Shown: piece by piece, positions 1 to 64,000 of the stretch | Layout: each line of letters opens with the position of its first letter | Numbering within the stretch: position 1 is the first letter of the stretch | NCBI GenBank assembly: GCA_002989075.1 | Contig: PSQN01000016.1 | Span: 1-64,000 of the forward strand | Length of the DNA stretch: 64,000 nt | From: Arthonia radiata | Taxonomy: Eukaryota; Ascomycota; Arthoniomycetes; Arthoniales; Arthoniaceae | Direction of reading: 5' to 3' | Notes under the pieces: model-generated | What the model saw: only the letters and a program-made list of their open reading frames with translations | Databases searched by the model: none | What the model was told of the DNA's origin: nothing | Program-made: the position numbers and the translations under genes

Positions 1-95
1 CCTAACCCTAACCCTAACCCTAACCCTAACCCTAACCCTAACCCTAACCCTAACCCTAACCCTAACCCTAACCCTAACCCTAACCCTAACCCTAA
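1..95. repeat. Telomere, CCCTAA repeat array
   Basis: About sixteen uninterrupted copies of CCCTAA (TTAGGG on the other strand). The C-rich strand reads inward from base 1, as expected for a left chromosome end. TTAGGG is the usual telomere unit of filamentous ascomycetes. The array stops abruptly at base 95 with no degenerate transition zone. Confidence 0.98.
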
Positions 96-397
96 AGATA
101 GACGGTAAAGCATATTACTTTTAAATAGTTAAGAAACTTATATTTAAATATTAAGTTAATAGACTAAAGTCTATTCTAAGGTCGACCATTAGTTTAACTA
201 TATAGTTTAAGATATAAAGATATATTACTCTGTATTTAATGGTCCAATAATCTCTTTATTATATAATCGGAATTCTATTGCGATATAGCGACGTTGCTAA
301 CGTCGCTATATCGAAGTCGTCGGGTATACTGTATAATGCTCTAATAAGGCTGGGTGCGCTCAGCTCTGTACTAGTCTAATGTAGCAAGATCGTAATA
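96..397 (-). mobile_element. Truncated LTR of the E-type family-1 gypsy element, cut by the telomere
   Basis: Read on the minus strand this matches the LTRs at 17994-18442 and 30740-31190: the LTR start (here the CGTAATA end at 391-397), the U3 palindrome, and the downstream part shared by all family-1 LTRs. The match runs right up to the first base after the telomere. About 150 bp of the LTR's 3' end is missing. Strong TA bias indicates RIP. Confidence 0.85.
281..313. repeat. Perfect 15-bp palindrome in LTR U3
   Basis: Two 15-bp arms, 281-295 and 299-313, are perfect reverse complements around a 3-base loop (GCT). Each arm has three CpG sites in otherwise TA-rich DNA. The same palindrome lies in the 5' LTR of element E (about 18079-18108) and, decayed, in its 3' LTR (about 30828-30857). 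It belongs to the U3 region, so a regulatory role is possible but unproven. Confidence 0.85.
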
Positions 398-399
398 TA

Positions 400-722
400 G
401 AGTCTACTAAGCCGGCGCTCTAGCGTACGACTAATTAGCGTACAAATAACACCGTAACTCCGTCTTATTCCTCTCTACGCCGTATAGAACCCTAACCCAA
501 GAGCTGGTAAAGATAATACAATATAATTTATATTAATTTAAGCTTAAATAATGTCTATTAAAGAGGCCTATTTAGTATATTACTTAAAGATAAGAGAATT
601 TAATAGAGTCTATTAAGCTAATACTCTAACGTACAACCAATTAGCATATAAATAATACTATAACTCTGTCTTGTTTCTCTCTACGCCGCATAGAACTCTA
701 ACTCTAGAGCTAGTAAAAAATA
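400..722. repeat. Two diverged copies of a ~116-bp subtelomeric unit
   Basis: The stretch 400-515 is repeated at 606-722 in direct orientation with mostly C/T and G/A differences. Both units share GAGTCTA at the start, TCTCTCTACGCCG in the middle and GAGCT(G/A)GTAAA near the end. The 90 bases between them are TA-rich. No coding potential is visible. It may be a remnant of a subtelomeric repeat or of a retroelement not otherwise represented here. Confidence 0.7.
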
Positions 723-880
723 TATTAGAAAGTCTAGTATACTAAGCTTACTAAGCTATACTAAGACTACTATATAAAGACTAAGACTAGATATATCTAC
801 TAATTCTTATTATACAACTAGAATTAAAGCACTATAGGTAATAATCTAGTATTAGTATTACTAATAGAATTTATTATAAT
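723..880. other. TA-rich, RIP-like spacer without a gene
   Basis: Strongly TA-rich sequence dense in CTAG and TATA words, as in the RIP-mutated elements. Nothing recognisable was found. Base composition returns to normal at about 880-900, only about 100 bp before the first host start codon. Confidence 0.6.
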
Positions 881-1000
881 AGACTCCAAGATACACCTTA
901 CACCAATTGGTAGATTGCTGCATTCAGGTTGCAGTAGCTGGGTTCCGCTGGAGTCCGGCAAAACGACCACGTCCACCTTACCTACCTCTTTCCACGTCAG

Positions 1001-1848
1001 ATGGCGAGCCGCAGCTACACGCTCTTCATAGCGCCTTTGCAGCTTGCAAAACGTCCGCTGAGCTCTACGCGACTTGGAAGGCTGACACCGCCTGCGCACC
1101 GGCAAGCATCCAGCAAGTCCCCGCAAATAGACAAGTCACGCATTCTTGAGAAGCCCACGCGCTTCAACCCGCCGTCCCATGGCGCCCGACGAGTCAAGCC
1201 GAGGATATACCCTGGGCCGAATTTGACCATCGAGGAGCAAGAGGCACAGTCCACAAGAAGATACCCGAACATGATGCCTCCGGAAGGCAGCTTCATGCAT
1301 TGGTTTTTGACAAATCGCTTTCTGCACACTTGGATCACTCTGGTACAGAAGAACTGCTTCGGACCCAACGGCAGAGAGAGCAGACAGCTGACAGTTCAGT
1401 GCAGGGCATTTTGACAACGCTAGCTGTGTACAGCATCTCCCTGTCGTTCATGAACAGTACAGCGTTCCGCGATGAGTTGCCCTCATCATCCGACTTTACA
1501 TCACACCCCATACAGTCAATAAAGCAATGGGTGCATGTATACCGACTGCATGTCGCGCATGAGTCGGAATTGGTCGCGGAGAAAAGACGCAAGAAATTGG
1601 AGGATGCAGAAAAGCGCAAAGAGTTTATGCGCGCCCATGGTGTCGAGCCTGGCTTCCTGACGGGGTCTTGGATGGAGAAATTTGGGACTGTGGAGGGAGA
1701 CGCGGCAAGAGAGGTCATGCGTAAGCGGGTAGAGGAGGAAAAGGCGAGAGCGTCAGGCGGGTTCGATGAGCAAAGTCCAGTCGCGGACGGTACGATGGTC
1801 ATTCAATCTGAGCGCCCGAAGAGAAAACTGTGGCTGGGTATCTGGTAG
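1001..1848 (+). CDS. Conserved fungal small membrane protein, probably mitochondrial, function unknown (two exons)
   Basis: Best model: exon 1 at 1001-1342 and exon 2 at 1405-1848, giving 261 residues. The N-terminus (MASRSYTLFIAPLQLAKRPL) is rich in R, S and L and poor in acidic residues, like a mitochondrial presequence. A conserved-looking block, RRYPNMMPPEGSFMHWFL, follows at roughly residues 87-104. A hydrophobic segment at about residues 107-130 exists only after splicing: exon 1 ends ...HTWITL and exon 2 begins GILTTLAVYSISLSF. The C-terminal half is charged and helical (AEKRRKKLEDAEKRKEFMRAHG) and probably faces one side of a membrane. From memory the YPxMMPPEG and FLHTWITL blocks recur in uncharacterised fungal proteins; no function is known to me. 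The start at 1001 was chosen because it gives the presequence and lies in the frame that joins exon 2. The gene converges tail-to-tail on RRP42 with 42 bp between stop codons. Codons show no RIP damage. Confidence 0.8.
1343..1404 (+). other. Intron of the small membrane protein gene
   Basis: A 62-base, phase-0 intron. The donor is GTACAG, weaker than the usual GTAAGT. A branch-like CTGAC lies at 1388-1392 and the acceptor is GTGCAG at 1399-1404. Removing it joins two frames into one continuous hydrophobic segment, which supports the model. An alternative acceptor (TGACAG) lies a little upstream. Confidence 0.7.
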
Positions 1849-1890
1849 CGGCCGCGCATGACGAACACGAATCAGAGTCGCGGGGACATG

Positions 1891-3027
1891 CTATGAATCC
1901 ACATCCACAAGACCTGCGAGGACATCCTCGCCAACTCCGCCTTTTTCCGTCACCATCTTAACGATCCTCATGAGCATCTGACGCTTCAATCCACCTCGCG
2001 GCGGACTCCACACTGCTCCCCTGTCCCTCTCAACCTGGAGATCCCGAGTCGCACCCGTCGGCCCCTGAGCATCGTTGGCTTGCTGTCCGCCTTGCGCCGC
2101 GGCTTGCGTCTGGCTTGTACTTGCAGCTTGTGGGATGCCAAGTGGCGTGAGTCGGCTCGGTGGATCGATGGTTCGCATGGCGATTACCTTCAAGCCTGCG
2201 TTGCTATCTTTCTGATGTGTGACGGAGATGGCAAGTACGTTGTCTGCCACCGCCAGCTCGTCCTTGCTGGGGTCAAAAATCACATTGTCAGCGACCGTCA
2301 TCACAAGCAGTGTCACCGGAGGCTTCACTCCATTGCGAGCCTTGTCTTTCGGATTATACAGCGATATAGCGGCATCCCAATCGTCATCAAAAAGTGGGTC
2401 GTCTTCTGGGTCACTCGTTCGACGAGGCAAGCACGTATCAAGCAGCGCGAGATGCGTCGTCAGACTGAGAAGTGGCAGAGGATAGCTGAGCGGCTGGCTG
2501 AGTAGAAGGACATCGATATAGAGACGCCAGTGCCAACGCTCGTTGAGGTAAAGCTTGGAGAGAAGGGACGTCGATGATTGCAGAGACTCGTTAAGCATGG
2601 AAGAAAGAAAGATAGGAAGCTGGTCGTCGTCTCGTTGGCCGGGCATGTCGATAGAGAGCTCGACCCACGCTGTTGAGCCACGGGATACTGGTGGAGAGGG
2701 TTTGCCCGCGTCAGGCATACCCTCGTCTTCATCCATAGCGTCTGCTTCGTCGTTGCCGCTCGGGCTTCCATCGCTGTCTTGGGCGATGAATTGACGCGCT
2801 GTCCTCTCAACCTCTGCTTTGATACCTACGATCGCTTCTGTCCCGTCGCTAAAGCATACTCTTGCGCTGCCGTTCGCTGCGGGTAGTATGTTTGACTCGG
2901 CGACGAAAGGTCGGAATTGAGTCGCTCGCCTCAAATCGGGTCGGATTGGCGGGCTTTGTGAGAGTGACGTGTGTAGGTAGGAGAGTTCTGTGGGCGAAAA
3001 CAATGTTTGCGCATTCTGAGGTGGCAT
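1891..3027 (-). CDS. RRP42: Exosome complex subunit RRP42 (RNase PH-like ring protein)
   Basis: 378 residues from the chosen start. Rrp42 is one of six RNase PH-like proteins forming the ring of the eukaryotic RNA exosome, which processes and degrades RNA 3'-to-5' in nucleus and cytoplasm; in eukaryotes the ring is catalytically inert and channels RNA to Rrp44 and Rrp6. Family features seen: ELSYLHTSL near the N-terminus, RPDLR at about 29-33, NGSARVCFSDGTEAIVGIKA at about 52-71, then LYIDVLLLSQPLSYPLPLLS, LALLDTCLPR and DDPLFDDDWDAAISLY in the second half. An acidic, Ser/Gly-rich insert (about 84-108) and a Gln/Ala-rich stretch near the C-terminus make it longer than the roughly 265-300 residues usual for the family. 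The open frame extends to 3072 (15 more residues), but the ATG at 3027, giving MPPQNAQ, fits the usual Rrp42 N-terminus better. No intron is needed. It is essential in yeast, and its position about 2 kb from a telomere is unusual. Confidence 0.92.
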   Translation of the reverse strand: MPPQNAQTLFSPTELSYLHTSLSQSPPIRPDLRRATQFRPFVAESNILPAANGSARVCFSDGTEAIVGIKAEVERTARQFIAQDSDGSPSGNDEADAMDEDEGMPDAGKPSPPVSRGSTAWVELSIDMPGQRDDDQLPIFLSSMLNESLQSSTSLLSKLYLNERWHWRLYIDVLLLSQPLSYPLPLLSLTTHLALLDTCLPRRTSDPEDDPLFDDDWDAAISLYNPKDKARNGVKPPVTLLVMTVADNVIFDPSKDELAVADNVLAISVTHQKDSNAGLKVIAMRTIDPPSRLTPLGIPQAASTSQTQAAAQGGQQANDAQGPTGATRDLQVERDRGAVWSPPRGGLKRQMLMRIVKMVTEKGGVGEDVLAGLVDVDS

Positions 3028-3321
3028 TTTCGAAACGCGTATTCTGGATTGCAAAAGGAAGCTTCTGTGCAACTTACTCCTCAGGTCGTCACGTCTGACT
3101 ATCTACATAACAGTCTAGTAGCAGAAAGGTTGACGAAATTAATACGATATGCCACTCGGCCGAGACCGCGTCCGCTCGCCAAGGCTTGAACCTCGTTGTA
3201 TTTGGCTCTAAGAGCGCCTTTAGTTCCTGATGCGTATCCCCTTTATATAATACTTTTATATTAACTTTAGTCTTTATATAAGACTTTATATATATATAAG
3301 ACCTTATAAGATCTAATATAG
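3028..3321. other. RRP42 5' flank grading into RIP-mutated DNA
   Basis: Bases 3028 to about 3240 keep normal composition and should hold the RRP42 promoter and 5' leader. From about 3240 the sequence becomes TATA-rich up to the retroelement at 3322. No tRNA or further ORF could be supported. Confidence 0.6.
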
Positions 3322-3793
3322 TGTTACGGGCACCAGCCCCAGACGGCCTAGCGTGCACCCAAGCATCAACCACCGCCAGTTATCTTAGCCCTACCAGCAT
3401 TATTCCCGACTAAGCCTATAAACCCGCCGTAGGCATTATCGGACAAGACGGCTATGAGAGCCTACGTTCCCTATAAACCCGATATAGGCATTGTCGGGAT
3501 TAACGGACATAGAGGAACTTCCCTATGTACCTTAGATTATATAGCCAGACTAATGGCCGACCTTAGGATAGACTTTAGTCTGTTAACTTAACATCTGAAT
3601 ACAAGTTTCTTAACTATATTCAGGTAACGTGCTTCACCTTCTGTCTACTTTAGTCAAGCCCCTTTTACCCTCTGTGATCTGTCTCGCCTCTCCTGTCTTT
3701 TAGTCTCTAGCACACGAGACACCTACCACCAAGGTCGACAAGCACACAAGGCAAGTGAGCCTTAGTTCGGTTCTCCCAGCGACCGGCGTTACA
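3322..3793 (+). repeat. 5' LTR of the 3.3-10.7 kb gypsy element
   Basis: Begins TGTTACGGG and ends GGCGTTACA. It matches 10191-10664 at about 95 percent by eye. The first ~190 bp (U3) differ from the LTR of element E, while the remainder is shared. Confidence 0.93.
3577..3586 (+). promoter_or_regulatory. Putative transcript 5' end/self-primer in the LTR
   Basis: The ten bases AGTCTGTTAA are the exact reverse complement of TTAACAGACT at 3796-3805, just downstream of the LTR. In Tf1-type elements the first ~11 bases of the transcript fold back onto such a site to prime reverse transcription. Assigning this as the transcription start is inference. Confidence 0.5.
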
Positions 3794-3795
3794 CT

Positions 3796-3805
3796 TTAAC
3801 AGACT
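3796..3805 (+). other. Putative self-priming primer binding site
   Basis: TTAACAGACT lies 2 bases after the LTR end and pairs perfectly with 3577-3586. The usual TGG start of a tRNA-primed site is absent. Element E has the equivalent pair (18445-18454 and 18227-18236). Confidence 0.55.
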
Positions 3806-3835
3806 CGCTACGAAAGCAGAGAAAGCAGATCAATT

Positions 3836-4850
3836 ATGTCTACTACTTCGGCACCCAACAGCCGCGACGCTGCGGATAGATTGGCCAACAGAATAGCCAG
3901 CACAAGTAAGATATCGGACGTTAACACTAAGATGAGAAAAAGTTTCTTAGGTAAACGTTCCGAAGTCACTTCATTCTTGACACGCCTAGTTATGTACTTT
4001 AGAACTTACAAAGACTAGTTCCCGAACGATACTACTATAGTTCTATTCGCTACTTCTTGTATAAATAGAGACGCCTACAAGTAGGTCGAGTACTACCTCG
4101 ACGATTTCTTGTTTACCTCGATAAAGAGCAGGCGCGAGGATACCGACGAGTTCTTCGCTAGCTTTGTCTTCTTTTAGAAGAAGCTTCGCGAAATCTTTAG
4201 ACAGACCGACGCTGGACGCGTCGCTACCAGGAAGCTTAGGAACCTTAAGCAGACAGAACCAGCAAGCAGGTACGCCGCCGAATTTATACAGTATGCTAAT
4301 TAAACAGGATAGGACGAGAAACCCCTAATCGAGACCTTTTACGAAGGACTCAAGGATCATATCAAGAAAATAATCCACATTCGTAGAGAAAAGTTTGATG
4401 ATCTCGACAACTTCATACAACGAGCAAAGAAGATCGACGACAGCAACTTCAAAAGACAAATAAAAAAGAAGGGCAATCCCACCAACAGATTCTATGGAAC
4501 AAAGAATCGAGCAAACTTACGACAAGACCGAGGCGATCTAATAGAGTTAGATTTCATAAAGCCTCGAGGGAAACTAAACAACCAAGAAAGAGAACACAGA
4601 ATAAAGAACAAGCTATGCTTGTATTGCAGAAAACCAGGGCATTAAGTCAAAGAATACCGCTCTAAGAAACAGCAGTTCAACAGTACCGGCAGAAACGGGC
4701 ATAACAATCGATCCCAGAAACCCCGTTTTCTACAACAACAGTTCAATATAACTATCCAGACACAGAAACACTACGGTCGCGATAAGGCAATAGAATTACT
4801 GGCAGACTTCTCCGACCGCTGACACATAAACCTAACCGGAGACCGTCCAC
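3836..4850 (+). pseudogene. gag region of the family-1 gypsy element
   Basis: Starts with an ATG at 3836 followed by a Ser/Thr/Asn-rich N-terminus and VNTKMRKSFLGKRSEV, shared with element E (18503 onward). A CCHC-type zinc knuckle region (LYCRKPGH) lies near 4619-4660, indicating a nucleocapsid. Basic residues precede it. This is a broken fossil. Confidence 0.75.
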
Positions 4851-5518
4851 TTCAAGCGTTTGGACTCCCACCTAAGATCAACCAGAACTAGTATAAGTAC
4901 GTTACCGGACTAATCAAGGAGCAGAAGGACACCTACTGGGGTACCTTCTGTAACCAGGAAGACACTTATTTAGTTACTTCCGATAAGAAGCACAACGAAC
5001 TAAACTTATTTAATTTACATAAAAACTGGGATACAGACAGTGAGTTATAGAAAGAAACAAAGGAACGACAAATAAAACAGGAACAATAAGACCTACAGGA
5101 CTGGAACAACATTAACTGCACTATTCCGAGGCATTAGGTACAGAGTACCGTTGCACCACACGATATACTATCCTGGACCGCGTACTACAATAACGATTGC
5201 ACGATCTACGAATCCGACAAACTAGGGTCAGGATGGTAGCCGAAGAAACCGACATCTCTCAAACAAGGTTCGACACAAGAACTAGGCCTCGCCCGAGGAC
5301 GACCTAGGTCACCTTACCCAGAAACCCAAGGGGAATCTAAGGAAGAACAGACCGTAGAAGCTAAGTAAGACAGCAGCTACGATGCGTTACAGGCAAGACA
5401 ACGACTCGAAGACGAAAACACGGATTCTAATGGTACAGAATCCTTGCTCGAGAACGACACTAACCAGGAAGAACAAACCCTAATCCGTTGGGAAGGAATA
5501 ATATAGAGACTTTGTTAG

Positions 5519-5908
5519 TTGGCCTTCTACGATAGGAAGTTGAGCGCTGATAGAGACATTAACAACATCCCGGGATACATTTACTCACGCCTACGACGAC
5601 CAGTAGACCACCTTATTAGGGGTCTAGAATTGCGTAGTCAGTACCAATATCTTCGACTAACAATATACAACCCACAGACACGACGAGTTTTAACTAGCGA
5701 CGGTTGCATAATCAAAGCAGGGATCGTAAACGACAAACTAGACGTTATAATAAAAGCAGTACTAGAACACCCTACACAGAAATTCTTACAGCAAATCAAC
5801 CGACAATGGGTTCCGGTACCTAGAATACTCCAGAACGTACACGATCAACAGAGAAAAGACCAGGCCGACTGCTTCGAGGGTAGTAGTACCGGCCCGTCTA
5901 ACGGTTAG
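5519..5908 (+). pseudogene. Unrecognised segment between gag and protease
   Basis: A 129-codon open stretch within the element. Its middle part (SDGCIIKAGIVNDKLDVIIK) resembles no domain I can name. It lies where gag-pol linkers occur and is repeated, more decayed, in element E around 25560-25950, so it belongs to the element rather than to the host. Confidence 0.5.
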
Positions 5909-5979
5909 ACCCTCTAGGAGTCTAGCTCTGCGCGAGCTCAGCTGCCTATAGAACATACCTGCACACTCGGGCAACAGTA

Positions 5980-6260
5980 AACTACAGAAACATTAAAGTT
6001 ATAATCGATTTAGGCGCAACAGGCAACTTTATCTCAACACGCTGCGTTGAGGAGTGCCAGATACAAACACAAAAGAAGAAATCACCCTACGCACTGTCCA
6101 GATTTCAAGGGGCAGAGGGAAGAGTCGACTACGAGACTTCGCTAATAGGTATAACAATTAGGGACCATTAAGAAGAAATTACTTATAATATCGTAGATAT
6201 TAACTAGTACCACGCTATGCTAGGTATACCTTAGTTGCAACAATATAACTCAAAAGTAGA
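5980..6260 (+). pseudogene. Retropepsin-like protease region
   Basis: Contains an aspartic protease-like core (IIDLGATGNFIS) near 6001-6037, followed by a ~70-residue region. The position between gag and reverse transcriptase fits the Ty3/gypsy order. Confidence 0.65.
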
Positions 6261-6654
6261 TTAGAGAACCAAGAAACTCCTCTTCACTAGGTATAAGCAC
6301 TCTAAGCAAGAGTCGTTCTGCGGAACGAATACCTTACAAGCTAACTTTAGTAGTAAGGATAAGGAGCGCGATAAGGAACTTACGCGGGTTAGCACCACCA
6401 CACTCCAACATTCAGACATCCTACGAGAGGAGTCTAACGCAGTATCTCGTCTGTAGCCAACTACACGCAAGTATAAATAAAAGACAACTGCACGCCAACG
6501 ATTCTACACGACGACAAGTACTTAGTTAATTACTAAGATACCTGAGGAATACGATCAATTCCGACACCTGTTTAAAGAAGCTGAGCCAGACTCAGCTCTC
6601 CCAGAACACAAACCGTAGGATCACACAATACCTTTACAAGAAGGCAAAACGCCA

Positions 6655-7300
6655 ACATTCGGTCCAATATACTCCCTATCAGAAGCAGAAAATTAAGCAC
6701 TCCGCGATTATCTTAACAAGAACCTCAAGAAAGGATTTATCCGGAAATCAACATTACCAGCCGGATACCCGATACTCTTCGTACCCAAGAAGAATAGCAA
6801 ACTACGACTCTACGTAGATTACAGACAACTGAACGGAGTAACTATCAAGAATCGATACCCTTTACTACGCATCGACGAAATAACAGACCGATTGTATGAC
6901 GCGCAATAGTTCACTAAGTTTAACCTACGAGGAGCATACAACCTAATCCGTATAAAGGAGGGCGAAGAATGAAAAACGGCCTTCCGCACCAGACACGGAC
7001 TTTTTGAATATTGCGTTATGCCCTTCGGGCTAATAAACGCTCCAGCATTATTTCAGAAACTAATTAACAACACACTTAGCGATTACCTGAATATATTTAT
7101 AACTGCTTATCTGAACGATATCCTAGTGTACAGCCGTACACTAGAAGAACATAAGAAACATATTAAGAAGGTATTAGAAAGATTGGCGCGTGCCGATTTA
7201 CGAATCGATATCGAGAAAACTTAGTTCTACCAACAATCTGTCGAATTTCTTAGATTTATAATTACCGAGCACGGTCTTCAAATAGAAGATTCGAAGATCT
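6655..7300 (+). pseudogene. Reverse transcriptase region, Ty3/gypsy type
   Basis: Finger and palm motifs are readable: [20 protein letters not shown] near 6775-6835, the NRYP.L.I block after it, and the [13 protein letters not shown] block from 7018 followed by the palm core. This fixes the class as Ty3/gypsy. Confidence 0.88.
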
Positions 7301-7379
7301 AATCCGTCCTAACCTAGCCTATACCAAAGAATGTGAAACAATTACAACAGTTTCTTAGTTTTGCCAACTACTACAGGCG

Positions 7380-7930
7380 ATAGATATCCAACTTTGGCCG
7401 AATTACAGCACCGCTGTCTCAACAGACAAAACAATCGACAGGATTCTCCTGGACGCAGAAAGAACAATCAGTATTTAAAGAACTTAAAGAAGCTTTTAAG
7501 ATCGGGCCTGTACTAGCAATATTTGACTCCAACCTACCGATCATCATAGAAACAGACGCGTTAGACTATGCAATCGGAGCATGTATAAGTTAAAACAACA
7601 AAGAAGGAAAGCTTAGACCAGTAGCTTTCTACTCAAGGAAAATGTTACCTACAGAACAGAACTACGACATTTACGATAAAGAGCTTTTAGCCATTATAGC
7701 AGCATTCGAGACATGGCGAGCTTACCTGGAAGGAGCAAACTATACGATTATAGTATATACAGACCACAAAAACCTAACTTATTTTACGACAACAAAGAAA
7801 CTTAACCGCAGACAAGTTAAATGGTTAGAAACTATAGCTCCATACGACTTTATTATTACCTACAAGAAGGGTTCCGAGAACGACAGGGCCGACGCTCTAA
7901 GCCGACGACCGGATTACCTTAATAACAAGG
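7380..7930 (+). pseudogene. RNase H region
   Basis: Readable blocks include ETDALDYAIGA near 7550, [20 protein letters not shown] from about 7620, TDHKNLTYF near 7760 and [10 protein letters not shown] near 7890. These are typical of the gypsy RNase H and the tether that follows it. Confidence 0.88.
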
Positions 7931-8119
7931 AACACGTCGAGCATGCAATATTCCGAGAACACAATAACGAGATCAGATACAATCAATTGGCTATAACAAC
8001 CGAGTTTGTTATTGAACTAGACAGCCGAATCCCAGACATCCTGAACGACCCTGAAACCTACCAAGAAAACGAGAAGCAACACCTAGGATTAACTAAGAAC
8101 AACAAGAGATATTACGAAT

Positions 8120-9040
8120 TCTAAGGCAAAATCTACGTCCCGAGGAATCTAATCCAGAACATTATCAGTAACTTCCACGATAACCCAACTAAAGGACATA
8201 AAGGCATCGACAATACCATAGAAAAGATCACAAGAACCTACTACATCCCAAGAATCCGACACCACGTCGAGAATTATATCCGAGAATGCGACATATGCGC
8301 AAGAACTAAGCACCCGAGGCATTTACTATACGGCGAACTACAACTACTGGAGACACCCAAGAGACTATAGTATACAGTCTTACTAGACTTTATTACCAAG
8401 TTACCTACTTCCAAGGATCTATTCACAGGAGTAGCTTACGACGCTGTCCTAGTTATATGCGACAAACTAACAAAGTACGCATACTTCGTACCTTATAAGG
8501 AAGCCAGCAACTCAGAACAGTTAGCATATACCTTCCTTCGGATTATCTTAGCAAACTATGGCCAACCCCAAAGAATTGTCTCAGACAGAGACCGGAAATT
8601 CGTCTCACGGTTTTAGACATCCCTGATGCAACAGCTAGAGACAAAACAAAAAATGTCAACATCATTCCATTTACAAACAGACGGACAGACAGAACGAACA
8701 AATTAAACACTAGAACAGTATCTCCGGGCATATATTAACTACCAGCAGAACAACTGGGTACAGTTACTACCAGTAGCGCAAGCAGCGCACAACGATACAA
8801 AGAACGATACAATCAAGACAACTCCGTTCTACGCCTTATATAGCTATCACCCTCTTTAGGGAAGACAACTACAAAATACCACAGAGAACGAATCAGCTAC
8901 ACGAATAGCTACGAACATAAAGCACCTGCACCAGCAGTTAAAGTCTGACAGCGAGTTTATTAACGAACGAACAAGAAAGTGGTATAACAAGTTAAGAACA
9001 ACCCCAAACATAAGCATAAAAGAGGGGGGAAGAGCTTACT
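8120..9040 (+). pseudogene. Integrase region (zinc-binding and DDE core)
   Basis: A zinc-binding HHCC block (GHKGIDNTIEKI ... CDICARTKHPRH) lies at about 8200-8320 and a catalytic core region (ICDKLTKYAYFVPY, IVSDRDRKFVS, TDGQTERTN) at about 8455-8705. The order after RNase H is standard for Ty3/gypsy. Confidence 0.85.
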
Positions 9041-9259
9041 TGCTTATAAGAAACTTAAAAACTATCAGACCAAGCAAAAAACTCGACTATACCAAGACAG
9101 GACCGTTTAAAATCTTACAGCAATTGGGACCCGTAATATTTAGACTCGAACTCTCGAAGACAATAAGAATACATCCTGTATTTTACGTAGCGCTGTTGGA
9201 ACCAGCCTACTCCCGAGAAGCAGAACGACCTAACCCAGAAATCCTTGCTGACAATCAAG

Positions 9260-9440
9260 AACCCGAGTATAAAGTCGAAACAATTCGAGCCCACAGACAA
9301 CACCGAGGCAAACGACAGTATCTCATAAAGTAGAAAGGATATCCCAAACACGAAAATCAATGGGAACCGGAACGAAACCTGACTAACTATAAAGACACTA
9401 TTCGACGATATTGGGACCAGAATATCAATCGGTCGTAGCA
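9260..9440 (+). pseudogene. Chromodomain at the end of pol
   Basis: After a C-terminal integrase block (RIHPVFYVALLEPAY, in the 9040-9333 frame) comes YKVETIRAHRQHRGKRQYLI and then a GYPKHENQWEPERNL block. This is the E-x-I ... YLVKWKGY ... TWEP pattern of chromodomains. In chromoviruses this domain reads heterochromatin marks and biases insertion, which fits the nested pile-up here. Confidence 0.8.
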
Positions 9441-9451
9441 GCACTAACACC

Positions 9452-9739
9452 CTAATCTACTACCTGGTGTGCCTCGCCGGCACCCAGGTTACCCTCGAAC
9501 GAACCAGCCCACCATGTTACAGGACCACCACCCAACACCGGGTAAGGGTTACTTCGAAAGTCAACGGATAACCCGCTCGGACATTCAAATGTATCACTAC
9601 TAGCCATCGACGTAGCAAATTCTTCTTGCTCCAACAACTTATTCCGAGCTAACTTCGCTGCTGCCCGCGCACGAGTCTTCTTAACCTCCTCTTTCAACTT
9701 CCGGACCTTAGATCGGTTACGCTGCACAGCCGCAACCAA
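9452..9739 (-). CDS. Antisense coiled-coil ORF block between pol and 3' LTR (family 1)
   Basis: An open frame on the strand opposite to gag-pol, about 95 codons. Its N-terminal part is a basic, heptad-like helix (RNRSKVRKLKEEVKKTRARA) and its C-terminal part is Gly/Ser/Pro-rich. Sequence further upstream on the same strand (to about 10010) also looks coding and Cys-containing, but I do not assemble it. Homologous antisense blocks lie in element E (about 30010-30640) and element G (about 54440-54900), so it is an inherited part of the element. Function unknown. Confidence 0.5.
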   Translation of the reverse strand: MVAAVQRNRSKVRKLKEEVKKTRARAAAKLARNKLLEQEEFATSMASSDTFECPSGLSVDFRSNPYPVLGGGPVTWWAGSFEGNLGAGEAHQVVD

Positions 9740-10177
9740 CGCTGCTGCCTAAGCCTTTAACGCACGCAATTGGCTCTTCGCGCGCTGAAGGGCAGCCGAC
9801 TAAGAGGAATATTGAGAATGAACCGAACGCGCTACAATCAAGTTAGTTCCAGTTACTACAAAAGGACACTAAAAAGGCATACTATCTACCATCGACACCC
9901 GTAAATTACAACTCTTTCTATCTTAAGTACACACCGAACACGTCGCCTTCTCAGACTGAACTACACACCTTTCCTTAGTCGACACATATCTAGAACAAGG
10001 AGGCATCTCGATACCGCAGGCTTTAATTAACAGGTATTAGCTATACTTTTTATTAGGACTCGCAGCAACGGACTTTATGCGAGGTATAGCGACTTACAGA
10101 TTAGTTACGAAAGGAGGGACGAAACGTAACTTATAGGTGTTTAAAAGGCTGAGAGTCAATCGAGGACGATTTAACTA

Positions 10178-10190
10178 GAAGAGGGGGGAT
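10178..10190 (+). other. Polypurine tract before the 3' LTR
   Basis: The tract GAAGAGGGGGGAT abuts the 3' LTR start at 10191, the position where plus-strand priming occurs in LTR elements. Confidence 0.75.
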
Positions 10191-10664
10191 TGTATTACGG
10201 GTACCAGCCCCAGACGGCCTAGCGTGCACCCAAGCATCAACCATCGCCAGTTATCTTAGCCCTACCAGCATTATTCCCGACTAAGCCTATAAACCCGCTG
10301 TAGGCATTATCGGATAAGACGGCTATAAGAGCCTATATTCCCTACAAACCCGATATAGGCATTATTAAGATTAACGGACACAGAGGAACTTCCCTATGTA
10401 CCTTAGATTATATAGCTAGACTGATGGCCGACCTTAGAATAGACTTTAGTCTGTTAACTTAACATCTAAATACGAGTTCCTTAACTATATTTAGGTAACG
10501 TGCTTTACCTTCTGTCTACTTTAGTTAAGCCCCTTTCACCCTCTATAATCTGTCTCGCCTCTCCTGTCTTTTAGTCTCTAGCACACGAGACACCCACCAC
10601 CAAGGTCGACAAGCACACAAGGCAAGTGAGCCTTAGTTCGGTTCTCCCAGCGACCGGCGTTACA
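10191..10664 (+). repeat. 3' LTR of the 3.3-10.7 kb gypsy element
   Basis: 474 bp, TGTATTACGGG to GGCGTTACA, followed by the TATAG duplication. Differences from the 5' LTR are almost all C/T or G/A. Confidence 0.93.
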
Positions 10665-11011
10665 TATAGTATAAATTAGTAAGTTATTTAGTTAGTAATA
10701 TACTTAGATATATATACTATAGTACTATATATACTTAGACTTTTAATATATAATAATTTAACTTTTTAGCTAGATATAGTAAATATAGTATTAAAGCCTA
10801 TTATTAGAATACTTCTTTAGATAATATAAGGTATTATAATTATATATAATATTAATAGTATAGAAAATTTCTAATAAAGCTAAAATCTTATTATATTTAT
10901 TTAAAAGCTCTATATAAACTATATTTTATAGTAATTCTACTTTTAATTCTAATCTTATTAATAGTCTTATCTACTTCTATATAGTAGTAATAATAATAAG
11001 AATAAGATACT
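10665..11011. other. TA-rich RIP-like DNA, no gene
   Basis: Very TA-rich sequence into which both the 3.3-10.7 kb element and the solo LTR at 11012 inserted. Nothing recognisable. Confidence 0.6.
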
Positions 11012-11994
11012 TGTTACGAGTATTAGTCTTAGACGGCTTAGTACGCTTTTAAGCATTAACTACTGCCAGTCGTCTTAGCCTTATGTTGGAAATTAACCAA
11101 CTAGCTGGTTAGCCGGAACCCTTAGGGGCCCGGAGTATCGGACAGGTCCTACTAGCTGTCTTAGTCTAAAATAGAACAAGCCTTTTATCTAAAGGGTCGG
11201 GCCTAGTAGCTCGAGTCTAGGTTAAAAAGAAGCATTATACGATCCGTCTTAAACAGCTGGTCTGTAGTCTAAGACAACACGAAATAGACTTAGAGACTAA
11301 CAGTTTTAGATAGACAGAATTACTGTCTTATGCGGTAAGTTACAGGTTATCTAGCTTTTATTAAAAAAACAGATATCTAGTAAGTTCTATATAGGCCGCT
11401 AAACTTAGATATATAAGCTAGAATCTCTCTAGAGGATTCTAGCTAATAAGACAGACAATATAACAACAGCTTCTCTTTGTTACTAAGTATTGTACCTATA
11501 ATAAGCCTAAGTATTGTACTAGTTCTAAGCTAGTCTCGTCTTTCTACTCTTTATAGTAGTATTCTTCTTCTTCTCTACACCTTTTTAATATCTTATTAGC
11601 ATTATTTCTAACTAAGCCTATAAACCCGCTATAAGTATTATTAAGCAAGACAGCTCTAAGAGCCTATATTCTTTATAAACTAAATATAAGTATTATCGAG
11701 ACTAACAAATATAGAGAAACTCCTTTATATACCTTAAACTATATAGCTAGACTAATAGCTAGCCTTAGAATAGACTTTATTTTATTAATTTAATATTTAA
11801 ATATAAGTTTTATAACTATATTTAAATAACGTACTTTATATTCTATCTACTTAGTTAAGTCTTTCTTATTCTTTATAATCTATCTCGTCTCTCTAGTCTT
11901 TTAGTCTCTAGTATATAAGATACCTACTACCAAGGTTAATAAGTATATAAGGTAAGTAAGCCTTAGTTTGATTCTTCCGGCAATTGGCGTTACA
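11012..11994 (+). mobile_element. Family-1 gypsy solo LTR, split by a copia solo LTR
   Basis: Begins TGTTACGAG and ends GGCGTTACA, with a perfect 5-bp target duplication ATACT at 11007-11011 and 11995-11999. The two halves (11012-11083 and 11591-11994) align with 3322-3793. No internal region is present, so it is a solo LTR left by recombination between two LTRs. Confidence 0.9.
11084..11590 (+). mobile_element. Copia-type solo LTR nested in the gypsy solo LTR
   Basis: 507 bp from TGTTGGAAATTAACC to CCTTTTTAATA, matching the LTRs of the copia elements at 19828-25224 and 51846 onward. Target duplication CCTTA (11079-11083) and TCTTA (11591-11595), corresponding to CCCTA in the unmutated LTR. 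Confidence 0.88.
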
Positions 11995-14684
11995 ATACTA
12001 TTTAATAGTAGTACTACTACTAAGAAGAAGAAGAAGAATATTAGTTAAATACTAGTAATCTAGGCTATATAACTAATATAGACGCTTTAGCCTAGTAATA
12101 AGAAGATAAAATAGTTTACTAGAAGAAATAAAAAGAATACTATAAAGGCTATAAAGAATATAGCTACTAAGAATACTAGTAAAAGTAAGAAAATCTAAAA
12201 CTCTTAATTTTTATAGCTATAAGCTATAGTAGTATATTTTTGTAATACTTTTAAAGATAGTATTAAGCTAGAATATAAAATAATATTAGGCTATAAGCTA
12301 AAAGTATATACTCTAGTAATAGTAAGACTCTAAGAGTAGAATTCTAATTAGAATTTAGATATATACTAGTATTAAAGTAAGTTTAGTAATATAAAGAAAG
12401 ACTACTTTATTTATAAAGAAGCTTTAAAGAATAGCTCTAGATCTAAAATAAATAAAGATATATAGGCTCATACTATATTTACTACTATATAGAATATATA
12501 TATATAGAGAGAGCTAAAGATTAATAGATTTAAGTAGTAAAGATTATATATAGATTAAAATTAACTATATTTTATATTCTAAGAGACTAAGATAACTCTC
12601 TAGTATATAGCTATTAATTCTATAGCTATATATAATATCTAGAATAAAGCTAAGCTTAATTCTAATAATAAGAAAAATGAGGAGTATTATAAATTAGTAG
12701 CTATAGATAAAGATAAAGATAATATATCTTTAGTAAATAATCTTATTAACTCTATCTAGCTAATATTTATATCAATACTAATATCTATATTAATACCAAT
12801 ATCTATATAAATAAGACTATTAACTATATCTTAGAATAAGCCTTCTATATTAAGTTTAAACTTCTAGAAGTATACTATAGGCTTACTACTTCTAAAGTAA
12901 TATTATAGTAATAATTTTATAGAGCTCTATAAGCTATTCTAAGATTTAGAGTAGTAGTAAGTTATATATATTAATTATAGTATATATAAATATATAGTAT
13001 AAAAGATAGAAGTATTATTAAAAGATAATATTAATAGTATTATAGACATTTTATTATTACTAAGAATTATTAAGAACTATAAGATATTTATAGTATTTAT
13101 AAATATTATACTAGTATAGAAATAGATTAAAAAGAAGCTCTCTAATATATAATATTATTATTACTATTATCTAGTTTATAATAGTATATAGTTAATCTAG
13201 ATCTCTTAATATATTAGATATAAGCTTAGATTATATAAGAGCGGTAGTTTCTATATATAGATAGATTAATATAAAGTTTAATTCTATATTATCTAGTTCT
13301 AGTTTTATCTTTAGCTAATTAATTTTATAGTTACTACCCTAAAAATAATATTATAGTATAGTACTAAGACTACTAGAGAAAGTCTAAGACGTAGTATAAA
13401 AGTACTAAAAAATATCTATATAGAAAAAAATAGTAGTAACTTTTTATAGATAGAACTCTAAGAACTTATATAATTATAAAAGTACTAGTTTTAGTAATTC
13501 TAGTAGTCTAATTTTTCTTTCTAATTATATTAAATTTAGTATATTATCTCTATTTAAAGTTAGTAGACTAGTTAATTAGTATCTATATCTATTAGAGGCG
13601 CTCTAATAGTCTATATATATACTAGAACTTCTACTAATATTTAAAGTTATATATAATTTATCTATACTAAAGATATAAGAGTAAGACTATTAAAAAGCTT
13701 ATAAAGAGCTCTTTCTATCAATATAAAGAATATAAAATATATTAAATTTCTTATAGTAACTATCTATACTCTAAGATTAAAATCTCTATATATAATAGGC
13801 TATTACTAGTATCTATACTACTTAGTATTCTATATATTATTTATAACATATTTTTAAATTAACTCTATCTTTAAGTATATAGCTTTATTAGTAGGTATCT
13901 TAGATATCTATAACTCTTATATAGAATCTAGGCTAGATACTATATCTTTAGAATTATTATTCTTATAGATCTAACTCTTTTAAATTATTAAATTATTAAA
14001 TTATAAATTATAGTAAGTATAAATATAAGCTAGATCTATATCTAAATTAGATACTAGCTTCTAAACGTAAGTATCTTCTATTATACTTTCTAGATTCTAA
14101 AAATATACTTAATAATAATACAGAAAATTAAGTAGTATAAGTTAAATAGCTTCTTTATATTTTCTAGTATATAGAGAGTATTAGCTTATTTCTATAGAAA
14201 ATACTATATACTCTATATAGAAGTATCTAGTATCTATAAGATAGTATTAACTCTTTAGAATTATAAGCTAGTAATATTTAAAACTTCTAGAGAGAATAGT
14301 ATACTATAAGATATAGCTATTATAAATAGATCTTTCTACTTTAAATAAGATATAGTAGAATTATATATTAAAGCTATATACTCTAAGTATATTCTATACA
14401 ATATTACTATATTTATCTTACTATAGCTCTTACTTACTAAATTTTATTAGAATTTTTATTCTATTAAGAGTACTAATATAGTCTTTAAACTATAGAAAGA
14501 AATATCTTTATTTATTATATATAGTAGTAACTAAAACTAGATTAGTAGACTTTAGTAGTCTTACTACCTTCTAGTAAAGAAAATAAAGCTCTTTTAATAT
14601 CTAGTAGAAGTAATAATATATAGTATATATTAATATAAACTATTAATCTATAATATATACTACTATATACTATTTCTTCTTAAT
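11995..14684. other. Long TA-rich RIP-like tract, unidentified
   Basis: 2.7 kb of extreme TA bias with no open frame of note and no similarity I could recognise to either gypsy family or to the copia family. A short GAA-type microsatellite lies near 12020. It is probably an ancient transposon too decayed to name. Confidence 0.5.
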
Positions 14685-14880
14685 TATAATATATAAATAT
14701 TCTAATAGTGAATTAGAATAAAATATTATCTCTTTAAAAAGACTATAATTCTAAAAGAATATCTTCTATCTAGTAGATATATTTCTTTTCTTTTTTTTTA
14801 ATAATTAGCTTAAATATAAATAGAGCCTATTTAGACTCTTGTTACTATCTAATTACTTTCTATTTTATATCTAGATTATA
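14685..14880 (+). repeat. 5' LTR of element D
   Basis: 196 bp, the same length as the LTRs of elements A, B and C, and aligning with 33052-33247 through many transitions. Confidence 0.85.
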
Positions 14881-17800
14881 TTCTAATTATTTTAGGTCTA
14901 TAAGAGAGATAGCTAGTAGTTAAATACCTTATTAATATTACTTAAAGGTTAATCTAGTATAATTAAGTATAGCTAAGACTCTATATATAAATTTAAATAA
15001 ATAAATAATATTAAAATTAATTAATAGTTAGTACTAATAAGTATTATACTTAAAGAAAATAAGTAAAGAATTAAGTATATAATAGTAGTTACTTTATATC
15101 TACTAAATAAGTAAAATATAGAGTATAGTAAAATATAGCTAATACTAAAGAAGACTAGAATTCTTATATAAAATCTAGTAGTAATAATAATAAGTAAGAA
15201 GGCTTATAAGCTAGTAAATAGATACTAAGTAGATTATAAACTAAAGAAAATAATAGTTTAATCTAAGATAATAATAATAAAGATAAAGAAGCCTACTAAG
15301 GCTTAGACTATAATAAGTCTCTCTTTAGTATTTTCTTAAATACTAAAGTAAAATAATTAAGATAAGCAATATTAGTATAGTATTAATAATATACTATTAA
15401 AAAGCTTGAGCTTAAAAAGTAAATACTTAAAGTTAAGCTTTAGTCTATCTATAATTTAGAGGCTAGTAGTAAGTAGCTATAAAGTAATTTAAGCCTTCAA
15501 AGCTAAATTAATAAGCTTTTTAAGAAAAAGATATTTAAGCTTAAAAAAGCTATAAGATCTATAGATACTTAATAGACTTAAAATATTAAAAAAAGATATT
15601 AAATAGCTAATATATTAGACTCTGTTAATATTTATATTATTACTTAGTATATTTAGAAACTTACTAAAGATTTAGTAAATAGATAGTAAATTTATACTAA
15701 AGAGAATAAAAAAAAGATATTACTTTATATATAGGTATACTTTAAAGAATAGATAATAGAAAATATTATTAATCTAGCTATAGCTACTATAGCTAATAAA
15801 AAAAGTTTTTATATTAATATAAAGTTTAATATAGAAGCTTAAGAACTTTTTAAGCTTTTTATAGAATAAAGAAACTAAGTTACTAGATAGTAAGATATTA
15901 AACCTAAATTAAACTATATTTTACTATATATACTTATCTTTATAGATTAAAATAAAGCTAATTAAATAAGGTCTCTTAGAGAATCTACTTAAAGATATTA
16001 ATAAGCTTCTAAAAAAGATTTATTAGTATATAAATATTAATTATAGTATAGTATAGAACTTCTATACTATTACTAATATAAGCTAAAATAACTTAGATAG
16101 TAGATAAAATATAACTTATAGTAGATATAATACTAGAGTAACTCTATAGAAGTTAAGCTATAAATAAGATAGTTTATACTAAGAATAAAATAACTTACTA
16201 GTCTAATAAATAGATACTAGTTCTACTATATAGAGATAAATAGAGTTAATATATAGTAAGATAAATATTATTTACTTTATATATAATTATAAAGGGTATT
16301 ATACTACTAAGTATACTTTACTTTAAACTAGTATTAATTTAATACTAGTTAGATAAAAAAATAATAGGTCTTAAAAGTAAGTCTTATATCTTTAAAGCTT
16401 AAAGCTATTAATTAATAGTAAGAATAAATTAAAGTCTTAGTATAGCTAGATAGGTTACTATAAGAGGTTCTTATACTAGTAGGGTTTAGTATAAAGATTA
16501 ACCTTATTAATTACTATATTATACTTAAATAAGAATAGTAAAAGTTATATAGAGTAGAGCTTCTATATACTAAGTTTCTTAATAAGAATAAGCTATAGCT
16601 CTATAGTATATATAATATAAATATAACTATAAAAAATATATAGAGAGAGAAATAGTATACTAACTCTATCTATATTTAGCTAGCTTTATAGATTATAGTC
16701 TTATTTTAGAATATCTATAGCTTAAGTAAGCTAAGCTCTAAATTAGCTAAATAATAAAAATTAATACTTAAAGAAATCTTTCTATATCTAAAAAATAGAT
16801 AGCTAGAGCTAGATTTATTAAAATTATCAGTAAAGATATAATTCTAGTATACTTATAAAGAGATAAGTAGTACTATTCTGTAGCTCTATAGATAAAAGTA
16901 GATAAATACTATAAGTATTAGATAGTAGTTCTATTAGATATTAGTTTACTACTAAACTAGACTCTAGATAGTAAGTCTAAGAAAATAGAAAAGTAAGATA
17001 AGCTTTTTTTTTAGTATACTAAATATAAAGATATCTTTTCTAAAGAACTATTAAGTAAGCTTATACTACTTAGTAAGTATACTTATAAAATTAAACTTAA
17101 GAATAGTATAGAACCTCTATATAAGCTAACTTATTCTATATTAGAAAATAAGCTAAAAATACTTTAAAACTATCTAGATTTAGTAATTAAAAAAGAGTAG
17201 ATATAACTTTTTACTAGTTTAGTAGATATTTTAGTTCTATTTATATTTAAGATAGATAGATTATTAACCCAACAATATATTAACTACTATAGTTTAAATA
17301 ATATAAATATAAAAAATTACTATATATTACTACTAGTTTCTAAGATTCTTAATTATTTATAAGGCTTAAAGATATTTATAAAGCTTAATCTTTAAGATAC
17401 TTACTACTATATTTATAATTATAAAGAAAATAAATAAAAGGTAGTATTTTATATTTAATATAGGTACTAAAAGTATCTAGTAATATCTTTTAGACTAGTA
17501 AATACTTCTACTATATTCTAGATATATATCTATAAAGCTATAAATAATCTTATTAATACTATATATATAGATAATATTTTAAATTTCTCTAAAGACAAGA
17601 AAAGCTATAAAGGCTATATTAAAGAAGTTCTATAAAGGCTTTATAAATAAAATTTATTTATAAAACTATTTAAGTATTAATTTTATACTACTAAGGTTTG
17701 TTTTTTAAAGTTTACTATAAAAGTTAATAGTATTAAAATAGACTTAAAAAGAGTATAGACTATAGCTAACTAGCTAGTTTCTACTATAGTAAGATAGATA

Positions 17801-17993
17801 TTATTCTTTTTAAAATTTATAAACTTCTACTAGTACTTTATTTATAAATTTAGCTATATTATAGTATCTATAAATATATTAATAAAAGATATTAAGTTTA
17901 ACTAGAATAAAGCTTAATAAAAAGCTTTTAAAGTACTAAAGTAAGCCTTTATAAATATATCTATACTAATATACTTTAATTTAGTACTACTAA
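14881..17993 (+). pseudogene. Element D, gag to RNase H remnants
   Basis: Aligns with element A from the leader through gag (near 15100-15900), zinc knuckle (about 16290), protease and reverse transcriptase (about 17190-17650), to the start of RNase H, where element E interrupts. No frame is usable. Confidence 0.75.
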
Positions 17994-18442
17994 TATTACA
18001 ATCTTACTATATTAGACTAGTACAAGGCTGAGCACAGTTAGCCTTATTAGAGCATTATATAGTATACCCAATAACTTTAATATAGCGACGTTACTAACGT
18101 CGCTATATCGTATTAGAATCTTAATAACGCGACAGAAGAGTTATTAAAACTATTAAATACAGAAGAATATACCTATATACCTTAGACTATATAGCTAAAC
18201 TAATAGCTAACCTTAAGATAGACTTTAGTCTATTAACTTAATATTTAAATATAAGTTCTTTAACTATATTTAAGTAACGTACTTTACCTTCTATCTACTT
18301 AGTTAAGCCTCTCTTATTCTTTATAATCTATCTTGCCTCTCCTATCTTTTAGTCTCTAGTATATAAGATACCTACTACTAAGGTCAATAAGTATATAAGA
18401 TAAGTAAGCCTTAGTTCGGTTCTCCTAGCGACTAGCATTATA
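17994..18442 (+). repeat. 5' LTR of element E
   Basis: Starts TATTACAATC (TGTTACGGTC in less mutated form) and ends GCATTATA. The first ~175 bp differ from other family-1 LTRs and include the CpG palindrome; the rest is shared with them. Confidence 0.85.
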
Positions 18443-19827
18443 CTTTAATAGACTCGCTATAAAAGTAAAGAAAGTAGATTAATTATATCTACTATTTTAA
18501 TATTGAATAGCTACAACGCTATAAACAGGCTAGCTAGCAAAATAGCCGCTATAAATAAGATATTGAACGTTAATACTAAAATAAGTAAGAGCTTCTCTAA
18601 TAAACGTTCTAAACTTACTTTATTTCTAATACGCTTAGCTATATACTTTAAAACTTATAAGAATTATTTTCTAAATAACAGTACTATAATTTTATTTACC
18701 GCATTCTATATAAATAGTAAGGTATATAAATAGTTTAACTTCTATCTTAAAGACTATTTCTATAAGATACCTAATAAACAATAGAAAGTAACTAACAAGC
18801 TCTTCTCTAGCTTTACTACGTTTTAGCAAAAGCTCCGATAAGTGTATAGAGATACTAATTCTAGACGTACTGCTATACGTAAACTTAAAACACTCCGCTA
18901 GATAGAACCAGCTAGTCGATACGTCGCTAAGTTTCTGCAATATACTAACTAAATCGAATAGAATAAAGGATCCCTAGTCGACGCCTTTTACGAAGGCTTA
19001 AAGAACTATATTAAGGAAATTATCTATATCCGCGGAGAGAAGTTTACTGAACTAGAGAAGTTTATAGAACAAGCCAAGGAAATCGATAACAGCAACTTTA
19101 AACGACAGTTAGAAAAGAAAGAAGCTAATTTAGATAAGTTTACCTAAACTTAAAGTAAGCACAACTTAAATAAGACCGGGGTAATCTAATAGAATTAGAC
19201 TTTATAAAGCCCTATAGAAAACTAAACAACTAAGAAAGAGAACACAAAATAAAGAACAAGCTATACTTGTATTACAGAAAACCAGGGCATTAAGTTAAGA
19301 AATACTGTTCTAAAAAATAACAGCTCAACAGTACTAGCAGAAGCGGGTACAATAATCGATCTTAGAAGCCCTACTTTCTGCGACAGGAGTTTAATATAAC
19401 TACCCAGACATAAGAGGACAACGGTTGCAATAAGACAATAGAATTGCTAGTAGCCTTCTTTAATCGCTAATACGTAAATTTAATCAAGAGTCGTTCTCTT
19501 TAAGGACTAGGACTCTTACTAAAGATTGGCCAGAACTAGTATAAGAACGTTATTAAATTAACTAAGGAGCAGAAGAATATCTACTAGAGTATCTTTTATA
19601 ACTAGAAAAATACTCACTAGATTACCTCTAACGAGAAGCACAACGAATTAAACTTATTTAAGTTACATAAAAACTAGAATATAAACAGTAAGTTATAGAA
19701 AGACACAAAGAAACAATAAATAAAATAGAAACAACAAAATCTATAGAACTAGAATAACATTAACTATACTATTTCAAGGTAATAGGTATAAAACATCGTT
19801 ATACTACACAAAATACTATTTTAAACA
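18443..19827 (+). pseudogene. Element E, leader and gag region
   Basis: A self-complementary primer site is at 18445-18454. The gag N-terminal block from about 18503 (NRLASKIAAINKILNVNTKI) matches the first gypsy element. A zinc knuckle region lies near 19265-19310. The copia element interrupts after this. Confidence 0.75.
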
Positions 19828-20336
19828 TATTAAAAAAGGTACAGAGAAGAAGAAGGATACTACTATAAAGAGTAGAAAGAAGAGACTAGCTTGAGACTAG
19901 TACAATACTTAAACTTAGTACAGGTACAATACTTAGTAGCAAGGAGAAGCTGTTGTTATATTGTCTGTCTTATTAGCTAGAATTCTCTAGAGAGATTCTA
20001 GCTTATATATTTAACTCTAGCGGCCTGTATAGAACTTACTAGATATCTGTTCTTTTTAATAGAAGCTAGATAACCTATAAATTACTGTACAAGATAGTAA
20101 TTCTGTTTATCTAAAACTATTAGTCTCTAAGTCTATTCTGTGTTGTCTTAGACTACGGGCTAGCTGTCTAGGATAGATTGTATAATGCTTCTTTTTGTCC
20201 TAGATCCGGGCTACTAGGCCCGACCCTTTAGATAAAAGGCTTATTCTATTTTAGACTAAGACAGCTAATAGAACCTATTTAATACTTTAGACCTCTAGAG
20301 GTTCTAGCTAACCAGCTAGTTAGTTAATTTCTAATA
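19828..20336 (-). repeat. 3' LTR of the nested copia element
   Basis: Matches 24717-25224, 28064-28570, 11084-11590 and 51846-52352. The minus strand starts TATTAGAAATTAAC (TGTTGGAAATTAAC in the least mutated copy). Confidence 0.88.
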
Positions 20337-20627
20337 TACCTTCTTAATCGACTAGTTGTTTTAGCTAGATTATAAGCTAATTTAAGTTCTAAACGTTAGT
20401 ATTTTAGCTAAGTCGATTAGTTTTATTAAACTGTCTGCTAATTGTTTCTTTATAGAAACGTATTTAAGCTCTATTTAGCCTGCCTAAACGTTTTCTCCAA
20501 TGTAGTGATACTGTATATTAATATGCTTAGATTTAGCTTAGAAGGTAGGGTTTTTTGTAAGTTCTTTTGCTAAATTGCTGTCGGTAAGTAACAGTTTTAC
20601 CAATAAAACCGGGGTCTCCGGTCTAAT

Positions 20628-20816
20628 TTAACCGGCTTGCCTAGATAAATATATGCTTGTCTGGTGCATTGGAGTCCGCCGAGTCTTTTTATCTGTAGAA
20701 TTTTTAAAAGTATTCGCTAAAACGGTAGTAATCAAATTTTCTTCAAAAATCCTAGACAGTTTAATAGCAATTAATCGAATAAATAACTGTTTCTTTATAG
20801 CTTCTTTAAGAGCCAT
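20628..20816 (-). pseudogene. RNase H end of copia pol
   Basis: A 62-codon open stretch on the minus strand beginning ALKEAIKKQLFIR. It lies at the RNase H position, and EA(I/V)-type helices of this kind are common in copia RNase H. Assignment rests on position plus weak motif similarity. Confidence 0.5.
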
Positions 20817-20819
20817 ATA

Positions 20820-23100
20820 TTTAGCCTCACAAGAGCTTAAGGCGACCGTTTTTTATAGCTTCGAATTTCAGCTAAGAGCTCCGTTCCTGAGTAAAAAGAT
20901 ATAGCCGGTAGTCGATCTCCTAGTACCAAGGTTTCCCCTCCAATCTACGTTACAATAGCCGGTTATACCGTCTATTAAGGGAGATTTATAGTAAAGGCTA
21001 AGGTTAGAAGTTTTATCTAAGTAAGCCTAAAGGCTACTTAAAACTCTCTAGTACTCCTTGCTAGGATTCGATATATATCGGGCTAGTAGGCTAGTTATAA
21101 AGGCAATATCGGGTCTTGTCTTTGTTGTTAGATACAAAATTAACCCAATTTGTTGCTAATAATTAGAAATATTGGTACTACTAGCTTGGTTAGGATTCGG
21201 TATCAATTTTGAGCCGACGGGTTGCGGTATTTTCCCGGGCATTCGGCTGTTTTTCTTCGAGTATTTGGTTAAAATTTTAGCCAAATAAGTCGACTGGTCT
21301 AGACGAATCGTTTTCGCCGGGCGATCTCGAGTAATTTTAATTTCTAGAAACTTACTAACGTCTCCTAAGTTCTTAACCGTAAGAGTCTTATTTAGTTCTT
21401 AGTAGATTCTAGAGATTGTTTCGGTAGAATCGGATACAGCTAATATATTGTCTACATAGACAATTAAAATTGCCTACTTTCTAGTTTCTTAAATATAAAT
21501 CGATTGATTAGATACTAGAGGTTTAAAACCTATTTCCCTTAGTAATTCTCGAAGATAAGCTTTCTACTGTCGGCCGACCTGTTTTAGATTATAAAGGACC
21601 TTCTTTATTTAACAAACTTTATTAGTTCCGTTAGATAGGCCAGTTGGTTGCTCGACATAGACAATCTTATCTAACTTTGCGTTAGAATAAGCTAATTTTA
21701 CGTCTCATTGCTTTATTTTCTAGTCTTTCTCTGCTACTAAGGCTAGTATAAGCCGATAGATAATTAAATTTACTATATTTGTAAAGGTCTCTATAAAATT
21801 AAGGCTGGGTCTTTGCTGGCAGCTCTTAACTATCTAGCGGGCTTTAAAAATTAGCTCGCTCTTCAGAGGATACTTAATCTTCGGTATTCAGCGCTCTTTT
21901 AGCGCATTTCTATCCGGTAGCAGCTCGGTTAATATCTAGGTTTCTTAGTTAGCTAGCTCTTTGAGCTCCGACTACATTGTATTTAGCTAAGAAGATTAAT
22001 CCTTAAATACTCTTATTTCTTTTAAGTTATTAGGCTCTTTAGTAACTGCGACTAAAGCCTGCTCGGCGTATTGTTTTAGATTATTATAGAACTCGTTAAA
22101 CTAATTTTTGTCGGCGTTTTTGTATATAAAATCTATTTTCTGGGCGCAATCGATGTCTGCCCGGCCGAGGTCTTCAGTACTTCTATAATCCAACTTGATA
22201 GAAAGGTTACACTCGTTTAGAGCTCTAGTTTAATATAGTTCTTGTTTAGATTTGTCTGCTAGCTGTTAAAATATAGGGGAGGTATACTGTTTCTTATATA
22301 GAGGACTTTCTTCTTCATCAAGAGGTATCTCTCTATTATCTTAAGATTTAGCGGTCGGATTTAGCTCGTTTTTAAACTTAACTTCTAGTTATACTTCGAG
22401 CTCTTTAAAAATGCTCTTGATTGATCGATTAACCGTAGATCTCTATAGGTCTCAAACAAATTTTCCTTTCTAAACGTAGACGTCTCTTCTCTAGTAAACC
22501 TTCCGGCTATTAGAGTCTAAGAGCTTATATTAGTTTAATCTATAGTCTATTAGAATATAGGTAGTTGCTCTAGCGTCTAGTTTTTTTAGCTTAGGTTCTT
22601 TTAGATAAGTAACTAAGCTCTAGATTTTAATAGTACTAACATCTAGTTTTTTCTGTATTTTGCTTCGTACGGAGTAATAAACCCCGGTAATCTAGTATAA
22701 AAGGTCCTATTGTAGATATAGATAGCTGCTTTTAGTACTTTACTCTAATATATTCTAGGTAGCCCGACGGTATAAAGTATTGCTCGAACTTTACTAATAA
22801 TTGTTTGGTTAAAGTATTTAGCTCGTCCGTTTTGCTGGGGGGTATACAGTATAGATATCGTTAGAATAGCTTCTTTTTGTTCTAGAAGCTGTTTTATCCA
22901 GCCTTCCTAATATTCTTTTGCGTTGTTTAAGTATAGTCTTTTAAAAGAATGCTCGAACTACGTTTCTTTCTAAGTAATGTAGATAGATAGTACGTTAAAA
23001 ACCTAATCTTTAGACTATAGTACCTTAGTAGTTTTATACCGGGTTTTATTGTCTATAAAGCTAGTAAATAATTAATCTTTAGAAGTAGTTTGCGGTACAA
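20820..23100 (-). pseudogene. Integrase and reverse transcriptase region of the copia element
   Basis: Minus-strand reading shows an integrase block like YTPQQNGRA near 22800-22855 and a reverse transcriptase palm block (ILIVYVD) near 21443-21475. Their order on the minus strand is integrase first, then reverse transcriptase, diagnostic of Ty1/copia. Confidence 0.72.
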
Positions 23101-23667
23101 TTGGCCCGCAAATATCTAAGTAGACTTTTTCTAAATAATTAGCCAATTTGTCTAGAGTTTCTTAGCTAACTTTAGCCGTTGCCTTTGCTTTAAAGCAAAT
23201 TTAGCAATTATCTCCTAATTTGTCTAAATAATCTATTTCTAGAGCAACCTTTTTAAGCTGTTTTAAGGCGTTTTCGCCTATATATCCTATCTATTAATGT
23301 TAAAGATTAGTTTTCGAAGAAATAGTATAGAGAGATTGGACTGTATTAATAGTCTAAGCTTCTATTACTATTAGACCGTCAATATACCGCCTCTCGGTAG
23401 TTAGTTGTTCGGCCTAATCAACTTTTAGCTTGTTTTAGCCAAGAGTTACCTTACCTCCCCTCTTTCTAAGCTTATTGAAGCTTAGAAGGTTAATTCTAAA
23501 TTCCTTAACAAATAAAACTTTGTCTAGGACAATTGTTTTGCTTTGCCTGTCTAGAAGGCTTAAATTAACTTTCCCCCTCTCTAATAAATAATCCGGTTAG
23601 TTGGCTAGATATCCGTTAGAAGATCAATATTCGAGCAAATATAGCTTGTTGAGCTTGTATCGAGAAT

Positions 23668-23913
23668 TTAAGAATTAGTAGAGTAATTGACTCTGTCTAG
23701 TAATACTGTAAAGCATTGTTCTTCTTGTAGGTTGGAACTATGTACAGAAAACATTAAAAAATCGGTGTTTTTGGAGCTTTTGTTGGAATTTAGCCGGAGG
23801 TTTGGGTATTTTTTCCAACAAGTTGCCAGTTTATGCCCCTTTTTGTTGCAAAAGGGGCATTTTTCTTGGTTTTTACTTAAAGATTTTAATTTTTCTCCGG
23901 TCCTTTGCGTCAA
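23668..23913 (-). pseudogene. Copia gag C-terminus with CCHC zinc knuckle
   Basis: An 81-codon open stretch with CPFCNKKGHKLATC (C-x2-C-x4-H-x4-C) at 23818-23859, the nucleocapsid knuckle that binds RNA. Upstream on the minus strand, to about 24540, lies the rest of gag. Confidence 0.85.
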
Positions 23914-24695
23914 TTTATTGTCTATTGCAGTAAAAACCTTTTCTGCTGGGGTACTACCGCGGATTCGGCGAGACTCGTTTATAAGTTAACTAAATAAGTC
24001 CTATAGACTTATATCGCTAGTCGTTTACCGGTAGCTTTAGCTAATAATAGCTACCGTATACTCGTATTTAGGGGTCAGATTGTAGAGGACGTAGGTAGCT
24101 ACTACCTTATTGGATAGTACTAGTCCTCGGATTGCTAAATCGTTCGTTAATTGCCTAATTTTAGCAAGATAAAGCTTAAGATTTTTTACCTTACTAAGTA
24201 TAGTACTAAAGACCTCCTTGCAAATTAGAAACTTGAAACTAAAACCTTTCGATTTATATAACCTTTTTAGGCTATTTCAAAGCTCTAGAGAGTTATAAAT
24301 CCCCTTTATTTAAATAAGGGGACCGTCCTCTAAAGTTAGTCGAATAAGGGCTGCTGCCCTTGTCGACTGTTTCTGGCGGCTAGCTTTGGTAATATCTCTA
24401 GCTAAATAGCCGGAAAAGGGGATTATAACATTACCGTAGCCCTTTTTAGTTAAAAGAGCCTCCATTCAAATCGACCAAATGTCTCAATTAGTCGAGCCCT
24501 TGAGTTTAGAAATCTTATAGAAGGAGTCTATAGTCAAATATATAGTCGAAGATTTCCGAAAAAAAAAAGGAAATTCTGTTCTAATAGTTAAATTAGGCTA
24601 AAAATTTAGAGTCGATTAGTAATAGGATTATTCAAAGGTGCCGATAGGTGTCGTAGAGGAAATATTTTCTAAAAAGGAAATTTAAAAGGAATTGG

Positions 24696-24716
24696 TGCTA
24701 ATTCGAACTTATAACC
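24696..24716 (-). other. Putative copia primer binding site
   Basis: Directly next to the 5' LTR the minus strand reads GGTTATAAG. The same word follows the LTR of element F at 52353-52361. Copia elements often prime from the anticodon part of initiator tRNA-Met, whose complement is GGTTATGAGC; a single G-to-A change would give the word seen. Tentative. Confidence 0.35.
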
Positions 24717-25224
24717 TGTTAAAGAGGTACAGAGAAGAAGAAGAATACTACTACAAAGGGTAGAAAGACGAGACTAGCTTAAGACTAGTACAATACTTAG
24801 GCTTAGTACAGGTATAATACTTAGTAGCAAGGAGAAGCTATTATTATATTGTCTGTCTTGTTAGCTAGAATTCTCTAGAGAAATTCTAGCTTATATATCT
24901 AAGTCTAGCGGTTTATATAGAACTTACTAGATATCTATTTTTTTTAATAGAAGCTAGATAATCTATAACTTACCGTATAAGATAGTAATTCTGTCTATCT
25001 AAAACTATTAGTCTTTAAGTTTATTCTGTATTGTCTTAGACTATAGGCCAGCTATCTAGAATAGATTGTATAATGCTTCTTTTTATCTTAGGCCCGGGCT
25101 ACTAGGCCCGACTCTTTAGATAAAAGGCTTGTTCTATTTTAGACCGAGATAGCTGGTAGAACCTATCCAATACTCCGGGCCTCTGAGGGTTCTGGCTAAC
25201 CAGCTAGTTGGTTAATTTTCAATA
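24717..25224 (-). repeat. 5' LTR of the nested copia element
   Basis: 508 bp, minus strand, adjoining the gag end of the element. It matches the other four copia LTRs in the window. Confidence 0.88.
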
Positions 25225-28063
25225 AAACGGCGTACTACAACAACAATTATACGATCTATAAATCTAACAAATTAAGATTAAAATAGTAGCTAAAGAAACT
25301 AATATCTCCGAAACAAGGTTCGATATAAGAACTAGGCCTTATTTAAGGACAATTTAGATTATCTTATCTAGAAACCTAAGAGAGATTTAAGAAAGAATAG
25401 ACCGTAGAAGCTAAGTAAGATAGTAGCTACAATACGTTATAGATAAGATAACGACTCGAAGACAAAAATATAGATTCTAATAGTACAAAATTCTTTCTTA
25501 AGGACAATACTAATTAGAAAGAATAAATTCTAATTCGTTAGAAAGGAATAATATAGAGACTTTATTAGTTAGCCTTTTATAATAGAAAGTTAAGTGCTAA
25601 TAGAGATATTAACAATATTTTGGGAGATATTTACTTACGCTTACGACGACTAGTAAACTACCTTATTAGGAGTTTAGAATTATATAGTTAGTACTAATAT
25701 CTTTAACTAACAATATATAATCTATAAATATAACGAGTCTTAACTAGTAATAGTTATATAATTAAAGCAGAGATTATAAACAATAAACTAGACGTTATAA
25801 TAAAAATAGTACTAAAACACCTTATATAGAAATTTTTATAGCAAATTAACCGATAATAGATTTCGATACTAAAAATACTTTAGAACGTATATAATTAACA
25901 GAAAAAGGACTAAACCGACTACTTTAAGAGCAGTAGTACCGATCTATCTAACAGTTAGACTCTTTAGAAGTTTAATTCTACGCAAGCTTAGCTATCTATA
26001 AAATATATCTATAAACTTAAACAACAATAAATTACAGAAATATTAGAATTACAATCAATTTAGACGCAATAGATAACTTTATCTCGATACGCTACGTCGA
26101 GGAGTACTAAATATAAATATAAAAAAAGAAATTACCTTATATACTGTTTAAGTTTTAAGGAGCAGAGAAAAGAGTTAACTATAAAACTTTGTTAATAAGT
26201 ATAATTATTAAGAACTATTAGAAAGAAATTACTTATAATATTATAGATATTAATTAGTACTATACTATACTAGATATACCTTAGTTACAACAATATAATC
26301 TAAAAGTAAATTAGAGAACTAAGAAACTCCTCTTTACTAAATATAAGTACTTTAAATAAGAGTCGTTCTATAAAATAGATACCTTATAAGCTATTTTTAG
26401 TAGTAAGAATAAGAAGCGTAATAAAGAACTTATACGGGTTAGTACTACTATACTTCGATACTGAGATATTCTATAGAAGAAGTCTAACATAGTATCTTAT
26501 CTGTAGCTAACTATACGTAGATATAAACTAGAGACAACTATACGTTAACGATTCTATACGACAATAAGTACTCAGTTAATTACTAAGATACTTAAGAAAT
26601 ACAATTAATTTTAATATCTATTTAAGGAAGCTAAGCCGGACTTAGCTTTCCTAGAATATAAACTGTAAGATTATACAATACCTTTATAAGAATGTAAAAT
26701 ACTAACGTTTGATCTAATATACTCTCTATTAGAAGTAAAAAATTAAGCGCTCCGCGGCTATTTCGATAAAAACCTTAAAAAGAGCTTTGTTTAAAAGTTA
26801 ATATTACTAGCCGAATACTTGATACTCTTTATACTAAAAAAGAATAGCAAACTGCAACTTTATATAGATTATAGACAACTAAATAGAGTAACTATTAAAA
26901 AATTAGTATTCTTTATTATATATCGACAAAATAATAGATCGATTATATAATACGTAATAATTTACTAAGTTTAAGATATAAGGAGTCTATAACCTAATTT
27001 ATATAAAGAAAGACGAAGAATAGAAAATAGCCTTCTATACTAAATATAGACTTTTTAAGTATTATGTTACATCTTTTAGGCTAATAAACGTACTAGCATT
27101 ATTTTAGAAATTAATTAATAATATACTTAGTAATTACTTAGATATATTTATTACTACTTATTTAGACGATATCTTAGTATATAGCTGTACGCTAGAAAAA
27201 TATAAAGAATATATTAAGAAGGTATTAGAAAGATTAGCGCGTACCGATTTATAAATTAATATTAAGAAAACCTAGTTTTACTAACAATCTGTCGAATTTC
27301 TTAAATTTATAATTATCGAGCACGGTCTCTAAATAAAAGATTCAAAAATTTAATTTATTCTAACCTAGCCTATACTAAAGAATATAAAATAACTACAATA
27401 GTTTCTTAGTTTTGCTAACTACTACAGGCAATAAATATTTAACTTTAGCTAAATTATAGTACCGCTGTCTTAATAAATAAAATAATCGATAGAATTCTCT
27501 TAAACGTAGAAAAAACAATTAGTATTTAAAGAGCTTAAGGAAGCTTTTAAGATTAGACCTATATTAGCAATATTTAACTCTAACTTACTAATTATTATAG
27601 AAACAGACGCGTTAGACTATATAATTAAAGTATATATAAGTTAAAATAATAAAGAAAGAAAGCTTAGACCAGTAGCTTTCTACTTAAAAAAAATATTACT
27701 TACAGAATAGAACTACAATGTTTATAATAAAGAGCTTTTAGTTATTATAGCAGTATTTAAGATATAGCAAGCTTACTTAAAAGAAGTAAACTATACAATT
27801 ATAGTATATATAAACTATAAGAATCTAACTTACTTTATAACAACAAAGAAACTTAACTACAGACAAGTTAAATAGTTAAAAACTATAGCTCTATATAACT
27901 TTATTATTATCTATAAGAAGGGTTTTGAGAACGATAGAGCTGACGCTCTAAGTCGACATTTAAATTACCTTAATAATAAGGAATACGTTAAGCACACAAT
28001 ATTTTAAGAATATAATAACAAGATTAGATACAATTAATTAGCTATAACAACTAAATTTGTTAT
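25225..28063 (+). pseudogene. Element E, linker, protease, reverse transcriptase and RNase H remnants
   Basis: Aligns with 5180-8020 of the first gypsy element: linker (about 25560-25950), protease (about 26040-26300), reverse transcriptase (about 26690-27330) and RNase H (about 27480-27980). A copia solo LTR follows. Confidence 0.8.
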
Positions 28064-28570
28064 TGTTAAAAAGGTACAGGGAAGAAGAAGAATACTACTA
28101 TAAAGAGTAGAAAGACGAGACCAGCTTAAGACTAGTACAATACTTAGGCTTAATACAGGTACAATACTTAGTAGCAAGGAGAAGCTATTATTATATTGTC
28201 TGTCTTATTAGCAAGAATCCTCTAAAGAGATCCTAGCTTATATATCTAAGTTTAGCGGTCTATATAGAACTTACTAGATATCTGTTTTTTTAATAGAAGC
28301 TAGATAACCTATAACTTACTATATAAGATAGTAATTCTGTCTATTTAAAACTGTTAGTCTTTAAGTCTATTCTATGTTGTTTTAGACTACAGGCCAGCTG
28401 TCTAGAATAGATCGTATAATGCTTCTTTTTGTCCTAGGTCCGGGCTACTAGGCCCAACTCTTTAGATAAAAGGCTTGTTCTATTTTAGACCGAGACAGTT
28501 AGTAGAACTTATTCGATACTCTAGGTCTCTAAGGGTTCCAGCTAACTAGCTAGTTGGTTAATTTCCAATA
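28064..28570 (-). mobile_element. Copia solo LTR in element E
   Basis: 507 bp, minus orientation, with a perfect target duplication GTTAT at 28059-28063 and 28571-28575. No internal copia sequence. Element E continues in register on both sides. Confidence 0.92.
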
Positions 28571-30739
28571 GTTATTAAACTAAATAGCCGAATCTTAGAT
28601 ATACTAAATAACTCTAAGACCTACTAAAAAAACGAGAAACAATCTCTAAAATTAACTAAGAATAGTAAGAGCTATTACAAATTTTAAGGTAAAATCTATA
28701 TTCTAAGGAATCTAATTCAATATATTATTAGTAATTTCTATAATAACTCAATAAAAGAATATAAAGATATTAATAACACTATTAAAAAGATTATAAGGAC
28801 CTACTATATCCCGAGAATCCGCTACTACGTTAAGAATTATATTTAGAAATATAATATATATATAAAGACTAAGCACCTAAAACATTTATTATATAGTAAA
28901 TTACAACTACTAGAGATATCTAAGAGACTATAGTATATAGTCTTACTAGACTTTATTACTAAGTTACTAATCTTTAAGAATCTACTTATAAGAGTATCTT
29001 ACAACGCTATTCTAGTTCTATACAACAAACTAACAAAGTACGCGTACTTTATATCTTATAAGAAAGTTAGTAATTTAGAATAATTAGTATATACCTTTCT
29101 TTAGATTATTTTAGCTAACTATAGTTAATTATAGAAAATTGTCTTAGACAGAGATTAAAAATTTATCTTACGATTTTAAATATCTTTAATATAATAACTA
29201 GAAATAAAACAAAAAATGTCTACTTTATTCTATTTATAGACAGACGGATAGATAGAACGGACAAACTAGACTCTAGAACAGTACCTTTAAGTATATATTA
29301 ACTACTAGTAGAACGACTAGGTATAATTACTACTAGTAGCACAAGCTACGTATAATAATATTAAAAACGATGTAATAAAAATAACTCTGTTTTATACCTT
29401 ATATAGCTACTACCCTCTTTAAAGAAGACAACTATAGAATACAATAAAAAATGAAACAGCTATACAAATAGCTATAAACATAAAAACTCTGTATTAACAG
29501 TTAAAGTCTAACAGCGAGTTTATTAACGAACGCACAAGAAAATAGTATAATAAGTTAAAAATAACCCCAATACAAGTATAAAACAGAAGGAAAGAGCTTA
29601 CTTACTTATAAGAAACTTCAAGACTATTAAACTAAGTAAAAAACTTAACTATACTAAGACAAAACTATTTAAAATCTTATAGCAACTAAGATCTGTAATA
29701 TTTAAACTTAAACTCTTAAAGACAATAAGAATATATTCTATATTCTACGTAGTACCATTAAAGCTAGTCTACTTTTAAGAAGTAGAATAACTTAATCTAA
29801 AAATCCTTTCTAACAACTAAGAACCCGAGTAAAAGGTCGAAACAATTCAAGCTTACAGACGATATTGAAGTAAACAACAGTATCTTATAAAATAGAAAGA
29901 ATATCCTAAATATAAGAATTAATAGAAACTAAAATAAAACCTAACTAACTATAAAGACACTATTTAATAATATTAAAACTAAAATATTAGTTAGTTGTAG
30001 CAGTACTAATACTCTAATCTACTATCTAGTGCGTTCCGCCGGTACTTAGATTACCTATAAACAAACTAGTTTACTATATTAGAGGCCTACTATCTAACTT
30101 AGAGTACAAATTATCGCAAAAATCTGTACTTAGGCTACTTAGTACGTCTACAATATTACTACCAGATATAGCCGCCAGCTATTCTTTCTTAAACAATATA
30201 TCGTTCTAATCTATTTTATTTTATATCTAGACGTACAACCTTTTAAGCTTCTTCTTTAAATCTGTAACCGCCGCTTTAATAGCTTTGCGCTGTCTTTTCG
30301 CTGTACAAACAATTTTCTTTTCTTCTACTAAACGCTTATATTGCCTCTAGAGGGTATCTAATACCTATAAGTACTAAGAATAGATACTCTAAGCTAAAAT
30401 AAGTTAGAACTAATTTAAAACAAATATAAGATAGAACTAACTATTCTTTAACGACGAACGGACGTTATATAACTTCTTATCGCAAAGATATACAAAATAC
30501 GATACCTTTCTAGACTTTAGAATATACTTCTTATCTAGATAAGAGCAACAGAAACACAGAGGTATCTCTCGACCGTAGACTTTAGTAAAGACGGTATTAA
30601 TTTTAAATGCTTTATTAGCATTAAAAACCTTCTTAACTTTAAATATAACAACTTATAGAACTAAACCTAGTACTAAGCAACGATAAGATTTTAATGTCTT
30701 TAGAACTGTTAAGGACAACTAGCTTTAAAGAGAGAACCT
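28571..30739 (+). pseudogene. Element E, integrase, chromodomain and antisense-block remnants
   Basis: Aligns with 8020-9450 of the first gypsy element for integrase and chromodomain. From about 30010 to 30640 the antisense strand again carries a Lys/Arg-rich helix-like block and Cys codons, similar in layout though diverged. A purine run (AAAGAGAG) precedes the 3' LTR. Confidence 0.7.
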
Positions 30740-31190
30740 TGTATTACGGTCTTACTACATTAAACTAGTATAAGACTAAGCGTAGCCAGCCTTATTAGAG
30801 TATTATATAGTATACCCAATAACTTTAATATAGCGATATTAGCAACGTTACTATATTGTATTAAGATCCCGACAACGCAACAGAAGAGTCGTTAAAACTA
30901 TTAAGTATAGAGAAACATACCTATATACCTTAAACTATATAGCTAAACTAATAGCTAACCTTAAAATAAACTTTAGTCTATTAACTTAATATTTAAATAT
31001 AGGTTTTTTAACTATATTTAAATAACGTACTTTACTTTCTATCTACTTAGTTAAGCTTCTTTTATTCTTTATAATCTATTTTGCCTCTCCTATCTTTTAG
31101 TCTCTAGTATATAAGATATCTACTACCAAGGTCGATAAGTATATAAGGTAAGTAAGCCTTAGTTTGGTTCTCTTAGCGACCGGCGTTACA
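30740..31190 (+). repeat. 3' LTR of element E
   Basis: 451 bp, TGTATTACGGTC to GGCGTTACA. It retains the alternative U3 and a decayed copy of the palindrome. Confidence 0.88.
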
Positions 31191-33051
31191 ACTAACTATC
31201 TTAACAACTAATATTTAGACTTTATAATAGTAGATATCTTACTCTAAATATAGAGAGATAGCTAATTAATATTTTTATTAAATATTAACTTAAGCTTATT
31301 TTCTCTAGTAGTAGTAGATACTATCTAAACTAGTACTAATAATAAGATAGATATATATCTATATCTAGTAGTATTCTTTTTAAAAAAGTTTATAGATACT
31401 AAGTTAATATAAAAGAGTATTATAGTTATAGTTAAGATATAACTAAGATATAGCTCTAGTGTAGCTCTATTAGACTACTAAAGTATAGAGTTTTATTTAA
31501 GAAGTAGAAGACATTTTTCTTCTATTTCTTAGAGATTAGTTCTACTATTAATATAAGGTATTATTCTACCTATTCTATACTACTAGAGTATCTATTTATA
31601 GTTAAGATATAATATCTATAATCAAGAGCTTATAGTAATATAGACTAGCTTTAAGTACTAGTACTATTATTTTATTAGTATATAGTACTTAGTAAAGATT
31701 TTAATAGACTATAATAATTTATAGTATTTTATAATAATAAAAGTATTATTTTACTAATAGGTATACTAAATAGAAAATCTATTAATATTCAATTTTAAAA
31801 TACTATACTATATAGATAGTAAGAATCTAGTAAATATACTATTATACTATTTAGATTATAAAAATTTATATAAAATAAAGAAAAATATTACTAATAAAAT
31901 ATTACTAAGTCTATAGTAGAAGCTTAAGAAAGATACTACTTTATCTAGTACTAGAAAAGAGCTCTTTAGCCTAAAAGAAGATATAATTACTATCTTAATT
32001 ATATTACTTAAGAATTAGTTTAAATACTATTAGTAGTTTAGCTACTAACTTAAAATTCTAGATGTAACTATAATTTAACTTAGAGATAAATTAGAGTTAG
32101 ATATAGACTTTATATAGAATATCTTCTTATAATCTTAATTTTAGAAGTCTAATAAAGAAAAGTCTTTATAAAGTAGAAAGTATTAAAGTTAAAATTATTA
32201 GCTAGAACTAAAAACTAATGTAGTAATAAAATAGTAATAGATTACTATTAAGCTAGTAATAGATTACTATTAAGCTAGTAATAGATTACTATTAAGCTAG
32301 TAATAGATTACTATTAAGCTAGTATAAGAAAATACTATATAAGTTAAATTAACTTAAATACTCTAATAAGGCCTATTTTAAACTCTAAGTTATTAAAGTA
32401 TATAGAATAGTTAGTTAATAGTTTTAAATTATTATACTAAGATAGTAAAATTTAAATTTTAGAATACTCTATATTAAAGTTAGAAATTATAAACTAAAAT
32501 TATAATTATAAGCTTACTAGTTACTTTAAGATAAAAAAGACTCTAGAAATTCTTAAATATAAATATATATAAAGTAATATAGTAACGTATATTTAAAACT
32601 TTATTACTAAATATAATATATATTAATATACTACTATAAAAAGGTATAAGCTATATAGTAAAATAGTAGTAATACTAGTTCTAATTAGACTCTTTAAAGA
32701 CCTATCTTTAGACTTTATTATTAAGCTACTAATAGTATACTTAAAGAATAGAAATATTATTATTTTAATTCTTATAGTTATTAACTACTTTTTAAAATTT
32801 ATAATCTATATTCTAGTTAGTAAAACTATAGATACTATAGAGCTAGTAGAAGTACTCTATAAGTACTAGGCTAAAATATTAAGATTTCTAAAAAGTCTTT
32901 TATCTAATAAAGAATCTATATTTACTAGCTTATATTAAAGTACCTTCTATTAGTATTTAGCTATAAAATAAAAGTTAAGTATAGTATTTTACCTTTAAAC
33001 CAATAGCTAGACTAAGTACTAGAGCTAGAAGCTTAAAAACTATTCATATGT
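31191..33051 (+). pseudogene. Element D piece, RNase H to mid-integrase
   Basis: Resumes element D where 17993 stopped and aligns with 36240-37940 of element A through near-continuous transitions. Interrupted at 33051 by element A. Confidence 0.8.
32233..32320. repeat. Tandem array, four identical 22-bp units
   Basis: Four exact copies of a 22-bp unit starting AGTAATAGATTACTATTAAG at 32233, 32255, 32277 and 32299. Elements A and B have a single copy at the equivalent place. The units are identical in already RIP-mutated form, so the amplification came after the mutation. No spacers, so not CRISPR. Confidence 0.93.
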
Positions 33052-33247
33052 TGTGATGCATAGACGTCCCGATGGCGAATTGGGACGGAATGTTGCCTAT
33101 TTGGGAAGGCTGCGATCCTTGGAGGATATCTTCCCTCCAGTGGACGCATCCCTTTCTGGTCTCCTCAATAATTAGCTTGAACACCAGTAGGGCCTATCTG
33201 GGCCCTTTTTGCCACCTGACTGCTCCCTGCCCTACACCCAGATCACA
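33052..33247 (+). repeat. 5' LTR of element A
   Basis: 196 bp, TGTGATGCATAGACG to CAGATCACA. The word AATAATTAG at 33167-33175 complements the primer-site word found next to the LTRs of copies B and C. Confidence 0.95.
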
Positions 33248-33256
33248 TTAGTACGC

Positions 33257-33283
33257 CTGTATCTTATACACATCTCCTCCCTN
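33257..33283. other. Probable sequencing-adapter remnant and ambiguous base
   Basis: Bases 33257-33277 read CTGTATCTTATACACATCTC plus C, one mismatch from the Tn5/Nextera mosaic end CTGTCTCTTATACACATCT and its following CC. The only N of the window is at 33283. The stretch does not resemble the leader of the other family-2 copies. Assembly artefact is the simplest reading. Confidence 0.75.
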
Positions 33284-33393
33284 TGGCCGGTGCTGGCAAG
33301 TACCGTGTTCGAAGAGAACGAGCAAGGAACCAAGCACGCGACGGTGGTCGCTTTATATCCGCCGCACAAGCAGAATACAGAGCGTGGCAAAAC

Positions 33394-34200
33394 ATGGCCA
33401 ACGCCGAAGAAGACCAGGACCCTTACATGGGATCCGGCGACGACGATGAGCAAGAGGGCTCACAAGCCGGCGAACAGACGCCGAGCAGATCGCGAACTGG
33501 GAAGGACGATGGTCTAAACCAAAACAATGACGACGACGAAGGGGCCTACCAAGGCTCTGACCGCGAAGAATCCCTCTTCAGCGCCTCCTTAAGCGTTGAG
33601 GTACGAAAGCTGAGACAAGAACTGCTAGCACAGCAGCAGCAGCACACTATTGAGAAGCTCAAGCTCGAAAAGCGAATGCTCGAAGTTGAGCTCCAGTCCG
33701 CCCGCAATTCGGGGGCTGGTAGCAAGCGGCTACGGGGCGATTCAAGCCTTCAAAGCCAGATCAACGAGCTCCTCAAGAAAGAGGCGCCCAAGCTCGAGAG
33801 AGCCATAGGCTCTGCGGGCACTCGATGGACTCAGACCATTGAGGAAAGATTTCAGATGGCCAACGTGTCGGACCCCGACGACGTTCGTGTCATTACCTGG
33901 TGCGTCCAGGGACTCCCCAGAGACCTGGCGGATAGGTGGCGAACTCACGCCGAAGAGAACAAAGAGAAGACGTCGCTCTACGTGTGGGCGTACTTCAAAG
34001 GATGGGTAATGGAATGCATCGTCGACCCAGCCACGGCTACTGCAGCCAACGCAGAAAAGTTCTTTACGTCGACGCAGAGTTCGACGCAGAAGCTCGAGGA
34101 CTTCCTGAGCTTTCTGCAGAACGAAGAAACCAAGTTGCCAGGTGGCAAGATGCCGGACCCGAATCGGGCCGCATTCTACTACACGCGCTTGCCTTCATAG
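33394..34200 (+). CDS. gag (capsid region) of element A
   Basis: 268 codons. The N-terminus is acidic and Gly/Ser-rich, followed by a coiled-coil-like stretch (VRKLRQELLAQQQQHTIEKL) at about residues 70-110 and a helical capsid-like region (WTQTIEERF, LADRWRTHAEE, FLSFLQNEETKL) at about 140-260. It is followed by a basic RGG-rich stretch and the zinc knuckle. Confidence 0.8.
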   Translation: MANAEEDQDPYMGSGDDDEQEGSQAGEQTPSRSRTGKDDGLNQNNDDDEGAYQGSDREESLFSASLSVEVRKLRQELLAQQQQHTIEKLKLEKRMLEVELQSARNSGAGSKRLRGDSSLQSQINELLKKEAPKLERAIGSAGTRWTQTIEERFQMANVSDPDDVRVITWCVQGLPRDLADRWRTHAEENKEKTSLYVWAYFKGWVMECIVDPATATAANAEKFFTSTQSSTQKLEDFLSFLQNEETKLPGGKMPDPNRAAFYYTRLPS

Positions 34201-34284
34201 ATCAAGGCGAAGCTAATTGAGCAAGGTCTCTTAGAGAATCTGCTCAAAGACACGAACGAGCTTCTGAAGAAAGTTCGTCAATAT

Positions 34285-34632
34285 GTGAATGTTGATCGTG
34301 GTGTATCGCGGGACGCCCGCAACACCAACACAAACCGAGATCGCTCCGGTGGCGGATCGGGTATAAACCGTGGCGGTCATAACGCCAGAGCATCCCCACA
34401 GGGGTCGGGCCGCGGACGAGGCGGTTCATACCGAGGACGAGGCAACTTGCCGGTCCGACAAAGAGACAATGGCTCTGCCGCACAGGGGCAACCAGGGTCG
34501 ACATACAGTAAGGCAAACATTACCTGCTTTACGTGCAATCAGAAAGGGCATTATGCCACTGAATGCACTACGCCCCAAACCGGTGTCAATTCGACGCCAG
34601 TTGGGCGGGGAAACGACAGGCCCCGAGGGTAA
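34285..34632 (+). CDS. Nucleocapsid region with CCHC zinc knuckle, element A
   Basis: An Arg/Gly-rich segment (GRGRGGSYRGRGN) followed by CFTCNQKGHYATEC at 34525-34566, a C-x2-C-x4-H-x4-C RNA-binding knuckle. This is the standard C-terminus of gypsy Gag. Confidence 0.85.
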   Translation: MNVDRGVSRDARNTNTNRDRSGGGSGINRGGHNARASPQGSGRGRGGSYRGRGNLPVRQRDNGSAAQGQPGSTYSKANITCFTCNQKGHYATECTTPQTGVNSTPVGRGNDRPRG

Positions 34633-35453
34633 GCCTCGCGTCCCTGAAGCTTGGGGCTGTCGATCAACGGCGAGGACGAATTGAAGTCTCGGCACAGCTG
34701 GGCAGGTCGCCGCAAGAGGTCCTCGCGCTGGTAGATTCCGGTGCAGAGATCAACCTCATTGATCATCGTATTGTGCTTGAAAGAGGATGGCAAAAATCGC
34801 ATGGAGTAAAGCTCCCGCATGCCAAGTTCCTTGATGAAAATAAGCTGCAGCTCTACGGCGCGTATAACGTGAATGTAACCGTGAGAGACGTGTATGGGGA
34901 GAAACGGCATTGCCAACTCCGCCTATATTCGGCCAACTTTGTAGGATACAGCCTCGTCTTGGGATACCCATGGCTTGAGCAAGTTGAGCCCCGGATCAGC
35001 TGGGCGATGAGAACAATCGCTTGGGGAAACCTCCCTGCGCCCGAAGAACGGGTGGCAGGAGCTGAATCTGTTGAGATCGTCAATGAAGACGTAATTTTAG
35101 CATGTTTGCAAAGAGGCGAACAGTGCTACTCCGCGATCCCGCAGATGGGAGCGGATGGACGTTATAAATATCAAATAGCGGTCCTATCAGACGTCAGTTC
35201 GCCGCCAGACCGGACCCCGGATGGCGAGCCTGAGAAAGTAGAGAAGCGAGATGAGCTTCCTCCTCAGTACGCTGAATATAAAGATATCTTTTCTGAAGAA
35301 CTGTCGAGTGAGCTTGCGCCGCTTGGTGAGCAAACTCATAAGATCGAGCTCAAGGATGGCACGGAACCTCCGCATAAGCCAATCTACCCTGCATCGCAGG
35401 ATGAGCTGAAGACGCTCCGGGAGTACCTAGATACTATGATCAAGAAAGGGTAG
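34563..35453 (+). CDS. Protease and start of reverse transcriptase, element A
   Basis: A 296-codon frame. The aspartic protease core LVDSGAEINLIDHRIV lies from 34728; LRLYSANFVGYSLVLGYPWL follows as in gypsy retropepsins. The C-terminal part (YKDIFSEE, APLGEQTHKIEL, KPIYPASQDEL) is the conserved entry to reverse transcriptase. Confidence 0.85.
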   Translation: MHYAPNRCQFDASWAGKRQAPRVSLASLKLGAVDQRRGRIEVSAQLGRSPQEVLALVDSGAEINLIDHRIVLERGWQKSHGVKLPHAKFLDENKLQLYGAYNVNVTVRDVYGEKRHCQLRLYSANFVGYSLVLGYPWLEQVEPRISWAMRTIAWGNLPAPEERVAGAESVEIVNEDVILACLQRGEQCYSAIPQMGADGRYKYQIAVLSDVSSPPDRTPDGEPEKVEKRDELPPQYAEYKDIFSEELSSELAPLGEQTHKIELKDGTEPPHKPIYPASQDELKTLREYLDTMIKKG

Positions 35454-36164
35454 ATACAACCCTCCACCAGTCCGGCGGGTGCCCCAGTCCTGTTCGTGCC
35501 CAAGGCAGACGGATCGTTGAGACTGTGTGTTGACTACCGCGGTTTGAACAATGTGACTGTAAAGAATCGCTACGCATTGCCGCTAGTCTCTGAGATTCTT
35601 GATCGCCTGCAAGGCTCGAAGGTGTTTACGAAGCTTAATCTTCGCGATGCCTATCACCGTATCCGCATCCGCAAAGGGGATGAGTGGAAGACGGCGTTTC
35701 GTACCCGATACGGGCACTATAAATACCTGGTGATGCCTTTTGGACTAGCAAACGCCCCTGCTACGTTCCAGGCATATATCCACAAAGCCATAGGCAATCT
35801 TGTTGATACCGTGTGAATCGTTTATATAGACGATATCTTGATTTTCTCTGAAGACGAGGAAAGCCATGAAGGCCATGTCAAAGAAGTCCTGCGAAGGCTC
35901 CGTAAATGGGGTTTATTTGCAAAGCTGTCCAAGTGTCAATTTTACACCACCAAGGTTTCTTTCCTAGGGTTCACCGTGGGAGTCGATGGTGTCGAAATGG
36001 ACCCGGAAAGGGTGCGGACTATAGCCGAATGGCCAGTCCCCACCACCGCAAAGCAGATCCTGTCCTTCCTGGGATTCGCAAACTTCTACCGGCGATTTAT
36101 CTACGGATTTAGCCGCATCGTAGCGCTAATGAACGCACTGACGAAAGACGTCAAGTTCGTCTAG
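35454..36164 (+). pseudogene. Reverse transcriptase region, element A
   Basis: Blocks [20 protein letters not shown] (near 35490), [25 protein letters not shown] (near 35735) and the YIDDILIFSEDEESHEGH palm core near 35826 are readable, then the GFTVGVDGVEMDPERV connection and SFLGFANFYRRFI. Confidence 0.9.
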
Positions 36165-36740
36165 GGCAAAGCCCAACAAGAAGCTTTTGAAGCGCTGAAG
36201 CAAGCCTTCATGAATGTACCAGTGCTGACGCACTTTGACCCGGCACTGTCGATCGTTTTGATGACTGACGCATCAGACTTTGCAATGGCAGGCATCTTAC
36301 TTCAGCTGAGGGGAGATGGCCGATTGCCATTGCCGTTGAACATCAACTTAGGCTTGCCTACACTAGATGTGGCGGACACCGCCCGGACTGGCACCGATAA
36401 CAAGGCGGACACACACCTGCATCCGGTAGCGTTCTTTTCGAAGAAATTCGTAGACGCTGAGCTAAGATATAATACCTATGACAAAGAGCTCATAGCAATA
36501 TAGGCCAGCTTCAAGCACTGGCGCCATTACCTCATTGGTGCACAGCACTTAGTAAAGGTCGTGACAGACCACAATAATCTGCGGTATTTCATGACAACGA
36601 AAGTATTGTCTCGCCGACAGGCGCGCTGGGCAGAAGACCTGTCAGCATTTGACTTTGAAATACTATACCGTGTGGGTAGCAAGAACCCAGCAGACGCGCC
36701 GTCGCGCCGTCCAGATTACGAGAATTTGCGTGGAGCAAAG
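36165..36740 (+). pseudogene. RNase H region, element A
   Basis: Readable blocks: THFDPALSIVLMTDASDFAM (near 36228), HPVAFFSKKFVDAELRYNTY (near 36420), VTDHNNLRYFMTTKVLSRRQ (near 36560) and DAPSRRPDYENL (near 36690). Confidence 0.9.
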
Positions 36741-36929
36741 GAAGACAACGCCAACGAGATGTTGCCGAGCCTGCAGCAGAAGCTTAGGAGAGGTGCTGCT
36801 TTGCCTGGTGCTGGGGAAGAGCCCCCTAGCCCAGAAGAAGGTGTGATTGCTGCCTTAATTACATTGCTTGAAAATTAGTTTGAACACTGTCAGCGGTTTG
36901 GCCACCGACCTGAAACCCCGGACGCGACT

Positions 36930-38777
36930 GTGGCCCAAATCGGGGGCAGATCGGAGTCAGATACAGACCTCATGCAGGACGCCCAGGAGCGAGAAACGCG
37001 TCCGTCTTCCCCTGCTGATGCAGAGCCTTTTCCGGTAGCTCTCGTATCACGAGTTGAGGTAGTTGCAGCTACCGCTCTCGAAACAGCTTACAATGATACT
37101 CCTCGGGGTCTCGCGACCCTAATCCTCGAAGCCCAGCAGAGGGACGCCTTTGTGAAGCAGAAAGTATCGGAGTTGAAATCATTGGCTGGGACTGAAGGTC
37201 AGCAGAGTGACAAAACGGCAACGGATCGCCGTCAAGCCGGCACGAGAAAGCGCCGTGCGAGTCGAATCGACTCAGATGCCCCGACAGGGCCCGACTCGAA
37301 CTCCGAGTCTCCAAAGCACGCAGAATGGTCAGTCGACAGCCACGGGTTGTTGCGCCAAGGTGGCAAAATCTGGATACCAGAATGCCCTGCGTTGAAGCTT
37401 GAAATCACAAGCAGAAATCATGATGATAAGCTTGCTGGCCACTTCAAGGTCGAGAAGACCCTCGAAATCCTGAGACGCAAATATGCGTGGGAAAAGATGG
37501 CAACGTATATCAAGAACTTTGTTGCTGAATGTAACATATGCCAACGGACAGCCGTAAAGAGGCATAAGCCATACGGCGAAATGGCGGCGATGCCGGTCCC
37601 GATTGGCCCCTTTGAGGACCTATCCTTGGACTTTGTTGTCAAACTACCGATGGTTCTTTTAAAGAACGGGGACATTGTTGATTCAATCCTCGTGGTCGTA
37701 GACCGCTTCTCTAAGTTTGTAACCTATATTCCAGTCAGTGAAACCATGGATGCCATGGAGCTGGCGGAAGTGCTTTACAAACACTGGGCGAAAACGTCGG
37801 GATTCCCGAGAAGCCTCTTGTCTGACAGAGGATCTGTGTTCACCAGCTCATATTGGAGCACCTTCTGCCAGCATTTGGCCGTAAAACGAAGGTTGAGCAC
37901 AGCGTTTCACCCTCAAACTGATGGCCAAACCGAGCGCCAAAACCAGGAGCTTGAAAACTACCTGCGTATCTACATCTCTTGGGATCAAGATGACTGGCAT
38001 GAGCATCTGGAAGAAGCTGCTTTTGCGTACAATTCAAAAGTTCATTCATCGACGAAAATTTCGCCGATTGAATGCGCGTTCGGTCGCGTTGCAGACGTAC
38101 CAGACGGCGCGCCGCCGCCGGATCGGCACCACACCGTGGTCAAGCCGGACGACCTTCCTGTCGGCGAGGACACCTCCCGTCAAGGGGAGAGGCAGCCTAG
38201 GCCAGAACATCCTATGGCAGTTAAGCATATAGAAGAACGCCTTCTCCGCCAACAAGAAATGAAGCAGCAGCTAGAGAAAGCTCAGCGTCTGCAGACAGAA
38301 TGGTACAACACCAAGCACACACCAAAACACTATGCAGTGGGTGACTTAGTGCTGCTGTCGTCAAAGAACCTTAAGACAAAGAGGCCAATAAAGAAGCTCG
38401 ACGATCGAAGCTTAGGACCATTCAGGATCCTTAAGAAAGTAGGCAAACAAGCTTACCAGCTGGCACTGCCAAACTCCTACCGCATCCACTCTGTCTTCCA
38501 CGTGTCCTTACTGGAGCCATATCGCCGTCGGCCCGGCACGGAACCGCCTGGTCCGGTCGAAGTCGATGGTGGTGAAGAATGGCTCGTTGAGGCGATCCGC
38601 TTTAAGGTCAAGAACAAAGACCAGTATTGGACCAAGTGGCAGGGGTGGTCGGAGGCAAATAACACGATGGAGCCGCGGGCACATCTTGAAGACTCTGACG
38701 CCCTCAAGAAATTTGAGAAGCGTGAAGACGCTGAGCCGAGAGGCAAGCGTCTGAGACGAACTAGGCAACGCGGATAA
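36930..38777 (+). CDS. Integrase with C-terminal chromodomain, element A
   Basis: A continuous 615-codon frame. It carries a zinc-binding HHCC region (NHDDKLAGHFKVEKTLEIL, then ECNICQRTAVKRHKPYGEM at about 37530-37585) and a DDE core with LSLDFVVKLP and VVVDRFSKFVTYIPVSETMD (first Asp region), LLSDRGSVFTSSYW (second), and TDGQTERQNQELENYLR (third). The GPF-like module is LGPFRILKKVGKQAYQLALP. A chromodomain lies at about 38560-38730 (WLVEAIRFKVKNKDQYWTKW, then QGWSEANNTMEP). The Pro/Arg-rich insert near 38100-38200 is unusual for the family. Integrase inserts the element DNA; the chromodomain probably guides it to heterochromatin. Confidence 0.92.
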   Translation: MAQIGGRSESDTDLMQDAQERETRPSSPADAEPFPVALVSRVEVVAATALETAYNDTPRGLATLILEAQQRDAFVKQKVSELKSLAGTEGQQSDKTATDRRQAGTRKRRASRIDSDAPTGPDSNSESPKHAEWSVDSHGLLRQGGKIWIPECPALKLEITSRNHDDKLAGHFKVEKTLEILRRKYAWEKMATYIKNFVAECNICQRTAVKRHKPYGEMAAMPVPIGPFEDLSLDFVVKLPMVLLKNGDIVDSILVVVDRFSKFVTYIPVSETMDAMELAEVLYKHWAKTSGFPRSLLSDRGSVFTSSYWSTFCQHLAVKRRLSTAFHPQTDGQTERQNQELENYLRIYISWDQDDWHEHLEEAAFAYNSKVHSSTKISPIECAFGRVADVPDGAPPPDRHHTVVKPDDLPVGEDTSRQGERQPRPEHPMAVKHIEERLLRQQEMKQQLEKAQRLQTEWYNTKHTPKHYAVGDLVLLSSKNLKTKRPIKKLDDRSLGPFRILKKVGKQAYQLALPNSYRIHSVFHVSLLEPYRRRPGTEPPGPVEVDGGEEWLVEAIRFKVKNKDQYWTKWQGWSEANNTMEPRAHLEDSDALKKFEKREDAEPRGKRLRRTRQRG

Positions 38778-39058
38778 GAAAGGGCTACAAGCCTACGCGA
38801 TTAGCCCACGATGTGACGCCGAATAGAAGGCGGAATACCTCGAGTACAGTTTAGAACATAGAATTGGTGTAGTATCAAACCCCAAGACTATTCATACATG
38901 ATTGTGAAGCTCAAGCCATGAGAAAGCTGAAATGAGACTTGTACAGGAAGAAATGCAGAACAATTCCGATAAGCCAAGGAAAACCACTCACACAGACCAA
39001 ACCCCAGCCAAACAAAAGGCAGAAAACCACGAAAAGACTACCCGAACTGGCACCGAAG
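38778..39058 (+). other. Spacer between pol and the antisense gene, element A
   Basis: About 280 bp with no ORF of note on either strand. Both the end of pol and the end of the antisense blocks point into it, so it should hold both 3' ends. Confidence 0.5.
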
Positions 39059-39403
39059 TTAGTACGGATCGGCGGTATAATACTGTTTGACCCAGCCGCG
39101 ACCACCGTCAACGCGGTCCCGAATCCAATCAACCAGACCTGCCATAGCCAGCTCGTGAGGAGCCTTATTCGCAGGCGGCTGAGGGCCGTACAACCCTATA
39201 CCAGAATCGAAGCTCTGGCGTAGCGCCTTGATGCGCTCAAAATCGTCAGTATCGGCCTGCTCGACCGACTTGGTGCCCAGACCGCGCTGCCAGGCCTGCA
39301 GCTGAACGCAAAAGGCGCGAAGCAGAGTAAGATAGTCGTCGCGGAAAGACTCTTCGTCATCCCAGACGTCCTCGCCAGAGGTCAAGAAGAAGTTGGCGCG
39401 CAC
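39059..39403 (-). CDS. Antisense gene of element A, distal block
   Basis: About 114 open codons on the strand opposite to gag-pol. The sequence is globular rather than repetitive: ANFFLTSGEDVWDDEESF, then LLRAFCVQLQAWQRGLG and a C-terminal DWIRDRVDGGRGWVKQYY. I recognise no domain. The matching strand of elements B (about 44100-44500), C (about 63400-63790) and D also carries it, so it is inherited within the family. The gap to the next block (39404-39464) has intron-like edges (GTAAGT and TAG on the minus strand). Confidence 0.6.
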   Translation of the reverse strand: MRANFFLTSGEDVWDDEESFRDDYLTLLRAFCVQLQAWQRGLGTKSVEQADTDDFERIKALRQSFDSGIGLYGPQPPANKAPHELAMAGLVDWIRDRVDGGRGWVKQYYTADPY

Positions 39404-39464
39404 GAGGAGGTTGCAGGCACGTCTCCACCGAGCGGGGACCTAGCACATGTCAATATGGGGTCAA

Positions 39465-39713
39465 TTAGTACCCAAGACGGGGGGGTATCAGACTTACCAT
39501 CTCACACTTGTCTCCTGACCTCCCAACACTAGCACAGCGAGCACACTTAGCGTACTGCCCCTTGGGCCACTCGCAGGTCCAGTCCTCGTGATGCTTGAAA
39601 TCGGAGTTCGCGGAAGGACCACCACGTGCAGCCATGTCGCCAAACAAGGCCTTCATGCAACGGCAGCACACTGGGACGTAAGCCTCTGGCTGAGGCTGGA
39701 TTGACGCAGGCAC
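39465..39713 (-). CDS. Antisense gene of element A, cysteine-rich middle block
   Basis: About 82 codons of the reported frame; the same frame stays open for some distance upstream without an ATG. It has paired cysteines, CCRCMKALFGD and CEWPKGQYAKCARCASVG followed by DKC, with two His nearby (KHHEDWTC). This spacing suggests a metal-binding (zinc-finger-like) module, but matches no family I can name. Antisense to the retrotransposon. Confidence 0.6.
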   Translation of the reverse strand: MPASIQPQPEAYVPVCCRCMKALFGDMAARGGPSANSDFKHHEDWTCEWPKGQYAKCARCASVGRSGDKCEMVSLIPPRLGY

Positions 39714-39871
39714 GGCGCGAAAAGCGGGATTCGAGGAGGCAGACCGGCGAGACTTCGCAGGCGACTCGGGCTCATAAGCAGTGCCGCGGTAATAGGGAGA
39801 ACGGACAATCTCGTCATCGTCGGAGTCGTCTTTACGGACGTGACGCTTTCAACGAGCTAGAATGCTAACAG

Positions 39872-40153
39872 TCAGACTAGGACAAAGCAATGAGAGATAG
39901 GAGACTTACGAGGAGTCGCAGGAGTCAGAGACACGCTACCTAGTTCGGGAGAGCGTAGAACAGGAGAAGCCGCAGATGATTCAGGAATTGGTGAAGCAAC
40001 CTTGGGAGCTTTCTTCTTGCGGGCGTCACGAAGAAGAGCTTCAGGATCAACAGCGGCTTCAGGGTCCTCAATGCCGCGAGTTGAGCGGCGAGTTGGCGCT
40101 TCAGGAGAGCTCGCTCCAGCAGCGGGTTTGTTGACGGGGTTAAAACCCGACAT
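39872..40153 (-). CDS. Antisense gene of element A, N-terminal block
   Basis: About 93 codons starting with ATG at 40153 (MSGFNPVNKPAAGASS). Low-complexity, Ser/Pro/Ala-rich with basic patches (RDARKKKAPKVASP), probably disordered. The minus strand shows a strong donor-like GTAAGTC near 39917 and a branch-like CTGAC before the next block, so the blocks may be exons of one antisense gene. No joined product is inferred. The same start (MSGFNPINKPAA) is still readable in element B at 43403. Confidence 0.62.
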   Translation of the reverse strand: MSGFNPVNKPAAGASSPEAPTRRSTRGIEDPEAAVDPEALLRDARKKKAPKVASPIPESSAASPVLRSPELGSVSLTPATPRKSPISHCFVLV

Positions 40154-40747
40154 AGTAGAGATTGTAAAGGCGAATTAAAGGCAATCTGACACCGGATTAG
40201 CTACGAACTTATCACCCAAGAAGAGAAGTAAAGGCCTACCAGAGAAGAGAAGCTTGCAGGCCAAGCAGAAGAGTATAATAATGTTGAAGAAAGAAAGAGG
40301 AAGTTCGAAAGAGCAAGAGCCTTGTTTTATGCCTATCGTCAGGTACCGATAACAAAGCTTCCGCCTACAGGTACGGATTTGGGAGCAAAGAAGCCCATTC
40401 ACGCAGGTTGCTACTGCCTACAGGGGCAATTGATCGGCAAAAGCGTGCATGAGAGTATGCAAAAGAACGCGAAATTAGGTGAAAATGATACAAAACCTCA
40501 CTACCGAGCTCACAACTCAGGCTCGGGAGCTTCAAATTAAAAGTAAAGCTCAGCACTACAACTCGGTGCTGCAGAAAACCAGTACCAAACGACGCGTAGG
40601 ATGACAGTGAGCAACATCACTCTTTTCCCGACTGAACGCAGACATGAGCCAGCGGGTTTTTAACGAGGTTGTTGCCCTGCGTAAGACGATAAATGGAAGG
40701 TGCGATAGAGATGGCGGATTGTACCCGGATCGAGGGCGATCCTCCTT
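40154..40747 (-). promoter_or_regulatory. Likely promoter/leader of the antisense gene
   Basis: About 600 bp between the antisense start at 40153 and the purine tract. The small ORFs here are not convincing. On the minus strand this is where an antisense promoter would have to lie. No specific box is claimed. Confidence 0.35.
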
Positions 40748-40762
40748 AAGGGGGAAGGCAGT
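40748..40762 (+). other. Polypurine tract of element A
   Basis: AAGGGGGAAGGCAGT lies directly before the 3' LTR start at 40763; mirrored in element B just above 42793. Confidence 0.7.
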
Positions 40763-40958
40763 TGTGATGCATAGACGTCCCGATGGCGAATTGGGACGGA
40801 ATGTTGCCTATTTGGGAAGGCTGCGATTCTTGGAGGATATCTTCCCTCCAGTGGACGCATCCCTTTCTAGTCTCCTCAATAATTAGCTTGAACACTAGTA
40901 GAGCCTATCTGGGCCCTTTTTGCTACCTGACTGCTCCCTGCCCTACACCCAGATCACA
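40763..40958 (+). repeat. 3' LTR of element A
   Basis: 196 bp; about five transitions from the 5' LTR; followed by the TATGT target duplication. Confidence 0.95.
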
Positions 40959-42597
40959 TATGTCTATATCTCTTAGAATTAAGATAATTAGTATAAGTAC
41001 TTAAAAGAAGCTACTTTTATATATAACTTAAAAATCTATTTATTAATAAAAATACTACTTATTAAATATATATTTAATTATATTATAGATATACTAGATA
41101 TTATACTACTACTAGATTAGTACTATACTATAGTTAGACTAAATAATCTTTCTATTAGTAAGAATATCTTCTACTAAAAAGAAAGGTAGCCTAGACTAGA
41201 ATACTCTATAGTAGTTAAGTATATAGAAGAGTACATTTTCTACTAATAAAAAATAAAGTAGTAGCTAAAGAAAGCTTAGTATTTATAGATAGAATAGTAT
41301 ACTACTAAGTATATATTAAAAGACTATATAGTAGATAATTTAGTACTACTACTATTAAAGAACCTTGAAATAAAGAGACTAATAAAGAAGCTTAATAATT
41401 AAAGCTTAGAACTATTTAAAAATTTAAAAAAAGTAGATAAATAAGCTTACTAGCTAGTACTACTAAATCTCTACTATATTTACTCTATCTTTTATATATT
41501 TTTACTAAAGCTATATTACTTTAAAATTAAGAATAAAGACTAGTATTAGACTAAATAATAGAGATAGTTAAAAATAAATAATATAATAGAGCTATAAATA
41601 TATCTTAAAGGCTCTAATACTCTTAAGAAATTTAAAAAGTATAAAGATACTAAGCTAAAAAGTAAGTATCTAAGATAAACTAGATAATATAGATAAAAAA
41701 GGGCTATAAGCCTATATAATTAGTCTATAATATAATACTAAAGAGAAGATAGAATATCTTAAGTATAGTTTAGAATATAAAATTAGTATAATATTAAGCT
41801 TTAAGACTATTTATATATATATAAAGCTTAAGCTATAAGAAAGCTAAAATAAGACTTATATAGAGAGAAAATATAGAACTATTTTAATAAGCTAAGAAAA
41901 ACTACTTATATAGACTAAACTCTGGCTAAATAAAAGGTAGAAAACTATAAGAAGACTATTTAAACTAATACTAAAGTTAGTATAAATTAGTAGTATAATA
42001 CTATCTAATCTAGCTATAATTACTATTAATATAGTTCTAAATCTAGTTAACTAAATCTACTATAGCTAGGTTATTAGAAGTCTTATTTATAGATAGCTAA
42101 GAGCTATATAACTCTATACTAGAATTAAAGCTCTAGTATAGTAACTTAATATACTTAAAGTTCTCAGTATTAGTTTTTTTAACTAACTTATTATTTAGAT
42201 TATATTACTAGATCTATAGCTAAATATAAAAGATATAGAGTAGAGTAAAATAGTCTTTATAGAAAAACTCTTTATTATTCTAGATATTTTTGCTAGTAGT
42301 TAAAAAGAAATTAGTACATATAAGAAAGTTATAGATATATCTCTACTAAGTAAAGATCTAGTATATATTAATATAGAGTTAATTAGTATCTAAAATAGAG
42401 AGTATTAGACTTATTATCTTATACTTATCTTTTAATACTAGTATAGTAAGTATACTTAGTATACTATCTCTTAGACTACTTATAAGTCTAGTCTTTATAA
42501 AACTTAAAGTTAAAGTTTATAGAAGAACTACTATATATAGCTATATTACTAAATTAGTTCTTTATATAATAGTAGTATACTAAGATATAAGCCTCTA
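40959..42597 (+). pseudogene. Element D piece, integrase to antisense-gene region
   Basis: Aligns with 37960-39690 of element A: the rest of integrase, chromodomain, spacer and antisense distal block, all strongly TA-shifted. Interrupted by element B with duplication CTCTA. Confidence 0.8.
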
Positions 42598-42793
42598 TGT
42601 AATCTAGGTATAGGGCAGGAAGCAGTTAGGTAGCAAAAAGGGCCCAGATAGGCTCTACTAGTATTTAAGCTAATTATTGAGAAGACTAGAAAGGGATACG
42701 TTCACTGGAGGAAAGATATTCTTTAAGGATCGTAGCCTTTTTAAATAGACAACATTCCGTTCTAATTCGCTATCGGGACGTTTATACATTATA
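42598..42793 (-). repeat. 3' LTR of element B
   Basis: Reverse complement of the element A LTR with RIP-type transitions; 196 bp. Confidence 0.92.
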
Positions 42794-43402
42794 ACTACCT
42801 TCCTCCTTAAGGAGGATCGCCCTCGATCCGGGTACAATCCGCTATCTCTATCGTACCTTCTATTTATTGTCTTACGTAGAGCAACAACCTCGTTAAAAAC
42901 CCGCTGGCTTATATCTACGTTCAGTCGGAAAAAGAGTAATGTTGCTTACTATCATCCTACGCGTCGTTCGGTGCTAGTTTTCTGTAGCACCGAGTTATAG
43001 TGCTAAGCTTTACTTTTAATTTAAAGCTCCCGAGCCTGAGTTATAAGCTCGGTGATAAGGTTTTGTATTATTTTTACCTGATTTTACGTTCTTTTGTATG
43101 CTCTTATGCACGCTTTTACCAATTAATTGCCTCTATAGGTAGTAGCAACCTACGTAAATAAGCTTCTTTACTCTTAAATCCGTACCTGTAGGCGAAAGCT
43201 TTGTTATCGGTACCTAACAATAGGCATAAAACAAGGCTCTTGCTCTTTTAAACTTTCTCTTTCTTTCTTTAATATTATTATACTCTTCTGCTTAGCCTAC
43301 AAGCTTCTCTTCTCTAGTAGGCCTTTACTTCTCTTCTTAGGTAATAAGTTTGTAGCTAATCTAGTGTCAGATTGCCTCCAATTCGCCTTTATAATCTCTA
43401 CT

Positions 43403-44500
43403 ATGTCGGGTTTCAACCCTATCAACAAACCCGCTGCTAGAGCGAGCTCTTCTGAAGCGCTAACTCGCCGCTTAACTCGCAGCATTAAGGACTCTAAAGC
43501 CGCTATTAATCTTAAAGCTCTTCTTTATAACGCCCGCAAGAAGAAAGCTTTTAAGATTGCTTTACTAATTTCTAAATTATCTGCGGCTTCTTCTGTTTTA
43601 CGCTCTCCCGAACTAAGTAGCGTATCTCTAACTCCTACGACTCCTCGTAAGTCTTCTATCTCTTATTGCTTTGTCCTAGTCTAACTATTAGCATTCTAGC
43701 TCGTTAAAAGCGTTACGTCCGTAAAGACAACTTCGACGATAACGAGATCGTCCGTTCTCCCTATTACCGCGGTACTGCTTATAAGCCCGAGTCGTCTGCA
43801 AAGTCTCGCCGGTCTACCTCCTCGAATCCCGCTTTTTGCGCTGTATCTGCGTTAATCTAGCCTTAGCTAGAGGCTTATATCCTAGTATACTGCTATTGCA
43901 TAAAGACCTTGTTTAGCGACATAGCTGTACGTAGTAGTCCTTCTGCGAACTCTGATTTTAAGTATTACGAGGACTAGACCTGCAAGTAACCTAAGAGGCA
44001 GTACGCTAAGTATGCTCGCTGTACTAGTGTTAGGAGGTTAGAAGACAAGTATAAGATAATAAGTCTAATACCCCCCCGTCTTAGATACTAATTAACTCTA
44101 TATTGATATATGCTAGGTTTCCGCTTAATAGAGACGTATCTGCAACCTTCTCGTACGCGCTAACTTCTTCTTAACCTCTGGCGAGGACATCTAGGATAAC
44201 GAAGAGTCTTTCCGCGACGACTATCTTACTCTACTTCGCGCCTTTTGCGTTTAGCTGTAGGCCTGGTAGCGCGGTCTAGGCACTAAGTCGGTCGAGTAGG
44301 CCGATACTGACGATTTTAAGCGTATTAAGGCGCTACGCCAGAGCTTCGATTCTAGTATAGAGTTGTACGGCCCTTAGCCGCCTACGAATAAGGCTTCTTA
44401 CGAGCTAGCTATAGTAGGTCTGGTTGATTGGATTCGGGACCGCGTCGACGGTGGTTGCGGCTAGGTCAAGCAGTATTACACCGCCGATCCGTACTAACTT
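43403..44500 (+). pseudogene. Antisense gene region of element B
   Basis: Reads forward here because the element is inverted. The N-terminal block from ATG 43403 (to 43684) is still open, and intron-like and cysteine-rich parts follow in the same order as in element A. Its survival in an independent copy shows the antisense gene is a stable part of the family. Broken. Confidence 0.65.
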
Positions 44501-44759
44501 TGGCGCCAGTTCGGGTGGTCTTCTCGTAGTTTTCTACCTTTTGTTCGGCTAGGGTTTTAATCTGTGTAAGTAGTTTTCCTTGGCCTATCGAAATAGTTCT
44601 ATATTTTCTCTCTATACAAGTCTTATTTTAGCTTTCTTATAGCTTAAGCTTTATAATTATATATAAATAGTCTTAGAGTTTAATACTATACTAATTCTAT
44701 GTTTAAAACTATACTTCAGGTAATCTACCTTCTCTTCGGCGTTACATCGTAGGCTAATT

Positions 44760-46650
44760 GCGTAGGCTTGTAGCCCTTTCTTATCCGCGTTGCCTAGTTT
44801 GTCTCAGACGCTTGCCTCTCGGCTTAGCGTCTTTACGCTTCTCAAATTTCTTAAGGGCGTTAAAGTCTTTAAGATGTGCCCGCGGCTTTATCGTGTTATT
44901 TGCCTTCGACTACCCCTGCTACTTGGTCTAATACTGGTCTTTGTTCTTAACCTTAAAGCGGATCGCCTTAACGAGCCATTCTTTACTACTATCGACTTTA
45001 ACTAGACCAGGCGGTTCCGTACCGGGCCGACGGCGATATAGCTCTAGTAAGGATACGTAGAAGACAGAGTAGATGCGGTAGGAGTCTAGTAGTGCCAGCT
45101 AGTAAGCTTATTTACCTACTTTCTTAAGGATTCTAAATAGTTCTAAGCTTCGATCGTCGAGCTTCTTTATTAGCCTCTTTGTCTTAAGGTTCTTTAACGA
45201 CAGCAGCACTAAGTTACCTACTATATAGTATTTTAGTGTATACTTAGTATTATACTATTCTGTCTATAGACGCTAAGCTTTCTCTAGCTGCTGCTTTATT
45301 TCTTGTTAGCGGAGAAGGCGTTCTTTTATATGCTTAACTGCTATAGAATGTTCTGGCCTAGGCTACCTTTCTCCTTAACAGAAGATGTCCTTACCGATAG
45401 AAGGGTCGTTCGGCTTAACTACGGTACGGTGCCGATCTGGCGGCGGCGCGCCGTCTAGTACGTCTGCAACGCGACCGAACGTACATTCAATCGGCGAAAT
45501 TTTTGTTAATAAATAAACTTTTAAATTGTACGCAAAAGCAGCTTCTTCTAGATACTTATACTAATTATCTTAATCTTAAGAGATATAGATACGCAGGTAG
45601 TTTTCAAGCTCCTGGTTCTAGCGCTCGGTTTAGCTATCAGTTTGAGGGTAAAATACTGTGCTTAACCTTCGTTTTACGGCCAAATGCTGATAAAAGGTGC
45701 TCTAATATAAGCTAGTAAATATAGATCCTCTGTTAAACAAGAGGCTTCTCGAGAATCCCGACGTTTTCGCCTAGTGTTTGTAAAGCACTTCTACTAGCTC
45801 TATAGCATCTATAGTTTTACTAACTAGAATATAGGTTACAAACTTAGAGAAGCGGTCTACGACTATAAAGATTAAATTAACAATGTTCCTATTCTTTAAA
45901 AGAACTATCGGTAGTTTAACAACAAAGTCTAAGGATAGGTCCTTAAAGGGGCTAATCGAAACCGACATTGCCGCTATTTTACTATATAGCTTATACCTCT
46001 TTACGGCTGTCCGTTAGCATATATTATATTTAGCAACAAAGTTCTTAATATACGTTACTATCTTTTCCTACGCATATTTACGTCTTAAAATTTTAAGGGT
46101 CTTCTCGACCTTAAAGTAGCCAGCAAGCTTATTATTATAATTTCTGCTTATAATTTTAAGCTTTAACGCAGAGTATTCTAGTATCTAGATTTTGCTATCT
46201 TGGCGCAACAACCTGTAGCTATCGACTAACTATTCTGCGTGCTTTAGAGACTCGGAGTCCGAGTTAGGCTCTATTAGGGCATCTAAGTCGATTCGACTCG
46301 TACGGCGCTTTCTTATACCGGCTTAACGGCAATCTGTTGCCGTTTTGTTACTCTGCTAACTTTTAGTCCCAGCTAATAATTTTAACTCCGATACTTTCTA
46401 CTTTATAAAGGCGTCCCTCTACTAAGCTTCGAGGATTAGAGTCGCAAGACCCTAAGGAGTATTATTGTAAGCTGTTTTAAGAGCGGTAGCTGCAACTACC
46501 TTAACTCGTAATACGAGAGCTACCGGAAAAGGCTCTGTATTAGTAGAGAAAGACGGACGCGTTTCTCGCTCCTAGGCGTTCTGTATAAGGTCTGTATTTA
46601 ACTCTAATCTGCCTTCGATTTAGGCTACAGTCGCGTTCAGGGTTTTAGAT
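44760..46650 (-). pseudogene. Integrase and chromodomain region of element B
   Basis: Short open stretches such as 45771-45968 carry FKDLSLDFVVKLP and VVDRFSKFVTYILVSKTIDA, aligning with the element A integrase core. The chromodomain lies near 44790-45005. Confidence 0.8.
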
Positions 46651-46699
46651 CGGTGGCTAAACCGCTAACAGTGTTCAAACTAATTTTTAAGCAATATAA

Positions 46700-48360
46700 T
46701 TAAGGCAGCAATTATACCTTCTTCTAGGCTAGGGGGCTCTTTCCTAGTACTAGGCAAAGCAGCACCTCTCCTAAGCTTCTGCTGCAGGCTCGGCAATATC
46801 TTGTTGGCGTTGTCTTCCTTTGCTTTACGCAAATTCTTGTAATCTAGACGGCGCGACGGCGCGTCTACTGGGTTCTTGCTACCTATACGGTATAGTATTT
46901 CAAAGTTAAATACTAACAGGTCTTCTGCCTAGCGCGCCTATCGGCGAGATAATACTTTCGTTGTTATAAAATACCGCAGATTATTGTAGTCTGTTACGAC
47001 CTTTACTAAGTGCTGTATATCAATAAAGTAATAGCGCTAGTACTTGAAGCTAGTCTATATTGCTATAAGTTCTTTATTATAGGTATTATATCTTAGCTCA
47101 GCGTCTACAAATTTCTTTAAAAAGAACGCTACTGAATACAGATATGTGTCCGCCTTGTTATTAGTACCAGTCTAGGCGGTGTCCGCTATATTTAGTATAG
47201 ACAAGCTTAAGTTAATATTTAACGGCAATAGCAATCGGCTATCTTTCCTTAGCTAAAGTAAGATGTCTACTATTATAAAGTCTAATGCGTTAGTTATTAA
47301 AACGATCGATAGTACCGGATTAAAGTACGTTAGTACTAGTATATTTATAAAGGCTTGCTTTAGCGCTTTAAAAGCTTCTTGTTGGGCTTTACTCTAGACA
47401 AACTTAATGTCTTTCGTTAGTGCGTTTATTGGCGCTACGATGCGACTAAATCCGTAGATAAATCGCTGGTAGAAGTTTATGAATCTCAGGAAGGACAGAA
47501 TCTGCTTTGCAGTAGTAGAGACTGGCTATTCGGCTATAGTCCGCACCCTTTTTAGGTCTATTTCGACACTATTGACTCTTACGGTGAACCCTAGAAAAGA
47601 AACCTTAGTAATATAAAATTGACACTTAGACAGCTTTGCAAATAAACTCTATTTACAGAGCCTTCGCAGGACTTCTTTAATATAGCCTTTATAACTTTCC
47701 TTGTCTTTAGAGAAAATTAAGATATCGTCTATATAAACGATATACACGATATCAACAAGATTGCCTATAGCTTTATAGATATATACCTAGAACGTAGTAG
47801 GGGCGTTTACTAGTTTAAAAGGTATTACTAGGTATTTATAGTGCCCGTATCGGGTACGAAACGCTGTCTTCTACTTATCCCCTTTACGGATGCGGATACA
47901 GTAATAGGCATCACAAAGATTAAGCTTTGTAAATACCTTCGAGCCTTGCAGACAATTAAGAATCTTAGAGACTAGCGGCAATGCGTAGCAATTCTTTACA
48001 GTTACATTGTTTAAACCGCGGTAGTTAACATACAGTCTCAACGATCCGTCTACTTTAAGCACAAACAGGACTGAGGCACCCGTCGGACTAGTAAAGGGTT
48101 GTATCTACCCTTTCTTAATTATAGCATTTAGGTACTCTCAGAGCGTCTTCAGCTCATTCTACGATACAGAGTAGATTAGCTTATACGGAGGTTCCGTACT
48201 ATTCTTAAGCTTAATCTTATAAGTATGCTCACCAAGCGGCGCAAGCTTACTCGACAGTTCTTTAGAAAAGATATCTTTATATTCAGCGTACTGAGGAGGA
48301 AGCTTATTTCGCTTCTCTACTTTCTTAGGCTCGCTATCCGGGGTCCAGTCTAACGGCAAA
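46700..48360 (-). pseudogene. RNase H, reverse transcriptase and protease end of element B
   Basis: The 47871-48062 stretch carries [17 protein letters not shown]; the 48159-48359 stretch carries YKDIFSKELSSKLAPLGEHT. Both match element A. RNase H lies near 46850-47350. Confidence 0.8.
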
Positions 48361-50403
48361 CTAACGTCTAATAGGACCGCTATTTAATACTTATAACGTT
48401 TATCCGCTCTTATCTATAGAATCGCGGAGTAGTACTGTTCGCCTCTTTACAAATATACTAAAATTACGTCTTTATTGACGATCTCAACAGATTTAGCTCC
48501 TATTACCCGTTCTTCGGGCGCAGAAAGATTTCCCCAAGCGATTGTTCTTATCGCCTAGCTAATTTAGGGCTTAACTTGCTCAAGCTATAGGTATCCTAAG
48601 ACGAGGCTGTATCCTATAAAGTTAGCCGAATATAGGCGGAGTTAGCAATACCGTTTCTTCTTATATACGTCTCTTACGGTTATATTTACGTTATACGCGC
48701 CGTAAAGCTGCAGCTTATTTTTATTAAGGAATTTAGTATACGGGAGCTTTACTTTATACGATTTTTACTATCCTCTTTTAAGCACAATACGATAATTAAT
48801 AAGATTAATCTCTGCACCAAAATCTACCAGCGCGAGGACCTCTTGCGGCGACCTACCCAGCTGTACCGAGACTTTAATTCGTCCTCGCCGTTGATCGACA
48901 GCCCCAAGCTTTAGGAACGCGAGGCTTACCCTCGGGGCCTATCGTTTCCCTACCTAACTAGCGTCGAATTAACACTGGTTTGGGGCGTAGTACATTTAGT
49001 AGTATAATACCCTTTCTAATTGTACGTAAAGCAGGTAATATTTGCCTTACTGTATATTAACCCTAGTTGCCCCTGTGCGGCAGAGCCATTGTCTCTTTGT
49101 TGGACCGGCAAGTTGCCTCGTCCTCGGTATAAACCGCCTCGTCCGCGGCCCGACCTCTGTAGGGATGCTCTGGCGTTATAACCGCTACAGTTTGTACCCG
49201 ATCCGCTACCGGAGCGATCTCGGTTTGTATTGGTGTTGCAGGCGTCCTGCGATACACTACGATTAATATTTATATATTGACAAACTTTCTTTAGAAGCTC
49301 GTTCGTGTCTTTAAGCAGGTTCTCTAAGAAACCTTGCTCAATTAGCTTCGCCTTAATCTATAAAGACAAGCGTGTATAGTAGAATGCGGCCCGATTTAGG
49401 TCCGGTATCTTGCTACCTAGCAACTTAGTTTCTTCGTTCTGTAGAAAGCTTAGGAAGTCCTTGAGCTTCTGCGTCGAACTCTGTATCGACGTAAAGAACT
49501 TTTCTACGTTAGCTGTAGTAGCCGTAGCTAAGTCGACGATATATTCTATTACCTATCCTTTGAAGTACGCTTATACGTAGAGCGACGTCTTCTCTTTATT
49601 CTCTTCGGCGTAAGTTCGCTATCTATCTGCTAGGTCTCTAGGGAGTCTTTAAACGTACTAGATAATAATATAAACGTTGTTAAGGTCCAAAACGTTAGCT
49701 ATCTAAAATCTTTCCTTAATAGTTTAAGTCTATCGAGTGCCCGTAGAGCCTATAGCTCTCTTAAGCTTAGGCGTCTCTTTCTTAAGAAGCTCGTTAATCT
49801 AGCTTTAAAGGCTTAAATCGCCCTATAGCCGCTTGCTACTAGCCTTCGAATTGCGAACAGACTGGAGCTTAACTTCGAGCATTCGCTTTTCGAGCTTAAG
49901 CTTCTTAATAGTGTGCTGCTACTACTATGCTAGCAGTTCTTGTCTTAGCTTTCGTACCTTAACGCTTAAGGAGGCGCTAAAGAGGGATTCTTTGCGGTTA
50001 GAGCCTTAGTAGGCCCCTTCGTCGTCGTTATTATTTTAGTTTAGACCATCGTTCTTCTTAGTTTACGATCTACTCGGCGTCTATTCGCCGGCTTATAAGC
50101 TCTCTTGCTTATCGTCGTCGCCGGATTTTATATAAGGGTCCTAGTCTTCTTCGGCGTTGGCTATGTTTTGCTACGCTCTGTATTCTGCTTGTACGGCGGA
50201 TATAAAGCGACTACCGTCGTGTGCTTAGTTCCTTGCTCGTTCTCTTCGAATATGGTACTTACTAGCACCGATCATCAATTAATTTTAATATTATTTATTT
50301 TAACGTATATGCGGAGTCTCGGCTATACTTAATTATACCGGGTTGACCCCTAAGCGACGTCGATAAGGTACCTGACTGCCGGCCGCCCCCCTCGTAGGTT
50401 TAG
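48361..50403 (-). pseudogene. Protease, gag and leader of element B
   Basis: Protease core near 48800-48840, zinc knuckle region near 49000-49045, and gag to about 50230, aligning in reverse with 33394-35160. The leader (about 50240-50403) is TA-rich with a few CpGs and resembles that of element C. Confidence 0.75.
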
Positions 50404-50412
50404 AATAATTAG
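50404..50412 (-). other. Putative self-priming primer site, element B
   Basis: Minus-strand CTAATTATT lies two bases from the 5' LTR and complements AATAATTAG inside the family-2 LTR (33167-33175 in element A). Element C has the equivalent at 57481-57489. The spacing of two bases equals that in family 1. Confidence 0.5.
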
Positions 50413-50414
50413 AA

Positions 50415-50610
50415 TGTAATCTGGGTGTAGGACAGAAAGCAGTTAGGTAGCAAAAAGGGCCCAGATAGGCCCTACTAGTGTTCAAGCTAATTATTAAGGA
50501 GACCAGAAAGGGATGCGTTCACTAGAGGAAAGATATTCTCTAAGGATTGCAGCCTTCCTAAATAGGCAACATTCCGTCTTAATTCGCTATCGGGACGTTT
50601 ATACATTATA
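50415..50610 (-). repeat. 5' LTR of element B
   Basis: 196 bp, adjoining the gag end; better preserved than the 3' LTR. Confidence 0.92.
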
Positions 50611-51845
50611 CTCTAGCTAGCGCTAGATTAATATAAATATACTATAAAAGATAGAATTTAAAGATATTGACTAGTAAAACTTTATAGATAACTTAGACTT
50701 ATAAGTAGTACTATAATAAGGTAGAGAATAAATAATCTTATTATTATTAAAATTATTTTTATAGATAGAGTACTTTTAGTAAGCTAGAAATACTAATAGT
50801 TAGACTAGAATAAAGTAGTAAGAGATAGTAAACTTATAAGGAGTTTTAGAAGCTAGAGATATACTATCTAGTTTAAAAGAGTATAGAACTAAAAAAGCTA
50901 CTAATAACTCTAAAATTAGTAAAGCTAGCTTTAAAGTCTTTTTTTTTATAAAAGCTATATAAAATAGCTTTAAAAGTAGTAGTAGCTTTAGAATTCTTAA
51001 TACTATAAGTTAAGTAATAGATTAAAGTTATAAAGAAGCTAAGCTCTATATTAGATAGATTAATAGAAGTAAAACTTAATGTAGTAGAAATTATAAAGAT
51101 AAATTAGAAATAATCTAATACTAAATTAGCTATAAACTTATTATTTAAAAAAAGAAGTAAAAATCTACTAAACAAGAGAAGCTTATAAGCTAAGTAGAAG
51201 AGTATAATAATATTAGAGAAAGAAAGAGATAGTTTAGAAGAGTGAAAACCTTATTTTATATATATTATTAGGTACTAATAATAAAGTTTTTACTTGTAAA
51301 TACTAATATAGAAGTAAAGAAGCCTATTTATATAGATTACTACTACCTATAGAGGTATTTAATTAGTAAAAGTATATATAAGAGTATATAAATAAATATA
51401 AACTTAAATAAAAATAATATAAAACTTTACTAATAAGCTTATAACTTAGACTTAGAAGCTTTAAATTAGAGATAAAGCTTAGTACTATAACTTGGTACTC
51501 TAAAAAACTAATACTAAATAATATATAGAATAATAGTAAGTAATATTACTCTTTTTCTAACTAAATATAGATATAAGCTAGTATATTTTTAGTAAGATTA
51601 TTACTCTATATAAGAGAATAAATAGAAGGTATAAGAGGTATAGTAGATTATATCTAAATTAAGAATAATTGTTTTCAAGAGGGAAGATAGTTATACTATA
51701 TAAATATTCTAATAGTAAATTAGAATAGAATATTATTTCTTTAGAAAGACTATAATTTTAGAAGAATATCTTCTATTTAGTAGATATATTTCTTTTCTTT
51801 CTTCTTAATAATTAGTTTAAATATAAATAGAGTCTATTTAGACTC
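50611..51845 (+). pseudogene. Element D piece, antisense-gene region and 3' LTR start
   Basis: Aligns with 39690-40920 of element A, then about 154 bp of 3' LTR from 51692. The LTR is cut by copia element F at 51846; its remainder is not in the window. Confidence 0.8.
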
Positions 51846-53825
51846 TATTAGAAATTAACCAACTAGCTAGTTAGTAGGAACTCTTAGGGGCCTAGAGTAT
51901 CGAATAGGTCCTACCGGCTGTCTCGGTCTAAAATAGAACAAGCCTGTTATCTAAAGGATCGGGCCTAGTAGTCCGGACTTAGAACAAAAAGAAGCATTAT
52001 ACGATCTATCTTAGATAGCTAGCCTGTAGTCTAAAACAATTTAAAATAAACTTAGAGACTAATAGTTTTAAATAGATAGAATTACTATCTTATATAGTAA
52101 GTTACAGGTTATCTGGCCTCTATTAAAAAAATAGATATCTAGTAAGTTCTATATAAGCCGCTAAACTTAGATATATAAGCTAGAATCTCTTTAGAGAATT
52201 TTAGCTAATAAGACAGACAATATAATAACAGCTTCTCCTTATTATTAAGTATTATATCTCTAATAAGCTTAAGTATTGTACTAGTTCTAAGCTAATCTCG
52301 TCTTTCTACTCTTTATAGTAGTATTCTTCTTCTTTTCTGTACCTTTTAAACAGGTTATAAGTCCGAATTAGTACTAATTTCTTTTAAATTTCCTTCTTAG
52401 AAAATATTTCCTCTACTACATCTATCGGTATCTCCAAACGATCTTATTACCAATCAACTCTAAATTTTAAGCTTAATTTAACTATCTAAAAAGAATTTTC
52501 TTTTTTAGAAATCTTCGACCGTATATTTGGCTATAGACTCCTCTTACAAAATCTCTAAACTTAAGAGCTCAACTAATTGAAACATTTGGTCGATTTGAAT
52601 AGAGGTTCTTTTAACTAAAAAGAGCTATAGTAATGTTATAATCCTCTTTTCCGGCTATTTAGCTAGAAATATTATTAAAGCTAGCCGTTAAAAACAGTTA
52701 ACAAGGATAGTAGCTCTTATTCGACTAACTCTAGAGAACGGTCCTCTTATTTAAATAAAGAAAATTTATAACTCTCTAGAGCTTTAAAATAGCCTAAAAA
52801 GGTTATACGAATCGAAAGGTTTTAGTTTCCAGATTCTAATTTGTAAGGAGCTCTTTAGCACTATACTTAGTAAGATAAAAAACCTTAAGCTTTATCTTAC
52901 TAAAATTAGACAATTAACGGACAATTTAGTAATCTGGAGACTAGTACTATCTAACAAGGTAGTAACGACCTATGTTCTTTACAATCTAACTTCCGAATAC
53001 AAGCGCACGGTAGCTATTATTAGCTAAACCTATCGGCAAACGACTAGCGATATAAGTCTATAGAACTTATTTAGTTAACTTATAAACGAGTCTCGCCGAA
53101 TCTACGGTAGTACCCTAGTAAAAAAGGTTTTTACTGCAATAGACAATAAATTAACGTAAAGGACCGAAGAAAAATTAAAACTTCTAAGTAAAAACTAAGA
53201 AAAATACCCCTTTTACAACAAAAAGGGGCATAAACCGGCAACTTATTAGAAAAAATACCTAGACCTCCGGCTAAATTCTAACAAAAGCTCTAAAAACACC
53301 AATTTTTTTAATATTTTCTGTACAAAGTTCTAACCTATAAAAAGAACAATGCTTTATAGCATTACTAGACAGAGTTAATTACTCTACTAATTCTTAGATC
53401 CTCGATATAAGCTTAATAAGCTATATTTGCTCGAATATTAATCTTCTAACGGATATTCGGCCGACTAACTAGATTATTCGTTAGAGAGGAGAAAAGTTAA
53501 TCTGAGTCTTACAGATAAATAAAGCAAAACTATTCTTTAAGAATAAAATAATTGTTCTAGACAAAGTTTTATTTGTTAAGGAATTTAGAATTAACCTTCT
53601 AAGCTTCGATAAGCTTAGAAAGAGGAGAGCTAAGGTAATCTTTAGCTAAAATAAGCTAAAAGTTAATTAAGCCGGACAATTAACTACTAAGAGACGGTAT
53701 ATTAACGGTCTAATAGTAATAGAAGCTCAGACTATTAATATAGTCCAATCTATTTATACTATTTCTTCGAAAACTGACCTTTAGCATCAATAAATAAGAT
53801 ATATAGACGAAAACGCCTTAAAATA
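51846..53825 (+). mobile_element. Element F: Ty1/copia element, 5' part
   Basis: 5' LTR at 51846-52352, then a GGTTATAAG primer-like word, then gag to about 53330 with a zinc knuckle region near 53205-53252, then the start of pol. It aligns with the reverse complement of the copia element at 19828-25224. Interrupted at 53826 by element G; the rest lies outside the window. Broken. Confidence 0.85.
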
Positions 53826-54298
53826 TATAATGCCGGTCGCTAAGAGAACCGAACTAAGGCTTACTTACCTTATATACTTATTGACCTTAATAGTAGGTAT
53901 CTCGTATATTAGAGACTAAAAGATAGGAGAGGCGAGATAGATTATAAAGGGTAAGAGGGACTTAACTAAAGTAGACAGAAGATAAAGTATATTATTTAAA
54001 TATAGTTAAAAAACTTATATTTAGATATTAAGTTAACAGACTAAAGTTTATTCTAAGGTTAGCTATTAGTCTAGCTATATAGTTTAAGGTATATAGAGAG
54101 GTTCCTCTATATCCGTTAATATAATAATACTTATATTGGGTTTATAGAGAATATAAGTCTTTATAGCCGTCTTGTTTAATAATACCTATAGTAGGTTTAT
54201 AGGCTTAGTCAGAAATAATACTAGTAGAGCTAAGATAACTAGCGGTAGTTAATACTTAGACGTACGCTAGGTCGTCTAGAGCTAATATCTATAATACA
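53826..54298 (-). repeat. 3' LTR of element G
   Basis: 473 bp, reverse complement of the 3322-3793 LTR with many transitions; begins TATAATGCCGG (TGTAACGCCGG) and ends ATAATACA. Confidence 0.88.
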
Positions 54299-57282
54299 AT
54301 CCCCCCTCTTTTAGTTAAATTGTTCTTGATTAACTCTTAGCTCGTTAAATACCTATAAGTTACGTATTTTCCTTTCTTCTGTAACTAATCTATAAGTCGC
54401 TATACCTCGTATAAAGTCTGTTGCTGCGGATTTTAACAAAAAGTATAGCTAATACCTACTAATCGAAGCTTACGGTATTAAAATATCTTCTTATTCTAAA
54501 TATATATTAACTAAGAAAAGGTATATAGTCTAGTTTAGGAAGGCAATATATTTAGTATATACTTAGAATAAGAAGAGTTATAATTTATAAGTATTAATAA
54601 TAGACAGTATGCCTTATTATTATTTTTTCTATAGTATCTAAAATTAACTTAGTTGTAGTACATTTAGTTTATTCTTAATATTTCTTTTAGTTAGCTGCCC
54701 TTTAGCGTACAAAGCGCTAATTACGTACGTTAAAGGCTTAGACAGCAGTATCGGTTGTAGCTATATAGTATAACTAATCTAAGATTTAAAAGTTAAAAGA
54801 GAAGGTTAAGAAGACTTATACGCGAACGGCAGCGAAGCTAACTTAAAATAAATTGTTAGAGTAAGAAAAGTTAGCCGCGTCGATAGCTAGCAACAATATA
54901 TTTAAATGCTCAAGCAGGTTATCTATTAACTTTTAGAGTAACTCTTATTTAGAGTTAAATAGTAGTTCTATAAAGTAGTAAGCTAGTTTGTTTAAAGGTA
55001 ATTTAAATGCTAGTAGTACGTATTAGATAGTAAACTAGAACGTTAGTACTACTATAACTAAATAACATTTTAATTCTAATATTGTTAAATAGTGTCCTTA
55101 TAGTTAGTTAGATTTTATTCTAGTTTCTACTAATTTTTATATTTAAAATATTCTTTCTATTTTATAAGATACTATTGTTTGCTACGGTATTGTTTATAAG
55201 CTCGAATCGTTTTAACCTTATACTTAGGTTCTTAATTATTAGAAAGGATTTCTAAGTTAAATTATTCTGCTTCTTAAAAGTAGACTAGTTTTAATAGCGC
55301 TACATAGAATATAGAATATATTTTTATTGTTCTTAGAAGTTTAAGTTTAAATGTTATAAGTCTTAATTGCTGTAAGATTTTAAACAGTCTTGTCTTAGTA
55401 TAGTTAAGTTTTTTACTTAGTTTAATAGTTTTTAAGTTTCTTATAAGCAAGTAAGCTCTTTCTTCTTCTTTTATACTTATATTTAGGATATTTTTAACTT
55501 ATTATACTATTTTCTAGTTTGTTCGTTAATAAACTCGTTGTCAGACTTTAATTGCTGGTATAGAGTTTTTATACTTATAGCTATTTGTATAGCTATTTTG
55601 TTTTTAGTAGTATTCTATAGTTATCTGCTCTAAAGAGAGTAGTAGCTATATAAGACGTAGAACAGAGTTATTTTTATTATATTGTTCTTTATATTATTAT
55701 ACGCGGCTTACGCTACTAATAGTAATTGTACCTAGTCGTCTTACTAATAGTTAATATATACTCAGAGATAATATTCTAGTGTTTAATTTATTTGTTCTGT
55801 CTGTCCGTCTGTCTATAGATAGAATAACGTAGACATTTTTTTATTTTGTTTCTAGTTGCTGTATTAGAGATATCTAAAATCGTAACACAAATTTTTAATC
55901 TCTATCAGAGATAATTCTTTATAGTTGTCTATACTTAGCTAGAATAATTTAAAGGAATATATATACTAATTGTTCTAAATTACTAGCTTCCTTATAAAGT
56001 ATAAAATACGCGTATTTTGTTAGTTCATTGTATATAACTAAGATAGCGTTATAAGATACTTTTATAAGTAGATTCTTAGAGATTAGTAACTTAGTAATAA
56101 AGTTTAATAAGACTATATACTATAGTCTTTTAGATATCTCTAACGGCTATAGTTTGCTGTATAGTAAATATTTCGGGTACTTAGTTCTTACGTATATATT
56201 ATATTTCTAAATATAATTCTCGACGTAGTGTTAGATTTTCGGAATATAGTAGGTTTGCGTAATCTTTTTAATAGTATTATTAATACCTTTATATTCTTTT
56301 ATTGAATTATTGTAGAAGTTACTAATAATATATTAAATTAGATTTCTTAGAATATAGATTTTACCTTAAAATTTGTAATAGCCCTTGTTGTTCTTAGTTA
56401 GTCCTAAGTATCGTTTTTCGTTTTTCTAGTAGATCTTAGAGTCGTTTAGGATAACTAGAATTTAGCTATCTAGTTTAATAACAGACTTAATTATTATAGC
56501 TAATTAATTGTATTTAATCTTATTATTATATTCTTAGAATATTGCGTGCTTAACGTATTCTTTATTATTAAGGTAATTTAAACGTTAGCTTAGAGCGTCG
56601 GCTCTATTGTTCTTAGAACCCTTCTTATAGGTAATAATAAAGTCGTATAAAGCTATAGTTTCTAACTATTTAACTTATCTGTAGTTAAGTTTCTTTATTG
56701 TTATAAAGTAAGTTAGACTTTTATAGTTTATATACACTATAATTGTATAGTTTGCTTCTTTTAAGTAAGCTTGCTATATCTCGAATACTGCTATAATAGC
56801 TAAAAACTCTTTATTATAAATATTGTAGTTTTATTTTATAAGTAATATTTTTCTTAAGTAAAAAGCTACTGGTCTAAGCTTTCTTTCTTTATTATTTTAA
56901 TTTATATATACTCTAATTATATAGTCTAACGCGTCTATTTTTATAATAATTGGTAGATTAGAGTTAGATATTACTAGTATAGGCTCGATCTTAAAAGCTT
57001 TCTTAAGTTCTTTAAATACTAATTATTCTTTTTGCGTCTAAAAGAATTCTATCGATTATTTTGTCTGTTAAGACAGCGGTACTATAATTTAACTAAAGTT
57101 AGATATCTATTGTCTATAATAGTTAGTAAAACTAAGAAACTATTGTAGTTGTTTTATATTCTTTAATATAAGCTAGATTAAAATAGATTAAATCTTTAAA
57201 TCTTTTATTTAGAGACTGTACTCGGTAATTATAAATTTAAGAAATTCGACAGATTATTAATAAAACTGGGTTTTCTTAATAT
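53826..57282 (-). mobile_element. Element G: inverted family-1 gypsy, 3' half
   Basis: 3' LTR at 53826-54298 (of the type at 3322), purine tract on the minus strand just above 54298, antisense block region (about 54440-54900), chromodomain (about 55150-55250), integrase (about 55450-56400), RNase H (about 56580-57020), and reverse transcriptase up to 57282, where element C interrupts. Broken and RIP-mutated. Confidence 0.87.
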
Positions 57283-57478
57283 TGTGATGTATAAACGTTT
57301 CGATAGCGAATTAGGACACAATATTGTCTATTTAGGAAGGCTGCGATCCTAGAAGGATATCTTCCCTCTAGTAAATATATTCCTTTCTAGTCTCCTTAAT
57401 AATTAGCTTAAACACTAGTAGAGCCTATTTAGGCCCTTTTTGCTATCTAACTGCTCTCTGCTCTATATCTAGATTATA
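57283..57478 (+). repeat. 5' LTR of element C
   Basis: 196 bp, TGTGATGTATAAACG to AGATTATA, aligning with element A. Confidence 0.92.
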
Positions 57479-60400
57479 TTTTAATTATTCTAAACCTACG
57501 AGGAGGACGGTTGGTAGTTAGGTACCTTATTAACGTCGCTTAAAGGTTAACCCGGTATAATCGAGTATAGCCGAGACTCCGTATATACATTAAAATAAAT
57601 AATATTAAAATTAATTGATGACTGATGCTAGCAAGTACTATGTTTAAAGAGAATAAGCAAGGAATTAAGCACGCAACGGTAGTCGCTTTATATTCGCTAT
57701 ACAAGTAGAATACAGAGCGTAGCAAAATATAACTAACGCTAAAGAAGATTAGAACTCTTATATAAGATTCGGCGACAACGATAAATAAGAAGGCTTATAA
57801 GCTAGTAAATAGACGCCGAGTAGATTACAAACTAAGAAGAATAATAGTCTAAATTAAAACAATAACGACGACGAAGGAGCTTATTAAGACTCTAACCGCG
57901 AAGAATTTCTCTTTAGCGCCTTCTTAAGCGTTAAGATACAAAAGCTAAGACAAGAACTGCTAGCATAGTAGTAGCAGTATACTATTAAAAAGCTTAAGCT
58001 CGAAAAGCGAATACTCAAAGTTAAGCTCTAGTCTATTCGTAATTTAAGAGCTAGTAGTAAGCGGCTATAGGGCGATTTAAGCCTTTAAAGCTAGATTAAC
58101 GAGCTTCTTAAGAAAGAGGCGTCTAAGCTTAAGAGAGCTATAAGCTCTATAGACACTTAATAGACTTAAACTATTAAGAAAAGATTTTAGATAGTTAATA
58201 TATTGGACCCCGACAACGTTTATATTATTACTTAGTACGTTTAGAAACTCTCTAGAGACCTAGCAGATAGATAGCAAACTTACGCCGAAGAGAATAAAGA
58301 GAAGACGTCGCTTTACATATAAGCGTACTTTAAAGGATAGGTAATAGAATATATCGTTAACCTAGCTATAGCTACTATAGCTAACGTAGAAAAGTTCTTT
58401 ACGTTAATATAGAGTTCGATATAGAAGCTCAAGGACTTTCTAAGCTTTCTACAGAACAAAGAAACTAAGTTGCTAGGTAGCAAGATACTAGACTCGAATT
58501 GGGCTGCATTCTACTATACGCGCTTACCTTTATAAATTAAGGCGAAGCTAATTAAGTAAGGTCTCTTAGAGAATCTGCTTAAAGATATAAACGAGCTTCT
58601 AAAGAAAGTTTATTAATATATAAATATTAATCGTAGTGTATCGCGGGACGCTTATAACACTAATATAAACTAAGATCGCTTCGGTAGCGGATCGGGTATA
58701 AACTATAGCAGTTATAACGCTAGAGCATCTCTATAGGGGTCGGACCGCGGACGAGGCAGTTTATACTAAGGACGAGACAACTTACCGGTCTAACAAAGAG
58801 ACAATAGCTCTACCGCATAGAGGCAACTAGAGTTAATATATAGTAAGATAAATATTACCTACTTTATATACAATTAAAAAGGGCATTATACTACTAAATG
58901 TACTACGCCCTAAACCGGTGTCAATTTAACGCTAGTTAGGCGGAGAAACAATAGGCCTTAAGGGTAAGTCTCGCGTTTCTAAAGCTTAGGACTTTTAATT
59001 AACGGCGAGGATAAATTAAAGTCTCGGTACAGCTAGGTAGATCGCCGCAAGAGGTCCTCGTACTAGTAGATTTTAGTGTAGAGATTAATCTTATTAATTA
59101 TCGTATTGTGCTTAAAAGAGGATAGTAAAAATTGTATAAAGTAAAGCTCCTGTATACTAAGTTTCTTAATAAAAATAAGCTATAGCTCTATAACGCTTAT
59201 AACGTAAATATAACCGTAAGAAACGTATATAAGAAGAAACGGTATTACTAACTCTACCTATATTTAGCTAACTTTATAGGATATAGCCTTGTCTTAGGAT
59301 ACCTATAGCTTAAGCAAGTTAAGCCTTAGATTAGCTGAGCGATAAGAATAATCGCTTGGAGAAACCTCTCTACGCCTAAAGAACGGGTAATAGAAGCTAA
59401 ATCTATTAAGATTGTTAATAAAGACGTAATTTTAGTATATTTACAAAGAGGCAAACAGTACTACTCCGCGATTCTATAGATAAGAGCGGATAAACGTTAT
59501 AAGTATTAAATAGCGGTCCTATTAGACGTTAGTTCGCCGCTAGACCGGATTCTAAATAGCGAGCCTAAGAAAGTAGAGAAGCGAGATAAGCTTTCTTCTT
59601 AGTACGCTAAATATAAAGATATCTTTTCTAAAGAACTGTCGAGTAAGCTTGCGCCGCTTAGTAAGTATACTTATAAGATCGAGCTTAAGGATAGTATAGA
59701 ACCTTCGTATAAGCTAATCTACTCTATATCGTAGGATAAGCTAAAGACGCTCCGAGAGTACCTAAATACTATAATTAAGAAAGAGTAAATACAACTCTCT
59801 ACTAGTCCGGCGGGTGCCCTAGTTCTATTTATATTTAAAGTAGATAAATTGTTGAGACTATATATTAACTACCGCGGTTTAAACAATATAACTGTAAAGA
59901 ATTGCTACGCATTACCGCTAGTCTCTAAGATTCTTAATCGCCTACAAGGCTCGAAAGTATTTATAAAGCTTAATCTTTACGATACCTATTACTGTATTTG
60001 TATCTATAAAGGGAATAAGTAGAAGACAGCGTTTTATACCCAATACGGGTACTATAAATATCTGATAATACCTTTTAAACTAGTAAACGCCTTTACTACG
60101 TTCTAGGTATATATCTATAAAGCTATAGGCAATCTTATTGATACCGTGTATATCGTTTATATAGACAATATCTTAATTTTCTCTGAAGACGAGAAAAGCT
60201 ATAAAGACTATATTAAAGAAGTTCTATAAAGGCTCTGTAAATAGGGTTTATTTATAAAGCTGTCTAAGTATTAATTTTACACTACTAAGGTTTCTTTCCT
60301 AGAGTTTACCGTAGAAGTTAATAGTATCGAAATAGACCTAAAAAGGGTACAGACTATAGCTAAATAACTAGTCTCTACTACCGTAAAGCAGATCTTATCC

Positions 60401-63400
60401 TTTCTGAGATTTATAAACTTCTATCGGCGATTTATCTACGGATTTAGCCGCATCGTAGTGCCAATAAACGTACTAACGAAAGACATTAAGTTTATCTAGA
60501 GCAAAGCCTAATAAGAAGCTTTTAAAGCGCTAAAGCAAGCCTTTATAAATATACTAGTGCTAACGTACTTTAACTCGGTACTATCGATCGTTTTAATAAC
60601 TAATGTATTAGACTTTATAATAGTAGGCATCTTACTTTAGTTAAGGGAAGATAGCCGATTACTATTGCTATTAAATATTAACTTAGGCTTGTCTATACTA
60701 AATATAGCGGACACCGTCTAGACTAGTATTAATAATAAGGCAGATATATACCTACATTCAGTAGCGTTCTTTTTAAAGAAATTTGTAGACGCTAAGCTAA
60801 GATATAATACCTATAATAAAGAGCTTATAGCAATATAGAGTAGCTTTAAGTATTAACGCTATTACCTTATTAATGTACAGTACTTAGTAAAGGTCGTAAC
60901 AGACTATAATAATCTACAGTATTTTATAATAATAAAAGTATTGTCTTGCCGACAGACGCGCTAGATAGAAGACCTATTAGTATTTAACTTTAAAATACTA
61001 TACTATACAGATAGCAAGAACTTAGCAGACGCGCCGTCGCGCCGTCTAGATTACAAGAATTTACGTGAAGCAAAGGAAGATAACGCCAACAAGATATTAC
61101 CGAGTCTATAGCAGAAGCTTAGGAGAGATGCTACTTTGCCTAGTACTAGGAAAGAGCCCTCTAGCTTAGAAGAAGGTATAATTGCTGCCTTAATTATATT
61201 GCTTAAAAATTAGTTTAAACACTATTAGTAGTTTAACTACTAATCTAAAACACTAAACGCGACTGTAGCCTAAATTGAAGGTAAATCGGAGTTAGATACA
61301 GACCTTATATAGGACGCTTAGAAGCAAGAAACGCGTCCGTCTTTCTCTACTAATATAGAGCCTTTTTTAGTAGCTCTCGTATTACGAGTTAAGATAGTTG
61401 CAGCTATCGCTCTTAAAATAGCTTACAATAATACTTCTTGGGGTCTTGCGACCTTAATCCTCGAAGTCTAGTAGAGAAACGCCTTTATAAAGTAGAAAGT
61501 ATCGGAGTTAAAATTATTAGCTGAGACTAAAGGTCAGCAGAGTAACAAAACGGCAACAGATTGTCGTTAAGTCGGTATAAGAAAGCGCTGTATAAGTCGA
61601 ATCGACTTAGATGCTCTAATAGGGTCTAACTCGGACTCCAAGTCTCTAAAGTACATAGAATAGTTAGTCGATAGCTATAGGTTGTTGCGTTAAGATAGTA
61701 AAATCTAGATATTAGAATACTCTACGTTAAAGCTTAAAATTATAAGCAGAAATTATAATAATAAGCTTGCTGGCTATTTTAAAGTCGAGAAGACCCTTAA
61801 AATTCTAAGATATAAATATACTTAGGAAAAAATAGTAACATATATTAAGAACTTTGTTACTAAATATAATATATGCTAACGAACAGTTGTAAAGAGGTAT
61901 AAGCTATATAGCAAAATAGCAGCGATATTAGTCTCAATTAGCCTCTTTAAGGACCTATCCTTAGACTTTATTGTTAAACTACCGATAGTTCTTTTAAAGA
62001 ACAGAGACATTGTTAATTTAATTCTTGTAGTTATAAACCGCTTCTTTAAGTTTATAATCTATATTCTAGTTAGTAAAACTATAAATGCTATAGAGCTAGT
62101 AAAAGTACTTTATAAATACTAGGCAAAAATATTAGGATTTCTGAGAAGCCTCTTGTTTAATAGAGAATCTATATTTACTAGCTTATATTGAAGCACCTTC
62201 TGCCAGTATTTAGCCGTAAAACGAAGATTAAGCACAGTATTTTACCCTTAAACTGATAGTTAAACCGAGCGCTAGAACCAGAAGCTTAAAAACTACCTAC
62301 GTATCTATATCTCTTAGAATTAAGATAATTGGTATAAGTATTTAAAAGAAGCTACTTTTACGTACAATTTAAAAGTTTATTTATCAACAAAAATTTTGCC
62401 GATTGAATGTACGTTCGGTCGCGTTACAGACGTATTAGACGGCGCGCCGCCGCTAGATCGGTACCGCACCGTAGTTAAGCCGAACAACCTTTCTATTAGT
62501 AAGAATACCTTCTGTTAAGGGGAAAGGTAGTCTAGACTAAAATATTCTATAGTAGTTAAGTATATAGAAGAACGCCTTCTTTGCTAATAAGAAATAAAGT
62601 AGCAGTTAAAGAAAGCTTAGTGTCTATAGACAGAATAGTACAATATTAAGTATATACTAAAATACTTTGTAGTAGGTAACTTAGTACTACTATCGTTAAA
62701 GAATCTTAAGACAAAGAGGCCAATAAAGAAGCTCGACGATCGAAGCTTAGGATTATTTAGAATCCTTAAGAAAGTAGGTAAACAAGCTTACTAGCTAGCA
62801 CTACTAGACTCCTACCGTATCTACTCTATCTTTTATGTATCCTTACTAGAGCTATATCGCCGTTAGTCTGGTATAGAACCGTCTGGTCCGGTTAAAGTCG
62901 ATAGTAGTAAAGAATAGCTTATTAAGGCGATTTGCTTTAAAATTAAGAATAAAGACTAGTATTGAACTAAGTAGTAGGGGTAATTAAAGGCAAATAACAC
63001 GATAAAGCTATAGGTACATCTTAAAGACTCTAACGTCCTTAAGAAATTTAAGAAGCGTAAAGACGCTAAGCCGAGAGACAAGCGTCTGAGACAAACTAGG
63101 CAACGTAAATAAAAAAGGGGTACAAGCCTACGCAATTAGTCTACAATATAACGCCGAAAAGAAGGTAGATTACCTAAAGTATAGTTTAGAACATAGAATT
63201 AGTATAGTATTAAACTTTAAGACTATTTATATATAATTATAAAGCTTAAGCTATAAGAAAGCTAAAATAAGACTTGTATAGGGAGAAAATATAGAACTAT
63301 TTCGATAGGCCAAGAAAAACTACTTATATAGACTAAAACCTTAGTCGAATAAAAGACAGAAAACTATAAGAAGACTACCTAAACTAGCACCGAAGTTAGT

Positions 63401-64000
63401 ACAGATCGGCGGTATAATACTACTTAACCTAGCTATAACTACTATCGACGCAGTTTTAAATCTAATTAACTAGATTTACTATAGCTAGCTTGTAAGAAGC
63501 CTTATTTGTAGATGGCTGAGAGCCGTATAACTCTATATTAGAATCGAAGCTCTAGCGTAGTACCTTAATACGCTTAAAATCGTTAGTATCGGCCTACTCA
63601 ACCGACTTAGTGCTTAGATCGCGCTACTAGGCCTATAGCTAAACGTAAAAAGCGCGAAGTAGAGTAAGATAGTTGTCGTAGAAAGACTCTTTGTTATTCT
63701 AGACGTCCTCGCTAGAGGTTAAAAACAAGTTAGCGCGTATAAGAAGGTTATAGATACGTCTTTATTGAGCAGAGACCTAGTATACGTTAATATAGAGTTA
63801 ATTAGTATCTAAGACGAGAGAGTATTAGACTTACTATCTTATACTTGTCTTTCAACCTCTTAATACTAGTATAGCGAGCATACTTAGCGTACTATCTCTT
63901 AGATTACTTATAAGTTTAGTTCTTATAATACTTAAAATTAGAGTTTGTAGAAGAACTACTATATATAGCTATATTGCTAAATAAGGTCTTTATATAACGG
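57283..64000 (+). mobile_element. Element C: family-2 gypsy copy, runs off the window
   Basis: 5' LTR at 57283-57478, primer-site word at 57481-57489, gag (about 57730-58560), zinc knuckle (about 58860-58905), protease (about 59060), reverse transcriptase (about 59810-60460), RNase H (about 60560-61060), integrase (about 61680-62570), chromodomain (about 62900-63060), then the antisense gene region from about 63390 to the end. Intermediate RIP: CpA lost, many CpG kept. Its 3' LTR is outside the window. Broken. Confidence 0.92.

Follow-up and report, generated by a model that had tools for sequence, protein, structure and literature searches.

Some Ty3/gypsy retrotransposons carry an additional gene on the antisense strand, and we know of no function for such genes. 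The brtn gene of Boty-like retrotransposons was reportedly described by Zhao et al. in 2011, as cited in later papers. In the passages of later papers that deal with it, brtn is the antisense gene of a Boty-like Ty3/gypsy element of Botrytis cinerea and lies between pol and the 3' LTR (PMC8365987, PMC7264820, PMC4227169). Antisense genes in this position, brtn included, are named aORF-3R in passages of a review that also mentions Sclerotinia (PMC7264820), and a Monilinia transcript is described in part of a further paper as resembling a truncated Pol and BRTN (PMC5987419). The plant aORF-3R genes given in the same review passages are Grande gene23, RIRE2, Retand ORF4 / TRP28 and PvRetro13 ORF2 (PMC7264820). 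Excerpts of PMC11963269 state that antisense TRP28 proteins are encoded by 97% of clusters in Retand, and both sources report, in the parts concerned, that the Grande antisense gene has its own upstream promoter (PMC7264820, PMC11963269). For HTLV, the review passages place the antisense promoter in the 3' LTR (PMC7264820). The main text of a survey of fungal LTR elements contains the words 'antisense' and 'opposite' 0 times (PMC3248453), and the passages of PMC8773270 hold nothing relevant to antisense gypsy genes.

An earlier note, made from the letters of the present DNA, had named an antisense gene here as the best candidate for an undescribed system, and its author knew of no such gypsy gene. 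Neither statement is supported, in view of what PMC8365987 and PMC7264820 say, in the passages concerned, of Boty brtn and the aORF-3R class. Botrytis cinerea and several plant gypsy families have antisense genes in the same place, and the locus does not represent a novel type of system.

The window, by which we mean the whole stretch of 64,000 nucleotides that was analysed, contains the retrotransposon that carries this gene, here called element A, with the following parts.

33052..33247, plus strand: 5' LTR, 196 bp, TGTGAT...ATCACA, with TATGT just before it
33394..34200, plus strand: gag, assigned by position as the first open frame past the 5' LTR
35496-36878, plus strand: open frames between gag and the last pol frame, from the open reading frame list
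36930..38777, plus strand: 3' part of pol, with four Pfam matches over the cut-off
38778..39058, no strand: non-coding sequence that separates pol from the antisense gene where the two converge, with 5 shared transversion sites (defined below) in 281 positions
40763..40958, plus strand: 3' LTR, 196 bp, with TATGT just after it

Element A is a Ty3/gypsy chromovirus. Its LTRs have TG...CA ends and differ from each other at 5 of 196 positions, and TATGT stands at both outer sides as a target-site duplication. On the gag-pol strand, open frames extend from 33394 to 38777, split into several pieces; a Pfam scan of the frame at 33394..34200 gave no match over the cut-off. The matches in 36930-38777 are PF17921, PF00665, PF24626 and PF00385 (integrase zinc domain, integrase core, SH3-like domain and chromodomain), with the chromodomain after the integrase at the C-terminus of pol, and it is because this region has integrase domains together with a chromodomain that we class the element as a chromovirus.

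Two features of the surrounding DNA were noted in passing. Just within the 5' LTR of element A, positions 33257-33275 are adapter-like, one mismatch from the mosaic end of a sequencing adapter; the sole N of the window is at 33283, and it is from 33284 onwards that element A and the copy at 57619 have their direct repeat in common. At 33250-33283 an assembly artefact has probably taken the place of the primer binding region. G+C is 17-20% at 12001-18000 and 41001-42000, as against 50-57% at 33001-40000, and such low values fit extreme RIP.

A three-exon gene with two short introns is read on the minus strand of element A, from 40153 to 39059, in the interval that separates pol from the 3' LTR. 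It is an extra antisense coding region in the position that defines aORF-3R genes, and is laid out as follows.

39910..40153, minus strand: exon 1, with the ATG and the start of the disordered N-terminal block, placed by splice borders and codon use
39857..39909, minus strand: intron 1, 53 nt, GTAAGT...CTAG
39498..39856, minus strand: exon 2, with a basic stretch and the Cys-rich block
39440..39497, minus strand: intron 2, 58 nt, GTAAGT...CTAG
39059..39439, minus strand: exon 3, which includes the stop codon; it encodes the C-terminal block, modelled as helical at low confidence
40154..40762, minus strand: region between the ATG of the antisense gene and the 3' LTR, 609 bp, with a putative antisense promoter placed by position

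The earlier note had described a Cys-rich antisense gene with intron-like edges, situated after pol and before the 3' LTR, and the three exons and their GTAAGT...CTAG introns bear it out, as does the 609-bp distance from ATG to 3' LTR for the upstream region of about 600 bp that the gene was said to have. The three open blocks on which that description was built are present, but those at 39872-40153 and 39465-39713 run partly into introns, and the stop at codon 84 had gone unmentioned. The spliced antisense frame comprises 984 nt, or 327 codons, and in element A this is its one in-frame stop. An alternative acceptor for intron 1, which would skip codon 84, was set aside on inspection by eye, there being near the CTAG acceptor a CTGAC that resembles a branch site.

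When codon use was trained on gag-pol of element A, the predicted frame came out top of six frames for each exon, on a score that penalises frames with stops, and did so by a narrow margin for exon 1 (0.10 vs 0.05). Nucleotide shuffles reached the observed score in 2 of 2000 trials for exon 1, 10 of 2000 for exon 2 and 0 of 2000 for exon 3. A bacterial promoter scan gave 0 sites; the host is probably a filamentous fungus, judging from RIP-type decay and the style of the introns, and for a fungal promoter the scan is uninformative. We consider it highly probable, judging from the sequence, that the locus represents an antisense aORF, an additional gene belonging to a Ty3/gypsy chromovirus family. 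That the region merely holds chance open frames without function seems hardly credible to us: there are only three open blocks and one of them is interrupted in element A, as such a reading would have it, but the codon-use shuffles, the splice borders and the substitution contrast reported below all weigh against it.

The first 140 codons of the predicted protein include no Cys, and P, S, T, A or G make up half of the residues; the 65 residues after codon 140 contain 7 Cys and 2 His, the C/H positions of the protein being 145, 146, 148, 170, 171, 176, 186, 189, 199 and 210. A zinc knuckle of the Gag-type CCHC kind was looked for by eye and rejected, the spacing C-x2-C-x4-H-x4-C being absent among these positions. 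The basic stretches and the Cys cluster suggest a nuclear, zinc-binding protein, for which the likeliest role, going by these features, would be that of a nuclear accessory protein. A structure model of exon 3, built without relatives, had a mean pLDDT of 45, and a fold search for exon 3 was left aside for this reason. The model gives no backing to the description of the C-terminal block as 'globular'; the block is predicted, with low confidence, to be helical.

Protein searches, with the whole sequence and by pieces as the earlier note had advised, found no relative in Pfam, PDB or the protein collection. In the latter, a search at E <= 10 returned no relative for the whole protein, exon 3, or exons 2 and 3 together (4076, 4 and 432 candidates, respectively). 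Viral contigs held no relative with exon 3 or the pol end as query, and prokaryote genome contigs none with exon 3. The collections searched were not built for fungi and may hold few fungal proteins, so these negatives say little on fungi at large. With the whole protein and its pieces, Pfam gave a lone match at E = 0.61 in the exon 1 frame, which was taken as chance, and no transposase-28/TRP28-type or SMC-type Pfam domain was matched in the antisense protein. Among PDB sequences there were five matches, the best of which (E 0.26) aligns a 50-residue chain of YNG2, a chromatin-modification protein, with the Cys-rich block; this chain is presumably a PHD zinc finger, and the match is a hint at most. 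DUF3716 (PF12511) was considered for its Cys pattern. A search for that family gave no signal anywhere, its 14 controls included, and so carries no weight either way; a literature search found no paper joining DUF3716 and fungi.

The gene is a fixed part of the chromovirus family. The genome searched (33.5 Mb, 16 contigs) contains 131 matches to exon 3 and 128 to exon 2. The search with the pol end gave at least 151 matches, from the best 150 of 524 candidates scored, so that counts based on it are lower bounds; the 150 rows used comprise 123 from the family (identity of at least 41%) and 27 at 35-40% identity from other gypsy elements. When exon 3 matches were paired with pol ends, with opposite-strand matches only considered, one lay within 900 bp of 117 of the 123 family pol ends among the matches listed, which is nearly all of them; again among the matches listed, the distance was 280-299 bp for 105 of the 123. 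In 2 of the 27 rows for other gypsy elements the pol end has an opposite-strand exon 3 no more than 3000 bp away (distances of 1251 and 1642 bp), and these we have taken as neighbouring insertions. There are 14 exon-3 matches, out of the 131, with no listed pol end alongside. The 117 of 123 family pol ends listed that have exon 3 beside them agree with the earlier statement that the gene was acquired before the family spread. That the same region is found in other elements of the window was also right for the first two of the following matches, and is weakly supported for the third.

44120..44494, plus strand: exon 3 of the neighbouring copy, which is inverted; identity 82%, with 9 stops
63399..63773, minus strand: exon 3 of the copy that lies at the end of the window; identity 61%, with 12 stops
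41980..42339, minus strand: weak exon 3 match (34% identity) in a heavily mutated fragment

Three further observations concern individual copies and groups. Positions 8974-9408 belong to the other gypsy group, which is 35-40% identical at the pol end and has few stops per copy; 25 of the 27 rows entered for this group have no opposite-strand exon-3 match within 3000 bp. One family copy (L010) is identical to element A over 38963-40141, which nearly coincides with the antisense gene, and is RIP-mutated in pol (42/138 CpA sites) and in the upstream region (20/86); the identity looks like the outcome of gene conversion or recombination. In another case (L048, G000:C8:1-1410) the contig starts inside a family copy whose present part is hardly RIP-mutated, and this start is likely an assembly break at the repeat.

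The genome search also bears on whether the element might have captured a host gene, one of the origins that the earlier note had considered, which would either still do its old job or interfere with it. The introns and the promoter-sized upstream region do resemble those of an ordinary fungal gene. However, no stop-free full-length match to exon 2 or exon 3 was found outside elements in the genome: the stop-free exon-3 matches (2 of 131) are both in elements, and of the stop-free exon-2 matches (7 of 128), 4 lie in elements and the other 3 are short, covering 37-45 residues at the start of exon 2. Pfam, PDB and the protein collection, which may hold few fungal proteins, likewise gave no relative, and the introns, having been kept, argue against capture from a spliced messenger. 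We regard capture of a host gene as unlikely.

Most copies of the gene are in decay. Besides element A, 79 copies were aligned, and in 76 of them the antisense gene has at least 9 stops; the changes, in the first 40 alignment rows, are mostly C-to-T and G-to-A. A complete stop-free antisense gene occurs in none of the 79 copies nor in element A, and one copy, truncated where its contig ends, stays open throughout the part present. Codon 84 is a stop in 69 of the 79 copies, open in 5, and in another state or a gap in 5, and the open codons are found on at least 4 haplotype backgrounds, as defined by transversions. The codon 84 site has a mutated fraction of 0.95, compared with a mean of 0.47 over 25 sites in the same four-base context, and 4 of the 24 other sites of this context are mutated to at least 0.91. 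We lean towards recurrent RIP damage at this codon, and not a stop that the spreading lineages already had; inheritance from one master copy is possible.

It had also been suggested that the protein might counter silencing. A Cys-rich protein with basic stretches would suit a factor acting against RIP or silencing, and nothing direct speaks for one. In the 76 heavier-hit copies, 0.71-0.83 of the CpA sites are mutated across the parts of the gene, compared with 0.70 in pol. The gene is thus RIP-mutated as heavily as pol and the family was not shielded from RIP, by a test that is weak and that bears on RIP and not on other silencing. Such a factor appears very unlikely.

Ordinary dN/dS would mislead in this family, because RIP-type changes dominate and stops abound. 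RIP does not make transversions, and in place of dN/dS we compared transversions shared among copies with rare ones. The alignment covered 37760-40960 in 80 rows; those whose sequence was replaced or missing in a region were left out there, so that each region is represented by 67 to 79 rows; a transversion in at least 3 copies was counted as shared, a class meant to reflect lineages that spread. Shared transversion sites number 4/984 in the exons, 0/1018 in pol, and 19/1197 in introns, flanks and LTR taken together, so that conservation is comparable to that of other element proteins and shared transversions are rarer in exons than in non-coding sequence (p = 0.0099). The difference is present with the LTR excluded (non-coding 15/1001, p = 0.0187), against the introns alone (3/111, p = 0.026), and at thresholds of 2, 5 and 10 copies (p = 0.0072, 0.0159 and 0.0159), the counts at a threshold of 5 being 1/984 for exons and 11/1197 for non-coding sequence. 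Among the non-coding sites found in exactly 3 copies, some are grouped together, perhaps through one event or misalignment; they are gone at the threshold of 5. In contrast, rare transversions, which mostly postdate insertion, show no difference between exons (45/984) and non-coding sequence (65/1197, p = 0.38). Because shared transversions are scarce in the exons and rare ones are not, constraint probably acted on the gene during the spread of the family, and the contrast supports the exon-intron borders as drawn. The earlier note had asked for codon-level constraint across natural copies; what is seen is a signal of density only, from few sites, and 4 of the 4 exonic shared transversions change the residue.

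Could the antisense RNA be what acts, through convergent dsRNA or a block of the sense transcript, with the frames as a by-product? The gene is convergent with pol and, being enclosed by the LTRs, falls within the expected sense transcript; passages of the review PMC7264820 raise this possibility, and part of PMC10648671 reports transposon antisense long non-coding RNAs in Blumeria hordei. An RNA-only role, however, would not favour exons, and the lower count of shared transversions in exons than in introns and flanks therefore argues against it; codon use also fits the frame. We consider a role for the RNA instead of the protein quite improbable.

Splicing does not use signals that lie on the opposite strand of an RNA. 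As we envisage the protein-coding antisense gene, its own promoter, situated by position in the 609 bp adjoining the 3' LTR, would drive antisense transcription towards pol. The introns would survive retrotransposition, since the genomic (sense) RNA carries their splice signals on the wrong strand, and this is how an intron-bearing gene can travel in an element that is copied from RNA. More tentatively, the protein may enter the nucleus via its basic stretches, may bind zinc through its Cys cluster, and may regulate or help the element's own cycle, be it in transcription, nuclear import or integration. By analogy, the protein would most likely be a regulator or an accessory factor of the element's own cycle, as passages of the review PMC7264820 propose for the plant cases. 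It is also conceivable, though we would put little weight on it, that the protein is unrelated to BRTN and the plant antisense proteins and represents a new zinc-binding family, born or captured in the chromovirus, which acts in the nucleus against non-RIP silencing or steers integration into RIP-mutated DNA.

With over 100 copies in a single genome, and with a mark of past constraint of a kind that RIP does not produce, the antisense gene of this chromovirus family offers a good place to study what antisense genes of gypsy elements do, and the comparison of shared with rare transversions is a simple approach to selection in RIP-ravaged elements. Its likeness to Boty brtn, as far as the sources describe that gene, is that both are antisense genes placed between pol and the 3' LTR, BRTN having been compared by description only. 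HTLV also has an antisense gene, HBZ, near its 3' LTR, and is compared here by role only, from excerpts; unlike the HTLV promoter in the 3' LTR, the ATG here stands 609 bp inwards of the LTR, and a Pfam scan gives no domain. The plant aORF-3R genes, again as excerpts present them, are likewise antisense and between pol and the 3' LTR, but belong to plant hosts, and the TRP28- or SMC-type Pfam domain has no counterpart here. With a protein that itself resembles nothing among what was searched, the antisense gene is, by the parts of the literature cited above, a further case of the known aORF-3R kind.
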